Assembly: GCA_023053545.1 (NCBI GenBank) | Contig: JAKZAN010000139.1 | Location: 1 to 64,000, forward strand | DNA length: 64,000 nt | Source of the DNA: Lepidurus packardi | Taxonomy: Eukaryota; Arthropoda; Branchiopoda; Notostraca; Triopsidae | Direction: 5' to 3' | Shown here: positions 1 to 64,000 of the stretch, one piece after another | Position numbering within the stretch: the stretch's first letter is position 1 | How the letters are laid out: the number at the start of each line of letters is the position of its first letter | Position numbers and translations under genes: made by a program | Notes under the pieces: model-generated | The model's database searches: none | Seen by the model: only the letters and a program-made list of their open reading frames with translations | Told to the model about the DNA's origin: nothing

Positions 1-3000
1 AAATCTTATTGAAATTACACTGAAATTTAATTGAAATTTCGTTGAAATATGCTTGTAATCTTAACTGAAATTTCAATGAAATTTCTTTGAAATTTGCTTG
101 TAATTTTACCTGAAATTTCCTCGAAATCTTATTGAAATTACACTGAAATTTCGTTGAAATTTCGTTGAAATATGCTTGTAATTTTACCTGAAATTTCAAT
201 GAAATTTCCTTGAAATTTGATTGTAATTTTACCTGAAATTTCAACGAATTTTCCTTGAAATTTGCATGTAATTTTACCTGAAATTTCCTCGAAATCTTAT
301 TGAAATTAGACTGAAACTTCAATGAAATTTCCTTGAAATTTGCTTGTAATTTTACCTGAAATTTCCTCGAAATCTTATTGAAATTACACTGAAATTTCAT
401 TGAAATTTCGTTGAAATATGCTTGTAATTTTACCTCAAATTTCAATGAAATTTCCTTGAAATTTGCTTGTAATTTTACCTGAAATTTCTTCGAAATCTTA
501 TTGAAATTACACAGAAACTTCAATGAAATTTAATTGAAATTTGCTTGTAATTTTATCTGAAATTTCCTCGAAATCTTATTGAAATTGCACTGAAATTTCA
601 TTGAAATTTCGTTGAAATATGCTTTTAATTTTACCTGAAATTTCAATGAAATTTCATTGAAATTTGCATGTAATTTTATCTGAAATTTCCTCGAAATCTT
701 ATTGAAATTACACTGAAATTTAATTGAAATTTCGTTGAAATATGCTTGTAATTTTACCTTAAATTTCAATGAAATTTCCTTGAAATTTGCTTGTAATTTA
801 ACCTGAAATTTCAATGAAATTTCCTTGAAATTTGTTTGTAATTTTACAAGAAATTTCCTTGAAATCTTATTGAAATTACACTGAAATTTCACTGAAATTT
901 CGTTGAAATATGCTTGTAATTTTAAATCAAATTTCAATGAAATTTCCTTGAAATTTGCTTGTAATTTTACCTGAAATTTCCTCGTAATCTTATTGAAATT
1001 ACACTGAAATTTCATTGAAATTTCGTTGAAATATGCTTGTAATTTTACCTCAAATTTCAATGAAATTTCCTTGAAATTTGCTTGTAATTTTACCTGAAAT
1101 TTCTTCGAAATCTTATTGAAATTACACTGAAACTTCAATGAAATTTCCTTGCAATTAGCTTGTAATTTTATCTGAAATTTCCTCGAAATCTTATTGAAAT
1201 TACACTGAAATTTCATTGAAATTTCGTTGAAATATGCTTGTAATTTTACTTGAAATTTCAATGAAATTTCATTGAAATTTACTTGTAATTTTATTTTAAA
1301 TTTCCTCGAAATCTTATTGAAATTACACTGAAATTTCATTGAAATTTCGTTGAAATATGCTTGTAATTTTACCTGAAATTTCAATGAAATTTCTTTGAAA
1401 TTTGCTTGTAATTTTATCTGAAATTTCCTCGAAATCTTATTGAAATTACACTGAAATTTCATTGAAATTTCGTTGAAATATGCTTGTAATTTTACCTGAA
1501 ATTTCAATGAAATTTCATTGAAATTTACTTGTAATTTTATCTTAAGTTTCCTCGAAATCTTATTGAAATTACACTGAAATTTCATTGAAATTTCGTTGAA
1601 ATATGCTTGTAATTTTACCTGAAATTTCCTCGAAATCTTATTGAAATTACACTGAAATTTCATTGAAATTTCGTTGAAATATGCTTGTAATTTTACCCGA
1701 AATTTCAATGAAATTTTCTTGAAATTTGCTTGTGATTTTACCTGAAATTTCCCTGAAATTTGCTTGTAATTTTAACTGAAATTTCTTCGAAATCTTATTG
1801 AAATTACACTGAAATTTCATTGAAATTTCGTTGAAATATGCTTGTAATTTTACCTGAAATTTCAATGAAATTTCATTGAAATTTGCTTGTAATTTTACCT
1901 GAAATTTCCTCGAAATCTTATTAAATTACACTGAAATTTCCTTGAAATTTCGTTGAAATATGCTTGCAATTTTACCTGAAATTTCAATGAAATTTTCTTG
2001 AAATTTGCTTGTAATTTTACCTGAAATTTCCCTGAAATTTGCTTGTAATTTTACCTGAAATTTCCTCGAAATCTTATTGAAATTACACTGAAATTTCATT
2101 GAAATTTCGTTGAAATATGCTTGTAATTTTACCTCAAATTTCAATGTAATTTCGTTGAAATTTGCTTGTAATTTTACCTGAAATTTCTTCGAAATCTTAT
2201 TGAAATTACACTGAAACTTCAATTAAATTTCCTTGAAATTTGCTTGTAATTTTACCTGAAATTTCAATGAAATTTTCTTGAAATTTGCTTGTAATTTTAC
2301 CTGAAATTTCCCTGAAATTTGCTTGTAATTTTAACTGAAATTTCTTCGAAATCTTATTGAAATTACACTGAAATTTCATTGAAATTTCGTTGAAATATGC
2401 TTGTAATTTTACCTGAAATTGCAATGAAATTTCATTGAAATTTGCTTGTAATTTTACCTGAAATTTCCTCGAAATCTTATTGGAATTTGCTTGTAATTTT
2501 ACCTGAAATTTCCTCGAAATCTTATTGAAATTTCATTGAAATTTCGTTGAAATATGCTTGTAATTTTACCTGAAATTTCAATGAAATTTCCTTGAAATTT
2601 GCTTGTAATTTTACCTGAAATTTCCTCGAAATCTTATTGAAATTACACTGAAATTTCCTTGAAATTTCGTTGAAATATGCTTGTAATTTTACCTGAAATT
2701 TCAATGAAATTTCCTTGAAATTTGCTTGTAATTTTACCTGAAACTTCCTCGAAATCTTATTGAAATTACACTGAAATTTCATTGAAATTTCGTTGAAATA
2801 TGCTTGTAATTTTACCTGAAATTTCAATGAAATTTCCTTGAAATTTGCTTGTAATTTTACCTGAAATTTCCTCGAAATCTTATTGAAATTACACTGAAAC
2901 TTCAATGAGATTTGCTTGAAATTTGCTTGTAATTTTACCTGAAATTTCCTCGAAATCTTATTGAAATTGCACTAAAATTTCATTGAAATTTCGTTGAAAT

Positions 3001-3119
3001 ATGCTTGTAATTTTACCTCAAATTTCAAAGAAATTTCCTTGAAATTTGATTGTAATTTTACCTGAAATTTCCTCGTAATCTTATTGAAATTACACTGAAA
3101 TTTAATTGAAATTTCGTTG

Positions 3120-3193
3120 AAATATGCTTGTAATTTTACCTGAAATTTCAATGGAATTTCATTGAAATTTCAGGTAAAATTACAAGCATATTT
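3120..3193. repeat. Satellite foldback palindrome 1
   Basis: Two 34-bp arms, perfectly inverted, flank the 6-bp centre gaattt. The right arm is a reversed piece of satellite that puts tacaagcata, the complement of the usual tatgcttgta, on the plus strand. The array then resumes in the normal orientation with the marker word aaagacattt. Confidence 0.9.
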
Positions 3194-3734
3194 TACCTGA
3201 AATTTCAAAGACATTTCCTTGAAATTTCATTGAAATTTCGTTGAAATTTGATTTTAATTTTACCTGAAATTTCCTCGTAATCTTATTGAAATTACACTGA
3301 AATTTCATTGAAATTTCGTTGAAATATGCTTGTAATTTTACCTGAAATTTCAATGAAATTTCCTTGGAATTTGCTTGTATTTTTACTTGAAATTTCCTAG
3401 AAATCTTATTGAAATTACACTGAAATTTCATTGAAATTTCGTTGAAATATGCTTGTAATTTTACCTGAAATTTCCTCGAAATCTTATTGAAATTACACTG
3501 AAATTTCATTGAAATTTCGTTGAAATATGCTTGTAATTTTACCTGAAATTTCAATGAAATTTCCTTAAAATCTTATTGAAATTACACTGAAATTTCATTG
3601 AAATTTCGTTCAAATATGCTTGTAATTTTACCTCAAATTTCAAAGAAATTTCTTAGAAATTTGATTGTAATTTTACCTTAAATTTCCTCGTAATCTTATT
3701 GAAATTACACTGAAATTTCATTGAAATTTCGTTG

Positions 3735-3808
3735 AAATATGCTTGTAATTTTACCTGAAATTTCAATGGAATTTCATTGAAATTTCAGGTAAAATTACAA
3801 GCATATTT
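3735..3808. repeat. Satellite foldback palindrome 2
   Basis: Same 34-bp arms and gaattt centre as at 3120, and the same marker word aaagacattt downstream. Confidence 0.9.
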
Positions 3809-6800
3809 TACCTGAAATTTCAAAGACATTTCCTTCAAATTTGCTTGTAATTTCCCTGAAATTTGCTTGTAATTTTACCTGAAATTTCCTCAAAATCTTA
3901 TTGAAATTACACTGAAATTTCAATGAAATTTCGTTGAAATATGCTTGTAATTTTACCTGAAATTTCAATGAAATTTCCTTGAAATCTTATTGAAATTACA
4001 CTGAAATTTCATTGAAATTTCGTTGAAATATGCTTGAAATTTTACCTGAAATTTCAATGAAATTTTCTTGGAATTTCCTTTTAATTTCCCTGAAATTTGC
4101 TTGTAATTTTACCTGAAATTTCCTCGAAATCTTATTGAAATTTCCTTGAAATTTGCTTGTAATTTTACCTGAAATTTCCTCGAAATCTTATTGAAATTAC
4201 ACTGAAACTTCAATGAGATTTGCTTGAAATTTGCTTGTAATTTTACCTGAAATTTCCTCGAAATCTTATTGAAATTACATTAAAATTTCATTGAAATTTC
4301 GTTGAAATATGCTTGTAATTTTACCTGAAATTTCAATGAAATTTCCTTGAAATTTGCTTGTAATTTTACCTGAAATTTCTTCGAAATCTTATTGAAATTA
4401 CACAGAAACTTCAATGAAATTTCCTTGAAATTTGCTTGTAATTTTACCTGAAATTTCGTCGAAGTCTTATTGAAATTACACTGAAATTTCATTGAAATTT
4501 CGTTGAAATATGCTCGTAATTTTACCTGAAATTTCAAAAAAAATTTCCTTGAAATTTGCTTGTAATTTTACCTGAAATTTCCTCGAAATCTTATTGAAAT
4601 TACACTGAAATTTCATTGAAATTTCTTTGAAATATGCTTGTAATTTTACCTCAAATTTCAATGAAATTTCCTTGAAATTTGCTTGTAATTTTACCTGAAA
4701 TTTCTTCGAAATCTTATTGAAATTACACTGAAACTTCAATGAAATTTCCTTGAAATTTGCTTGTAATTTTATCTGAAATTTAATCGAAATCTTATTGAAA
4801 TTACACTGAAATTTCATTGAAATTTCGTTGAAATATGCTTGTAATTTTACCTGAAATTTCAATGAAATTTCATTGAAATTTACTTCTAATTTTATCTTAA
4901 ATTTCCTCGAAATCTTATTGAAATTACACTGAAATTTCATTGAAATTTCGTTGAAATATGCTTGTAATTTTAACTGAAATTTCAATAAAATTTCTTTGAA
5001 ATTTGCTTGTAATTTTACCTGAAATTTCCTCGAAATCTTATTGAAATTACACTGAAATTTCGTTGAAATTTCGTTGAAATATGCTTGTAATTTTACCTGA
5101 AATTTCAATGAAATTTCCTTGAAATTTGATTGTAATTTTACCTGAAATTTCAACGAAATTTCCTTGAAATTTGCATGTACTTTTACCTGAAATTTCCTCG
5201 AAATCATATTGAAATTAGACTGAAACTTCAATGAAATTTCCTTGAAATTTGCTTGTAATTTTACCTGAAATTTCTTCGAAATCTTATTGAAATTACACTG
5301 AAACTTCAATGAAATTTCCTTGAAATTTGCTTGTAATCTTATCTGAAATTTCCTCGAAATCTTATTGAAATTACACTGAAATTTCATTGAAATTTCGTAG
5401 AAATATGCTTGTAATTTTACCTGAAATTTCAATGAAATTTCATTGAAATTTATTTGTAATTTTATCTTAAATTTCCTCGAAATCTTATTGAAATTACACT
5501 GAAATTTAATTGAAATTTCGTTGAAATATGCTTGTAATCTTAACTGAAATTTCAATGAAATTTCTTTGAAATTTGCTTGTAATTTTACCTGAAATTTCCT
5601 CGAAATCTTATTGAAATTACACTGAAATTTCGTTGAAATTTCGTAGAAATATGCTTGTAATTTTACCTGAAATTTCAATGAAATTTCCTTGAAATTTGAT
5701 TGTAATTTTACCTGAAATTTCAACGAATTTTCCTTGAAATTTGCATGTAATTTTACCTGAAATTTCCTCGAAATCTTATTGAAATTAGACTGAAACTTCA
5801 ATGAAATTTCCTTGAAATTTGCTTGTAATTTTACCTGAAATTTCCTCGAAATCTTATTGAAATTACACTGAAATTTCATTGAAATTTCGTTGAAATATGC
5901 TTGTAATTTTACCTCAAATTTCAATGAAATTTCCTTGAAATTTGCTTGTAATTTTACCTGAAATTTCTTCGAAATCTTATTGAAATTACACAGAAACTTC
6001 AATGAAATTTAATTGAAATTTGCTTGTAATTTTATCTGAAATTTCCTCGAAATCTTATTGAAATTGCACTGAAATTTCATTGAAATTTCGTTGAAATATG
6101 CTTTTAATTTTACCTGAAATTTCAATGAAATTTCATTGAAATTTGCATGTAATTTTATCTGAAATTTCCTCGAAATCTTATTGAAATTACACTGAAATTT
6201 AATTGAAATTTCGTTGAAATATGCTTGTAATTTTACCTTAAATTTCAATGAAATTTCCTTGAAATTTGCTTGTAATTTAACCTGAAATTTCAATGAAATT
6301 TCCTTGAAATTTGCTTGTAATTTTACAAGAAATTTCCTTGAAATCTTATTGAAATTACACTGAAATTTCACTGAAATTTCGTTGAAATATGCTTGTAATT
6401 TTAAATCAAATTTCAATGAAATTTCCTTGAAATTTGCTTGTAATTTTACCTGAAATTTCCTCGTAATCTTATTGAAATTACACTGAAATTTCCTTGAAAT
6501 TTCGTTGAAATATGCTTGTAATTTTACCTCAAATTTCAATGAAATTTCCTTGAAATTTGCTTGTAATTTTACCTGAAATTTCTTCGAAATCTTATTGAAA
6601 TTACACTGAAACTTCAATGAAATTTCCTTGCAATTAGCTTGTAATTTTATCTGAAATCTCCTCGAAATCTTATTGAAATTACACTGAAATTTCATTGAAA
6701 TTTCGTTGAAATATGCTTGTAATTTTACTTGAAATTTCAATGAAATTTCATTGAAATTTACTTGTAATTTTATCTTAAATTTCCTCGAAATCTTATTGAA

Positions 6801-8598
6801 ATTACACTGAAATTTCATTGAAATTTCGTTGAAATATGCTTGTAATTTTACCTGAAATTTCAATGAAATTTCTTTGAAATTTGCTTGTAATTTTATCTGA
6901 AATTTCCTCGAAATCTTATTGAAATTACACTGAAATTTCATTGAAATTTCGTTGAAATATGCTTGTAATTTTACCTGAAATTTCAATGAAATTTCATTGA
7001 AATTTACTTGTAATTTTATCTTAAGTTTCCTCGAAATCTTATTGAAATTACACTGAAATTTCATTGAAATTTCGTTGAAATATGCTTGTAATTTTACCTG
7101 AAATTTCCTCGAAATCTTATTGAAATTACACTGAAATTTCATTGAAATTTCGTTGAAATATGCTTGTAATTTTACCCGAAATTTCAATGAAATTTTCTTG
7201 AAATTTGCTTGTGATTTTACCTGAAATTTCCCTGAAATTTGCTTGTAATTTTAACTGAAATTTCTTCGAAATCTTATTGAAATTACACTGAAATTTCATT
7301 GAAATTTCGTTGAAATATGCTTGTAATTTTACCTGAAATTTCAATGAAATTTCATTGAAATTTGCTTGTAATTTTACCTGAAATTTCCTCGAAATCTTAT
7401 TAAATTACACTGAAATTTCCTTGAAATTTCGTTGAAATATGCTTGCAATTTTACCTGAAATTTCAATGAAATTTTCTTGAAATTTGCTTGTAATTTTACC
7501 TGAAATTTCCCTGAAATTTGCTTGTAATTTTACCTGAAATTTCCTCGAAATCTTATTGAAATTACACTGAAATTTCATTGAAATTTCGTTGAAATATGCT
7601 TGTAATTTTACCTCAAATTTCAATGTAATTTCCTTGAAATTTGCTTGTAATTTTACCTGAAATTTCTTCGAAATCTTATTGAAATTACACTGAAACTTCA
7701 ATTAAATTTCCTTGAAATTTGCTTGTAATTTTACCTGAAATTTCAATGAAATTTTCTTGAAATTTGCTTGTAATTTTACCTGAAATTTCCCTGAAATTTG
7801 CTTGTAATTTTAACTGAAATTTCTTCGAAATCTTATTGAAATTACACTGAAATTTCATTGAAATTTCGTTGAAATATGCTTGTAATTTTACCTGAAATTG
7901 CAATGAAATTTCATTGAAATTTGCTTGTAATTTTACCTGAAATTTCCTCGAAATCTTATTGGAATTTGCTTGTAATTTTACCTGAAATTTCCTCGAAATC
8001 TTATTGAAATTTCATTGAAATTTCGTTGAAATATGCTTGTAATTTTACCTGAAATTTCAATGAAATTTCCTTGAAATTTGCTTGTAATTTTACCTGAAAT
8101 TTCCTCGAAATCTTATTGAAATTACACTGAAATTTCCTTGAAATTTCGTTGAAATATGCTTGTAATTTTACCTGAAATTTCAATGAAATTTCCTTGAAAT
8201 TTGCTTGTAATTTTACCTGAAACTTCCTCGAAATCTTATTGAAATTACACTGAAATTTCATTGAAATTTCGTTGAAATATGCTTGTAATTTTACCTGAAA
8301 TTTCAATGAAATTTCCTTGAAATTTGCTTGTAATTTTACCTGAAATTTCCTCGAAATCTTATTGAAATTACACTGAAACTTCAATGAGATTTGCTTGAAA
8401 TTTGCTTGTAATTTTACCTGAAATTTCCTCGAAATCTTATTGAAATTGCACTAAAATTTCATTGAAATTTCGTTGAAATATGCTTGTAATTTTACCTCAA
8501 ATTTCAAAGAAATTTCCTTGAAATTTGATTGTAATTTTACCTGAAATTTCCTCGTAATCTTATTGAAATTACACTGAAATTTAATTGAAATTTCGTTG

Positions 8599-8672
8599 AA
8601 ATATGCTTGTAATTTTACCTGAAATTTCAATGGAATTTCATTGAAATTTCAGGTAAAATTACAAGCATATTT
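8599..8672. repeat. Satellite foldback palindrome 3
   Basis: Copy of the 3120 palindrome, displaced by 5,479 bp with the duplicated segment. Confidence 0.9.
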
Positions 8673-9213
8673 TACCTGAAATTTCAAAGACATTTCCTTG
8701 AAATTTCATTGAAATTTCGTTGAAATTTGATTTTAATTTTACCTGAAATTTCCTCGTAATCTTATTGAAATTACACTGAAATTTCATTGAAATTTCGTTG
8801 AAATATGCTTGTAATTTTACCTGAAATTTCAATGAAATTTCCTTGGAATTTGCTTGTATTTTTACTTGAAATTTCCTAGAAATCTTATTGAAATTACACT
8901 GAAATTTCATTGAAATTTCGTTGAAATATGCTTGTAATTTTACCTGAAATTTCCTCGAAATCTTATTGAAATTACACTGAAATTTCATTGAAATTTCGTT
9001 GAAATATGCTTGTAATTTTACCTGAAATTTCAATGAAATTTCCTTAAAATCTTATTGAAATTACACTGAAATTTCATTGAAATTTCGTTCAAATATGCTT
9101 GTAATTTTACCTCAAATTTCAAAGAAATTTCTTAGAAATTTGATTGTAATTTTACCTTAAATTTCCTCGTAATCTTATTGAAATTACACTGAAATTTCAT
9201 TGAAATTTCGTTG

Positions 9214-9287
9214 AAATATGCTTGTAATTTTACCTGAAATTTCAATGGAATTTCATTGAAATTTCAGGTAAAATTACAAGCATATTT
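9214..9287. repeat. Satellite foldback palindrome 4
   Basis: Copy of the 3735 palindrome, displaced by 5,479 bp with the duplicated segment. Confidence 0.9.
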
Positions 9288-10106
9288 TACCTGAAATTTC
9301 AAAGACATTTCCTTCAAATTTGCTTGTAATTTCCCTGAAATTTGCTTGTAATTTTACCTGAAATTTCCTCAAAATCTTATTGAAATTACACTGAAATTTC
9401 AATGAAATTTCGTTGAAATATGCTTGTAATTTTACCTGAAATTTCAATGAAATTTCCTTGAAATCTTATTGAAATTACACTGAAATTTCATTGAAATTTC
9501 GTTGAAATATGCTTGAAATTTTACCTGAAATTTCAATGAAATTTTCTTGGAATTTCCTTTTAATTTCCCTGAAATTTGCTTGTAATTTTACCTGAAATTT
9601 CCTCGAAATCTTATTGAAATTTCCTTGAAATTTGCTTGTAATTTTACCTGAAATTTCCTCGAAATCTTATTGAAATTACACTGAAACTTCAATGAGATTT
9701 GCTTGAAATTTGCTTGTAATTTTACCTGAAATTTCCTCGAAATCTTATTGAAATTACATTAAAATTTCATTGAAATTTCGTTGAAATATGCTTGTAATTT
9801 TACCTGAAATTTCAATGAAATTTCCTTGAAATTTGCTTGTAATTTTACCTGAAATTTCCTCAAATCTTATTGAAATTACACTGAAACTTCAATGAGATTT
9901 GCTTGAAATTTGCTTGTAATTTTACCTGAAATTTCCTCGAAATCTTATTGAAATTACACTAAAATTTCATTGAAATTTCGTTGAAATATGCTTGTAATTT
10001 TACCTCAAATTTCAAAGAAATTTCCTTGAAATTTGATTGTAATTTTACCTGAAATTTCCTCGTAATCTTATTGAAATTACACTGAAATTTAATTGAAATT
10101 TCGTTG

Positions 10107-10180
10107 AAATATGCTTGTAATTTTACCTGAAATTTCAATGGAATTTCATTGAAATTTCAGGTAAAATTACAAGCATATTT
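10107..10180. repeat. Satellite foldback palindrome 5
   Basis: 34-bp inverted arms around gaattt, in the same local context as at 3120. Confidence 0.9.
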
Positions 10181-10554
10181 TACCTGAAATTTCAAAGACA
10201 TTTCCTTGAAATTTCATTGAAATTTCGTTGAAATTTGATTTTAATTTTACCTGAAATTTCCTCGTAATCTTATTGAAATTACACTGAAATTTCATTGAAA
10301 TTTCGTTGAAATATGCTTGTAATTTTACCTGAAATTTCAATGAAATTTCCTTGGAATTTGCTTGTAATTTTACTTGAAATTTCCTAGAAATCTTATTGAA
10401 ATTACACTGAAATTTCATTGAAATTTCGTTGAAATATGCTTGTAATTTTAACTGAAATTTCAATGAAATTTCCTTGAAATTTGCTTGTAATTTTACTTGA
10501 AATTTCTTAGAAATCTTATTGAAATTACACTGAAATTTCATTGAAATTTCGTTG

Positions 10555-10628
10555 AAATATGCTTGTAATTTTACCTGAAATTTCAATGGAATTTCATTGA
10601 AATTTCAGGTAAAATTACAAGCATATTT
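10555..10628. repeat. Satellite foldback palindrome 6
   Basis: 34-bp inverted arms around gaattt. It follows the previous palindrome by 448 bp. Confidence 0.9.
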
Positions 10629-11203
10629 TACCTGAAATTTCAAAGACATTTCCTTGAAATTTCATTGAAATTTCGTTGAAATTTGATTTTAATTTTACCT
10701 GAAATTTCCTCGTAATCTTATTGAAATTACACTGAAATTTCATTGAAATTTCGTTGAAATATGCTTGTAATTTTACCTGAAATTTCAATGAAATTTCCTT
10801 GGAATTTGCTTGTAATTTTACTTGAAATTTCCTAGAAATCTTATTGAAATTACACTGAAATTTCATTGAAATTTCGTTGAAATATGCTTGTAATTTTACC
10901 TGAAATTTCCTCGAAATCTTATTGAAATTACACTGAAATTTCATTGAAATTTCTTTGAAATATGCTTGAAATTTTACCTCAAATTTCAAAGAAATTTCCT
11001 TGAAATTTGATTGTAATTTTACCTGAAATTTCCTCGTAATCTTATTGTAATTACACTGAAATTTCATTGAAATTTCGTTGAAATATGCTTGTAATTTTAC
11101 CTGAAATTTCAATGAAATTTCCTTGAAATTTGCTTGTAATTTTACATGAAATTTCCTCGAAATCTTATTGAAATTACACTGAAATTTCATTGAAATTTCG
11201 TTG

Positions 11204-11277
11204 AAATATGCTTGTAATTTTACTTGAAATTTCAATGAAATTTCATTGAAATTTCAGGTAAAATTACAAGCATATTT
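11204..11277. repeat. Satellite foldback palindrome 7 (self-complementary centre)
   Basis: The centre here is aaattt, itself self-complementary, so pairing continues through the middle. One arm position mismatches (tacttg against caggta). Confidence 0.88.
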
Positions 11278-13046
11278 TACCTGAAATTTCAAAGACATTT
11301 CCTTGAAATTTCCTTGAAATTTCGTTGAATTTTGCTTGTAATTTTACCTGAAATTTCAATGAAATTTCCTTGAAATTTGCTTGTAATTTTACCTGAAATT
11401 TCCTCGAAATCTTATTGAAATTACACTGAAACTTCAATGAAATTTGCTTGAAATTTGCTTGTAATTTTACCTGAAATTTCCTCGAAATCTTATTGAAATT
11501 ACACTAAAATTTCATTGAAATTTCGTTGAAATATGCTTGTAATTTTACCTGAAATTTCAATGAAATTTCCTTGAAATTTGATTGTAATTTTACCTGAAAT
11601 TTCCTCGTAATCTTATTGAAATTACACTGAAATTTCATTGAAATTTCGTTGAAATATGCTTGTAATTTTACCTGAAATTTCAATGAAATTTCCTTGAAAT
11701 TTACTTGTAATTTTACCTGAAATATCCTCGAAATCTTATTGAAATTTCCTTGAAATTTGCTTGTAATTTTACTTGAAATTTCTTAGAAATCTTATTGAAA
11801 TTACACTGAAATTTCATTGAAATTTCGTTGAAATATGCTTGTAATTTTACCTGAAATTTCCTCGAAATCTTATTGAAATTACACTGAAATTTCATTGAAA
11901 TTTCGTTGAAATATGCTTGTAATTTTACCTGAAAATTCAATGAAATTTCCTTGAAATTTGCTTGTAATTTTACTTGAAATTTCCTAGAAATCTTATTGAA
12001 ATTACACTGAAATTTCATTGAAATTTCGTTGAAATATGCTTGTAATTTTACCTGAAATTTCAATGAAATTTCCTTGAAATTTGCTTGTAATTTTACCTGA
12101 AATATCCTCGAAATCTTATTGAAATTTCCTTGAAATTTGCTTGTAATTTTACTTGAAATTTCTTAGAAATCTTATTGAAATTACACTGAAATTTCATTGA
12201 AATTTCGTTGAAATATGCTTGTAATTTTACCTGAAATTTCCTCGAAATCTTATTGAAATTACACTGAAATTTCATTGAAATTTCGTTGAAATATGCTTGT
12301 AATTTTACCTGAAAATTCAATGAAATTTCCTTGAAATTTGCTTGTAATTTTACTTGAAATTTCCTAGAAATCTTATTGAAATTACACTGAAATTTCATTG
12401 AAATTTCGTTGAAATATGCTTGTAATTTTAACTGAAATTTCCTCGAAATCTTATTGAAATTACACTGAAATTTCATTGAAATTTCGTTGAAATATGCTTG
12501 TAATTTTACCTGAAATTTCCTCGAAATCTTATTGAAATTACACTGAAATTTCATTGAAATTTCGTTGAAATATGCTTGTAATTTTACCTGAAAATTCAAT
12601 GAAATTTCCTTGAAATTTGCTTGTAATTTTACTTGAAATTTCCTAGAAATCTTATTGAAATTACACTGAAATTTCATTGAAATTTCGTTGAAATATGCTT
12701 GTAATTTTACCTGAAATTTCCTCGAAATCTTATTGAAATTACACTGAAATTTCATTGAAATTTCGTTGAAATATGCTTGTAATTTTACCTGAAATTTCAA
12801 TGAAATTTCCTTGAAATCCTATTGAAATTACACTGAAATTTCATTGAAATTTCGTTGAAATATGCTTGTAATTTTACCTGAAATTTCCTCTAAATCTTAT
12901 TGAAATTACACTGAAATTTCATTGAAATTTCGTTGAAATATGCTTGTAATTTTAACTGAAATTTCAATGAAATTTCCTTCAAAGTTGCTTGTAATTTCCC
13001 TGAAATTTGCTTGTAATTTTACCTGAAATTTCTTCAAAATCTTATT

Positions 13047-15409
13047 ATTATTTATTGCAACATATAAGGCTTTATAAAGCCTCTTTGTAACTATTTATCT
13101 CTACGAAATTGTAAGGGGTCAAACATTTTTGAGCCAAAATGCTCATCTAGTGATTTTTTAAATGTCTGTGTGGAGGAGAGTTTGATCACTTTTTCTGGTA
13201 GGCTATTCCATTCATCTACGATTCGGTTTTGGAAGGTCCAGCGGCCTACATCTTTGAAGAATCGTTCTGTTTTAAGTTTTAGGATATGGCCACGACAATT
13301 GCTTTGGTTGAAGCACAATATTTGTTCGGCGGACACATTTTCATAATAGGCGTGACACAATTTAAACGCTTCTATCAGGTCACCCCGTAGAAACCTATAT
13401 GCCAGAGTTGGCAGGTTCAGGGCTTTAAGTCTATCTGTATAGGAGAGGTGACGAAGATTTCCAGGAAATTTGGTTATTCTCCTTTGAACTTTTTCTAGGG
13501 CTTCTAGGTCCCTGTTGAAGAACGGGCGCGTTACACAGTGGCCGTACTCAAGAATAGGTCTAACGAGCGTTTTATACAGCATGGACAACATTGTTTTATC
13601 CACACAGGTGAAGTTTCGTCTAATTAGTCCCGCCACTCTGGTTGCTTTAGCCGCAATGCTCGCATAATGTTGTGAAAATTAAGTTTTGTGTCAATCAGGA
13701 CTCCAAGATCCCGTTCACAGTCGGTCTTGGCAATTACTTCGCCACCCAGGACATAACTACTTGTGACAGATTCATTTCCAATCCTCAGTTGGTGACACTT
13801 TGGGATGTTCAATTCCATCAGCCATTTCTCCATCCAAAGCTCAATACTTTTAATGTCATCTTGGAGCTTAATCATATCCTCCGGGCAGTTAATTACGTTA
13901 CTAATTTTGGTATCATCCGCGTAAAGAAAGACTGTCGACTCAATTTTGTCTGTTAGGTCATTTATATATATGTTAAATAGTAACGGACCCAGAACCGAGC
14001 CCTGGGGAACTCCGCTTAGGACATCTATCACTAAGTCACTGACTTCACCTTCAACACAAACTGACTGCGTCCGATTCGTTAAGAAACTTTTAATCCATTT
14101 AGTCAGCGTGGGTGAGGTACTAGGACCGAGACCGTAGTCAACTAATTTTTGAATAAGTCTACCATGGGGTACTTTGTCGAACGCCTTTTTAAGGTCCAGA
14201 TATATAACATCAGTTTGGAGCCCCTTATCCGCATTCTTTTTCCAGTTCTCGACAGCAAGTAAAAGTTGACTTTCAGCGGAGCGTCCAGGTAAGAATCCGA
14301 ACTGTTTATCTGATAATACTTTTCTGTGTCTAAATTCGGTCAAAATGTGGTCAGCAATAATTGATTCGAGGATTTTGCACGTTACACAAGTTAAACTAAT
14401 AGGCCTATAATTTGAGGGTAAGTCACGTTTCCCGGATTTAAAGATTGGGGTAACAACAGCACTATTCCATATTGTCGGGAGTTGGCCAGAGGAAATGGAT
14501 TTTCGATAAATGAAAGTAAGCGGTTTGACTAGGACAGCAGCAGCTTCTTTGAGGACTTTAGGGTGTAACATGTCCGGGCCAGGGGACTTGGATGTATCCA
14601 ACCTGTTAAGTTTCTCTAAAACCATTGACGCGCAAATATTGAGTGGGGGAAAAGGATCTTCCGAGACACAAGAATCAACCTCTGTTATATCTATTTCGCG
14701 CGTAAATACAACAGAGAAGTGTCGGTTTAGTACATTTGCCTTTTCAATCGGTTCAGAAACAGTAAGTCTCGTGGTTTCATCTAGTAATGGAGGTATAATG
14801 GTTCCGTTCTTTCTTTTCGCATTGACATGTTTCCAGAAGATTTTGGGATTGTCTTTTAAATTTTTTGCCAGTAGACTTTCTCTTCTGTTTACTTCCTGTC
14901 TGGTGGCTTTGCGCACTTTATTGCGGAAGCGTCGGTAATTTAACTCCAATGAAGAGTCATCTTTGTTTGATTTGAAGGCATTCCAGGCATCCCTTTTTTC
15001 GGCTATTAATTTCAATGTTTCCCTCGAAACTGCTGCTCTACTACTATGTCGTCTAGGCGGTATGAAGCAATATTCCACAGATTTTACTGTGCGCAGGAAC
15101 TTGCTGTACAGATCATCCATGGATTCTAAGTCTTGAAATGCTTGATCCCAGTTGACTTTGGAAAGGACTCTTCTTATCTCCTGGTAGTTGCCTTTATAGT
15201 AGTTCGGCCGTTGTATATTCTTCTTTTCCAGTCGGTTAGTTTGCAGGATAAAAGTTATTACAGCATGATCCGATTTTCCGATTGGCGACTGGACTTCAAC
15301 ATATGTCACAACCTCGGGGTTACTTACAAGTAGAAGATCGAGCAAGCTCGGTTTGTTTGTTCCACGGACTCGAGTGGGTTCTTCAATTAATTGGTCAAGG
15401 AAGTTATTG
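13047..15409 (-). mobile_element. LINE copy A, CR1/Jockey-group, 5'-truncated
   Basis: A non-LTR retrotransposon fragment embedded in satellite. Its 3' end (low coordinate) has an AT-only tail, a 16-bp palindrome at 13067-13082 and about 45 bp of 3' UTR. Its 5' end stops inside the endonuclease domain at ttattg (15404-15409), six bases that also belong to the satellite word cttattgaaatt. Copies B, C and D stop at exactly the same base. It is 2,363 bp, one base shorter than the others because of the deletion in its ORF. Confidence 0.93.
13067..13082. other. 16-bp palindrome at the LINE 3' end
   Basis: aggctttataaagcct is perfectly self-complementary and lies between the ORF2 stop and the AT-rich tail. 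The same element occurs in copies B-E (for B at 18076-18091). A 3'-terminal stem-loop followed by a short AT tail fits a reverse-transcriptase recognition site in LINE RNA; that role is inferred. Confidence 0.7.
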
Positions 15410-15507
15410 AAATTACACTGAAATTTCATTGAAATTTCGTTGAAATATGCTTGTAATTTTACGTGAAATTTCCTCGAAATCTTATTGAAATTACACTGAA
15501 ATTTCAT
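13091..15507 (-). pseudogene. LINE A ORF2 remnant: satellite-fused reverse transcriptase, frameshifted
   Basis: Reading from 15507, about 33 residues of satellite-encoded peptide run in frame into LINE ORF2. Only the end of the endonuclease remains (the SDH motif), followed by a reverse transcriptase of the non-LTR type. Motif A is DLKKAFD, the SGVPQGS motif follows, and the catalytic YADD is at residue 529 (codons ending at 13921). Near 13672 one G is missing compared with copies B-E (gttgtg against gttggtg), so the frame breaks after the RT palm. The C-terminal conserved region, with FKK and WNSLP motifs, continues in another frame from 13636 to the TAG at 13091. The product would be non-functional, and without an endonuclease it could not mobilise itself anyway. 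Confidence 0.9.
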
Positions 15508-18055
15508 TGAAATTTCGTTGAAATATGCTTGTAATTTTACCTGAAATTTCTATGAAATTTCCTTGAAATTTCCTTGGAATTTTACCTGAAATTTCCTCGA
15601 AATCTTATTGAAATTACACTGAAATTTCATTGAAATTTCGTTGAAATATGCTTGTAATTTTACCTGAAATTTCCTCGAAATCTTATTGAAATTACACTGA
15701 AATTTCATTGAAATTTCGTTGAAATATGCTTGTAATTTTACCTGAAATTTCAATGAAATTTCCTTGGAATTTCCTTGGAATTTCCCTGAAATTTGCTTGT
15801 AATTTTACCTGAAATTTCCTCGAAATCTTATTGAAATTACACTGAAATTTCATTGAAATTTCGTTGAAATATGCTTGTAATTTTAACTGAAATTTCAATG
15901 AAATTTCCTTGAAATTTGCTTGTAATTTTACCTGAAATTTCCTCGAAATCTTATTGAAATTACACTGAAACTTCAATGAGATTTGCTTGAAATTTGCTTG
16001 TAATTTTACCTGAAATTTCCTCGAAATCTTATTGAAATTACACTAAAATTTCATTGAAATTTAGTTGAAATATGCTTGTAATTTTACCTCAAATTTCAAA
16101 GAAATTTCCTTGAAATTTGATTGTAATTTTACCTGAAATTTTCTCGTAATCTTATTGAAATTACACTGAAATTTCATTGAAATTTCGTTGAAATATGCTT
16201 GTAATTTTACCTGAAATTTCAATGAAATTTCCTTGAAATTTGCTTGTAATTTTACCTGAAATTTCCTCGAAATCTTATTGAAATTACACTGAAATTTCAT
16301 TGAAATTTCGTTGAAATATGCTTGTAATTTTACTTGAAATTTCAATGAAATTTCATTGAAATTTCAGGTAAAATTACAAGCATATTTTACCTGAAATTTC
16401 AAAGACATTTCCTTGAAATTTCATTGAAATTTCGTTGAAATTTGCTTGTAATTTTACCTGAAATTTCAATGAAATTTCCTTGAAATTTGCTTGTAATTTT
16501 ACCTGAAATTTCCTCGAAATCTTATTGAAATTACACTGAAACTTCAATGAAATTTGCTTGAAATTTGCTTGTAATTTTACCTGAAATTTCCTCGAAATCT
16601 TATTGAAATTACACTAAAATTTCATTGAAATTTCGTTGAAATATGCTTGTAATTTAACCTCAAATTTCAAAGAAATTTCCTTGAAATTTGATTGTAATTT
16701 TACCTGAAATTTCCTCGTAATCTTATTGAAATTACACTGAAATTTCATTGAAATTTCGTTGAAATATGCTTGTAATTTTACCTGAAATTTCAATGAAATT
16801 TCCTTGAAATTTGATTGTAATTTTACTTGAAATTTCTTAGAAATCTTATTGAAATTACACTGAAATTTCATTGAAATTTCGTTGAAATATGCTTATAATT
16901 TTACCTGAAATTTCCTCGAAATCTTATTGAAATTACACTGAAATTTTATTGAAATTTCATTGAAATATGCTTGTAATTTTACCTGAAAATTCAATGAAAT
17001 TTCCTTGAAATTTGCTTGTAATTTTACTTGAAATTTCCTAGAAATCTTATTGAAATTACACTGAAATTTCATTGAAATTTCGTTGAAATATGCTTGTAAT
17101 TTTACCTGAAATTTCCTCGAAATCTTATTGAAATTACACTGAAATTTCACTGAAATTTCGTTGAAATATGCTTGTAATTTTACCTGAAATTTCCTCGAAA
17201 TCTTATTGAAATTACACTGAAATTTCATTGAAATTTCGTTGAAATATGCTTGTAATTTTACCTGAAATTTCAATGAAATTTCCTTGAAATTTGCTTGTAA
17301 TTTTACCTGAAATATCCTCGAAATCTTATTGAAATTTCCTTGAAATTTGCTTGTAATTTTACTTGAAATTTCTTAGAAATCTTATTGAAATTACACTGAA
17401 ATTTCATTGAAATTTCGTTGAAATATGCTTGTAATTTTACCTGAAATTTCCTCGAAATCTTATTGAAATTACACTGAAATTTCATTGAAATTTCGTTGAA
17501 ATATGCTTGTAATTTTACCTGAAAATTCAATGAAATTTCCTTGAAATTTGCTTGTAATTTTACTTGAAATTTCCTAGAAATCTTATTGAAATTACACTGA
17601 AATTTCATTGAAATTTCGTTGAAATATGCTTGTAATTTTACCTGAAATTTCCTCGAAATCTTATTGAAATTACACTGAAATTTCATTGAAATTTCGTTGA
17701 AATATGCTTGTAATTTTACCTGAAATTTCCTCGAAATCTTATTGAAATTACACTGAAATTTCATTGAAATTTCGTTGAAATATGCTTGTAATTTTACCTG
17801 AAATTTCAATGAAATTTCCTTGAAATCCTATTGAAATTACACAGAAATTTCATTGAAATTTCGTTGAAATATGCTTGTAATTTTACCTGAAATTTCCTCG
17901 AAATCTTATTGAAATTACACTGAAATTTCATTGAAATTTCGTTGAAATATGCTTGTAATTTTAACTGAAATTTCAATGAAATTTCCTTCAAAGTTGCTTG
18001 TAATTTCCCTGAAATTTGCTTGTAATTTTACCTGAAATTTCTTCAAAATCTTATT
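15410..18055. repeat. Satellite block 2, spacer of the 5,010-bp unit
   Basis: 2,646 bp of the same satellite between LINE copies A and B. It has the same length as block 5 (33229-35874) and almost the same sequence, so LINE plus spacer forms a 5,010-bp repeat unit. It carries one foldback palindrome. No gene is seen. Confidence 0.93.
16314..16387. repeat. Satellite foldback palindrome 8
   Basis: 34-bp inverted arms with an aaattt centre and one mismatch (tacttg against caggta). Confidence 0.88.
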
Positions 18056-20419
18056 ATTATTTATTGCAACATATAAGGCTTTATAAAGCCTCTTTGTAAC
18101 TATTTATCTCTACGAAATTGTAACGGGTCAAACATTTTTGAGCCAAAATGCTCATCTAGTGATTTTTTAAATGTCTGTGTGGAGGAGAGTTTGATCACTT
18201 TTTCTGGTAGGCTATTCCATTCATCTACGATTCGGTTTTGGAAGGTCCAGCGGCCTACATCTTTGAAGAATCGTTCTGTTTTAAGTTTTAGGATATGGCC
18301 ACGACAATTGCTTTGGTTGAAGCACAATATTTGTTCGGCGGACACATTTTCATAATAGGCGTGACACAATTTAAACGCTTCTATCAGGTCACCCCGTAGA
18401 AACCTATATGCCAGAGTTGGCAGGTTCAGGGCTTTGAGTCTATCTGTATAGGAGAGGTGACGAAGATTTCCAGGAAATTTGGTTATTCTCCTTTGAACTT
18501 TTTCTAGGGCTTCTAGGTCCCTGTTGAAGAACGGGCGCGTTACACAGTGGCCGTACTCAAGAATAGGTCTAACGAGCGTTTTATACAGCATGGACAACAT
18601 TGTTTTATCCACACAGGTGAAGTTTCGTCTAATTAGTCCCGCCACTCTGGTTGCTTTAGCCGCAATGCTCGCATAATGTTGGTGAAAATTAAGTTTTGTG
18701 TCAATCAGGACTCCAAGATCCCGTTCACAGTCGGTCTTGGCAATTACTTCGCCACCCAGGACATAACTACTTGTGACAGATTCATTTCCAATCCTCAGTT
18801 GGTGACACTTTGGGATGTTCAATTCCATCAGCCATTTCTCCATCCAAAGCTCAATACTTTTAATGTCATCTTGGAGCTTAATCATATCCTCCGGGCAGTT
18901 AATTACGTTACTAATTTTGGTATCATCCGCGTAAAGAAAGACTGTCGACTCAATTTTGTCTGTTAGGTCATTTATATATATGTTAAATAGTAACGGACCC
19001 AGAACCGAGCCCTGGGGAACTCCGCTTAGGACATCTATCACTAAGTCACTGACTTCACCTTCAACACAAACTGACTGCGTCCGATTCGTTAAGAAACTTT
19101 TAATCCATTTAGTCAGCGTGGGTGAGGTACTAGGACCGAGACCGTAGTCAACTAATTTTTGAATAAGTCTACCATGGGGTACTTTGTCGAACGCCTTTTT
19201 AAGGTCCAGATATATAACATCAGTTTGGAGCCCCTTATCCGCATTCTTTTTCCAGTTCTCGACAGCAAGTAAAAGTTGACTTTCAGCGGAGCGTCCAGGT
19301 AAGAATCCGAACTGTTTATCTGATAATACTTTTCTGTGTCTAAATTCGGTCAAAATGTGGTCAGCAATAATTGATTCGAGGATTTTGCACGTTACACAAG
19401 TTAAACTAATAGGCCTATAATTTGAGGGTAAGTCACGTTTCCCGGATTTAAAGATTGGGGTAACAACAGCACTATTCCATATTGTCGGGAGTTGGCCAGA
19501 GGAAATGGATTTTCGATAAATGAAAGTAAGCGGTTTGACTAGGACAGCAGCAGCTTCTTTGAGGACTTTAGGGTGTAACATGTCCGGGCCAGGGGACTTG
19601 GATGTATCCAACCTGTTAAGTTTCTCTAAAATCATTGACGCGCAAATATTGAGTGGGGGAAAAGGATCTTCCGAGACACAAGAATCAACCTCTGTTATAT
19701 CTATTTCGCGCGTAAATACAACAGAGAAGTGTCGGTTTAGTACATTTGCCTTTTCAATCGGTTCAGAAACAGTAAGTCTCGTGGTTTCATCTAGTAATGG
19801 AGGTATAATGGTTCCGTTCTTTCTTTTCGCATTGACATGTTTCCAGAAGATTTTGGGATTGTCTTTTAAATTTTTTGCCAGTAGACTTTCTCTTCTGTTT
19901 ACTTCCTGTCTGGTGGCTTTGCGCACTTTATTGCGGAAGCGTCGGTAATTTAACTCCAATGAAGAGTCATCTTTGTTTGATTTGAAGGCATTCCAGGCAT
20001 CCCTTTTTTCGGCTATTAATTTCAATGTTTCCCTCGAAACTGCTGCTCTACTACTATGTCGTCTAGGCGGTATGAAGCAATATTCCACAGATTTTACTGT
20101 GCGCAGGAACTTGCTGTACAGATCATCCATGGATTCTAAGTCTTGAAATGCTTGATCCCAGTTGACTTTGGAAAGGACTCTTCTTATCTCCTGGTAGTTG
20201 CCTTTATAGTAGTTCGGCCGTTGTATATTCTTCTTTTCCAGTCGGTTAGTTTGCAGGATAAAAGTTATTACAGCATGATCCGATTTTCCGATTGGCGACT
20301 GGACTTCAACATATGTCACAACCTCGGGGTTACTTACAAGTAGAAGATCGAGCAAGCTCGGTTTGTTTGTTCCACGGACTCGAGTGGGTTCTTCAATTAA
20401 TTGGTCAAGGAAGTTATTG
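18056..20419 (-). mobile_element. LINE copy B, 5'-truncated
   Basis: 2,364 bp, with the same 5' and 3' junctions as copies A, C and D and the same satellite on both sides. Its reading frame is unbroken. Confidence 0.93.
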
Positions 20420-20517
20420 AAATTACACTGAAATTTCATTGAAATTTCGTTGAAATATGCTTGTAATTTTACGTGAAATTTCCTCGAAATCTTATTGAAA
20501 TTACACTGAAATTTCAT
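18100..20517 (-). CDS. Satellite-LINE chimeric ORF: endonuclease-less reverse transcriptase
   Basis: An uninterrupted 805-codon ORF. Residues 1-33 are the satellite peptide repeat; LINE ORF2 begins near residue 34. What remains of the APE-type endonuclease is its last part, with S79-D80-H81. The reverse transcriptase follows: an SPGPD motif, NYRPISL, motif A with D438, SGVPQGS at 498-504, and YADD at 529-532 (codons 18922-18933) supplying the other two catalytic aspartates. The C-terminal segment has conserved RFF, WNSLP and FKK motifs typical of CR1-like ORF2. All RT catalytic residues are present, but most of the endonuclease is missing, so it could not nick a target by itself. The ATG lies in satellite, just after an in-frame TAG. 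There is no evidence that it is expressed. Confidence 0.8.
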   Translation of the reverse strand: MKFQCNFNKISRKFHVKLQAYFNEISMKFQCNFNNFLDQLIEEPTRVRGTNKPSLLDLLLVSNPEVVTYVEVQSPIGKSDHAVITFILQTNRLEKKNIQRPNYYKGNYQEIRRVLSKVNWDQAFQDLESMDDLYSKFLRTVKSVEYCFIPPRRHSSRAAVSRETLKLIAEKRDAWNAFKSNKDDSSLELNYRRFRNKVRKATRQEVNRRESLLAKNLKDNPKIFWKHVNAKRKNGTIIPPLLDETTRLTVSEPIEKANVLNRHFSVVFTREIDITEVDSCVSEDPFPPLNICASMILEKLNRLDTSKSPGPDMLHPKVLKEAAAVLVKPLTFIYRKSISSGQLPTIWNSAVVTPIFKSGKRDLPSNYRPISLTCVTCKILESIIADHILTEFRHRKVLSDKQFGFLPGRSAESQLLLAVENWKKNADKGLQTDVIYLDLKKAFDKVPHGRLIQKLVDYGLGPSTSPTLTKWIKSFLTNRTQSVCVEGEVSDLVIDVLSGVPQGSVLGPLLFNIYINDLTDKIESTVFLYADDTKISNVINCPEDMIKLQDDIKSIELWMEKWLMELNIPKCHQLRIGNESVTSSYVLGGEVIAKTDCERDLGVLIDTKLNFHQHYASIAAKATRVAGLIRRNFTCVDKTMLSMLYKTLVRPILEYGHCVTRPFFNRDLEALEKVQRRITKFPGNLRHLSYTDRLKALNLPTLAYRFLRGDLIEAFKLCHAYYENVSAEQILCFNQSNCRGHILKLKTERFFKDVGRWTFQNRIVDEWNSLPEKVIKLSSTQTFKKSLDEHFGSKMFDPLQFRRDK

Positions 20518-22493
20518 TGAAATTTCGTTGAAATATGCTTGTAATTTTACCTGAAATTTCTATGAAATTTCCTTGAAATTTCCTTGGAATTTTACCTGAA
20601 ATTTCCTCGAAATCTTATTGAAATTACACTGAAATTTCATTGAAATTTCGTTGAAATATGCTTGTAATTTTACCTGAAATTTCCTCGAAATCTTATTGAA
20701 ATTACACTGAAATTTCATTGAAATTTCGTTGAAATATGCTTGTAATTTTACCTGAAATTTCAATGAAATTTCCTTGGAATTTCCTTGGAATTTCCCTGAA
20801 ATTTGCTTGTAATTTTACCTGAAATTTCCTCGAAATCTTATTGAAATTACACTGAAATTTCATTGAAATTTCGTTGAAATATGCTTGTAATTTTAACTGA
20901 AATTTCAATGAAATTTCCTTGAAATTTGCTTGTAATTTTACCTGAAATTTCCTCGAAATCTTATTGAAATTACACTGAAACTTCAATGAAATTTGCTTGA
21001 AATTTGCTTGTAATTTTACCTGAAATTTCCTCGAAATCTTATTGAAATTACACTAAAATTTCATTGAAATTTCGTTGAAATATGCTTGTAATTTAACCTC
21101 AAATTTCAAAGAAATTTCCTTGAAATTTGATTGTAATTTTACCTGAAATTTTCTCGTAATCTTATTGAAATTACACTGAAATTTCATTGAAATTTCGTTG
21201 AAATATGCTTGTAATTTTACCTGAAATTTCAATGAAATTTCCTTGAAATTTGCTTGTAATTTTACCTGAAATTTCTTAGAAATCTTATTGAAATTACACT
21301 GAAATTTCATTGAAATTTCGTTGAAATATGCTTATAATTTTACCTGATATTTCCTCGAAATCTTATTGAAATTACACTGAAATTTTATTGAAATTTCATT
21401 GAAATATGCTTGTAATTTTACCTGAAAATTCAATGAAATTTCCTTGAAATTTGCTTGTAATTTTACTTGAAATTTCCTAGAAATCTTATTGAAATTACAC
21501 TGAAATTTCATTGAAATTTCGTTGAAATATGCTTGTAATTTTACCTGAAATTTCCTCGAAATCTTATTGAAATTACACTGAAATTTCACTGAAATTTCGT
21601 TGAAATATGCTTGTAATTTTACTGAAATTTCCTCGAAATCTTATTGAAATTACACTGAAATTTCATTGAAATTTCGTTGAAATATGCTTGTAATTTTACC
21701 TGAAATTTCAATGAAATTTCCTTGAAATTTGCTTGTAATTTTACCTGAAATATCCTCGAAATCTTATTGAAATTTCCTTGAAATTTGCTTGTAATTTTAC
21801 TTGAAATTTCTTAGAAATCTTATTGAAATTACACTGAAATTTCATTGAAATTTCGTTGAAATATGCTTGTAATTTTACCTGAAATTTCCTCGAAATCTTA
21901 TTGAAATTACACTGAAATTTCATTGAAATTTCGTTGAAATATGCTTGTAATTTTACCTGAAAATTCAATGAAATTTCCTTGAAATTTGCTTGTAATTTTA
22001 CTTGAAATTTCCTAGAAATCTTATTGAAATTACACTGAAATTTCATTGAAATTTCGTTGAAATATGCTTGTAATTTTACCTGAAATTTCCTCGAAATCTT
22101 ATTGAAATTACACTGAAATTTCATTGAAATTTCGTTGAAATATGCTTGTAATTTTACCTGAAATTTCCTCGAAATCTTATTGAAATTACACTGAAATTTC
22201 ATTGAAATTTCGTTGAAATATGCTTGTAATTTTACCTGAAATTTCAATGAAATTTCCTTGAAATCCTATTGAAATTACACAGAAATTTCATTGAAATTTC
22301 GTTGAAATATGCTTGTAATTTTACCTGAAATTTCCTCGAAATCTTATTGAAATTACACTGAAATTTCATTGAAATTTCGTTGAAATATGCTTGTAATTTT
22401 AACTGAAATTTCAATGAAATTTCCTTCAAAGTTGCTTGTAATTTCCCTGAAATTTGCTTGTAATTTTACCTGAAATTTCTTCAAAATCTTATT
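20420..22493. repeat. Satellite block 3, shortened spacer
   Basis: Equivalent of block 2 but about 572 bp shorter. At 20980 the sequence jumps to the equivalent of 16541, losing the part that holds the foldback palindrome, and one further base is missing near 21617. No gene is seen. Confidence 0.92.
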
Positions 22494-24857
22494 ATTATTT
22501 ATTGCAACATATAAGGCTTTATAAAGCCTCTTTGTAACTATTTATCTCTACGAAATTGTAACGGGTCAAACATTTTTGAGCCAAAATGCTCATCTAGTGA
22601 TTTTTTAAATGTCTGTGTGGAGGAGAGTTTGATCACTTTTTCTGGTAGGCTATTCCATTCATCTACGATTCGGTTTTGGAAGGTCCAGCGGCCTACATCT
22701 TTGAAGAATCGTTCTGTTTTAAGTTTTAGGATATGGCCACGACAATTGCTTTGGTTGAAGCACAATATTTGTTCGGCGGACACATTTTCATAATAGGCGT
22801 GACACAATTTAAACGCTTCTATCAGGTCACCCCGTAGAAACCTATATGCCAGAGTTGGCAGGTTCAGGGCTTTGAGTCTATCTGTATAGGAGAGGTGACG
22901 AAGATTTCCAGGAAATTTGGTTATTCTCCTTTGAACTTTTTCTAGGGCTTCTAGGTCCCTGTTGAAGAACGGGCGCGTTACACAGTGGCCGTACTCAAGA
23001 ATAGGTCTAACGAGCGTTTTATACAGCATGGACAACATTGTTTTATCCACACAGGTGAAGTTTCGTCTAATTAGTCCCGCCACTCTGGTTGCTTTAGCCG
23101 CAATGCTCGCATAATGTTGGTGAAAATTAAGTTTTGTGTCAATCAGGACTCCAAGATCCCGTTCACAGTCGGTCTTGGCAATTACTTCGCCACCCAGGAC
23201 ATAACTACTTGTGACAGATTCATTTCCAATCCTCAGTTGGTGACACTTTGGGATGTTCAATTCCATCAGCCATTTCTCCATCCAAAGCTCAATACTTTTA
23301 ATGTCATCTTGGAGCTTAATCATATCCTCCGGGCAGTTAATTACGTTACTAATTTTGGTATCATCCGCGTAAAGAAAGACTGTCGACTCAATTTTGTCTG
23401 TTAGGTCATTTATATATATGTTAAATAGTAACGGACCCAGAACCGAGCCCTGGGGAACTCCGCTTAGGACATCTATCACTAAGTCACTGACTTCACCTTC
23501 AACACAAACTGACTGCGTCCGATTCGTTAAGAAACTTTTAATCCATTTAGTCAGCGTGGGTGAGGTACTAGGACCGAGACCGTAGTCAACTAATTTTTGA
23601 ATAAGTCTACCATGGGGTACTTTGTCGAACGCCTTTTTAAGGTCCAGATATATAACATCAGTTTGGAGCCCCTTATCCGCATTCTTTTTCCAGTTCTCGA
23701 CAGCAAGTAAAAGTTGACTTTCAGCGGAGCGTCCAGGTAAGAATCCGAACTGTTTATCTGATAATACTTTTCTGTGTCTAAATTCGGTCAAAATGTGGTC
23801 AGCAATAATTGATTCGAGGATTTTGCACGTTACACAAGTTAAACTAATAGGCCTATAATTTGAGGGTAAGTCACGTTTCCCGGATTTAAAGATTGGGGTA
23901 ACAACAGCACTATTCCATATTGTCGGGAGTTGGCCAGAGGAAATGGATTTTCGATAAATGAAAGTAAGCGGTTTGACTAGGACAGCAGCAGCTTCTTTGA
24001 GGACTTTAGGGTGTAACATGTCCGGGCCAGGGGACTTGGATGTATCCAACCTGTTAAGTTTCTCTAAAACCATTGACGCGCAAATATTGAGTGGGGGAAA
24101 AGGATCTTCCGAGACACAAGAATCAACCTCTGTTATATCTATTTCGCGCGTAAATACAACAGAGAAGTGTCGGTTTAGTACATTTGCCTTTTCAATCGGC
24201 TCAGAAACAGTAAGTCTCGTGGTTTCATCTAGTAATGGAGATATAATGGTTCCGTTCTTTCTTTTCGCATTGACATGTTTCCAGAAGATTTTGGGATTGT
24301 CTTTTAAATTTTTTGCCAGTAGACTTTCTCTTCTGTTTACTTCCTGTCTGGTGGCTTTGCGCACTTTATTGCGGAAGCGTCGGTAATTTAACTCCAATGA
24401 AGAGTCATCTTTGTTTGATTTGAAGGCATTCCAGGCATCCCTTTTTTCGGCTATTAATTTCAATGTTTCCCTCGAAACTGCTGCTCTACTACTATGTCGT
24501 CTAGGCGGTATGAAGCAATATTCCACAGATTTTACTGTGCGCAGGAACTTGCTGTACAGATCATCCATGGATTCTAAGTCTTGAAATGCTTGATCCCAGT
24601 TGACTTTGGAAAGGACTCTTCTTATCTCCTGGTAGTTGCCTTTATAGTAGTTCGGCCGTTGTATATTCTTCTTTTCCAGTCGGTTAGTTTGCAGGATAAA
24701 AGTTATTACAGCATGATCCGATTTTCCGATTGGCGACTGGACTTCAACATATGTCACAACCTCGGGGTTACTTACAAGTAGAAGATCGAGCAAGCTCGGT
24801 TTGTTTGTTCCACGGACTCGAGTGGGTTCTTCAATTAATTGGTCAAGGAAGTTATTG
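22494..24857 (-). mobile_element. LINE copy C, 5'-truncated
   Basis: 2,364 bp with the shared junctions. The satellite just beyond its 5' end lacks one 78-bp block found next to copies A, B and D. Confidence 0.93.
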
Positions 24858-24877
24858 AAATTACACTGAAATTTCAT
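22538..24877 (-). CDS. Reverse transcriptase ORF of LINE copy C
   Basis: 779 codons, all in one frame. The start lies in satellite, but because a 78-bp block is missing only about seven satellite-encoded residues precede the LINE part. The order of domains is as in copy B: an endonuclease remnant with SDH, the RT palm with DLKKAFD and SGVPQGS, YADD at residue 503, then the CR1-like C-terminal region. It differs from copy D by very few residues, for example ISPLL in place of IPPLL. Without the catalytic N-terminal part of the endonuclease it should be unable to move independently. Confidence 0.8.
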   Translation of the reverse strand: MKFQCNFNNFLDQLIEEPTRVRGTNKPSLLDLLLVSNPEVVTYVEVQSPIGKSDHAVITFILQTNRLEKKNIQRPNYYKGNYQEIRRVLSKVNWDQAFQDLESMDDLYSKFLRTVKSVEYCFIPPRRHSSRAAVSRETLKLIAEKRDAWNAFKSNKDDSSLELNYRRFRNKVRKATRQEVNRRESLLAKNLKDNPKIFWKHVNAKRKNGTIISPLLDETTRLTVSEPIEKANVLNRHFSVVFTREIDITEVDSCVSEDPFPPLNICASMVLEKLNRLDTSKSPGPDMLHPKVLKEAAAVLVKPLTFIYRKSISSGQLPTIWNSAVVTPIFKSGKRDLPSNYRPISLTCVTCKILESIIADHILTEFRHRKVLSDKQFGFLPGRSAESQLLLAVENWKKNADKGLQTDVIYLDLKKAFDKVPHGRLIQKLVDYGLGPSTSPTLTKWIKSFLTNRTQSVCVEGEVSDLVIDVLSGVPQGSVLGPLLFNIYINDLTDKIESTVFLYADDTKISNVINCPEDMIKLQDDIKSIELWMEKWLMELNIPKCHQLRIGNESVTSSYVLGGEVIAKTDCERDLGVLIDTKLNFHQHYASIAAKATRVAGLIRRNFTCVDKTMLSMLYKTLVRPILEYGHCVTRPFFNRDLEALEKVQRRITKFPGNLRHLSYTDRLKALNLPTLAYRFLRGDLIEAFKLCHAYYENVSAEQILCFNQSNCRGHILKLKTERFFKDVGRWTFQNRIVDEWNSLPEKVIKLSSTQTFKKSLDEHFGSKMFDPLQFRRDK

Positions 24878-25683
24878 TGAAATTTCGTTGAAATATGCTT
24901 GTAATTTTACGTGAAATTTCTATGAAATTTCCTTGAAATTTCCTTGGAATTTTACCTGAAATTTCCTCGAAATCTTATTGAAATTACACTGAAATTTCAT
25001 TGAAATTTCGTTGAAATATGCTTGTAATTTTACCTGAAATTTCCTCGAAGTCTTATTGAAATTACACTGAAATTTCATTGAAATTTCGTTGAAATATGCT
25101 TGTAATTTTACCTGAAATTTCAATGAAATTTCCTTGGAATTTCCTTGGAATTTCCCTGAAATTTGCTTGTAATTTTACCTGAAATTTCCTCGAAATCTTA
25201 TTGAAATTACACTGAAATTTCATTGAAATTTCGTTGAAATATGCTTGTAATTTTAACTGAAATTTCAATGAAATTTCCTTGAAATTTGCTTGTAATTTTA
25301 CCTGAAATTTCCTCGAAATCTTATTGAAATTACACTGAAACTTCAATGAGATTTGCTTGAAATTTGCTTGTAATTTTACCTGAAATTTCCTCGAAATCTT
25401 ATTGAAATTACACTAAAATTTCATTGAAATTTAGTTGAAATATGCTTGTAATTTTACCTCAAATTTCAAAGAAATTTCCTTGAAATTTGATTGTAATTTT
25501 ACCTGAAATTTTCTCGTAATCTTATTGAAATTACACTGAAATTTCATTGAAATTTCGTTGAAATATGCTTGTAATTTTACCTGAAATTTCAATGAAATTT
25601 CCTTGAAATTTGCTTGTAATTTTACCTGAAATTTCCTCGAAATCTTATTGAAATTACACTGAAATTTCATTGAAATTTCGTTG

Positions 25684-25757
25684 AAATATGCTTGTAATTT
25701 TACTTGAAATTTCAATGAAATTTCATTGAAATTTCAGGTAAAATTACAAGCATATTT
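25684..25757. repeat. Satellite foldback palindrome 9
   Basis: Same structure as the palindrome at 16314, in the equivalent place in the spacer. Confidence 0.88.
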
Positions 25758-26871
25758 TACCTGAAATTTCAAAGACATTTCCTTGAAATTTCATTGAAAT
25801 TTCGTTGAAATTTGCTTGTAATTTTACCTGAAATTTCAATGAAATTTCCTTGAAATTTGCTTGTAATTTTACCTGAAATTTCCTCGAAATCTTATTGAAA
25901 TTACACTGAAACTTCAATGAAATTTGCTTGAAATTTGCTTGTAATTTTACCTGAAATTTCCTCGAAATCTTATTGAAATTACACTAAAATTTCATTGAAA
26001 TTTCGTTGAAATATGCTTGTAATTTAACCTCAAATTTCAAAGAAATTTCCTTGAAATTTGATTGTAATTTTACCTGAAATTTCCTCGTAATCTTATTGAA
26101 ATTACACTGAAATTTCATTGAAATTTCGTTGAAATATGCTTGTAATTTTACCTGAAATTTCAATGAAATTTCCTTGAAATTTGATTGTAATTTTACTTGA
26201 AATTTCCTCGAAATCTTATTGAAATTACACTGAAATTTCATTGAAATTTCGTTGAAATATGCTTATAATTTTACCTGAAATTTCCTCGAAATCTTATTGA
26301 AATTACACTGAAATTTTATTGAAATTTCATTGAAATATGCTTGTAATTTTACCTGAAAATTCAATGAAATTTCCTTGAAATTTGCTTGTAATTTTACTTG
26401 AAATTTCCTAGAAATCCTATTGAAATTACACTGAAATTTCATTGAAATTTCGTTGAAATATGCTTGTAATTTTACCTGAAATTTCCTCGAAATCTTATTG
26501 AAATTACACTGAAATTTCACTGAAATTTCGTTGAAATATGCTTGTAATTTTACCTGAAATTTCCTCGAAATCTTATTGAAATTACACTGAAATTTCATTG
26601 AAATTTCGTTGAAATATGCTTGTAATTTTACCTGAAATTTCAATGAAATTTCCTTGAAATCCTATTGAAATTACACTGAAATTTCATTGAAATTTCGTTG
26701 AAATATGCTTGTAATTTTACCTGAAAATTCAATGAAATTTCCTTGAAATTTGCTTGTAATTTTACTTGAAATTTCCTAGAAATCTTATTGAAATTACACT
26801 GAAATTTCATTGAAATTTCGTTGAAATATGCTTGTAATTTTACCTGAAATTTCCTCGAAATCTTATTGAAA

Positions 26872-27535
26872 TTACACTGAAATTTCATTGAAATTTCGTT
26901 GAAATATGCTTGTAATTTTACCTGAAATTTCAATGAAATTTCCTTGAAATTTCCTTGAAATCTTATTGAAATTACACTGAAATTTCATTGAAATTTCGTT
27001 GAAATATGCTTGTAATTTTACCTGAAAATTCAATGAAATTTCCTTGAAATTTGCTTGTAATTTTACTTGAAATTTCCTAGAAATCTTATTGAAATTACAC
27101 TGAAATTTCATTGAAATTTCGTTGAAATATGCTTGTAATTTTACCTGAAATTTCCTCGAAATCTTATTGAAATTACACTGAAATTTCATTGAAATTTCGT
27201 TGAAATATGCTTGTAATTTTACCTGAAATTTCAATGAAATTTCCTTGAAATTTCCTTGAAATCTTATTGAAATTACACTGAAATTTCATTGAAATTTCGT
27301 TGAAATATGCTTGTAATTTTACCTGAAAATTCAATGAAATTTCCTTGAAATTTGCTTGTAATTTTACTTGAAATTTCCTAGAAATCTTATTGAAATTACA
27401 CTGAAATTTCATTGAAATTTCGTTGAAATATGCTTGTAATTTTACCTGAAATTTCCTCGAAATCTTATTGAAATTACACTGAAATTTCATTGAAATTTCG
27501 TTGAAATATGCTTGTAATTTTACCTGAAATTTCAA
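26872..27535. repeat. 301-bp tandem repeat within satellite
   Basis: Bases from 26872 recur at 27173 with an offset of 301 bp. The unit is explained by three 78-bp blocks, one 45-bp block and two extra 11-bp words. As 301 is not a multiple of three, each repeat shifts the peptide frame. Confidence 0.85.
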
Positions 27536-27982
27536 TGCAATTTCCTTGAAATCTTATTGAAATTACACTGAAATTTCATTGAAATTTCGTTGAAATATGC
27601 TTGTAATTTTACCTGAAATTTCCTCGAAATCTATTTGTAATTACACTGAAATTTCATTGAAATTTCGTTGAAATATGCTTGTAATTTTACCTGAAATTTC
27701 AATGAAATTTCCTTGAAATCTTATTGAAATTACACTGAAATTTCATTGAAATTTCGTTGAAATATGCTTGTAATTTTACCTGAAATTTCCTCGAAATCTT
27801 ATTGAAATTACACTGAAATTTCATTGAAATTTCGTTGAAATATGCTTGTAATTTTACCTGAAATTTCAATGAAATTTCCTTGGAATTTCCTTGGAATTTC
27901 CCTGAAATTTGCTTGTAATTTTACCTGAAATTTCCTCGAAATCTTATTGAAATTACACTGAAATTTCATTGAAATTTCGTTG

Positions 27983-28056
27983 AAATATGCTTGTAATTTT
28001 ACTTGAAATTTCAATGAAATTTCATTGAAATTTCAGGTAAAATTACAAGCATATTT
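27983..28056. repeat. Satellite foldback palindrome 10
   Basis: 34-bp arms, aaattt centre, one mismatch. It lies at the edge of the 1,140-bp duplicated segment. Confidence 0.88.
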
Positions 28057-30110
28057 TACCTGAAATTTCAAAGACATTTCCTTGAAATTTCCTTGAAATT
28101 TCGTTGAAATTAGCTTGTAATTTTACCTGAAATTCCAATGAAATTTCCTTGAAATTTGCTTGTAATTTTACCTGAAATTTCCTCGAAATCTTATTGAAAT
28201 TACACTGAAACTTCAATGAAATTTGCTTGAAATTTGCTTGTAATTTTACCTGAAATTTCCTCGAAATCTTATTGAAATTACACTAAAATTTCATTGAAAT
28301 TTCGTTGAAATATGCTTGTAATTTTACCTGAAATTTCAATGAAATTTCCTTGAAATTTGCTTGTAATTTTACCTGAAATATCCTCGAAATCTTATTGAAA
28401 TTACACTGAAATTTCATTGAAATTTCGTTGAAATATGCTTGTAATTTTAACTGAAATTTCAATGAAATTTCCTTGAAATTTGCTTGTAATTTTACTTGAA
28501 ATTTCTTAGAAATCTTATTGAAATTACACTGAAATTTCATTGAAATTTCGTTGAAATATGCTTGTAATTTTACCTGAAATTTCCTCGAAATCTTATTGAA
28601 ATTACACTGAAATTTCATTGAAATTTCGTTGAAATATGCTTGTAATTTTACCTGAAAATTCAATGAAATTTCCTTGAAATTTGCTTGTAATTTTACTTGA
28701 AATTTCCTAGAAATCTTATTGAAATTACACTGAAATTTCATTGAAATTTCGTTGAAATATGCTTGTAATTTTACCTGAAATTTCCTCGAAATCTTATTGA
28801 AATTACACTGAAATTTCATTGAAATTTCGTTGAAATATGCTTGTAATTTTACCTGAAATTTCCTCGAAATCTTATTGAAATTACACTGAAATTTCATTGA
28901 AATTTCGTTGAAATATGCTTGTAATTTTACCTGAAATTTCAATGAAATTTCCTTGAAATTTGCTTGTAATTTTACCTGAAATATCCTCGAAATCTTATTG
29001 AAATTTCCTTGAAATTTGCTTGTAATTTTACTTGAAATTTCTTAGAAATCTTATTGAAATTACACTGAAATTTCCTCGAAATCTTATTGAAATTACACTG
29101 AAATTTCATTGAAATTTCGTTGAAATATGCTTGTAATTTTACTTGAAATTTCAATGAAATTTCATTGAAATTTCAGGTAAAATTACAAGCATATTTTACC
29201 TGAAATTTCAAAGACATTTCCTTGAAATTTCCTTGAAATTTCGTTGAAATTAGCTTGTAATTTTACCTGAAATTCCAATGAAATTTCCTTGAAATTTGCT
29301 TGTAATTTTACCTGAAATTTCCTCGAAATCTTATTGAAATTACACTGAAACTTCAATGAAATTTGCTTGAAATTTGCTTGTAATTTTACCTGAAATTTCC
29401 TCGAAATCTTATTGAAATTACACTAAAATTTCATTGAAATTTCGTTGAAATATGCTTGTAATTTTACCTGAAATTTCAATGAAATTTCCTTGAAATTTGC
29501 TTGTAATTTTACCTGAAATATCCTCGAAATCTTATTGAAATTACACTGAAATTTCATTGAAATTTCGTTGAAATATGCTTGTAATTTTAACTGAAATTTC
29601 AATGAAATTTCCTTGAAATTTGCTTGTAATTTTACTTGAAATTTCTTAGAAATCTTATTGAAATTACACTGAAATTTCATTGAAATTTCGTTGAAATATG
29701 CTTGTAATTTTACCTGAAATTTCCTCGAAATCTTATTGAAATTACACTGAAATTTCATTGAAATTTCGTTGAAATATGCTTGTAATTTTACCTGAAAATT
29801 CAATGAAATTTCCTTGAAATTTGCTTGTAATTTTACTTGAAATTTCCTAGAAATCTTATTGAAATTACACTGAAATTTCATTGAAATTTCGTTGAAATAT
29901 GCTTGTAATTTTACCTGAAATTTCCTCGAAATCTTATTGAAATTACACTGAAATTTCATTGAAATTTCGTTGAAATATGCTTGTAATTTTACCTGAAATT
30001 TCCTCGAAATCTTATTGAAATTACACTGAAATTTCATTGAAATTTCGTTGAAATATGCTTGTAATTTTACCTGAAATTTCAATGAAATTTCCTTGAAATT
30101 TGCTTGTAAT
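28014..30110. repeat. 1,140-bp tandem duplication within satellite
   Basis: The ORF at 28283-28942 and the foldback at 27983 recur exactly 1,140 bp later (29423-30082 and 29123). The two copies appear essentially identical where compared. Confidence 0.85.
29123..29196. repeat. Satellite foldback palindrome 11
   Basis: Copy of the palindrome at 27983, displaced by 1,140 bp. Confidence 0.88.
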
Positions 30111-30864
30111 TTTACCTGAAATATCCTCGAAATCTTATTGAAATTTCCTTGAAATTTGCTTGTAATTTTACTTGAAATTTCTTAGAAATCTTATTGAAAT
30201 TACACTGAAATTTCATTGAAATTTCGTTGAAATATGCTTGTAATTTTACCTGAAATTTCCTCGAAATCTTATTGAAATTACACTGAAATTTCATTGAAAT
30301 TTCGTTGAAATATGCTTGTAATTTTACCTGAAAATTCAATGAAATTTCCTTGAAATTTGCTTGTAATTTTACTTGAAATTTCCTAGAAATCTTATTGAAA
30401 TTACACTGAAATTTCATTGAAATTTCGTTGAAATATGCTTGTAATTTTACCTGAAATTTCCTCGAAATCTTATTGAAATTACACTGAAATTTCATTGAAA
30501 TTTCGTTGAAATATGCTTGTAATTTTACCTGAAATTTCCTCGAAATCTTATTGAAATTACACTGAAATTTCATTGAAATTTCGTTGAAATATGCTTGTAA
30601 TTTTACCTGAAATTTCAATGAAATTTCCTTGAAATCCTATTGAAATTACACAGAAATTTCATTGAAATTTCGTTGAAATATGCTTGTAATTTTACCTGAA
30701 ATTTCCTCGAAATCTTATTGAAATTACACTGAAATTTCATTGAAATTTCGTTGAAATATGCTTGTAATTTTAACTGAAATTTCAATGAAATTTCCTTCAA
30801 AGTTGCTTGTAATTTCCCTGAAATTTGCTTGTAATTTTACCTGAAATTTCTTCAAAATCTTATT

Positions 30865-33228
30865 ATTATTTATTGCAACATATAAGGCTTTATAAAGCCT
30901 CTTTGTAACTATTTATCTCTACGAAATTGTAACGGGTCAAACATTTTTGAGCCAAAATGCTCATCTAGTGATTTTTTAAATGTCTGTGTGGAGGAGAGTT
31001 TGATCACTTTTTCTGGTAGGCTATTCCATTCATCTACGATTCGGTTTTGGAAGGTCCAGCGGCCTACATCTTTGAAGAATCGTTCTGTTTTAAGTTTTAG
31101 GATATGGCCACGACAATTGCTTTGGTTGAAGCACAATATTTGTTCGGCGGACACATTTTCATAATAGGCGTGACACAATTTAAACGCTTCTATCAGGTCA
31201 CCCCGTAGAAACCTATATGCCAGAGTTGGCAGGTTCAGGGCTTTGAGTCTATCTGTATAGGAGAGGTGACGAAGATTTCCAGGAAATTTGGTTATTCTCC
31301 TTTGAACTTTTTCTAGGGCTTCTAGGTCCCTGTTGAAGAACGGGCGCGTTACACAGTGGCCGTACTCAAGAATAGGTCTAACGAGCGTTTTATACAGCAT
31401 GGACAACATTGTTTTATCCACACAGGTGAAGTTTCGTCTAATTAGTCCCGCCACTCTGGTTGCTTTAGCCGCAATGCTCGCATAATGTTGGTGAAAATTA
31501 AGTTTTGTGTCAATCAGGACTCCAAGATCCCGTTCACAGTCGGTCTTGGCAATTACTTCGCCACCCAGGACATAACTACTTGTGACAGATTCATTTCCAA
31601 TCCTCAGTTGGTGACACTTTGGGATGTTCAATTCCATCAGCCATTTCTCCATCCAAAGCTCAATACTTTTAATGTCATCTTGGAGCTTAATCATATCCTC
31701 CGGGCAGTTAATTACGTTACTAATTTTGGTATCATCCGCGTAAAGAAAGACTGTCGACTCAATTTTGTCTGTTAGGTCATTTATATATATGTTAAATAGT
31801 AACGGACCCAGAACCGAGCCCTGGGGAACTCCGCTTAGGACATCTATCACTAAGTCACTGACTTCACCTTCAACACAAACTGACTGCGTCCGATTCGTTA
31901 AGAAACTTTTAATCCATTTAGTCAGCGTGGGTGAGGTACTAGGACCGAGACCGTAGTCAACTAATTTTTGAATAAGTCTACCATGGGGTACTTTGTCGAA
32001 CGCCTTTTTAAGGTCCAGATATATAACATCAGTTTGGAGCCCCTTATCCGCATTCTTTTTCCAGTTCTCGACAGCAAGTAAAAGTTGACTTTCAGCGGAG
32101 CGTCCAGGTAAGAATCCGAACTGTTTATCTGATAATACTTTTCTGTGTCTAAATTCGGTCAAAATGTGGTCAGCAATAATTGATTCGAGGATTTTGCACG
32201 TTACACAAGTTAAACTAATAGGCCTATAATTTGAGGGTAAGTCACGTTTCCCGGATTTAAAGATTGGGGTAACAACAGCACTATTCCATATTGTCGGGAG
32301 TTGGCCAGAGGAAATGGATTTTCGATAAATGAAAGTAAGCGGTTTGACTAGGACAGCAGCAGCTTCTTTGAGGACTTTAGGGTGTAACATGTCCGGGCCA
32401 GGGGACTTGGATGTATCCAACCTGTTAAGTTTCTCTAAAACCATTGACGCGCAAATATTGAGTGGGGGAAAAGGATCTTCCGAGACACAAGAATCAACCT
32501 CTGTTATATCTATTTCGCGCGTAAATACAACAGAGAAGTGTCGGTTTAGTACATTTGCCTTTTCAATCGGTTCAGAAACAGTAAGTCTCGTGGTTTCATC
32601 TAGTAATGGAGGTATAATGGTTCCGTTCTTTCTTTTCGCATTGACATGTTTCCAGAAGATTTTGGGATTGTCTTTTAAATTTTTTGCCAGTAGACTTTCT
32701 CTTCTGTTTACTTCCTGTCTGGTGGCTTTGCGCACTTTATTGCGGAAGCGTCGGTAATTTAACTCCAATGAAGAGTCATCTTTGTTTGATTTGAAGGCAT
32801 TCCAGGCATCCCTTTTTTCGGCTATTAATTTCAATGTTTCCCTCGAAACTGCTGCTCTACTACTATGTCGTCTAGGCGGTATGAAGCAATATTCCACAGA
32901 TTTTACTGTGCGCAGGAACTTGCTGTACAGATCATCCATGGATTCTAAGTCTTGAAATGCTTGATCCCAGTTGACTTTGGAAAGGACTCTTCTTATCTCC
33001 TGGTAGTTGCCTTTATAGTAGTTCGGCCGTTGTATATTCTTCTTTTCCAGTCGGTTAGTTTGCAGGATAAAAGTTATTACAGCATGATCCGATTTTCCGA
33101 TTGGCGACTGGACTTCAACATATGTCACAACCTCGGGGTTACTTACAAGTAGAAGATCGAGCAAGCTCGGTTTGTTTGTTCCACGGACTCGAGTGGGTTC
33201 TTCAATTAATTGGTCAAGGAAGTTATTG
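30865..33228 (-). mobile_element. LINE copy D, 5'-truncated
   Basis: 2,364 bp with the shared junctions, 5,010 bp before copy E when both are measured from their 3' ends. Confidence 0.93.
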
Positions 33229-33326
33229 AAATTACACTGAAATTTCATTGAAATTTCGTTGAAATATGCTTGTAATTTTACGTGAAATTTCCTCGAAATC
33301 TTATTGAAATTACACTGAAATTTCAT
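30909..33326 (-). CDS. Satellite-LINE chimeric ORF of copy D: endonuclease-less reverse transcriptase
   Basis: 805 codons without interruption, with the same architecture as copy B: 33 satellite-derived residues, the end of the endonuclease (SDH at 79-81), RT with D438 and YADD at 529-532, and a C-terminal region with WNSLP. It has valine where copy B has isoleucine in MVLEKLN. The satellite part and the LINE part are in frame, which any junction would achieve one time in three. Translation is unproven. Confidence 0.8.
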   Translation of the reverse strand: MKFQCNFNKISRKFHVKLQAYFNEISMKFQCNFNNFLDQLIEEPTRVRGTNKPSLLDLLLVSNPEVVTYVEVQSPIGKSDHAVITFILQTNRLEKKNIQRPNYYKGNYQEIRRVLSKVNWDQAFQDLESMDDLYSKFLRTVKSVEYCFIPPRRHSSRAAVSRETLKLIAEKRDAWNAFKSNKDDSSLELNYRRFRNKVRKATRQEVNRRESLLAKNLKDNPKIFWKHVNAKRKNGTIIPPLLDETTRLTVSEPIEKANVLNRHFSVVFTREIDITEVDSCVSEDPFPPLNICASMVLEKLNRLDTSKSPGPDMLHPKVLKEAAAVLVKPLTFIYRKSISSGQLPTIWNSAVVTPIFKSGKRDLPSNYRPISLTCVTCKILESIIADHILTEFRHRKVLSDKQFGFLPGRSAESQLLLAVENWKKNADKGLQTDVIYLDLKKAFDKVPHGRLIQKLVDYGLGPSTSPTLTKWIKSFLTNRTQSVCVEGEVSDLVIDVLSGVPQGSVLGPLLFNIYINDLTDKIESTVFLYADDTKISNVINCPEDMIKLQDDIKSIELWMEKWLMELNIPKCHQLRIGNESVTSSYVLGGEVIAKTDCERDLGVLIDTKLNFHQHYASIAAKATRVAGLIRRNFTCVDKTMLSMLYKTLVRPILEYGHCVTRPFFNRDLEALEKVQRRITKFPGNLRHLSYTDRLKALNLPTLAYRFLRGDLIEAFKLCHAYYENVSAEQILCFNQSNCRGHILKLKTERFFKDVGRWTFQNRIVDEWNSLPEKVIKLSSTQTFKKSLDEHFGSKMFDPLQFRRDK

Positions 33327-34132
33327 TGAAATTTCGTTGAAATATGCTTGTAATTTTACCTGAAATTTCTATGAAATTTCCTTGAAATTTCCTTGGAATT
33401 TTACCTGAAATTTCCTCGAAATCTTATTGAAATTACACTGAAATTTCATTAAAATTTCGTTGAAATATGCTTGTAATTTTACCTGAAATTTCCTCGAAAT
33501 CTTATTGAAATTACACTGAAATTTCATTGAAATTTCGTTGAAATATGCTTGTAATTTTACCTGAAATTTCAATGAAATTTCCTTGGAATTTCCTTGGAAT
33601 TTCCCTGAAATTTGCTTGTAATTTTACCTGAAATTTCCTCGAAATCTTATTGAAATTACACTGAAATTTCATTGAAATTTCGTTGAAATATGCTTGTAAT
33701 TTTAACTGAAATTTCAATGAAATTTCCTTGAAATTTGCTTGTAATTTTACCTGAAATTTCCTCGAAATCTTATTGAAATTACACTGAAACTTCAATGAGA
33801 TTTGCTTGAAATTTGCTTGTAATTTTACCTGAAATTTCCTCGAAATCTTATTGAAATTACACTAAAATTTCATTGAAATTTAGTTGAAATATGCTTGTAA
33901 TTTTACCTCAAATTTCAAAGAAATTTCCTTGAAATTTGATTGTAATTTTACCTGAAATTTTCTCGTAATCTTATTGAAATTACACTGAAATTTCATTGAA
34001 ATTTCGTTGAAATATGCTTGTAATTTTACCTGAAATTTCAATGAAATTTCCTTGAAATTTGCTTGTAATTTTACCTGAAATTTCCTCGAAATCTTATTGA
34101 AATTACACTGAATTTTCATTGAAATTTCGTTG

Positions 34133-34206
34133 AAATATGCTTGTAATTTTACTAGAAATTTCAATGAAATTTCATTGAAATTTCAGGTAAAATTACAAGC
34201 ATATTT
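34133..34206. repeat. Satellite foldback palindrome 12 (degenerate)
   Basis: Same structure, but the left arm reads actag where the others read acttg or acctg, leaving a longer mismatch. Confidence 0.82.
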
Positions 34207-35869
34207 TACCTGAAATTTCAAAGACATTTCCTTGAAATTTCATTGAAATTTCGTTGAAATTTGCTTGTAATTTTACCTGAAATTTCAATGAAATTTCCTT
34301 GAAATTTGCTTGTAATTTTACCTGAAATTTCCTCGAAATCTTATTGAAATTACACTGAAACTTCAATGAAATTTGCTTGAAATTTGCTTGTAATTTTACC
34401 TGAAATTTCCTCGAAATCTTATTGAAATTACACTAAAATTTCATTGAAATTTCGTTGAAATATGCTTGTAATTTAACCTCAAATTTCAAAGAAATTTCCT
34501 TGAAATTTGATTGTAATTTTACCTGAAATTTCCTCGTAATCTTATTGAAATTACACTGAAATTTCATTGAAATTTCGTTGAAATATGCTTGTAATTTTAC
34601 CTGAAATTTCAATGAAATTTCCTTGAAATTTGATTGTAATTTTACTTGAAATTTCTTAGAAATCTTATTGAAATTACACTGAAATTTCATTGAAATTTCG
34701 TTGAAATATGCTTACAATTTTACCTGAAATTTCCTCGAAATCTTATTGAAATTACACTGAAATTTTATTGAAATTTCATTGAAATATGCTTGTAATTTTA
34801 CCTGAAAATTCAATGAAATTTCCTTGAAATTTGCTTGTAATTTTACTTGAAATTTCCTAGAAATCTTATTGAAATTACACTGAAATTTCATTGAAATTTC
34901 GTTGAAATATGCTTGTAATTTTACCTGAAATTTCCTCGAAATCTTATTGAAATTACACTGAAATTTCACTGAAATTTCGTTGAAATATGCTTGTAATTTT
35001 ACCTGAAATTTCCTCGAAATCTTATTGAAATTACACTGAAATTTCATTGAAATTTCGTTGAAATATGCTTGTAATTTTACCTGAAATTTCAATGAAATTT
35101 CCTTGAAATTTGCTTGTAATTTTACCTGAAATATCCTCGAAATCTTATTGAAATTTCCTTGAAATTTGCTTGTAATTTTACTTGAAATTTCTTAGAAATC
35201 TTATTGAAATTACACTGAAATTTCATTGAAATTTCGTTGAAATATGCTTGTAATTTTACCTGAAATTTCCTCGAAATCTTATTGAAATTACACTGAAATT
35301 TCATTGAAATTTCGTTGAAATATGCTTGTAATTTTACCTGAAAATTCAATGAAATTTCCTTGAAATTTGCTTGTAATTTTACTTGAAATTTCCTAGAAAT
35401 CTTATTGAAATTACACTGAAATTTCATTGAAATTTCGTTGAAATATGCTTGTAATTTTACCTGAAATTTCCTCGAAATCTTATTGAAATTACACTGAAAT
35501 TTCATTGAAATTTCGTTGAAATATGCTTGTAATTTTACCTGAAATTTCCTCGAAATCTTATTGAAATTACACTGAAATTTCATTGAAATTTCGTTGAAAT
35601 ATGCTTGTAATTTTACCTGAAATTTCAATGAAATTTCCTTGAAATCCTATTGAAATTACACAGAAATTTCATTGAAATTTCGTTGAAATATGCTTGTAAT
35701 TTTACCTGAAATTTCCTCGAAATCTTATTGAAATTACACTGAAATTTCATTGAAATTTCGTTGAAATATGCTTGTAATTTTAACTGAAATTTCAATGAAA
35801 TTTCCTTCAAAGTTGCTTGTAATTTCCCTGAAATTTGCTTGTAATTTTACCTGAAATTTCTTCAAAATC

Positions 35870-35874
35870 TTATT
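35870..35874. other. Possible target-site duplication of LINE E, 3' side
   Basis: ttatt here matches ttatt at 40400-40404 on the other side of the element. The rest of the satellite word continues there as gaaatt. The match is short and lies in AT-rich sequence, so it is only suggestive. Confidence 0.4.
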
Positions 35875-35918
35875 ATTATTTATTGCAACATATAAGGCTT
35901 TATAAAGCCTCTTTGTAA

Positions 35919-38747
35919 CTATTTATCTCTACGAAATTGTAACGGGTCAAACATTTTTGAGCCAAAATGCTCATCTAGTGATTTTTTAAATGTCTGTGTG
36001 GAGGAGAGTTTGATCACTTTTTCTGGTAGGCTATTCCATTCATCTACGATTCGGTTTTGGAAGGTCCAGCGGCCTACATCTTTGAAGAATCGTTCTGTTT
36101 TAAGTTTTAGGATATGGCCACGACAATTGCTTTGGTTGAAGCACAATATTTGTTCGGCGGACACATTTTCATAATAGGCGTGACACAATTTAAACGCTTC
36201 TATCAGGTCACCCCGTAGAAACCTATATGCCAGAGTTGGCAGGTTCAGGGCTTTGAGTCTATCTGTATAGGAGAGGTGACGAAGATTTCCAGGAAATTTG
36301 GTTATTCTCCTTTGAACTTTTTCTAGGGCTTCTAGGTCCCTGTTGAAGAACGGGCGCGTTACACAGTGGCCGTACTCAAGAATAGGTCTAACGAGCGTTT
36401 TATACAGCATGGACAACATTGTTTTATCCACACAGGTGAAGTTTCGTCTAATTAGTCCCGCCACTCTGGTTGCTTTAGCCGCAATGCTCGCATAATGTTG
36501 GTGAAAATTAAGTTTTGTGTCAATCAGGACTCCAAGATCCCGTTCACAGTCGGTCTTGGCAATTACTTCGCCACCCAGGACATAACTACTTGTGACAGAT
36601 TCATTTCCAATCCTCAGTTGGTGACACTTTGGGATGTTCAATTCCATCAGCCATTTCTCCATCCAAAGCTCAATACTTTTAATGTCATCTTGGAGCTTAA
36701 TCATATCCTCCGGGCAGTTAATTACGTTACTAATTTTGGTATCATCCGCGTAAAGAAAGACTGTCGACTCAATTTTGTCTGTTAGGTCATTTATATATAT
36801 GTTAAATAGTAACGGACCCAGAACCGAGCCCTGGGGAACTCCGCTTAGGACATCTATCACTAAGTCACTGACTTCACCTTCAACACAAACTGACTGCGTC
36901 CGATTCGTTAAGAAACTTTTAATCCATTTAGTCAGCGTGGGTGAGGTACTAGGACCGAGACCGTAGTCAACTAATTTTTGAATAAGTCTACCATGGGGTA
37001 CTTTGTCGAACGCCTTTTTAAGGTCCAGATATATAACATCAGTTTGGAGCCCCTTATCCGCATTCTTTTTCCAGTTCTCGACAGCAAGTAAAAGTTGACT
37101 TTCAGCGGAGCGTCCAGGTAAGAATCCGAACTGTTTATCTGATAATACTTTTCTGTGTCTAAATTCGGTCAAAATGTGGTCAGCAATAATTGATTCGAGG
37201 ATTTTGCACGTTACACAAGTTAAACTAATAGGCCTATAATTTGAGGGTAAGTCACGTTTCCCGGATTTAAAGATTGGGGTAACAACAGCACTATTCCATA
37301 TTGTCGGGAGTTGGCCAGAGGAAATGGATTTTCGATAAATGAAAGTAAGCGGTTTGACTAGGACAGCAGCAGCTTCTTTGAGGACTTTAGGGTGTAACAT
37401 GTCCGGGCCAGGGGACTTGGATGTATCCAACCTGTTAAGTTTCTCTAAAACCATTGACGCGCAAATATTGAGTGGGGGAAAAGGATCTTCCGAGACACAA
37501 GAATCAACCTCTGTTATATCTATTTCGCGCGTAAATACAACAGAGAAGTGTCGGTTTAGTACATTTGCCTTTTCAATCGGTTCAGAAACAGTAAGTCTCG
37601 TGGTTTCATCTAGTAATGGAGGTATAATGGTTCCCTTCTTTCTTTTCGCATTGACATGTTTCCAGAAGATTTTGGGATTGTCTTTTAAATTTTTTGCCAG
37701 TAGACTTTCTCTTCTGTTTACTTCCTGTCTGGTGGCTTTGCGCACTTTATTGCGGAAGCGTCGGTAATTTAACTCCAATGAAGAGTCATCTTTGTTTGAT
37801 TTGAAGGCATTCCAGGCATCCCTTTTTTCGGCTATTAATTTCAATGTTTCCCTCGAAACTGCTGCTCTACTACTATGTCGTCTAGGCGGTATGAAGCAAT
37901 ATTCCACAGATTTTACTGTGCGCAGGAACTTGCTGTACAGATCATCCATGGATTCTAAGTCTTGAAATGCTTGATCCCAGTTGACTTTGGAAAGGACTCT
38001 TCTTATCTCCTGGTAGTTGCCTTTATAGTAGTTCGGCCGTTGTATATTCTTCTTTTCCAGTCGGTTAGTTTGCAGGATAAAAGTTATTACAGCATGATCC
38101 GATTTTCCGATTGGCGACTGGACTTCAACATATGTCACAACCTCGGGGTTACTTACAAGTAGAAGATCGAGCAAGCTCGGTTTGTTTGTTCCACGGACTC
38201 GAGTGGGTTCTTCAATTAATTGGTCAAGGAAGTTATTGTTGAAACAATTAAGAAATACGTTTTCAGGATTAATTTGTTGCGAGTGTGTATAACGGTGTTG
38301 CCAATTAGCTTTAGGGAGATTGAAGTCACCCACTATGACTATATTTTGATTTGGGGAAGCTGTCATTTCCGAAATTTCAGCGCAAATCTACTTATCATTT
38401 TCTGCGGTGCTGTAAGGACTTCTATAACACACACCGAAGATCGTATTCATTCCATTTAAATGACTGATTCGTAACCATAACATTTCTTGGGGCACAGATT
38501 CACGTTGGGGTACGGGGTACACTCTTAAATTGTTTTTACTATAACAAATAACGCCACGCCCAAGGTCACTATCCAAATTGATGTCAAGCGTGTTGTATCC
38601 ACTGATTGATAATTCAGCAGCTGTAGGTTTGAGCCTGCAGTTTTTAGGTTTAACCTCCACAATTGCTATAATGTCTGGCTCTTCAGATTGTGCAAGTAGT
38701 CTCGTTTCTTCAATTTTGTTTAAAAGAGAATCAGAGTTAAAGAACAT
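35919..38747 (-). pseudogene. LINE E ORF2: endonuclease-reverse transcriptase with one in-frame TAG
   Basis: Starting at ATG 38747, the first 119 codons hold the N-terminal half of an APE-type endonuclease (PDIIAIVEVKPKN with its likely catalytic glutamate, then GVCYRSP). A TAG at 38388-38390 interrupts it. The same frame then continues, with the next ATG at 38366, through VGDFNLP, SDH, RT motif A DLKKAFD, SGVPQGS, YADD at residue 539 counted from 38366, and the CR1-like C-terminal region to a TAG at 35919. No indel is needed, so the only visible defect is one nonsense codon. The function known for this family is nicking target DNA and copying the element RNA into the nick. As it stands the endonuclease is split. 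Confidence 0.9.
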
Positions 38748-38804
38748 ACATTTTAAATCCCGGTTCTTGGTCTTTAATCTGGAAGGCTTTGCCCTGGAGT
38801 TATG

Positions 38805-40142
38805 TCAATCCTGCTGAGAGATAGGTGCAACTGCGTTAGACGATTTTTCTACACGCTGGTTCGTGGATAAACTAGGATAGTTACCAGCGCCTGAGCGCGC
38901 ATTGTGCGATTTTTGTTCTCTCTCCTTCTTCTCTTTCTGTCTAATAGGGCAACTTGCGTCAAAAGCAAAGTGTTCACCTTTGCAATTCACACATTTTTTG
39001 GTATCCTCCAAGCATTTCCTTGTGTCATGTTTTTGGGCACATTTTCCACAAGTTGGTTCTTTATCTCGGCATACCGCGGCTACGTGGCCGTATGCTTGAC
39101 AGAGAAAGCATTGATGATACTGAGGGGGGTTGTTGTCTTCTACTTTAATTCGCCTATTAAAGGCAAAGAGCATTCCAGCCCGCAGCAGATTTGCCTTCTT
39201 CTCAATGCAGTCGCACGAGACCAATAGAGACCCATAGGCCTTCTTACTGCTGGGATTTAGCCATTTAACTTTTTCTGCATTGAATACGACGTTCAGACTT
39301 GAATTTTTTTCGGACAGATGTTGACAAATTTCTTGGTAATTCTGGTCCCTAGGTAGTTGGTGTACTACTACGCTTAAGTTCAGTTTTCTTGAGATCATTC
39401 TTACCGGGCCAAGTGTGGGTAAGACTACTTTCTTGAGTAACGGTTCCGCTTCAAGCTTTTCATCGTGACTCTTAAAGACGAGTTTGATATTCCCGCTTTG
39501 TGTTTGGTGTGCCAGTACAGGATTTGGGATCTTAGCAGCCCTGAAGTCGTCGTCAATCATTTTAAGTAAACCCATACGGGGAACCTTGCTGGCTCTCTTT
39601 TTAACATCTTCTTGCTGTATAAAGAGCGTTTCCAACTCTCCATCATCATCTTGATTATCCTTGCCTAATTGAGGGGTGGCTGGTGCTTGATTAGGCCAGT
39701 GCCTGGTCACTTGCTCATGAGGAGCTTGAGGACGTTTGGCCAGCTCCTCTCTCAGAAGTCGAATTTCGTCTATCAGAATTGGGACTAATTCCGCTAGGGG
39801 AAGTAAGGTATCGACCTTAGCTTCCAGACAGCTGACTCTTTCTTTTAGACCCTTTTGAAATTCCTGCAATTGAAGAGGTAATGATGGATCTGACTCCGAA
39901 CGTTTTCGCAAAGGTTCACCGCTCGATACGGCCGTTTTTTGCTGGCGACAACTCTTGCAGTTCTTCGCAGCAGGGTGATCTTTTACAAACGTGTTTTGAC
40001 AGGTGATACATCGAACCATGTTGGCCTGGTCTTGCGTTTGGGAACGAACAATTTCTGTAGTTTTGGTAGCCTGTTCATGCGCTTGAGAGCAAACGTTTTC
40101 CATTGTTTTTTTTCGAGTTTGTTCGGGGACCGCCCCCTCCAT
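38805..40142 (-). CDS. LINE E ORF1: gag-like RNA-binding protein with zinc knuckles
   Basis: 445 codons from ATG 40142 to TGA 38805. Near the N terminus are two CxxC pairs (C45/C48 and C62/C65), possibly a small zinc finger. A leucine-rich stretch at about 90-134 looks like a coiled coil for self-association. The C-terminal third has three zinc knuckles: C345-C348-H353-C358, C365-C368-H372-C377 and C384-C387-H391-C398, followed by a very basic tail. This layout is the usual one for ORF1 of the Jockey/CR1 group, which coats element RNA. The ORF1 stop is followed by ORF2 in the same frame: 19 sense codons separate it from the ORF2 ATG. I see no defect in ORF1. Confidence 0.85.
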   Translation of the reverse strand: MEGAVPEQTRKKTMENVCSQAHEQATKTTEIVRSQTQDQANMVRCITCQNTFVKDHPAAKNCKSCRQQKTAVSSGEPLRKRSESDPSLPLQLQEFQKGLKERVSCLEAKVDTLLPLAELVPILIDEIRLLREELAKRPQAPHEQVTRHWPNQAPATPQLGKDNQDDDGELETLFIQQEDVKKRASKVPRMGLLKMIDDDFRAAKIPNPVLAHQTQSGNIKLVFKSHDEKLEAEPLLKKVVLPTLGPVRMISRKLNLSVVVHQLPRDQNYQEICQHLSEKNSSLNVVFNAEKVKWLNPSSKKAYGSLLVSCDCIEKKANLLRAGMLFAFNRRIKVEDNNPPQYHQCFLCQAYGHVAAVCRDKEPTCGKCAQKHDTRKCLEDTKKCVNCKGEHFAFDASCPIRQKEKKEREQKSHNARSGAGNYPSLSTNQRVEKSSNAVAPISQQD

Positions 40143-40399
40143 AGGCAGGCCCCGTCAGCAAAACAACCACAGGCAGACCAGCACTTATGAGAATTGTAAC
40201 AAATTAACCACAGGCAATCCAACACTGTCAGGGATCCAACACTTATGAAAATTATAACAAGAACACTTAACCCAACAGGAGAACTATGTTTTAGAGACTT
40301 TTTCTGACTCGTATCGTACAGAAAAGGCAAAAGTTCGAGAGCACACGGAATCACGTCTGCACGTCTGCACGTCCTTTATTTTAACTCCCTTACACTGAA
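40143..40399 (-). promoter_or_regulatory. LINE E 5' UTR with short tandem repeats
   Basis: About 257 bp before ORF1. Two imperfect copies of a roughly 58-bp unit are visible (cacttatga at 40182 and at 40240, each followed by a variant of aattataacaa). Nearer the 5' end the 8-bp word gtctgcac is repeated (around 40355-40370). LINEs carry internal promoters in this region, and repeated monomers can be promoter units. No specific promoter motif was recognised. Confidence 0.5.
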
Positions 40400-43300
40400 T
40401 TATTGAAATTATACAGAAATTTCATTGAAATTTCGTTGAAATATGCTTCTAATTTTACCTGAAATTTCAAAGAAATTTCCTTGAAATTTGCTTGTAATTT
40501 TACCTGAAATTTGCTTGTAATTTTACCTGAAATTTCCTCGAAATCTTATTGAAATTACTCTGAAATTTCATGGAAATTTCGTTGAAATATGCTTGTAATT
40601 TTACCTCAAATTTCAATGAAATTTCCTTGAAATTTGCTTGTAATTTTACCTGAAATTTCCTCGTAATCTTATTGAAATTACACTGAAACTTCAATGAAAC
40701 TTCCTTGAAATTTGCTTGTAATTTTATCTGAAATTTCCTCGAAATCTTATTGAAATTAAACTGAAAATTTCATTGAAATTTCGTTGAAATATGCTTGTAA
40801 TTTTACCTGAAATTTCAATGAAATTTCATTGAAATTTACTTGTAATTTTATCTTAAATTTCCTAGAAATCTTATTGAAATTACACTGAAATTTCATTGAA
40901 ATTTCGTTGAAATATGCTTGTAATTTTACATGAAATTTCAATGAAATTTCCTTGAAATTTGCTTGTAATTTTACCTGAAATTTCTTCGAAATCTTATTGA
41001 AATTACACAGAAACTTCAATGAAATTTCCTTGAAATTTGCTTGTAATTTTACCTGAAATTTCGTCGAAGTCTTATTGAAATTACACTGAAATTTCATTGA
41101 AATTTCGATGAAATATGCTTGTAATTTTAACTGAAATTTCAATGAAATTTCTTTGAAATTTGCTTGTAATTTTACCTGAAATTTCCTGGAAATCTTTTTG
41201 AAATTACACTGAAATTTCATTGAAATTTCGTTGAAATATGCTTGTAATTTTACCTGAAATTTCAATGAAATTTCCTTGAAATTTGATTGTAATTTTACCT
41301 GAAATTTCAACGAAATTTCCTTGAAATTTGCATGTAATTTTACCTGAAATTTCCTCGAAATCTTATTGAAATTAGACTGAAACTTCAATGAAATTTCCTT
41401 GAAATTTGCTTGTAATTTTATCTGAAATTTCCTCGAAATCTTATTGAAATTACACTGAAATTTCATTGAAATTTCGTTGAAATATGCTTGTAATTTTACC
41501 TCAAATTTCAATGAAATTTCCTTGAAATTTGCTTGTAATTTTACCTGAAATTTCCTCGTAATCTTATTGAAATTACACTGAAACTTCAATGAAATTTCCT
41601 TGAAATTTGCTTGTAATTTTATCTGAAATTTCCTCGAAATCTTATTGAAATTACACTGAAATTTCATTGAAATTTCGTTGAAATATGCTTGTAATTTTAC
41701 CTGAAATTTCAATGAAATTTCATTGAAATTTACTTGTAATTTTATCTTAAATTTCCTCGAAATCTTATTGAAATTACACTGAAATTTCATTGAAATTTCG
41801 ATGAAATATGCTTGTAATTTTAACTGAAATTTCAATGAAATTTCTTTGAAATTTGCTTGTAATTTTACCTGAAATTTCCTGGAAATCTTATTGAAATTAC
41901 ACTGAAATTTCATTGAAATTTCGTTGAAATATGCTTGTAATTTTACCTGAAATTTCAATGAAATTTCCTTGAAATTTGATTGTAATTTTACCTGAAATTT
42001 CCTCGAAATCATATTGAAATTAGACTGAAACTTCAATGAAATTTCCTTGAAATTTGCTTGTAATTTTACCTGAAATTTCCTCGAAATCTTATTGAAATTA
42101 CACTGAAATTTCATTGAAATTTCGTTGAAATATGCTTGTAATTTTACCTCAAATTTCAATGAAATTTCCTTGAAATTTGCTTGTAATTTTACCTGAAATT
42201 TCTTCGAAATCTTATTGAAATTACACTGAAACTTAAATGAAATTTAATTGAAATTTGCTTGTAATTTTATCTGAAATTTCCCCGAAATCTTATTGAAATT
42301 GCACTGAAATTTCATTGAGATTTCGTTGAAATATGCTTGTTATTTTACCTGAAATTTCAATGAAATTTCATTGAAATTTGCTTGTAATTTTATCTGAAAT
42401 TTCCTCGAAATCTTATTGAAATTACACTGAAATTTCATTGAAATTTCGTTGAAATATGCTTGTAATTTTACCTGAAATTTCAATGAAATTTCCTTGAAAT
42501 TTGCTTGTAATTTTACCTGAAATTTCCTCGAAATCTTATTTAAATTACAATGAAATTTCATTGAAATTTCGTTTAAATATGCTTGTAATTTTACCTGAAA
42601 TTTAAAATGAAATTTCCTTGAAATTTGCTTGTAATTTTACCTGAAATTTCTTCGAAATCTTATTGAAATTACACTGAAATTTCATTGAGATTTCGTTGAA
42701 ATATGCTTGTATTTTACCTGAAATTTCAATGAAATTTCATTGAAATTTGCTTGTAATTTTATCTGAAATTTCCTCGAAATCTTATTGAAATTACACTGAA
42801 ATTTCATTGAAATTTCGTTGAAATATGCTTGTAATTTTACCTGAAATTTCAATGAAATTTCCTTGCAATTTGCTTGTAATTTTACCTGAAATTTCCTCGA
42901 AATCTTATTTAAATTACAATGAAATTTCATTGAAATTTCGTTTAAATATGCTTGTAATTTTACCTCAAATTTCAACGAAATTTCCTTGAAATTTGCTTGT
43001 AATTTTACCTGAAATTTCAATGAAATTTCCTTGAAATTTGCTTGTAATTTTACCTGAAATTTCTTCGAAATCTTATTGAAATTACACTGAAATTTCAGTG
43101 AAATTTCGTTGAAATATGCTTGTAATTTTACCTCAAATTTCAATGAAATTTCCTTGAAATTTGCTTGTAATTTTACCTGAAATTTCCTCGAAATCTTATT
43201 GAAATTACACTGAAATTTAAAGGAAATTTCCTTGAAATTTGCTTGTAATTTTACCTGAAATTTCCTCGAAATCTTGTTGAAATTACACTGAAATTTCATT

Positions 43301-43623
43301 GAAATTTCGTTGAAACATGCTTGTAATTTTACCTGAAATTTCATTGAAATTTCGTTGTAACATACTTGTAATTTTACGTGAAATTTCAATGAAATTTCCT
43401 TGAAATTTGCTTGTAATTTTACCTGAAATTTCCTCGAAATCTTATTGAAATTACACTGAAATTTGCATGTAATTTTACCTGAAATTTCCTCGAAATCTTA
43501 TTGAAATTAGACTGAAACTTCAATGAAATTTCCTTGAAATTTGCTTGTAATTTTACCTGAAATTTCCTCGAAATCTTATTGAAATTACACTGAAATTTCA
43601 TTGAAATTTCGTTGAAATATGCT
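40400..43623. repeat. Satellite block 6
   Basis: 3.2 kb of satellite between LINE E and the BEL array. It resembles the left part of block 1 (mixed 45/78-bp blocks) more than the 78-bp-rich spacers. There is no foldback palindrome. Minus-strand ORFs of up to 467 codons are repeat-derived. It stops within the word gaaatatgctt, exactly where the BEL LTR begins. Confidence 0.93.
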
Positions 43624-43968
43624 TGGTCCCTACTTCCCAAGTCCGTAATGATGCCACGCGTTATGACTTGGGTGGACCGGGAATTTCGTACTTGCGTTGA
43701 CACAGTGAATATAATGCACCGTGATGTTATAAAACTTGAGTATATTTTGGATCAATACAAGCAACTAACTCAGCTCCGGCTAACTCTTCGACCAAGAATG
43801 ACCCCCAGACCCTCCAGCAAGAAGAATTTAAAAAGGGTTTAGGCCTAGGAAGGGCCATAGACTCGCTGACCTGAGGTCAGCGTGCACAAAACCGGAATGC
43901 CCTGGTCCTGCCCATCCTAGGCCCTTTTACAAGCATATTTTCCCTTCCGGACTTAGGGTCCGGAAACA
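43624..43968 (-). repeat. BEL LTR (3' LTR of element 1)
   Basis: 345 bp, starting TG and ending CA on either strand. It is the same as the other two LTRs except for one base (cctagg here, cctggg at about 50272). It contains three inverted repeats: cgctgacc/ggtcagcg, ggcctagga/tcctaggcc and ttccggac/gtccggaa. A 15-bp stretch, ttacaagcatatttt, also occurs in the foldback form of the satellite. Confidence 0.93.
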
Positions 43969-44088
43969 TAGCCGGCCCTGTTTTTAATCTGGTTTTAAAA
44001 ACACTGGAATATGAAAACTTAAACAACATAACAAATTTTAAGCAAGTGAATAATCATCTTCTGGATCTTCAGTGGACATCTCAAGGAG

Positions 44089-47000
44089 TCACAATTTTAC
44101 TGCAGGTCGCACGTACTCGCCCAACTTGGTTTTGATCCGCGCTGTTCGGATGATACCGTCTGGGCCAGGATACACTTCAGTTATAACTCCCATTGGCCAA
44201 TATCCTCTTGGGGATTGGTTGTCTATGATTAAAACCATGTCTCCCTTTTGATAGCTACGTTCTCTGGATGTCCACTTCTTTCTTTTAGCCAGATAGGGCA
44301 AGTATTCTTTGAGCCATCTTTTCCAAAAATGGTTTATCATAGCTTGTGCCATTCTCCATTTGCGACGTGAGCTTACTTCAGATGGCTCTATTACATCTGG
44401 GGGCAGTTTGGGATGGGCGTGTCCGAGGAGAAAGTGATTAGGGGTTAGGGGTTCTGCATCAGTTGGATCCACTGACAAGTGTGTTAATGGACGTCCATTT
44501 AACAGGCTTTCGATCTCGACCATTACAGTTTGGAGAACTTCTTCGTTCGTTGTTTGTTTTCCAAAAACTTTCTTTAAGGCGGATTTCGTTGATTTTACTA
44601 AACTTTCCCATGCTCCTCCAAAATGGGGTGCAGCAGGTGGGGAGAAATGCCATTTAACTTTTTTGCTGGCCAACAAACTTGTGATCTTGTCTTGATTTAA
44701 CGCTTCTAACCCCAATCTTAGCTCTCGTTCTCCAGATGTTAAATTTGTTCCGTTGTCGCTGTACATAACTGAGGGAGTTTGGCGACGGCTAACGAATCTT
44801 CTGTAGCACATTAAAAAAGAATCAGTATTCAACGTTCTTGCGATTTCAATATGAACTGCACGTGTGGTCAGGCATGTAAATAGGCAGCCCACCGCTTTTC
44901 GTTGCTACGCTTAACTGCGACAAATAGGGGCCCGAAATAATCCACTCCAGTAAAAGTGAAAGGTGGCTCAAATGGAGTTGTTCTGCTTGTGGGAAGCGAT
45001 GCCATCATTGGTGGTATAGGCTTTGCGGTACGTTGTTTACAGGCAAAGCAGCGATTAATGACTTTGCGTATTGTAGCTCGTCCCTTCAGAACCCAATACT
45101 GACTTCTTATTTCTTGCAACGTGCGTTCTATACTTGAATGGAACAGGCGTTGATGAACTTCTTGCGTTATTAACGTTGTAAGGTGGTGTTCACCGGGTAA
45201 AACAATTGGGTGTCTTGTTTCGTAACTTAGTGTGCTTTGGTCCAATCGTCCTCCAACGTGTAGAATATTCGTCTTGTCCAGAAATGGATCGAGTCCCGTC
45301 AAACGAGAACCTTTCGGTATTGCAGCTTGCTTCTGCAGATTCCGTTGGTCTTCTCCGAAACATTCTTGTTGACAAACTTTAATGCATGTGAGTAATGCAG
45401 ATTCTAATTCGTCTGCGTCGAGCAATAATGAATTTGGTTGCGTTACCTTGCGTGTTGCGTTGACAAAACGGAGAACGTATGCGACGATTCGTTTTAGCTT
45501 GAGTATACTCGAGATTTTTTGTATCAACAAAGACACGGAGGAAGGGGATTGGTTCACAGCTCCTACCCAATTTTCAGAAATAATTTCGGCAGAAGAGTCT
45601 TTCGAAAGGCTTGTTTCCATGAATGAGGGAAATTTAATGGAAAATTTCCACAGGAAGTCTGGACCCTTAATCCATCTGCTTGAACACGTTAAACTTGTTG
45701 TACTGCTGTCTCTCGTACAGTCATCGGCAGGATTTTCTTTCCCTCGAACGTGGTGCCATTGATTTGATTCGGTCCCTTCAAGAATTTCTCCCACACGATT
45801 TGCCACAAATACGTGAAAGCGATACTTCATGGAGTGAAGCCATTGTAGGACGGTCTGCGAATCAGTCCAAAATATTACGTCGCGCAGGGACATTTGGATT
45901 TCGTTACAGCAGGTTTGTGCTAATCTGAGTCCAATAATGGCTCCTTGGAGTTCCAAACGAGGGATGGAAAGAGGTTTGATTGGAGCAACACGGCTTTTGG
46001 CCATTACAAACCGTACGCTTATTGACTTGTCTTCGTAGGTATGACGTAAGTACGCTACAGCTCCATAACCAAGGGAGGATGCGTCGGTGAAGACATGAAG
46101 TTCGGTTTTCATTGGCATGGTTTTGTATCGAAGACATCGATTAATTTTGATATCATTTAAAGCTTGCAACTGGCCGGCCCATTTTTTCCACCGAATTAAA
46201 ATGCTTTCAGGTAAAGGCTCGTCCCAGTTGCACCCAGAGCGCCATATGTCTTGAAGTAATGTTTTGGCAGAAAGCGTGACAGGACTCAAAAACCCTAAGG
46301 GATCGTACATTGAGGCTACGGCACTTAGTATCTTTCTTTTGGTACAAACTTCGACCGGCAGGCTTATATTAAACTTGAAACAATCGATTTCACAATCCCA
46401 TAATAAGCCTAAGGTACGTTCACTTGGAAGGTTTTCGAAGTCCAAATTTATGACGGGATTGCTTCTGTCTTCAACAGGAATAGCATTTAAAACGGCGCGA
46501 GATGATGTGAGCCACTTGGTAAGGCGAAAACCACCGCGCTGAAGTAAATTTCGTAGATCGTTGACAATCTTGATTGCTTCTTGTTCATCACTGACTGAAT
46601 CGAGATAGTTGTCTACATAAAAATTGTTCTTGACTTTGGCACTTACGTTTCCAAACTCGGCTTCGTTATCTTTAGCAGTTTTTTGTAGTGCATATAAACA
46701 AGTCGTTGGTGACAATACCGCTCCAAAAACGTGCACAACCATCTGATACGTAAGAGGGGGTCTTTCAGATCCTGGTTTTCTCCACACGAAGCGAAAGGCT
46801 GACTGGTCATCCCTTTTTACTAGTACCTGATGGTACATCTTCTCGATGTCGGCACTTCATGGAACTGCATTCATTCTGAAACGTAGGAGGACTCCAATTG
46901 CGTTGGTAAGTAAATCGGGTCCTTTGAGTAGTGAGTCGTTCAAGCTTACCTCACCACAGCGTGCCGAAGCGTCGAACACGACTCGAATCTTGTTTGATTT

Positions 47001-47807
47001 TTGCGGGTTAAGGACTGCGTGGTGGGGCAAGTACCATGTCTTTCCGGTTGGCCCTTCTAATTCTTCGGGTAAAAGCTTCCTGGCGTGACCTAACTGGAGA
47101 TATTCTTCAATAACCGCTGAATATTTCGTAGCCAAGTTATGGTCTTTCAATAATTTTCTTTCCAGAGCGAAAAGGCGTTTGAGAGCCAAAGCTCTGTTAT
47201 TTGGAAGGTTGGGCTTGTCTTCTTTCCACATAAGCCCGCTTTCATATCTTCCATTGACGTTTTTCGTTGTTTCGTCCAAGATTTGCAGCGCCCTCTTATC
47301 TTCTTTATTAAGCAGTGGTTCCTTCTTTTGGATACCCATGATGTCAGTTTTCCAAAAGTTTTCAACTAACGACGCGAGTTCTCGATCAGGCTCACTTCGC
47401 AAAAAGTTTACATGACAGATTGCTTCATTATGTGCGGTTGTTGGTAACATTCCCGTCACACACAAGCCGAAAGGCGTTAAAGTTGCTCGAGGGCCTTTGG
47501 TTCCGGGAGGGGGTTTGCGTATGTCAAACTGTTCATGCACTTCTGGTCGATTCATTCCCAACAGTACTGTGACGAGAGACGAATCTGTTGCAGCAATTGG
47601 TAAATCAGCCAGGTATTGCCAGTTCTTTCTTTTTTGCGGCCAATCTATCTTGCGGTAACTGAGGTTCAACGCTGGAACGGTATATGCATTTTCAATAGAG
47701 AATACGGTGTCGTTTTCTATGTTAGCAGCATCGAAACTTACTAAGCGACTGGTGAAATTAGGGTCCCTTCCATGAAATGTCCCAAATCGAATACGTTGCC
47801 AACGGCC
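44089..47807 (-). pseudogene. BEL element 1 pol: RT, RNase H and integrase, broken
   Basis: This continues the gag-protease frame after the TGA at 47808. The RT region starts with the conserved Pao-type segment, then motifs VVFDASA and DIEKMY. Next to the latter a leucine codon has become TGA (46857-46859), which element 2 does not share. Downstream are FYVDN at the usual YxDD position, RNase H (FTDAS, LELQG, WTDSQ), the integrase HHCC zinc region and the first core aspartate (GVDYFG). At 44885-44892 one G of a run is missing, shifting frame before TRAVHIEIA. The other core residues (SDNGT, then WESLVK) and the C-terminal DUF5641-like domain are read in the new frame and end at 44089. This copy cannot make an intact polyprotein. 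Confidence 0.9.
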
Positions 47808-49868
47808 TCACAACTGGAGTTCTTTCGCCGTTTCTTCTTTAATCAACGACACTTCGCTTCCGTTATCTAACAACGCAAAAGTATTGATGCGTTTACCATT
47901 TGCACGAAGCTGAATGGGAATTACGGATAGTAAGGTCACATTGGTCTCCGCAGCTGCTCCAATGTGCCCTACTTGTTTACGTTCAGGTTCTTGGGTATTA
48001 CTGTATCTGATGCTTATACGGGGTGCATCGTGGAGCAAAGTATTATGCTTGCCTTTGCAGCCGGAAACTGTGCAAGTCACGTTGCGTCGGCAATCCTTTG
48101 ACAGGTGCCCAGGAATTAAGCAGCGAAAACAGCAATTAGAGTCTTTGACGATCGTGATTCTCTCTTCCTTTGGTAAGGCTTCAAATTCGGAACAATGTTG
48201 GAGTCGGTGTTGTGCATTGCATAATACACATTTATTGAAATTTGACGGGGCTTGGTCCTCTGACGTAGTTAATATAGTTGGTGGCTTTTCCCTTAAGTCG
48301 TTGGTTTTCCGGTAATGCTTGGTCTTGGGCTGCTTTTGGGCTTCTGAGAAAACCGAAGCAGGCTGGATCAAAGTTTCGCCCATAACCACCTTTTCTAACC
48401 ATTCGTCAAAGTCCAAAAGGTTTGGCATTCTTTCAAATTCGATAAGGTGTTGACCCCACAGTCTACGAAGGTAATTAGGTAGCTTATCCCGCACTTGATT
48501 CAAGATAGACAGAGCCAGTAGGTCTTGTTCGTATCCTGCTTCTTTCATCAGGGTTACGGCATCATGTACTTCCGCAAAGAAATCATGCAAGGCGAGAAAA
48601 TCGTCACCTTTTACTGCCGGGATGTTCACAAGATTTTGAATGTAAGCGTCCGATACTAGCATTGGATGTCCATACCTCTTTTGTAACTGTTGCAACGCTC
48701 GGGGATACATGAAAGGACTCTGCAATGCCTGTGAGATAGTTTTCCGTATGTTCGGAGCTAAAAGTTCGCGGAGATACGTTAAGCGTTGGGCATTATCTGA
48801 TACGACATCATGGACCATGCTTTTAAATGAAGCAAGAAACATAGGCCACTCTTTTGGATCTCCTGAAAAGGTTCTTAGCTGTAATTTGGACAAGTGGTTC
48901 GTTTGCCTTTGCGAAATTTCGCAAGCTTCGACGTTTCTTTCAATGTCATAAATCCATGCGTCTGAGTTCGGAACAAACGGTGGCGTTGCTTCTTCATTCT
49001 TGATGCTCGGCTGTCCATAGTTCACTTTACTTGGCTTGTTCCAGGAAACTTCTTTGTTCATGGGAAACGTTTCAAATTTCTTTTCGGCGATCTTTCTGTT
49101 TAACAGTTTCAGCTTTTCTTGTGCCTTCGAAATTTCCCTTAGCGTTTCTTGTTGCCAACGTCTAGGGTTTGTTGACTTTGGGTCGTTAGGACCGAGCGTT
49201 TTCTTGTACTCAGCTTCACTCGTTCGAACCGGACATGGAGTTTCCAGGAAGTCATCGTTGAACTCCACTTCTTCTAGTAGCTTGTCTAAAATTGTCTCTT
49301 CACAGAGGACGGTATTGACAATAGGCCATTCGTTACATAAAATGCGTCCTTCGGTTTCTTCGCATATTCTATGCTCTTCTTGTTGCTGGGTCTCGGAGTC
49401 GGCCTTTTCATGGCCAGGGCGTTTGGGGCGACGTAATTCTGTCTGAGGAATTGAGTACGCGGATTTAGCCGAAGGGGTTGATTTTATAGAGTTATCGGTT
49501 ACTGACGAGGGAGTTTCGTTTGCTCGCGAGTTAAAGTAATCGTCGATTTGGTTAAGACAGATAGACACTTTTTTCGCTACTTGGGAATAGTAAACTTCGC
49601 GATTTTTACGTTGTTCGCCGATGAGCCCTTGGGCTTCGATGAATTGTTCATTGATGTTATACAATTTGGTCAAGCCTTCTGAAAGGTGCCTTTTAAGTAC
49701 TTTGAGGGCGCTTCTGCTTCCACGAATTTCTACGTGGTCTTGAATTTCATTAATTAGCTTCTCGATTGCTTGTTTAGCGTCTGTTCGGAAGCTTCGTAGG
49801 ACGGCGACACCGTCTTGCGTCGTCGAATCTTGCTGTGAATCGTAGGCTCCAGCTTCAGCAGTAGCCAT
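47808..49868 (-). CDS. BEL element 1 gag-protease
   Basis: 686 codons from ATG 49868. A charged, helical N-terminal part is followed by a DUF1759-like gag domain at about 325-480 (LRTFSGDPKEWPMF). Zinc knuckles are at C547-C550-H554-C559 and C580-C583-H588-C593, with a further Cys/His cluster at 599-613. The aspartic protease starts near 650 with the active-site motif LLDNGSE (D668). A TGA at 47808 ends the ORF only about 18 residues after the active site, well short of a full protease, and the same frame continues into pol. In this copy the codon four positions after the TGA is CAA, where element 2 has TAA. BEL elements normally encode one gag-pro-pol polyprotein. Confidence 0.88.
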   Translation of the reverse strand: MATAEAGAYDSQQDSTTQDGVAVLRSFRTDAKQAIEKLINEIQDHVEIRGSRSALKVLKRHLSEGLTKLYNINEQFIEAQGLIGEQRKNREVYYSQVAKKVSICLNQIDDYFNSRANETPSSVTDNSIKSTPSAKSAYSIPQTELRRPKRPGHEKADSETQQQEEHRICEETEGRILCNEWPIVNTVLCEETILDKLLEEVEFNDDFLETPCPVRTSEAEYKKTLGPNDPKSTNPRRWQQETLREISKAQEKLKLLNRKIAEKKFETFPMNKEVSWNKPSKVNYGQPSIKNEEATPPFVPNSDAWIYDIERNVEACEISQRQTNHLSKLQLRTFSGDPKEWPMFLASFKSMVHDVVSDNAQRLTYLRELLAPNIRKTISQALQSPFMYPRALQQLQKRYGHPMLVSDAYIQNLVNIPAVKGDDFLALHDFFAEVHDAVTLMKEAGYEQDLLALSILNQVRDKLPNYLRRLWGQHLIEFERMPNLLDFDEWLEKVVMGETLIQPASVFSEAQKQPKTKHYRKTNDLREKPPTILTTSEDQAPSNFNKCVLCNAQHRLQHCSEFEALPKEERITIVKDSNCCFRCLIPGHLSKDCRRNVTCTVSGCKGKHNTLLHDAPRISIRYSNTQEPERKQVGHIGAAAETNVTLLSVIPIQLRANGKRINTFALLDNGSEVSLIKEETAKELQL

Positions 49869-49958
49869 TTCTTCAGTTTTGACTTAACTTGAAGCGTAAC
49901 GTGTAGGAAAATTGCAAGCGTGCAATAAAACTTTACCTTTACCTTGGGGAAACGTCGT

Positions 49959-49976
49959 TTCCCGGTCGATGCACCA
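49959..49976 (-). other. BEL element 1 primer-binding site
   Basis: On the minus strand, three bases after the 5' LTR, the sequence is TGGTGCATCGACCGGGAA. From memory of tRNA-Gly 3' ends (arthropod type, ending GATGCACCA), 17 of 18 bases would pair. A tRNA-Gly primer is reported for several BEL/Pao elements. Confidence 0.7.
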
Positions 49977-49979
49977 AAA

Positions 49980-50324
49980 TGGTCCCTACTTCCCAAGTCC
50001 GTAATGATGCCACGCGTTATGACTTGGGTGGACCGGGAATTTCGTACTTGCGTTGACACAGTGAATATAATGCACCGTGATGTTATAAAACTTGAGTATA
50101 TTTTGGATCAATACAAGCAACTAACTCAGCTCCGGCTAACTCTTCGACCAAGAATGACCCCCAGACCCTCCAGCAAGAAGAATTTAAAAAGGGTTTAGGC
50201 CTAGGAAGGGCCATAGACTCGCTGACCTGAGGTCAGCGTGCACAAAACCGGAATGCCCTGGTCCTGCCCATCCTGGGCCCTTTTACAAGCATATTTTCCC
50301 TTCCGGACTTAGGGTCCGGAAACA
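49980..50324 (-). repeat. BEL LTR shared by elements 1 and 2
   Basis: 345 bp. It serves as the 5' LTR of element 1 and the 3' LTR of element 2. It differs from the outer LTRs by one G (cctgggccc). Sharing a central LTR is the expected product of unequal exchange between LTRs. Confidence 0.93.
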
Positions 50325-50444
50325 TAGCCGGCCCTGTTTTTAATCTGGTTTTAAAAACACTGAAATATGAAAACTTAAACAACATAACAAATTTTAAGCA
50401 AGTGAATAATCATCTTCTGGATCTTCAGTGGACGTCTCAAGGAG

Positions 50445-53400
50445 TCACAATTTTACTGCAGGTCGCACGTACTCGCCCAACTTGGTTTTGATCCGCGCTG
50501 TTCGAATGATACCGTCTGGGCCAGGATACACTTCAGTTATAACTCCCATTGGCCAATATCCTCTTGGGGATTGGTTGTCTATGATTAAAACCATGTCTCC
50601 CTTTTGATAGCTACGTTCTCTGGATGTCCACTTCTTTCTTTTAGCCAGATAGGGCAAGTATTCTTTGAGCCATCTTTTCCAAAAATGGTTTATCATAGCT
50701 TGTGCCATTCTCCATTTGCGACGTGAGCTTACTTCAGATGGCTCTATTACATCTGGGGGCAGTTTGGGATGGGCGTGTCCGAGGAGAAAGTGATTAGGGG
50801 TTAGGGGTTCTGCATCAGTTGGATCCACTGACAAGTGTGTTAATGGACGTCCATTTAACAGGCTTTCGATCTCGACCATTACAGTTTGGAGAACTTCTTC
50901 GTTCGTTGTTTGTTTTCCAAAAACTTTCTTTAAGGCGGATTTCGTTGATTTTACTAAACTTTCCCATGCTCCTCCAAAATGGGGTGCAGCAGGTGGGGAG
51001 AAATGCCATTTAACTTTTTTGCTGGCCAACAAACTTGTGATCTTGTCTTGATTTAACGCTTCTAACCCCAATCTTAGCTCTCGTTCTCCAGATGTTAAAT
51101 TTGTTCCGTTGTCGCTGTACATAACTGAGGGAGTTTGGCGACGGCTAACGAATCTTCTGTAGCACATTAAAAAAGAATCAGTATTCAACGTTCTTGCGAT
51201 TTCAATATGAACTGCACGTGTGGTCAGGCATGTAAATAGGCAGCCCACCGCTTTTCGTTGCTACGCTTAACTGCGACAAATAGGGGCCCGAAATAATCCA
51301 CTCCAGTAAAAGTGAAAGGTGGCTCAAATGGAGTTGTTCTGCTTGTGGGAAGCGATGCCATCATTGGTGGTATAGGCTTTGCGGTACGTTGTTTACAGGC
51401 AAAGCAGCGATTAATGACTTTGCGTATTGTAGCTCGTCCCTTCAGAACCCAATACTGACTTCTTATTTCATGCAACGTGCTTTCTATACTTGAATGGAAC
51501 AGGCGTTGATGAACTTCTTGCGTTATTAACGTTGTAAGGTGGTGTTCGCCGGGTAAAACAATTGGGTGTCTTGTTTCGTAACTTAGTGTGCTTTGGTCCA
51601 ATCGTCCTCCAACGTGTAGAATATTCGTCTTGTCCAGAAATGGATCGAGTCCCGTCAAACGAGAACCTTTCGGTATTGCAGCTTGCTTCTGCAGATTCCG
51701 TTGGTCTTCTCCGAAACATTCTTGTTGACAAACTTTAATGCATGTGAGTAATGCAGATTCTAATTCGTCTGCGTCGAGCAATAATGAATTTGGTTGCGTT
51801 ACCTTGCGTGTTGCGTTGACAAAACGGAGAACGTATGCGACGATTCGTTTTAGCTTGAGTATACTCGAGATTTTTTGTATCAACAAAGACACGGAGGAAG
51901 GGGATTGGTTCACAGCTCCTACCCAATTTTCAGAAATAATTTCGGCAGAAGAGTCTTTCGAAAGGCTTGTTTCCATGAATGAGGGAAATTTAATGGAAAA
52001 TTTCCACAGGAAGTCTGGACCCTTAATCCATCTGCTTGAACACGTTAAACTTGTTGTACTGCTGTCTCTCGTACAGTCATCGGCAGGATTTTCTTTCCCT
52101 CGAACGTGGTGCCATTGATTTGATTCGGTCCCTTCAAGAATTTCTCCCACACGATTTGCCACAAATACGTGAAAGCGATACTTCATGGAGTGAAACCATT
52201 GTAGGACGGTCTGCGAATCAGTCCAAAATATTACGTCGCGCAGGGACATTTGGATTTCGTTACAGCAGGTTTGTGCTAATCTGAGTCCAATAATGGCTCC
52301 TTGGAGTTCCAAACGAGGGATGGAAAGAGGTTTGATTGGAGCAACACGGCTTTTGGCCATTACAAACCGTACGCTTATTGACTTGTCTTCGTAGGTATGA
52401 CGTAAGTACGCTACAGCTCCATAACCAAGGGAGGATGCGTCGGTGAAGACATGAAGTTCGGTTTTCATTGGCATGGTTTTGTATCGAAGACATCGATTAA
52501 TTTTGATATCATTTAAAGCTTGCAACTGGCCGGCCCATTTTTTCCACCGAATTAAAATGCTTTCAGGTAAAGGCTCGTCCCAGTTGCACCCAGAGCGCCA
52601 TATGTCTTGAAGTAATGTTTTGGCAGAAAGCGTGACAGGACTCAAAAACCCTAAGGGATCGTACATTGAGGCTACGGCACTTAGTATCTTTCTTTTGGTA
52701 CAAACTTCGACCGGCAGGCTTATATTAAACTTGAAACAATCGATTTCACAATCCCATAATAAGCCTAAGGTACGTTCACTTGGAAGGTTTTCGAAGTCCA
52801 AATTTATGACGGGATTGCTTCTGTCTTCAACAGGAATAGCATTTAAAACGGCGCGAGATGATGTGAGCCACTTGGTAAGGCGAAAACCACCGCGCTGAAG
52901 TAAATTTCGTAGATCGTTGACAATCTTGATTGCTTCTTGTTCATCACTGACTGAATCGAGATAGTTGTCCACATAAAAATTGTTCTTGACTTTGGCACTT
53001 ACGTTTCCAAACTCGGCTTCGTTATCTTTAGCAGTTTTTTGTAGTGCATATAAACAAGTCGTTGGTGACGATACCGCTCCAAAAACGTGCACAACCATCT
53101 GATACGTAAGAGGGGGTCTTTCAGATCCTGGTTTTCTCCACACGAAGCGAAAGGCTGACTGATCATCCCTTTTTACTAGTACCTGATGGTACATCTTCTC
53201 GATGTCGGCACTTAATGGAACTGCATTCATTCTGAAACGTAGGAGGACTCCAATTGCGTTGGTAAGTAAATCGGGTCCTTTGAGTAGTGAGTCGTTCAAG
53301 CTTACCTCACCACAGCGTGCCGAAGCGTCGAACACGACTCGAATCTTGTTTGATTTTTGCGGGTTAAGGACTGCGTGGTGGGGCAAGTACCATGTCTTTC

Positions 53401-54163
53401 CGGTTGGCCCTTCTAATTCTTCGGGTAAAAGCTTCCTGGCTTGACCTAACTGGAGATATTCTTCAATAACCGCTGAATATTTCGTAGCCAAGTTATGGTC
53501 TTTCAATAATTTTCTTTCCAGAGCGAAAAGGCGTTTGAGAGCCAAAGCTCTGTTATTTGGAAGGTTGGGCTTGTCTTCTTTCCACATAAGCCCGCTTTCA
53601 TATCTTCCATTGACGTTTTTCGTTGTTTCGTCCAAGATTTGCAGCGCCCTCTTATCTTCTTTATTAAGCAGTGGTTCCTTCTTTTGGATACCCATGATGT
53701 CAGTTTTCCAAAAGTTTTCAACTAACGACGCGAGTTCTCGATCAGGCTCACTTCGCAAAAAGTTTACATGACAGATTGCTTCATTATGTGCGGTTGTTGG
53801 TAACATTCCCGTCACACACCAGCCGAAAGGCGTTAAAGTTGCTCGAGGGCCTTTGGTTCCGGGAGGGGGTTTGCGTATGTCAAACTGTTCATGCACTTCT
53901 GGTCGATTCATTCCCAACAGTACTGTGACGAGAGACGAATCTGTTGCAGCAATTGGTAAATCAGCCAGGTATTGCCAGTTCTTTCTTTTTTGCGGCCAAT
54001 CTATCTTGCGGTAACTGAGGTTCAACGCTGGAACGGTATATGCATTTTCAATAGAGAATACGGTGTCGTTTTCTATGTTAGCAGCATCGAAACTTACTAA
54101 GCGACTGGTGAAATTAGGGTCCCTTCCATGAAATGTCCCAAATCGAATACGTTACCAACGGCC
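50445..54163 (-). pseudogene. BEL element 2 pol: RT, RNase H and integrase with one frameshift
   Basis: After the TGA at 54164 and a TAA at 54152 the frame is open from before ATG 54025 to 51224. Numbered from that ATG: RT with VVFDASA at 230-236, D274 in DIEKMY, and YVDN at 351-354 in place of the usual YVDD; RNase H with D529, E573 and D603; integrase zinc residues H839, H844, C874 and C877, then the first core aspartate D910. The ORF ends at 51224 because one G is missing from TGGGG near 51242-51248. The rest of integrase (267 codons from 51248) has D46 and E96, giving a D,D49E core, then a DUF5641-like C-terminal domain. The integrase frameshift is identical to the one in element 1. Confidence 0.9.
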
Positions 54164-56224
54164 TCACAACTGGAGTTCTTTCGCCGTTTCTTCTTTAATC
54201 AACGACACTTCGCTTCCGTTATCTAACAACGCAAAAGTATTGATGCGTTTACCATTTGCACGAAGCTGAATGGGAATTACGGATAGTAAGGTCACATTGG
54301 TCTCCGCAGCTGCTCCAATGTGCCCTACTTGTTTACGTTCAGGTTCTTGGGTATTACTGTATCTGATGCTTATACGGGGTGCATCGTGGATCAAAGTATT
54401 ATGCTTGCCTTGGCAGCCGGAAACTGTGCAAGTCACGTTGCGTCGGCAATCCTTTGACAGGTGCCCAGGAATTAAGCAGCGAAAACAGCAATTAGAGTCT
54501 TTGACGATCGTGATTCTCTCTTCCTTTGGTAAGGCTTCAAATTCGGAACAATGTTGGAGTCGGTGTTGTGCATTGCATAATACACATTTATTGAAATTTG
54601 ACGGGGCTTGGTCCTCTGACGTAGTTAATATAGTTGGTGGCTTTTCCCTTAAGTCGTTGGTTTTCCGGTAATGCTTGGTCTTGGGCTGCTTTTGGGCTTC
54701 TGAGAAAACCGAAGCAGGCTGGATCAAAGTTTCGCCCATAACCACCTTTTCTAACCACTCGTCAAAGTCCAAAAGGTTTGGCATTCTTTCAAATTCGATA
54801 AGGTGTTGACCCCACAGTCTACGAAGGTAATTAGGTAGCTTATCCCGCACTTGATTCAAGATAGACAGAGCCAGTAGGTCTTGTTCGTATCCTGCTTCTT
54901 TCATCAGGGTTACGGCATCATGTACTTCCGCAAAGAAATCATGCAAGGCGAGAAAATCGTCACCTTTTACTGCCGGGATGTTCACAAGATTTTGAATGTA
55001 AGCGTCCGATACTAGCATTGGATGTCCATACCTCTTTTGTAACTGTTGCAACGCTCGGGGATACATGAAAGGACTCTGCAATGCCTGTGAGATAGTTTTC
55101 CGTATGTTCGGAGCTAAAAGTTCGCGGAGATACGTTAAGCGTTGGGCATTATCTGATACGACATCATGGACCATGCTTTTAAATGAAGCAAGAAACATAG
55201 GCCACTCTTTTGGATCTCCTGAAAAGGTTCTTAGCTGTAATTTGGACAAGTGGTTCGTTTGCCTTTGCGAAATTTCGTAAGCTTCGACGTTTCTTTCAAT
55301 GTCATAAATCCATGCGTCTGAGTTCGGAACAAACGGTGGCGTTGCTTCTTCATTCTTGATGCTCGGCTGTCCATAGTTCACTTTACTTGGCTTGTTCCAG
55401 GAAACTTCTTTGTTCATGGGAAACGCTTCAAATTTCTTTTCGGCGATCTTTCTGTTTAACAGTTTCAGCTTTTCTTGTGCCTTCGAAATTTCCCTTAGCG
55501 TTTCTTGTTGCCAACGTCTAGGGTTTGTTGACTTTGGGTCGTTAGGACCGAGCGTTTTCTTGTACTCAGCTTCACTCGTTCGAACCGGACATGGAGTTTC
55601 CAGGAAGTCATCGTTGAACTCCACTTCTTCTAGTAGCTTGTCTAAAATTGTCTCTTCACAGAGGACGGTATTGACAATAGGCCATTCGTTACATAAAATG
55701 TGTCCTTCGGTTTCTTCGCATATTCTATGCTCTTCTTGTTGCTGGGTCTCGGAGTCGGCCTTTTCATGGCCAGGGCGTTTGGGGCGTCGTAATTCTGTCT
55801 GAGGAGTTGAGTACGCGGATTTAGCCGAAGGGGTTGATTTTATAGAGTTATCGGTTACTGACGAGGGAGTTTCGTTTGCTCGCGAGTTAAAGTAATCGTC
55901 GATTTGGTTAAGACAGATAGACACTTTTTTCGCTACTTGGGAATAGTAAACTTCGCGATTTTTACGTTGTTCGCCGATGAGCCCTTGGGCTTCGATGAAT
56001 TGTTCATTGATGTTATACAATTTGGTCAAGCCTTCTGAAAGGTGCCTTTTAAGTACTTTGAGGGCGCTTCTGCTTCCACGAATTTCTACGTGGTCTTGAA
56101 TTTCATTAATTAGCTTCTCGATTGCTTGTTTAGCGTCTGTTTGGAAGCTTCGTAGGACGGCGACACCGTCTTGCGTCGTCGAATCTTGCTGTGAATCGTA
56201 GGCTCCAGCTTCAGCAGTAGCCAT
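54164..56224 (-). CDS. BEL element 2 gag-protease
   Basis: 686 codons from ATG 56224 to TGA 54164, with the same domains as the element 1 copy: DUF1759-like gag, zinc knuckles, and the start of an aspartic protease with LLDNGSE. I noticed about eight residue differences from the other copy, for example VEAYEI for VEACEI and GCQGKH for GCKGKH, the latter inside the third Cys/His cluster. The leader between the primer-binding site and the ATG is about 90 bp. The stop is the same TGA codon as in element 1, so it predates the duplication. Confidence 0.88.
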   Translation of the reverse strand: MATAEAGAYDSQQDSTTQDGVAVLRSFQTDAKQAIEKLINEIQDHVEIRGSRSALKVLKRHLSEGLTKLYNINEQFIEAQGLIGEQRKNREVYYSQVAKKVSICLNQIDDYFNSRANETPSSVTDNSIKSTPSAKSAYSTPQTELRRPKRPGHEKADSETQQQEEHRICEETEGHILCNEWPIVNTVLCEETILDKLLEEVEFNDDFLETPCPVRTSEAEYKKTLGPNDPKSTNPRRWQQETLREISKAQEKLKLLNRKIAEKKFEAFPMNKEVSWNKPSKVNYGQPSIKNEEATPPFVPNSDAWIYDIERNVEAYEISQRQTNHLSKLQLRTFSGDPKEWPMFLASFKSMVHDVVSDNAQRLTYLRELLAPNIRKTISQALQSPFMYPRALQQLQKRYGHPMLVSDAYIQNLVNIPAVKGDDFLALHDFFAEVHDAVTLMKEAGYEQDLLALSILNQVRDKLPNYLRRLWGQHLIEFERMPNLLDFDEWLEKVVMGETLIQPASVFSEAQKQPKTKHYRKTNDLREKPPTILTTSEDQAPSNFNKCVLCNAQHRLQHCSEFEALPKEERITIVKDSNCCFRCLIPGHLSKDCRRNVTCTVSGCQGKHNTLIHDAPRISIRYSNTQEPERKQVGHIGAAAETNVTLLSVIPIQLRANGKRINTFALLDNGSEVSLIKEETAKELQL

Positions 56225-56314
56225 TTCTTCAGTTTTGACTTAACTTGAAGCGTAACGTGTAGGAAAATTGCAAGCGTGCAATAAAACTTTACCTTTACCT
56301 TGGGGAAACGTCGT

Positions 56315-56332
56315 TTCCCGGTCGATGCACCA
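56315..56332 (-). other. BEL element 2 primer-binding site
   Basis: Same 18 bases as at 49959-49976, resembling the complement of a tRNA-Gly 3' end and three bases from the 5' LTR. Confidence 0.7.
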
Positions 56333-56335
56333 AAA

Positions 56336-56679
56336 TGGTCCCTACTTCCCAAGTCCGTAATGATGCCACGCGTTATGACTTGGGTGGACCGGGAATTTCG
56401 TACTTGCGTTGACACAGTGAATATAATGCACCGTGATGTTATAAAACTTGAGTATATTTTGGATCAATACAAGCAACTAACTCAGCTCCGGCTAACTCTT
56501 CGACCAAGAATGACCCCCAGACCCTCCAGCAAGAAGAATTTAAAAAGGGTTTAGGCCTAGGAAGGGCCATAGACTCGCTGACCTGAGGTCAGCGTGCACA
56601 AAACCGGAATGCCCTGGTCCTGCCCATCCTAGGCCCTTTTACAAGCATATTTTCCCTTCCGGACTTAGGGTCCGGAAAC
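56336..56679 (-). repeat. BEL LTR (5' LTR of element 2), outermost base altered
   Basis: Matches the other LTRs up to ggaaac at 56679. Where they end with a (giving the TG terminus on the minus strand), this one has t, which is also the satellite base, and the array resumes as tgtaattttacct. One terminal base has been lost or replaced. Confidence 0.9.
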
Positions 56680-59600
56680 TGTAATTTTACCTGAAATTTC
56701 AATGAAATTTCCTTGAAATTTGCTTTTAATTTTACCTGAAATTTCCTCGAAATCTTATTGAAATTACACTGAAATTTTATTGAAATTTCGTTGAAATATG
56801 CTAGTAATATTACCTGAAATTTCAATAAAATTTCCTTGAAATTTGCTTGTAATTTTACCTGAAATTTCCTCGAAATCTTATTGAAATTACACTGAAATTT
56901 CATTGAAATTTCGTTGAAATATGCTTGTAATTTTACCTGAAATTTCAATGAAATTTCCTTGAAATTTGCTTGTAATTTTACCTGAAATTTCCTCGTAATC
57001 TTTTTGAAATTACACTGAAATTTCATTGGAATTTCGTTGAAACATGCTTGTAATTTTACCTGAAATTTCAATGAAATTTCCTTGAAATTTGCTTGTAATT
57101 TTACCTGAAATTTCCTCGAAATCTTATTGAAATTACACTGAAATTTCATTGAAATTTCGTTGAAATATGCTTGTAATTTTACCTGAAATTTCAACGAAAT
57201 TTCCTTGAAATTTGCATGTAATTTTACCTGAAATTTCCTCGAAATCTTATTGAAATTAGACTGAAACTTCAATGAAATTTCCTTGAAATTTGCTTGTAAT
57301 TTTACCTGAAATTTCCTCGAAATCTTATTGAAATTACACTGAAATTTTATTGAAATTTCGTTGAAATATGCTTGTAATATTACCTGAAATTTCAATAAAA
57401 TTTCCTTGAAATTTGCTTGTAATTTTACCTGAAATTTCCTCGAAATCTTATTGAAATTACACTGAAATTTCATTGAAATTTCGTTGAAATATGCTTGTAA
57501 TTTTACCTGAAATTTCAATGAAATTTCCTTGAAATTTGCTTGTAATTTTACCTGAAATTTCCTCGAAATCTTATTGAAATTACACTGAAATTTCATTGAA
57601 ATTTTGTTGAAATATGCTTGTAATTTTACCTGAAATTTCAATGAAATTTCCTTGAAATTTGCTTGTAATTTTACCTGAAATTTCCTCGTAATCTTATTGA
57701 AATTACACTGAAATTTCATTGAAATTTCGTTGAAACATGCTTGTAATTTTACCTGAAATTTCATTGAAATTTCGTTGAAACATGCTTGTAATTTTACGTG
57801 AAATTTCAATGAAATTTCCTTGAAATTTGCTTGTAATTTTACCTGAAATTTCCTCGAAATCTTATTGAAATTACACTGAAATTTCATTGAAATTTCGTTG
57901 AAATATGCTTGTAATTTTACCTGAAATTTCAACGAAATTTCCTTGAAATTTGCATGTAATTTTACCTGAAATTTCCTCGAAATCTTATTGAAATTAGACT
58001 GAAACTTCAATGAAATTTCCTTGAAATTTGCTTGTAATTTTACCTGAAATTTCCTCGAAATCTTATTGAAATTACACTGAAATTTTATTGAAATTTCGTT
58101 GAAATATGCTTGTAATATTACCTGAAATTTCAATAAAATTTCCTTGAAATTTGCTTGTAATTTTACCTGAAATTTCCTCGAAATCTTATTGAAATTACAC
58201 TGAAATTTCATTGAAATTTCGTTGAAATATGCTTGTAATTTTACCTGAAATTTCAATGAAATTTCCTTGAAATTTGCTTGTAATTTTACCTGAAATTTCC
58301 TCGTAATCTTATTGAAATTACACTGAAATTTCATTGAAATTTCGTTGAAACATGCTTGTAATTTTACCTGAAATTTCATTGAAATTTCGTTGAAACATGC
58401 TTGTAATTTTACGTGAAATTTCAATGAAATTTCCTTGAAATTTGCTTGTAATTTTACCTGAAATTTCCTCGAAATCTTATTGAAATTACACTGAAATTTC
58501 ATTGAAATTTCGTTGAAATATGCTTGTAATTTTACCTGAAATTTCAACGAAATTTCCTTGAAATTTGCATGTAATTTTACCTGAAATTTCCTCGAAATCT
58601 TATTGAAATTAGACTGAAACTTCAATGAAATTTCCTTGAAATTTGCTTGTAATTTTACCTGAAATTTCCTCGAAATCTTATTGAAATTACACTGAAATTT
58701 TATTGAAATTTCGTTGAAATATGCTTGTAATATTACCTGAAATTTCAATAAAATTTCCTTGAAATTTGCTTGTAATTTTACCTGAAATTTCCTCGTAATC
58801 TTATTGAAATTACACTGAAATTTCATTGAGATTTCGTTGAAATATGCTTGTAATTTTACCTCAAATTTCAATGAAATTTCCTTGAAATTTGCTTGTAATT
58901 TTACCTGAAATTTCCTCGTAATCTTATTGAAATTACACTGAAATACATTGAAATTTCGTTGAAATATGCTTGTAATTTTACGTGAAATTTCAATGAAATT
59001 TCCTTGAAATTTGCTTGTAATTTTACCTGAAATTTCTTCGAAATCTTATTGAAATTACACAGAAACTTCAATGAAATTTCCTTGAAATTTGCTTGTAATT
59101 TTACCTGAAATTTCCTCGAAATCTTATTGAAATTACACTGAAATTTCATTGAAATTTCGTTGAAATATGCTTGTAATTTTACCTGAAATTTCAATGAAAT
59201 TTCCTTGAAATTTGCTTGTAATTTTACCTGAAATTTCCTCGAAATCTTATTGAAATTACACTGAAATTTCATTGAAATTTCGTTGAAATATGCTTGTAAT
59301 TTTACCTGAAATTTCAATGAAATTTCCTTGAAATTTGCTTGTAATTTTACCTGAAATTTCCTCGTAATCTTATTGAAATTACACTGAAATTTCATTGAAA
59401 TTTCGTTGAAACATGCTTGTAATTTTACCTGAAATTTCATTGAAATTTCGTTGAAACATGCTTGTAATTTTACGTGAAATTTCAATGAAATTTCCTTGAA
59501 ATTTGCTTGTAATTTTACCTGAAATTTCCTCGAAATCTTATTGAAATTACACTGAAATTTCATTGAAATTTCGTTGAAATATGCTTGTAATTTTACCTGA

Positions 59601-62600
59601 AATTTCAACGAAATTTCCTTGAAATTTGCATGTAATTTTACCTGAAATTTCCTCGAAATCTTATTGAAATTAGACTGAAACTTCAATGAAATTTCCTTGA
59701 AATTTGCTTGTAATTTTACCTGAAATTTCCTCGAAATCTTATTGAAATTACACTGAAATTTTATTGAAATTTCGTTGAAATATGCTTGTAATATTACCTG
59801 AAATTTCAATAAAATTTCCTTGAAATTTGCTTGTAATTTTACCTGAAATTTCCTCGAAATCTTATTGAAATTACACTGAAATTTCATTGAAATTTCGTTG
59901 AAATATGCTTGTAATTTTACCTGAAATTTCAATGAAATTTCCTTGAAATTTGCTTGTAATTTTACCTGAAATTTCCTCGTAATCTTATTGAAATTACACT
60001 GAAATTTCATTGAAATTTCGTTGAAACATGCTTGTAATTTTACCTGAAATTTCATTGAAATTTCGTTGAAACATGCTTGTAATTTTACGTGAAATTTCAA
60101 TGAAATTTCCTTGAAATTTGCTTGTAATTTTACCTGAAATTTCCTCGAAATCTTATTGAAATTACACTGAAATTTCATTGAAATTTCGTTGAAATATGCT
60201 TGTAATTTTACCTGAAATTTCAACGAAATTTCCTTGAAATTTGCATGTAATTTTACCTGAAATTTCCTCGAAATCTTATTGAAATTAGACTGAAACTTCA
60301 ATGAAATTTCCTTGAAATTTGCTTGTAATTTTACCTGAAATTTCCTCGAAATCTTATTGAAATTACACTGAAATTTTATTGAAATTTCGTTGAAATATGC
60401 TTGTAATATTACCTGAAATTTCAATAAAATTTCCTTGAAATTTGCTTGTAATTTTACCTGAAATTTCCTCGTAATCTTATTGAAATTACACTGAAATTTC
60501 ATTGAGATTTCGTTGAAATATGCTTGTAATTTTACCTCAAATTTCAATGAAATTTCCTTGAAATTTGCTTGTAATTTTACCTGAAATTTCCTCGTAATCT
60601 TATTGAAATTACACTGAAATACATTGAAATTTCGTTGAAATATGCTTGTAATTTTACGTGAAATTTCAATGAAATTTCCTTGAAATTTGCTTGTAATTTT
60701 ACCTGAAATTTCTTCGAAATCTTATTGAAATTACACAGAAACTTCAATGAAATTTCCTTGAAATTTGCTTGTAATTTTACCTGAAATTTCCTCGAAATCT
60801 TATTGAAATTACACTGAAATTTCATTGAAATTTCGTTGAAATATGCTTGTAATATTACCTGAAATTTCAATAAAATTTCCTTGAAATTTGCTTGTAATTT
60901 TACCTGAAATTTCCTCGAAATCTTATTGAAATTACACTGAAATTTCATTGAAATTTCGTTGAAATATGCCTGTAATTTTACCTGAAATTTCAATGAAATT
61001 TCCTTGAAATTTGCTTGTAATTTTACCTGAAATTTCCTTGAAATGTTATTGAAATTACACTGAAATTTCATTGAAATTTCGTTGAAATTTGCTTGTAATT
61101 TTACCTGAAATTTCCTCGAAATCTTATTGAAATTACACTGAAATTTCCTTGAAATTTCGTTGAAATATGCTTGTAATTTTACCTGAAATTTCAATGAAAT
61201 TTCCTTGAAATTTGATTGTAATTTTACCTGAAATTTCAACGAAATTTCCTTGAAATTTGCTTGTAATTTTACCTGAAATTTCCTCGAAATCTTATTGAAA
61301 TTACACTGAAATATCATTGAAATTTCGTTGAAATATGCTTGTTATATTACCTGAAATTTCAATAAAATTTCCTTGAAATTTGCTTGTAATTTTACCTGAA
61401 ATTTCAATGAAATTTCCTTGAAATTTCCTTGTAATTTTACCTGAAATTTCCTCGAAATATTATTGAAATTTCCTTGAAATTTGCTTGTAATTTTACCTGA
61501 AATTTCCTCGTAATCTTATTGAAATTACACTGAAATTTCATTGAAATTTCGTTGAAACATGCTTGTAATTTTACCTGAAATTTCATTGAAATTTCGTTGA
61601 AACATGCTTGTAATTTTACGTGAAATTTCAATGAAATTTCCTTGAAATTTGCTTGTAATTTTACCTGAAATTTCCTCGAAATCTTATTGAAATTACACTG
61701 AAATTTCATTGAAATTTCGTTGAAATATGCTTGTAATTTTACCTGAAATTTCAACGAAATTTCCTTGAAATTTGCATGTAATTTTACCTGAAATTTCCTC
61801 GAAATCTTATTGAAATTAGACTGAAACTTCAATGAAATTTCCTTGAAATTTGCTTGTAATTTTACCTGAAATTTCCTCGAAATCTTATTGAAATTACACT
61901 GAAATTTTATTGAAATTTCGTTGAAATATGCTTGTAATATTACCTGAAATTTCAATAAAATTTCCTTGAAATTTGCTTGTAATTTTACCTGAAATTTCCT
62001 CGAAATCTTATTGAAATTACACTGAAATTTCATTGAAATTTCGTTGAAATATGCTTGTAATTTTACCTGAAATTTTAATGAAATTTCCTTGAAATTTGCT
62101 TGTAATTTTACCTGAAATTTCCTCGTAATCTAATTGAAATTACACTGAAATTTCATTGAAATTTCGTTGAAACATGCTTGTAATTTTACCTGAAATTTCA
62201 TTGAAATTTCGTTGAAACATGCTTGTAATTTTACGTGAAATTTCAATGAAATTTCCTTGAAATTTGCTTGTAATTTTACCTGAAATTTCCTCGAAATCTT
62301 ATTGAAATTACACTGAAATTTCATTGAAATTTCGTTGAAATATGCTTGTAATTTTACCTGAAATTTCAACGAAATTTCCTTGAAATTTGCATGTAATTTT
62401 ACCTGAAATTTCCTCGAAATCTTATTGAAATTAGACTGAAACTTCAATGAAATTTCCTTGAAATTTGCTTGTAATTTTACCTGAAATTTCCTCGAAATCT
62501 TATTGAAATTACACTGAAATTTTATTGAAATTTCGTTGAAATATGCTTGTAATATTACCTGAAATTTCAATAAAATTTCCTTGAAATTTGCTTGTAATTT

Positions 62601-64000
62601 TACCTGAAATTTCCTCGTAATCTTATTGAAATTACACTGAAATTTCATTGAGATTTCGTTGAAATATGCTTGAAATTTTACCTCAAATTTCAATGAAATT
62701 TCCTTGAAATTTGCTTGTAATTTTACCTGAAATTTCCTCGTAATCTTATTGAAATTACACTGAAATACATTGAAATTTCGTTGAAATATGCTTGTAATTT
62801 TACGTGAAATTTCAATGAAATTTCCTTGAAATTTGCTTGTAATTTTACCTGAAATTTCTTCGAAATCTTATTGAAATTACACAGAAACTTCAATGAAATT
62901 TCCTTGAAATTTGCTTGTAATTTTACCTGAAATTTCCTCGAAATCTTATTGAAATTACACTGAAATTTCATTGAAATTTCGTTGAAATATGCTTGTAATA
63001 TTACCTGAAATTTCAATAAAATTTCCTTGAAATTTGCTTGTAATTTTACCTGAAATTTCCTCGAAATCTTATTGAAATTACACTGAAATTTCATTGAAAT
63101 TTCGTTGAAATATGCTTGTAAGTTTACCTGAAATTTCAATGAAATTTCCTTGAAATTTGCTTGTAATTTTACCTGAAATTTCCTTGAAATGTTATTGAAA
63201 TTACACTGAAATTTCATTGAAATTTCGTTGAAATTTGCTTGTAATTTTACCTGAAATTTCCTCGAAATCTTATTGAAATTACACTGAAATTTCATTGAAA
63301 TTTCGTTGAAATATGCTTGTAATTTTACCTGAAATTTCAATGAAATTTCCTTGAAATTTGATTGTAATTTTACCTGAAATTTCAACGAAATTTCCTTGAA
63401 ATTTGCTTGTAATTTTACCTGAAATTTCCTCGAAATCTTATTGAAATTACACTGAAATTTCATTGAAATTTCGTTGAAATATGCTTGTTATATTACCTGA
63501 AATTTCAATAAAATTTCCTTGAAATTTGCTTGTAATTTTACCTGAAATTTCCTCGAAATCTTATTGAAATTACACTGAAATTTCATTGAAGTTTCGTTGA
63601 AATATGCTTGTAATTTTACCTCAAATTTCAATGAAATTTCCTTGAAATTTGCTTGTAATTTTACCTGAAATTTCTTCGAAATCTTATTGAAATTACACAG
63701 AAACTTCAATGAAATTTCCTTGAAATTTGCTTGTAATTTTACCTGAAATTTCGTCGAAATCTTATTGAAATTACACTGAAATTTCATTGAAATTTCGTTG
63801 AAATATGCTTGTAATATTACCTGAAATTTCAATAAAATTTCCTTGAAATTTGCTTGTAATTTTACCTGAAATTTCCTCGAAATCTTATTGAAATTACACT
63901 GAAATTTCATTGAAATTTCGTTGAAATATGCTTGTAAGTTTACCTGAAATTTCAATGAAATTTCCTTGAAATTTGCTTGTAATTTTACCTGAAATTTCCT
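56680..64000. repeat. Satellite block 7
   Basis: 7.3 kb of satellite to the window end. The 123-bp composite is most regular here: a variant word gaaattttat recurs at 57341, 58079 and 58694, spacings of 738 and 615 bp (6 x 123 and 5 x 123). Larger periods of 1,676 bp (58871 to 60547) and 2,146 bp (60547 to 62693 and 61317 to 63463) overlie it. One minus frame is open for 760 codons (56589-58871, running out into the LTR). There is no foldback palindrome and no gene. Confidence 0.93.

What the first reader, a model, noticed from the sequence alone, without database searches (positions are those of the whole stretch)
1..13046. Satellite made of self-complementary 11-bp words in helical phase: candidate for strongly curved DNA
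The base unit is GAAATTTCNTT. GAAATTTC is its own reverse complement, and the AAATTT tract returns about every 11 bp, with one 12-bp word per block. AnTn tracts phased near the helical repeat are known to bend DNA in one direction. Tens of kilobases of this could form a superhelical path or position nucleosomes. An 11-bp phase, slightly more than 10.5, predicts a coil and not a flat circle. The same units fill all seven blocks (1-13046 to 56680-64000).
Basis: partly seen in the sequence, partly recalled or inferred. Interest (0 to 1): 0.75.

Follow-up and report, generated by a model that had tools for sequence, protein, structure and literature searches.

The report
AT-rich 11-bp-word satellite, mildly bent
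This is a long, apparently non-coding tandem-repeat array, seen in chromosome-end repeat zones of an arthropod-like genome, whose short AT-rich words recur slightly too slowly to make DNA curve steadily, so it is probably ordinary satellite DNA rather than a strongly curved or nucleosome-placing one.

Summary
Seven blocks, about 36.9 kb of the window, are one satellite of 11-bp words with regular 12-bp words (3285 words: 2702 of 11 bp, 577 of 12, 6 of 10; mean 11.174). Only 37.9% of words are self-complementary. The main unit is 123 bp (45 + 78), copied in larger blocks up to 99.9% alike that can carry retroelements. Two wedge models that reproduce known bent and straight controls (one after its tilt sign was set by them) predict more local bending than shuffled DNA (43 vs 20, 35 vs 24 degrees per 31 bp); a third, which fails the controls, predicts less. 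The period is 0.67 bp longer than a helical turn, so bends fall out of register: in block 1, A-tract coherence at 10.5 bp drops to the shuffled level by 147 bp, and at the nucleosomal 10.2 bp below it. The predicted local path is a shallow right-handed corkscrew. Best reading: non-coding satellite of chromosome-scaffold ends, near a 20-bp and a 10-bp satellite, spread by duplication. If sequence matters, the likeliest cue is a narrow A/T minor groove once per word (AAAT 1308 vs 167 per 10 kb in inserts), readable by AT-hook proteins (inferred).

The parts
1..13046 (+). Satellite block 1 (11/12-bp words; its first 4379 bp recur at offset 5479, 99.86% alike)
13047..15403 (-). 5'-truncated endonuclease/reverse-transcriptase non-LTR retroelement, copy 1 (its reading frame is broken relative to copies 2-4)
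15404..18041 (+). Satellite block 2
18042..20413 (-). Same truncated retroelement with the same two junctions, copy 2 (RVT_1, E 1.6e-33)
20414..22479 (+). Satellite block 3
22480..24853 (-). Same truncated retroelement, copy 3
24854..30850 (+). Satellite block 4
30851..33222 (-). Same truncated retroelement, copy 4
33223..35860 (+). Satellite block 5
35861..40425 (-). Longer copy of the same retroelement (stop-to-stop frames 35919-38387, 38388-38804, 38805-40154; the first has RVT_1 E 1.8e-33 and Exo_endo_phos_2 E 2.8e-12, the other two no Pfam match); same 3' junction as the truncated copies
40426..43625 (+). Satellite block 6
43624..56680 (-). Two head-to-tail BEL/Pao-type retrotransposon copies, offset 6356 bp, 99.64% alike over 6651 bp (frames of copy 2: Peptidase_A17, RVT_1, DUF1759; frame of copy 1: DUF5641)
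56680..64000 (+). Satellite block 7, continuing beyond the window
3164..3193 (.). Short inverted segment of the array (about 30 bp); near-identical contexts at about 3788, 8652, 9267, 10160, 10608, 11257, 16367, 25737, 28036, 29176 and 34186, so probably one event spread by duplication

Best explanation
It is an apparently non-coding, AT-rich satellite DNA with higher-order repeats in repeat-filled ends of chromosome scaffolds of an arthropod-like genome, in the same zones as two other short-word satellites and with retroelements inside it. SHOWN: the tandem and higher-order structure, near-identical long copies (recent duplication by unequal exchange or a similar process), its presence at the left ends of two large scaffolds and near that of a third, no clear protein-coding constraint, and an A/T core in nearly every word. 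INFERRED: the array is packaged as heterochromatin, and what a protein would read, if anything, is the AAAT/AATT core in the minor groove (AT-hook or HMGA-like proteins), one site per word, drifting about 22-23 degrees per word around a 10.5-bp helix. Bending and palindromy are side effects of that core. The 11.17-bp period makes a shallow, locally right-handed corkscrew and is not tuned for planar curvature or for wrapping histones.
For: Among 16 repeat pairs of at least 1500 bp, identity is 97.9-99.94%; the longest (6748 bp) spans retroelement, satellite and retroelement as one block. Block grammar ABCD and EFGHIJD. An exact 24-mer of the satellite occurs 6439 times in the genome, about 0.79 Mb if the window's density of 8.1 per kb holds (extrapolated). 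On scaffold C3 its hits run from 42 to 8309 at the left end while TTAGG repeats end the scaffold at the right; C6 begins with it; on C4 hits start at 519 kb (listing cut there) between 10-bp-satellite hits at 406-474 and 608-1166 kb. AAAT 1308 and AAATT 1140 per 10 kb against 167 and 62 in the inserts. PMC13371928 (passages seen) describes AnT runs with narrow minor grooves in mouse major satellite (AAAT 114 per 10 kb) as AT-hook sites; its counting may differ from mine. Against coding: 94 of 577 blocks break the frame. Against tuning of the phase: 577 words of 12 bp, only 6 of 10 bp.
Against: No chromatin, binding or cytological data exist here; heterochromatin and AT-hook reading are inferences. 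The coding test is not clean: of 521 changes in the open minus frame 76.6% are non-synonymous (73.5% expected), 19.8% synonymous (17.0%) and 3.6% stop-making (9.5%), so stops are rarer than expected; the changes are not independent. C3's satellite end could be an assembly stop and not a chromosome end; short TTAGG runs also occur inside scaffolds and in a small contig. Few scaffold ends were seen, C1's left end carries neither this nor the other two satellites in its first 200 bases and C5's first 200 bases read N. About 31 Mb lies outside the six large scaffolds. A 2.1-kb array of related 11-bp words lies inside C1, apparently in an intron, so such words are not confined to repeat-rich ends.
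Confidence: 0.8

Rival explanations
1. Strongly curved DNA: phased A3T3 tracts form a sustained superhelical path that compacts chromatin or places nucleosomes.
For: Local predicted bend is 1.4 to 2.3 times shuffled in two control-passing models in 7 of 7 blocks, and De Santis keeps the array shorter than shuffled even over 250 bp (0.79-0.80 vs 0.89-0.90); in block 1 A-tract coherence over 45 bp at h=10.5 is 0.79 vs 0.38 shuffled.
Against: In block 1 coherence at 10.5 falls to 0.16 (shuffled 0.19) by 147 bp and at 10.2 to 0.10 (shuffled 0.22) by 126 bp; the Olson set predicts less bend than shuffled, though it fails the controls; 10-bp words that would correct the phase are 6 of 3285; a neighbouring satellite has a 10.16-bp period, so no single phase is kept.
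Confidence: 0.12
2. Dyad-symmetry (non-B DNA) centromeric satellite: the palindromic words let either strand fold into long hairpins or cruciforms that help specify centromeric chromatin or feed small-RNA silencing.
For: Inverted repeats (arm 7, gap up to 8) 53.3 per kb vs 4.1 in 5 shuffles of block 1; fold z-scores -5.0 to -14.0 in 10 of 10 satellite stretches against -0.6 to 1.4 in 7 of 7 insert stretches (40 shuffles each); a 246-nt strand folds mostly into one hairpin (z -9.9 as DNA, -13.6 as RNA). Such symmetries are described at centromeres of some species (PMC9070824; PMC13081366; passages seen).
Against: When the columns of all words are permuted alike, which keeps the tandem order, the excess shrinks to z -1.5 to -2.0, with 2 to 6 of 60 controls at least as good in each of five stretches. 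One stretch of the 20-bp satellite shows no excess on that control (19 of 60). An AT-rich C1 flank also has more inverted repeats than shuffled (6.9 vs 0.9 per kb) and one of four C1 flank stretches folds at z -2.3. 62% of words are not self-complementary. PMC9070824 finds dyads enriched at only one of five Drosophila centromeres.
Confidence: 0.2
3. Protein-coding repeat: the minus strand encodes a long repetitive protein (units of 15 and 26 residues).
For: Main block lengths 45, 78 and 123 bp are multiples of 3; one minus frame of the consensus is fully open; open frames reach 787 codons inside block 7; stop-making changes are rarer than expected (3.6 vs 9.5%).
Against: 94 of 577 blocks break the frame and every frame of every block holds stops; synonymous changes are barely in excess (19.8 vs 17.0% expected); the four Pfam families listed for one satellite translation have no stretch passing on its own.
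Confidence: 0.02

Closest known systems
AT-rich insect pericentromeric satellites with predicted curvature (for example tenebrionid beetles), and mouse major satellite (its curvature recalled)
   Same: AT-rich tandem arrays with A/T runs and above-random predicted bend; the review PMC8122249 (passages seen) calls curvature from A-T tracts a strong feature of several insect pericentric satellites, with a role not yet established
   Different: Word period is 11.17 bp, so the bend does not accumulate; the base unit is an 11-bp word; location in heterochromatin not tested here
Drosophila short-word satellites (5-12 bp words, PMC8122249; AATAACATAG and AATAT arrays bound by Prod and D1, PMC9070824; passages seen)
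   Same: Very short AT-rich words in long arrays with retroelements among them; D1 is an AT-hook protein (recalled)
   Different: Here about ten distinct words keep an order in a 123-bp unit; no binding protein known
Dyad-symmetry satellites (Kasinathan and Henikoff survey as cited in PMC9070824; Tribolium madens macro-dyads, PMC13081366; passages seen)
   Same: High density of short inverted repeats, strong predicted single-strand folding; contigs C184 and C64 hold arrays in opposite orientation
   Different: In the window the arrays run one way apart from twelve copies of one short inverted segment; excess over word-permuted controls is modest; no CenH3 evidence
Bacterial 11-bp AA/TT periodicity (PMC4132750 and PMC7537859; passages seen)
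   Same: A period above 10.5 bp, discussed as fitting underwound, plectonemic DNA
   Different: That is a faint genome-wide bias; this is a tandem satellite of a eukaryote. PMC7537859 disputes the supercoiling explanation

Membership tests
Satellite DNA | Long head-to-tail arrays of a short unit | tested here: met
Satellite DNA | Homogenised by duplication or unequal exchange into higher-order repeats | tested here: met
   16 repeat pairs of at least 1500 bp, 97.9-99.94% alike; grammar
Satellite DNA | Non-coding | tested here: met
   with a reservation, the deficit of stop-making changes
Satellite DNA | Heterochromatic or centromeric/terminal location | tested here: inconclusive
   At the left ends of scaffolds C3 and C6 and at 0.52 Mb of C4; no chromatin data
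Intrinsically curved DNA | A-tracts in register with the 10.5-bp helical repeat | tested here: not met
   Mean word 11.174 bp; coherence at 10.5 at the shuffled level by 147 bp in block 1
Intrinsically curved DNA | Predicted curvature above shuffled sequence | tested here: inconclusive
   Higher in De Santis and in Bolshoy with either tilt sign, lower in Olson, which fails the controls as does Bolshoy with the sign first recalled
Intrinsically curved DNA | Anomalous gel mobility | not testable with these tools
   needs a bench
Nucleosome rotational-positioning sequence | 10.2-bp A/T phasing over about 147 bp | tested here: not met
   Block 1: 0.17 vs 0.20 shuffled over 147 bp, 0.10 vs 0.22 over 126 bp
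Dyad-symmetry centromeric satellite | Excess of short inverted repeats | tested here: met
   53.3 vs 4.1 per kb against shuffles, but only z -1.5 to -2.0 in folding against word-permuted arrays
Dyad-symmetry centromeric satellite | CenH3 association | not testable with these tools
   no chromatin data
AT-hook-read satellite | Dense AnT narrow-groove sites | tested here: met
   AAAT 1308 per 10 kb on both strands vs 167 in inserts; groove width itself not computed
AT-hook-read satellite | Binding by an AT-hook protein | not testable with these tools
   needs a binding assay

The most novel reading that the evidence does not exclude
A torsion-gated curvature satellite: its A3T3 tracts are out of register in relaxed DNA but come into near-perfect register (coherence 0.86-0.88 at every length tested, 45 to 420 bp, block 1) only if the helix is underwound to 11.17 bp per turn, about 6% or a superhelical density near -0.06 (my arithmetic). 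Such an array could resist canonical left-handed nucleosomes, store negative supercoils, or favour particles that wrap DNA right-handed, as once proposed for some CenH3 nucleosomes (recalled), and so mark a centromere by chirality instead of sequence. That a neighbouring satellite has a 10.16-bp period would then mean opposite-handed neighbours in one chromosome end.
Probability: 0.04. Interest if true: 0.8.

Novelty: new member of a known kind. Interest (0 to 1): 0.33.

Why it matters
It shows that a near-helical word period is not enough to call a satellite curved: 0.67 bp of mismatch per turn is predicted to cancel the bend within about one nucleosome. It also gives a natural test set, short-word satellites with periods of about 11.18 and 10.16 bp and one with a 20-bp unit in one genome, for asking whether chromatin cares about helical phase, groove width or self-complementarity.

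Tried and rejected
Coding minus strand: rejected, with the reservation on stops. RNA genes: none over Rfam's gathering scores in the window; no tRNA. Nematode origin: no Col_cuticle_N match (where no control genome rang either, so weak) and no exact (TTAGGC)4; 150 Chitin_bind_4 matches (266 candidates, 150 scored) and (TTAGG)n ending scaffold C3 suggest an arthropod. The Bolshoy wedge set with the tilt sign as first recalled failed both controls, so the sign was flipped to fit them: that model is fitted to the control, not independent. A superhelix fit over 984 bp gave a left-handed large-scale coil while local torsion is right-handed; only the local sign is used. Selection on phase: 9 distinct indel-bearing word variants against 134 substitution variants, with no neutral yardstick, so not used. 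Literature: nine searches. In one search the core 8-mer occurs in 546 papers; the 20 listed, which rank first by number of terms held, hold none of the longer strings of this repeat. Of PMC8122249, PMC13371928, PMC7537859, PMC4132750, PMC9070824 and PMC13081366 I saw found passages only; of all others the title and abstract listing.


Full report
WHAT IS THERE. The window (positions 1-64000 of an 86,251-base contig, C128, in a 108.6-Mb assembly of 344 contigs) is 36.9 kb of one satellite in seven blocks, broken by retroelements. A dynamic-programming parse cuts the blocks into 3285 words: 2702 of 11 bp, 577 of 12 bp, 6 of 10 bp, mean 11.174 bp; over the joined blocks the AA and TT spectra peak at 11.177 bp. 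1242 words carry GAAATTTC and 37.9% are self-complementary. I sorted words into ten types: the commonest blocks are EFGHIJD (78 bp, 170 times) and ABCD (45 bp, 168 times), together 123 bp, followed by variants such as BFGHIJD (35) and EFGABCD (28); the 12-bp word is mostly GTAATTTTACCT or a near variant, with 12 copies of another 12-bp word that belongs to an inverted segment.

HOW IT GREW. Long blocks recur almost unchanged: 6748 bp at offset 17,819 (99.91%), 4379 bp at offset 5479 (99.86%), 5020 bp at offset 12,809 (99.6%); 16 pairs of at least 1500 bp in all, 97.9-99.94% alike. Four 5'-truncated copies of one endonuclease/RT retroelement share both junctions with the satellite, and a longer copy at 35861-40425 shares the 3' junction. 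The simplest reading is one insertion that was later shortened once and copied together with its satellite flanks (inference). Two BEL/Pao copies stand head to tail at 43624-56680, offset 6356 bp, 99.64% alike. One short inverted segment appears in twelve places with nearly the same context.

CODING TEST. Minus-strand frames reach 787 codons within a block, because 45, 78 and 123 are multiples of three and one minus frame of the consensus is open. But 94 of 577 blocks break the frame. Among 521 changes in 105 distinct units (207 ungapped copies) 76.6% are non-synonymous, 19.8% synonymous and 3.6% stop-making, against 73.5, 17.0 and 9.5% expected. The deficit of stops I cannot explain; changes shared by descent make the test weak.

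CURVATURE. Parameters were recalled, so I tested them against recalled gel results: (GA4T4C)n bent, (GT4A4C)n straight. De Santis passes; Bolshoy passes only with the tilt sign reversed; Olson fails. In the two passing sets every one of 7 blocks bends more locally than 10 dinucleotide shuffles each (De Santis 43-44 vs about 20 degrees per 31 bp; Bolshoy 34-36 vs about 24), while two retroelement stretches do not stand out. In Olson block 1 bends less than shuffled (5.3 vs 7.9), and in Bolshoy with the sign first recalled more (40 vs 28). The bend adds up poorly: end-to-end over contour is 0.81-0.87 at 120 bp (shuffled 0.92-0.95); at 250 bp it is 0.79-0.80 vs 0.89-0.90 in De Santis and 0.83-0.85 vs 0.84-0.86 in Bolshoy. 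The same words respaced to 10.5 bp would fall to 0.18 (De Santis) or 0.38 (Bolshoy) at 180 bp, against 0.79 and 0.83 for the native consensus. Free of any wedge model, the vector sum of A-tract positions in block 1 at h = 10.5 is 0.79 over 45 bp, 0.58 over 84, 0.29 over 126 and 0.16 over 147 (shuffled 0.38, 0.26, 0.21, 0.19); at h = 10.2 it is 0.69 over 45 bp and 0.31 over 84 but 0.10 over 126 (shuffled 0.39, 0.27, 0.22); at h = 11.174 it stays 0.86-0.88. Local torsion is positive (right-handed) for the native spacing and negative for 10-bp spacing.

SELF-COMPLEMENTARITY. Inverted repeats are 13 times denser than in shuffles of block 1, and 10 of 10 stretches fold far better than shuffles (z -5.0 to -14.0), unlike 7 insert stretches (-0.6 to 1.4) and 4 C1 flank stretches (-2.3 to 1.6) (for a 246-nt strand). 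Results that weaken this: the C1 flank also has an excess of inverted repeats (6.9 vs 0.9 per kb), and repeats in general fold well here, the C1 intron array at z -4.2, two 20-bp-satellite stretches at -4.9 and -6.3, four 10-bp-satellite stretches at -9.0 to -12.9. The fairer control, permuting the columns of all words alike, leaves z -1.5 to -2.0 for ours (2 to 6 of 60 controls as good in each of five stretches); two stretches of the 10-bp satellite exceed it (0 and 1 of 60), one of the 20-bp satellite does not (19 of 60). So palindromy is real but only mildly beyond what tandem repetition gives.

WHERE IN THE GENOME. A 24-mer of the satellite occurs 6439 times (4341 forward, 2098 reverse), about 0.79 Mb at the window's density (extrapolated). 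Its hits run along the left end of scaffold C3, whose right end is (TTAGG)n, and C6 begins with the satellite. A 20-bp satellite (36-mer 33,252 times) has hits at 13.96-14.04 Mb of the 14.05-Mb C1 (listing cut), starts C4, and in a degenerate form starts C2. C4 holds 20-bp satellite at its start, 10-bp-satellite hits at 406-474 and 608-1166 kb and the 11-bp satellite from 519 kb. Pattern listings are cut at 100 places, so other sites on the large scaffolds are not excluded. The 11-bp array also abuts the 10-bp satellite directly (L045, position 8258). Six scaffolds are 10.7-14.0 Mb; the 15 other contigs whose length I saw are 21-249 kb. At least 150 Chitin_bind_4 matches and TTAGG repeats (many of them short and internal) point to an arthropod; the species is not identified.

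HOW IT MOST LIKELY WORKS. As heterochromatic filler at chromosome ends, maintained by exchange and duplication (inferred). The most conserved stretch of each word is GAAAT, giving an AAAT minor-groove site in most words; AT-hook proteins prefer AA(A/T)T according to PMC13371928 (passages). That reading would explain why the left half is kept while the palindrome decays and why 12-bp words are tolerated, neither of which a constraint on curvature or on a dimer-binding palindrome would predict. It remains an inference.

COMPARISON AND NOVELTY. Curvature from A-T tracts is already a known, functionally open feature of insect satellites (PMC8122249, passages), and dyad symmetries likewise (passages). 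I found no description of this repeat in the nine searches named under Tried and rejected, which cover open-access papers only. It is a new member of a known kind, with an unusual but explicable period.

Noticed in passing
G000:C1:467237-469337 (L047 5237-7337): A 2.1-kb array of TCTTTGAAATC 11-bp words (192 copies), apparently inside an intron of a gene: splice-like CAGGTAAG before and TTTTAG after.
   Followed up: partly
L045 8258-9986 and L037 about 8900-10000: A second satellite of 10-bp words (AAACTGGTTT type, AA/TT period 10.16-10.17) follows the 11-bp array; two stretches of L045 fold better than 59 and 60 of 60 word-permuted controls.
   Followed up: partly
G000 C1 right end, C4 left end (L051), degenerate at C2 left end (L049): A third, very abundant satellite with a 20-bp unit containing the palindrome GAATTAATTC; an exact 36-mer occurs 33,252 times.
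   Followed up: partly
window 43624-56680: Two BEL/Pao retrotransposon copies head to tail, offset 6356 bp, apparently sharing a middle repeat of about 295 bp.
   Followed up: partly
L044 (C184:10001-20000), about 5200-7800; C64 both ends (L035, L036): On C184 the satellite switches orientation across an insertion that reads like another reverse-transcriptase retroelement; on C64 the arrays at the two contig ends are opposed. Macro-dyad-like layouts exist in this genome.
   Followed up: no
window minus strand, 123-bp units: Stop-making changes are 2.6 times rarer than expected in the one open frame of the consensus, with hardly any deficit of other amino-acid changes.
   Followed up: partly
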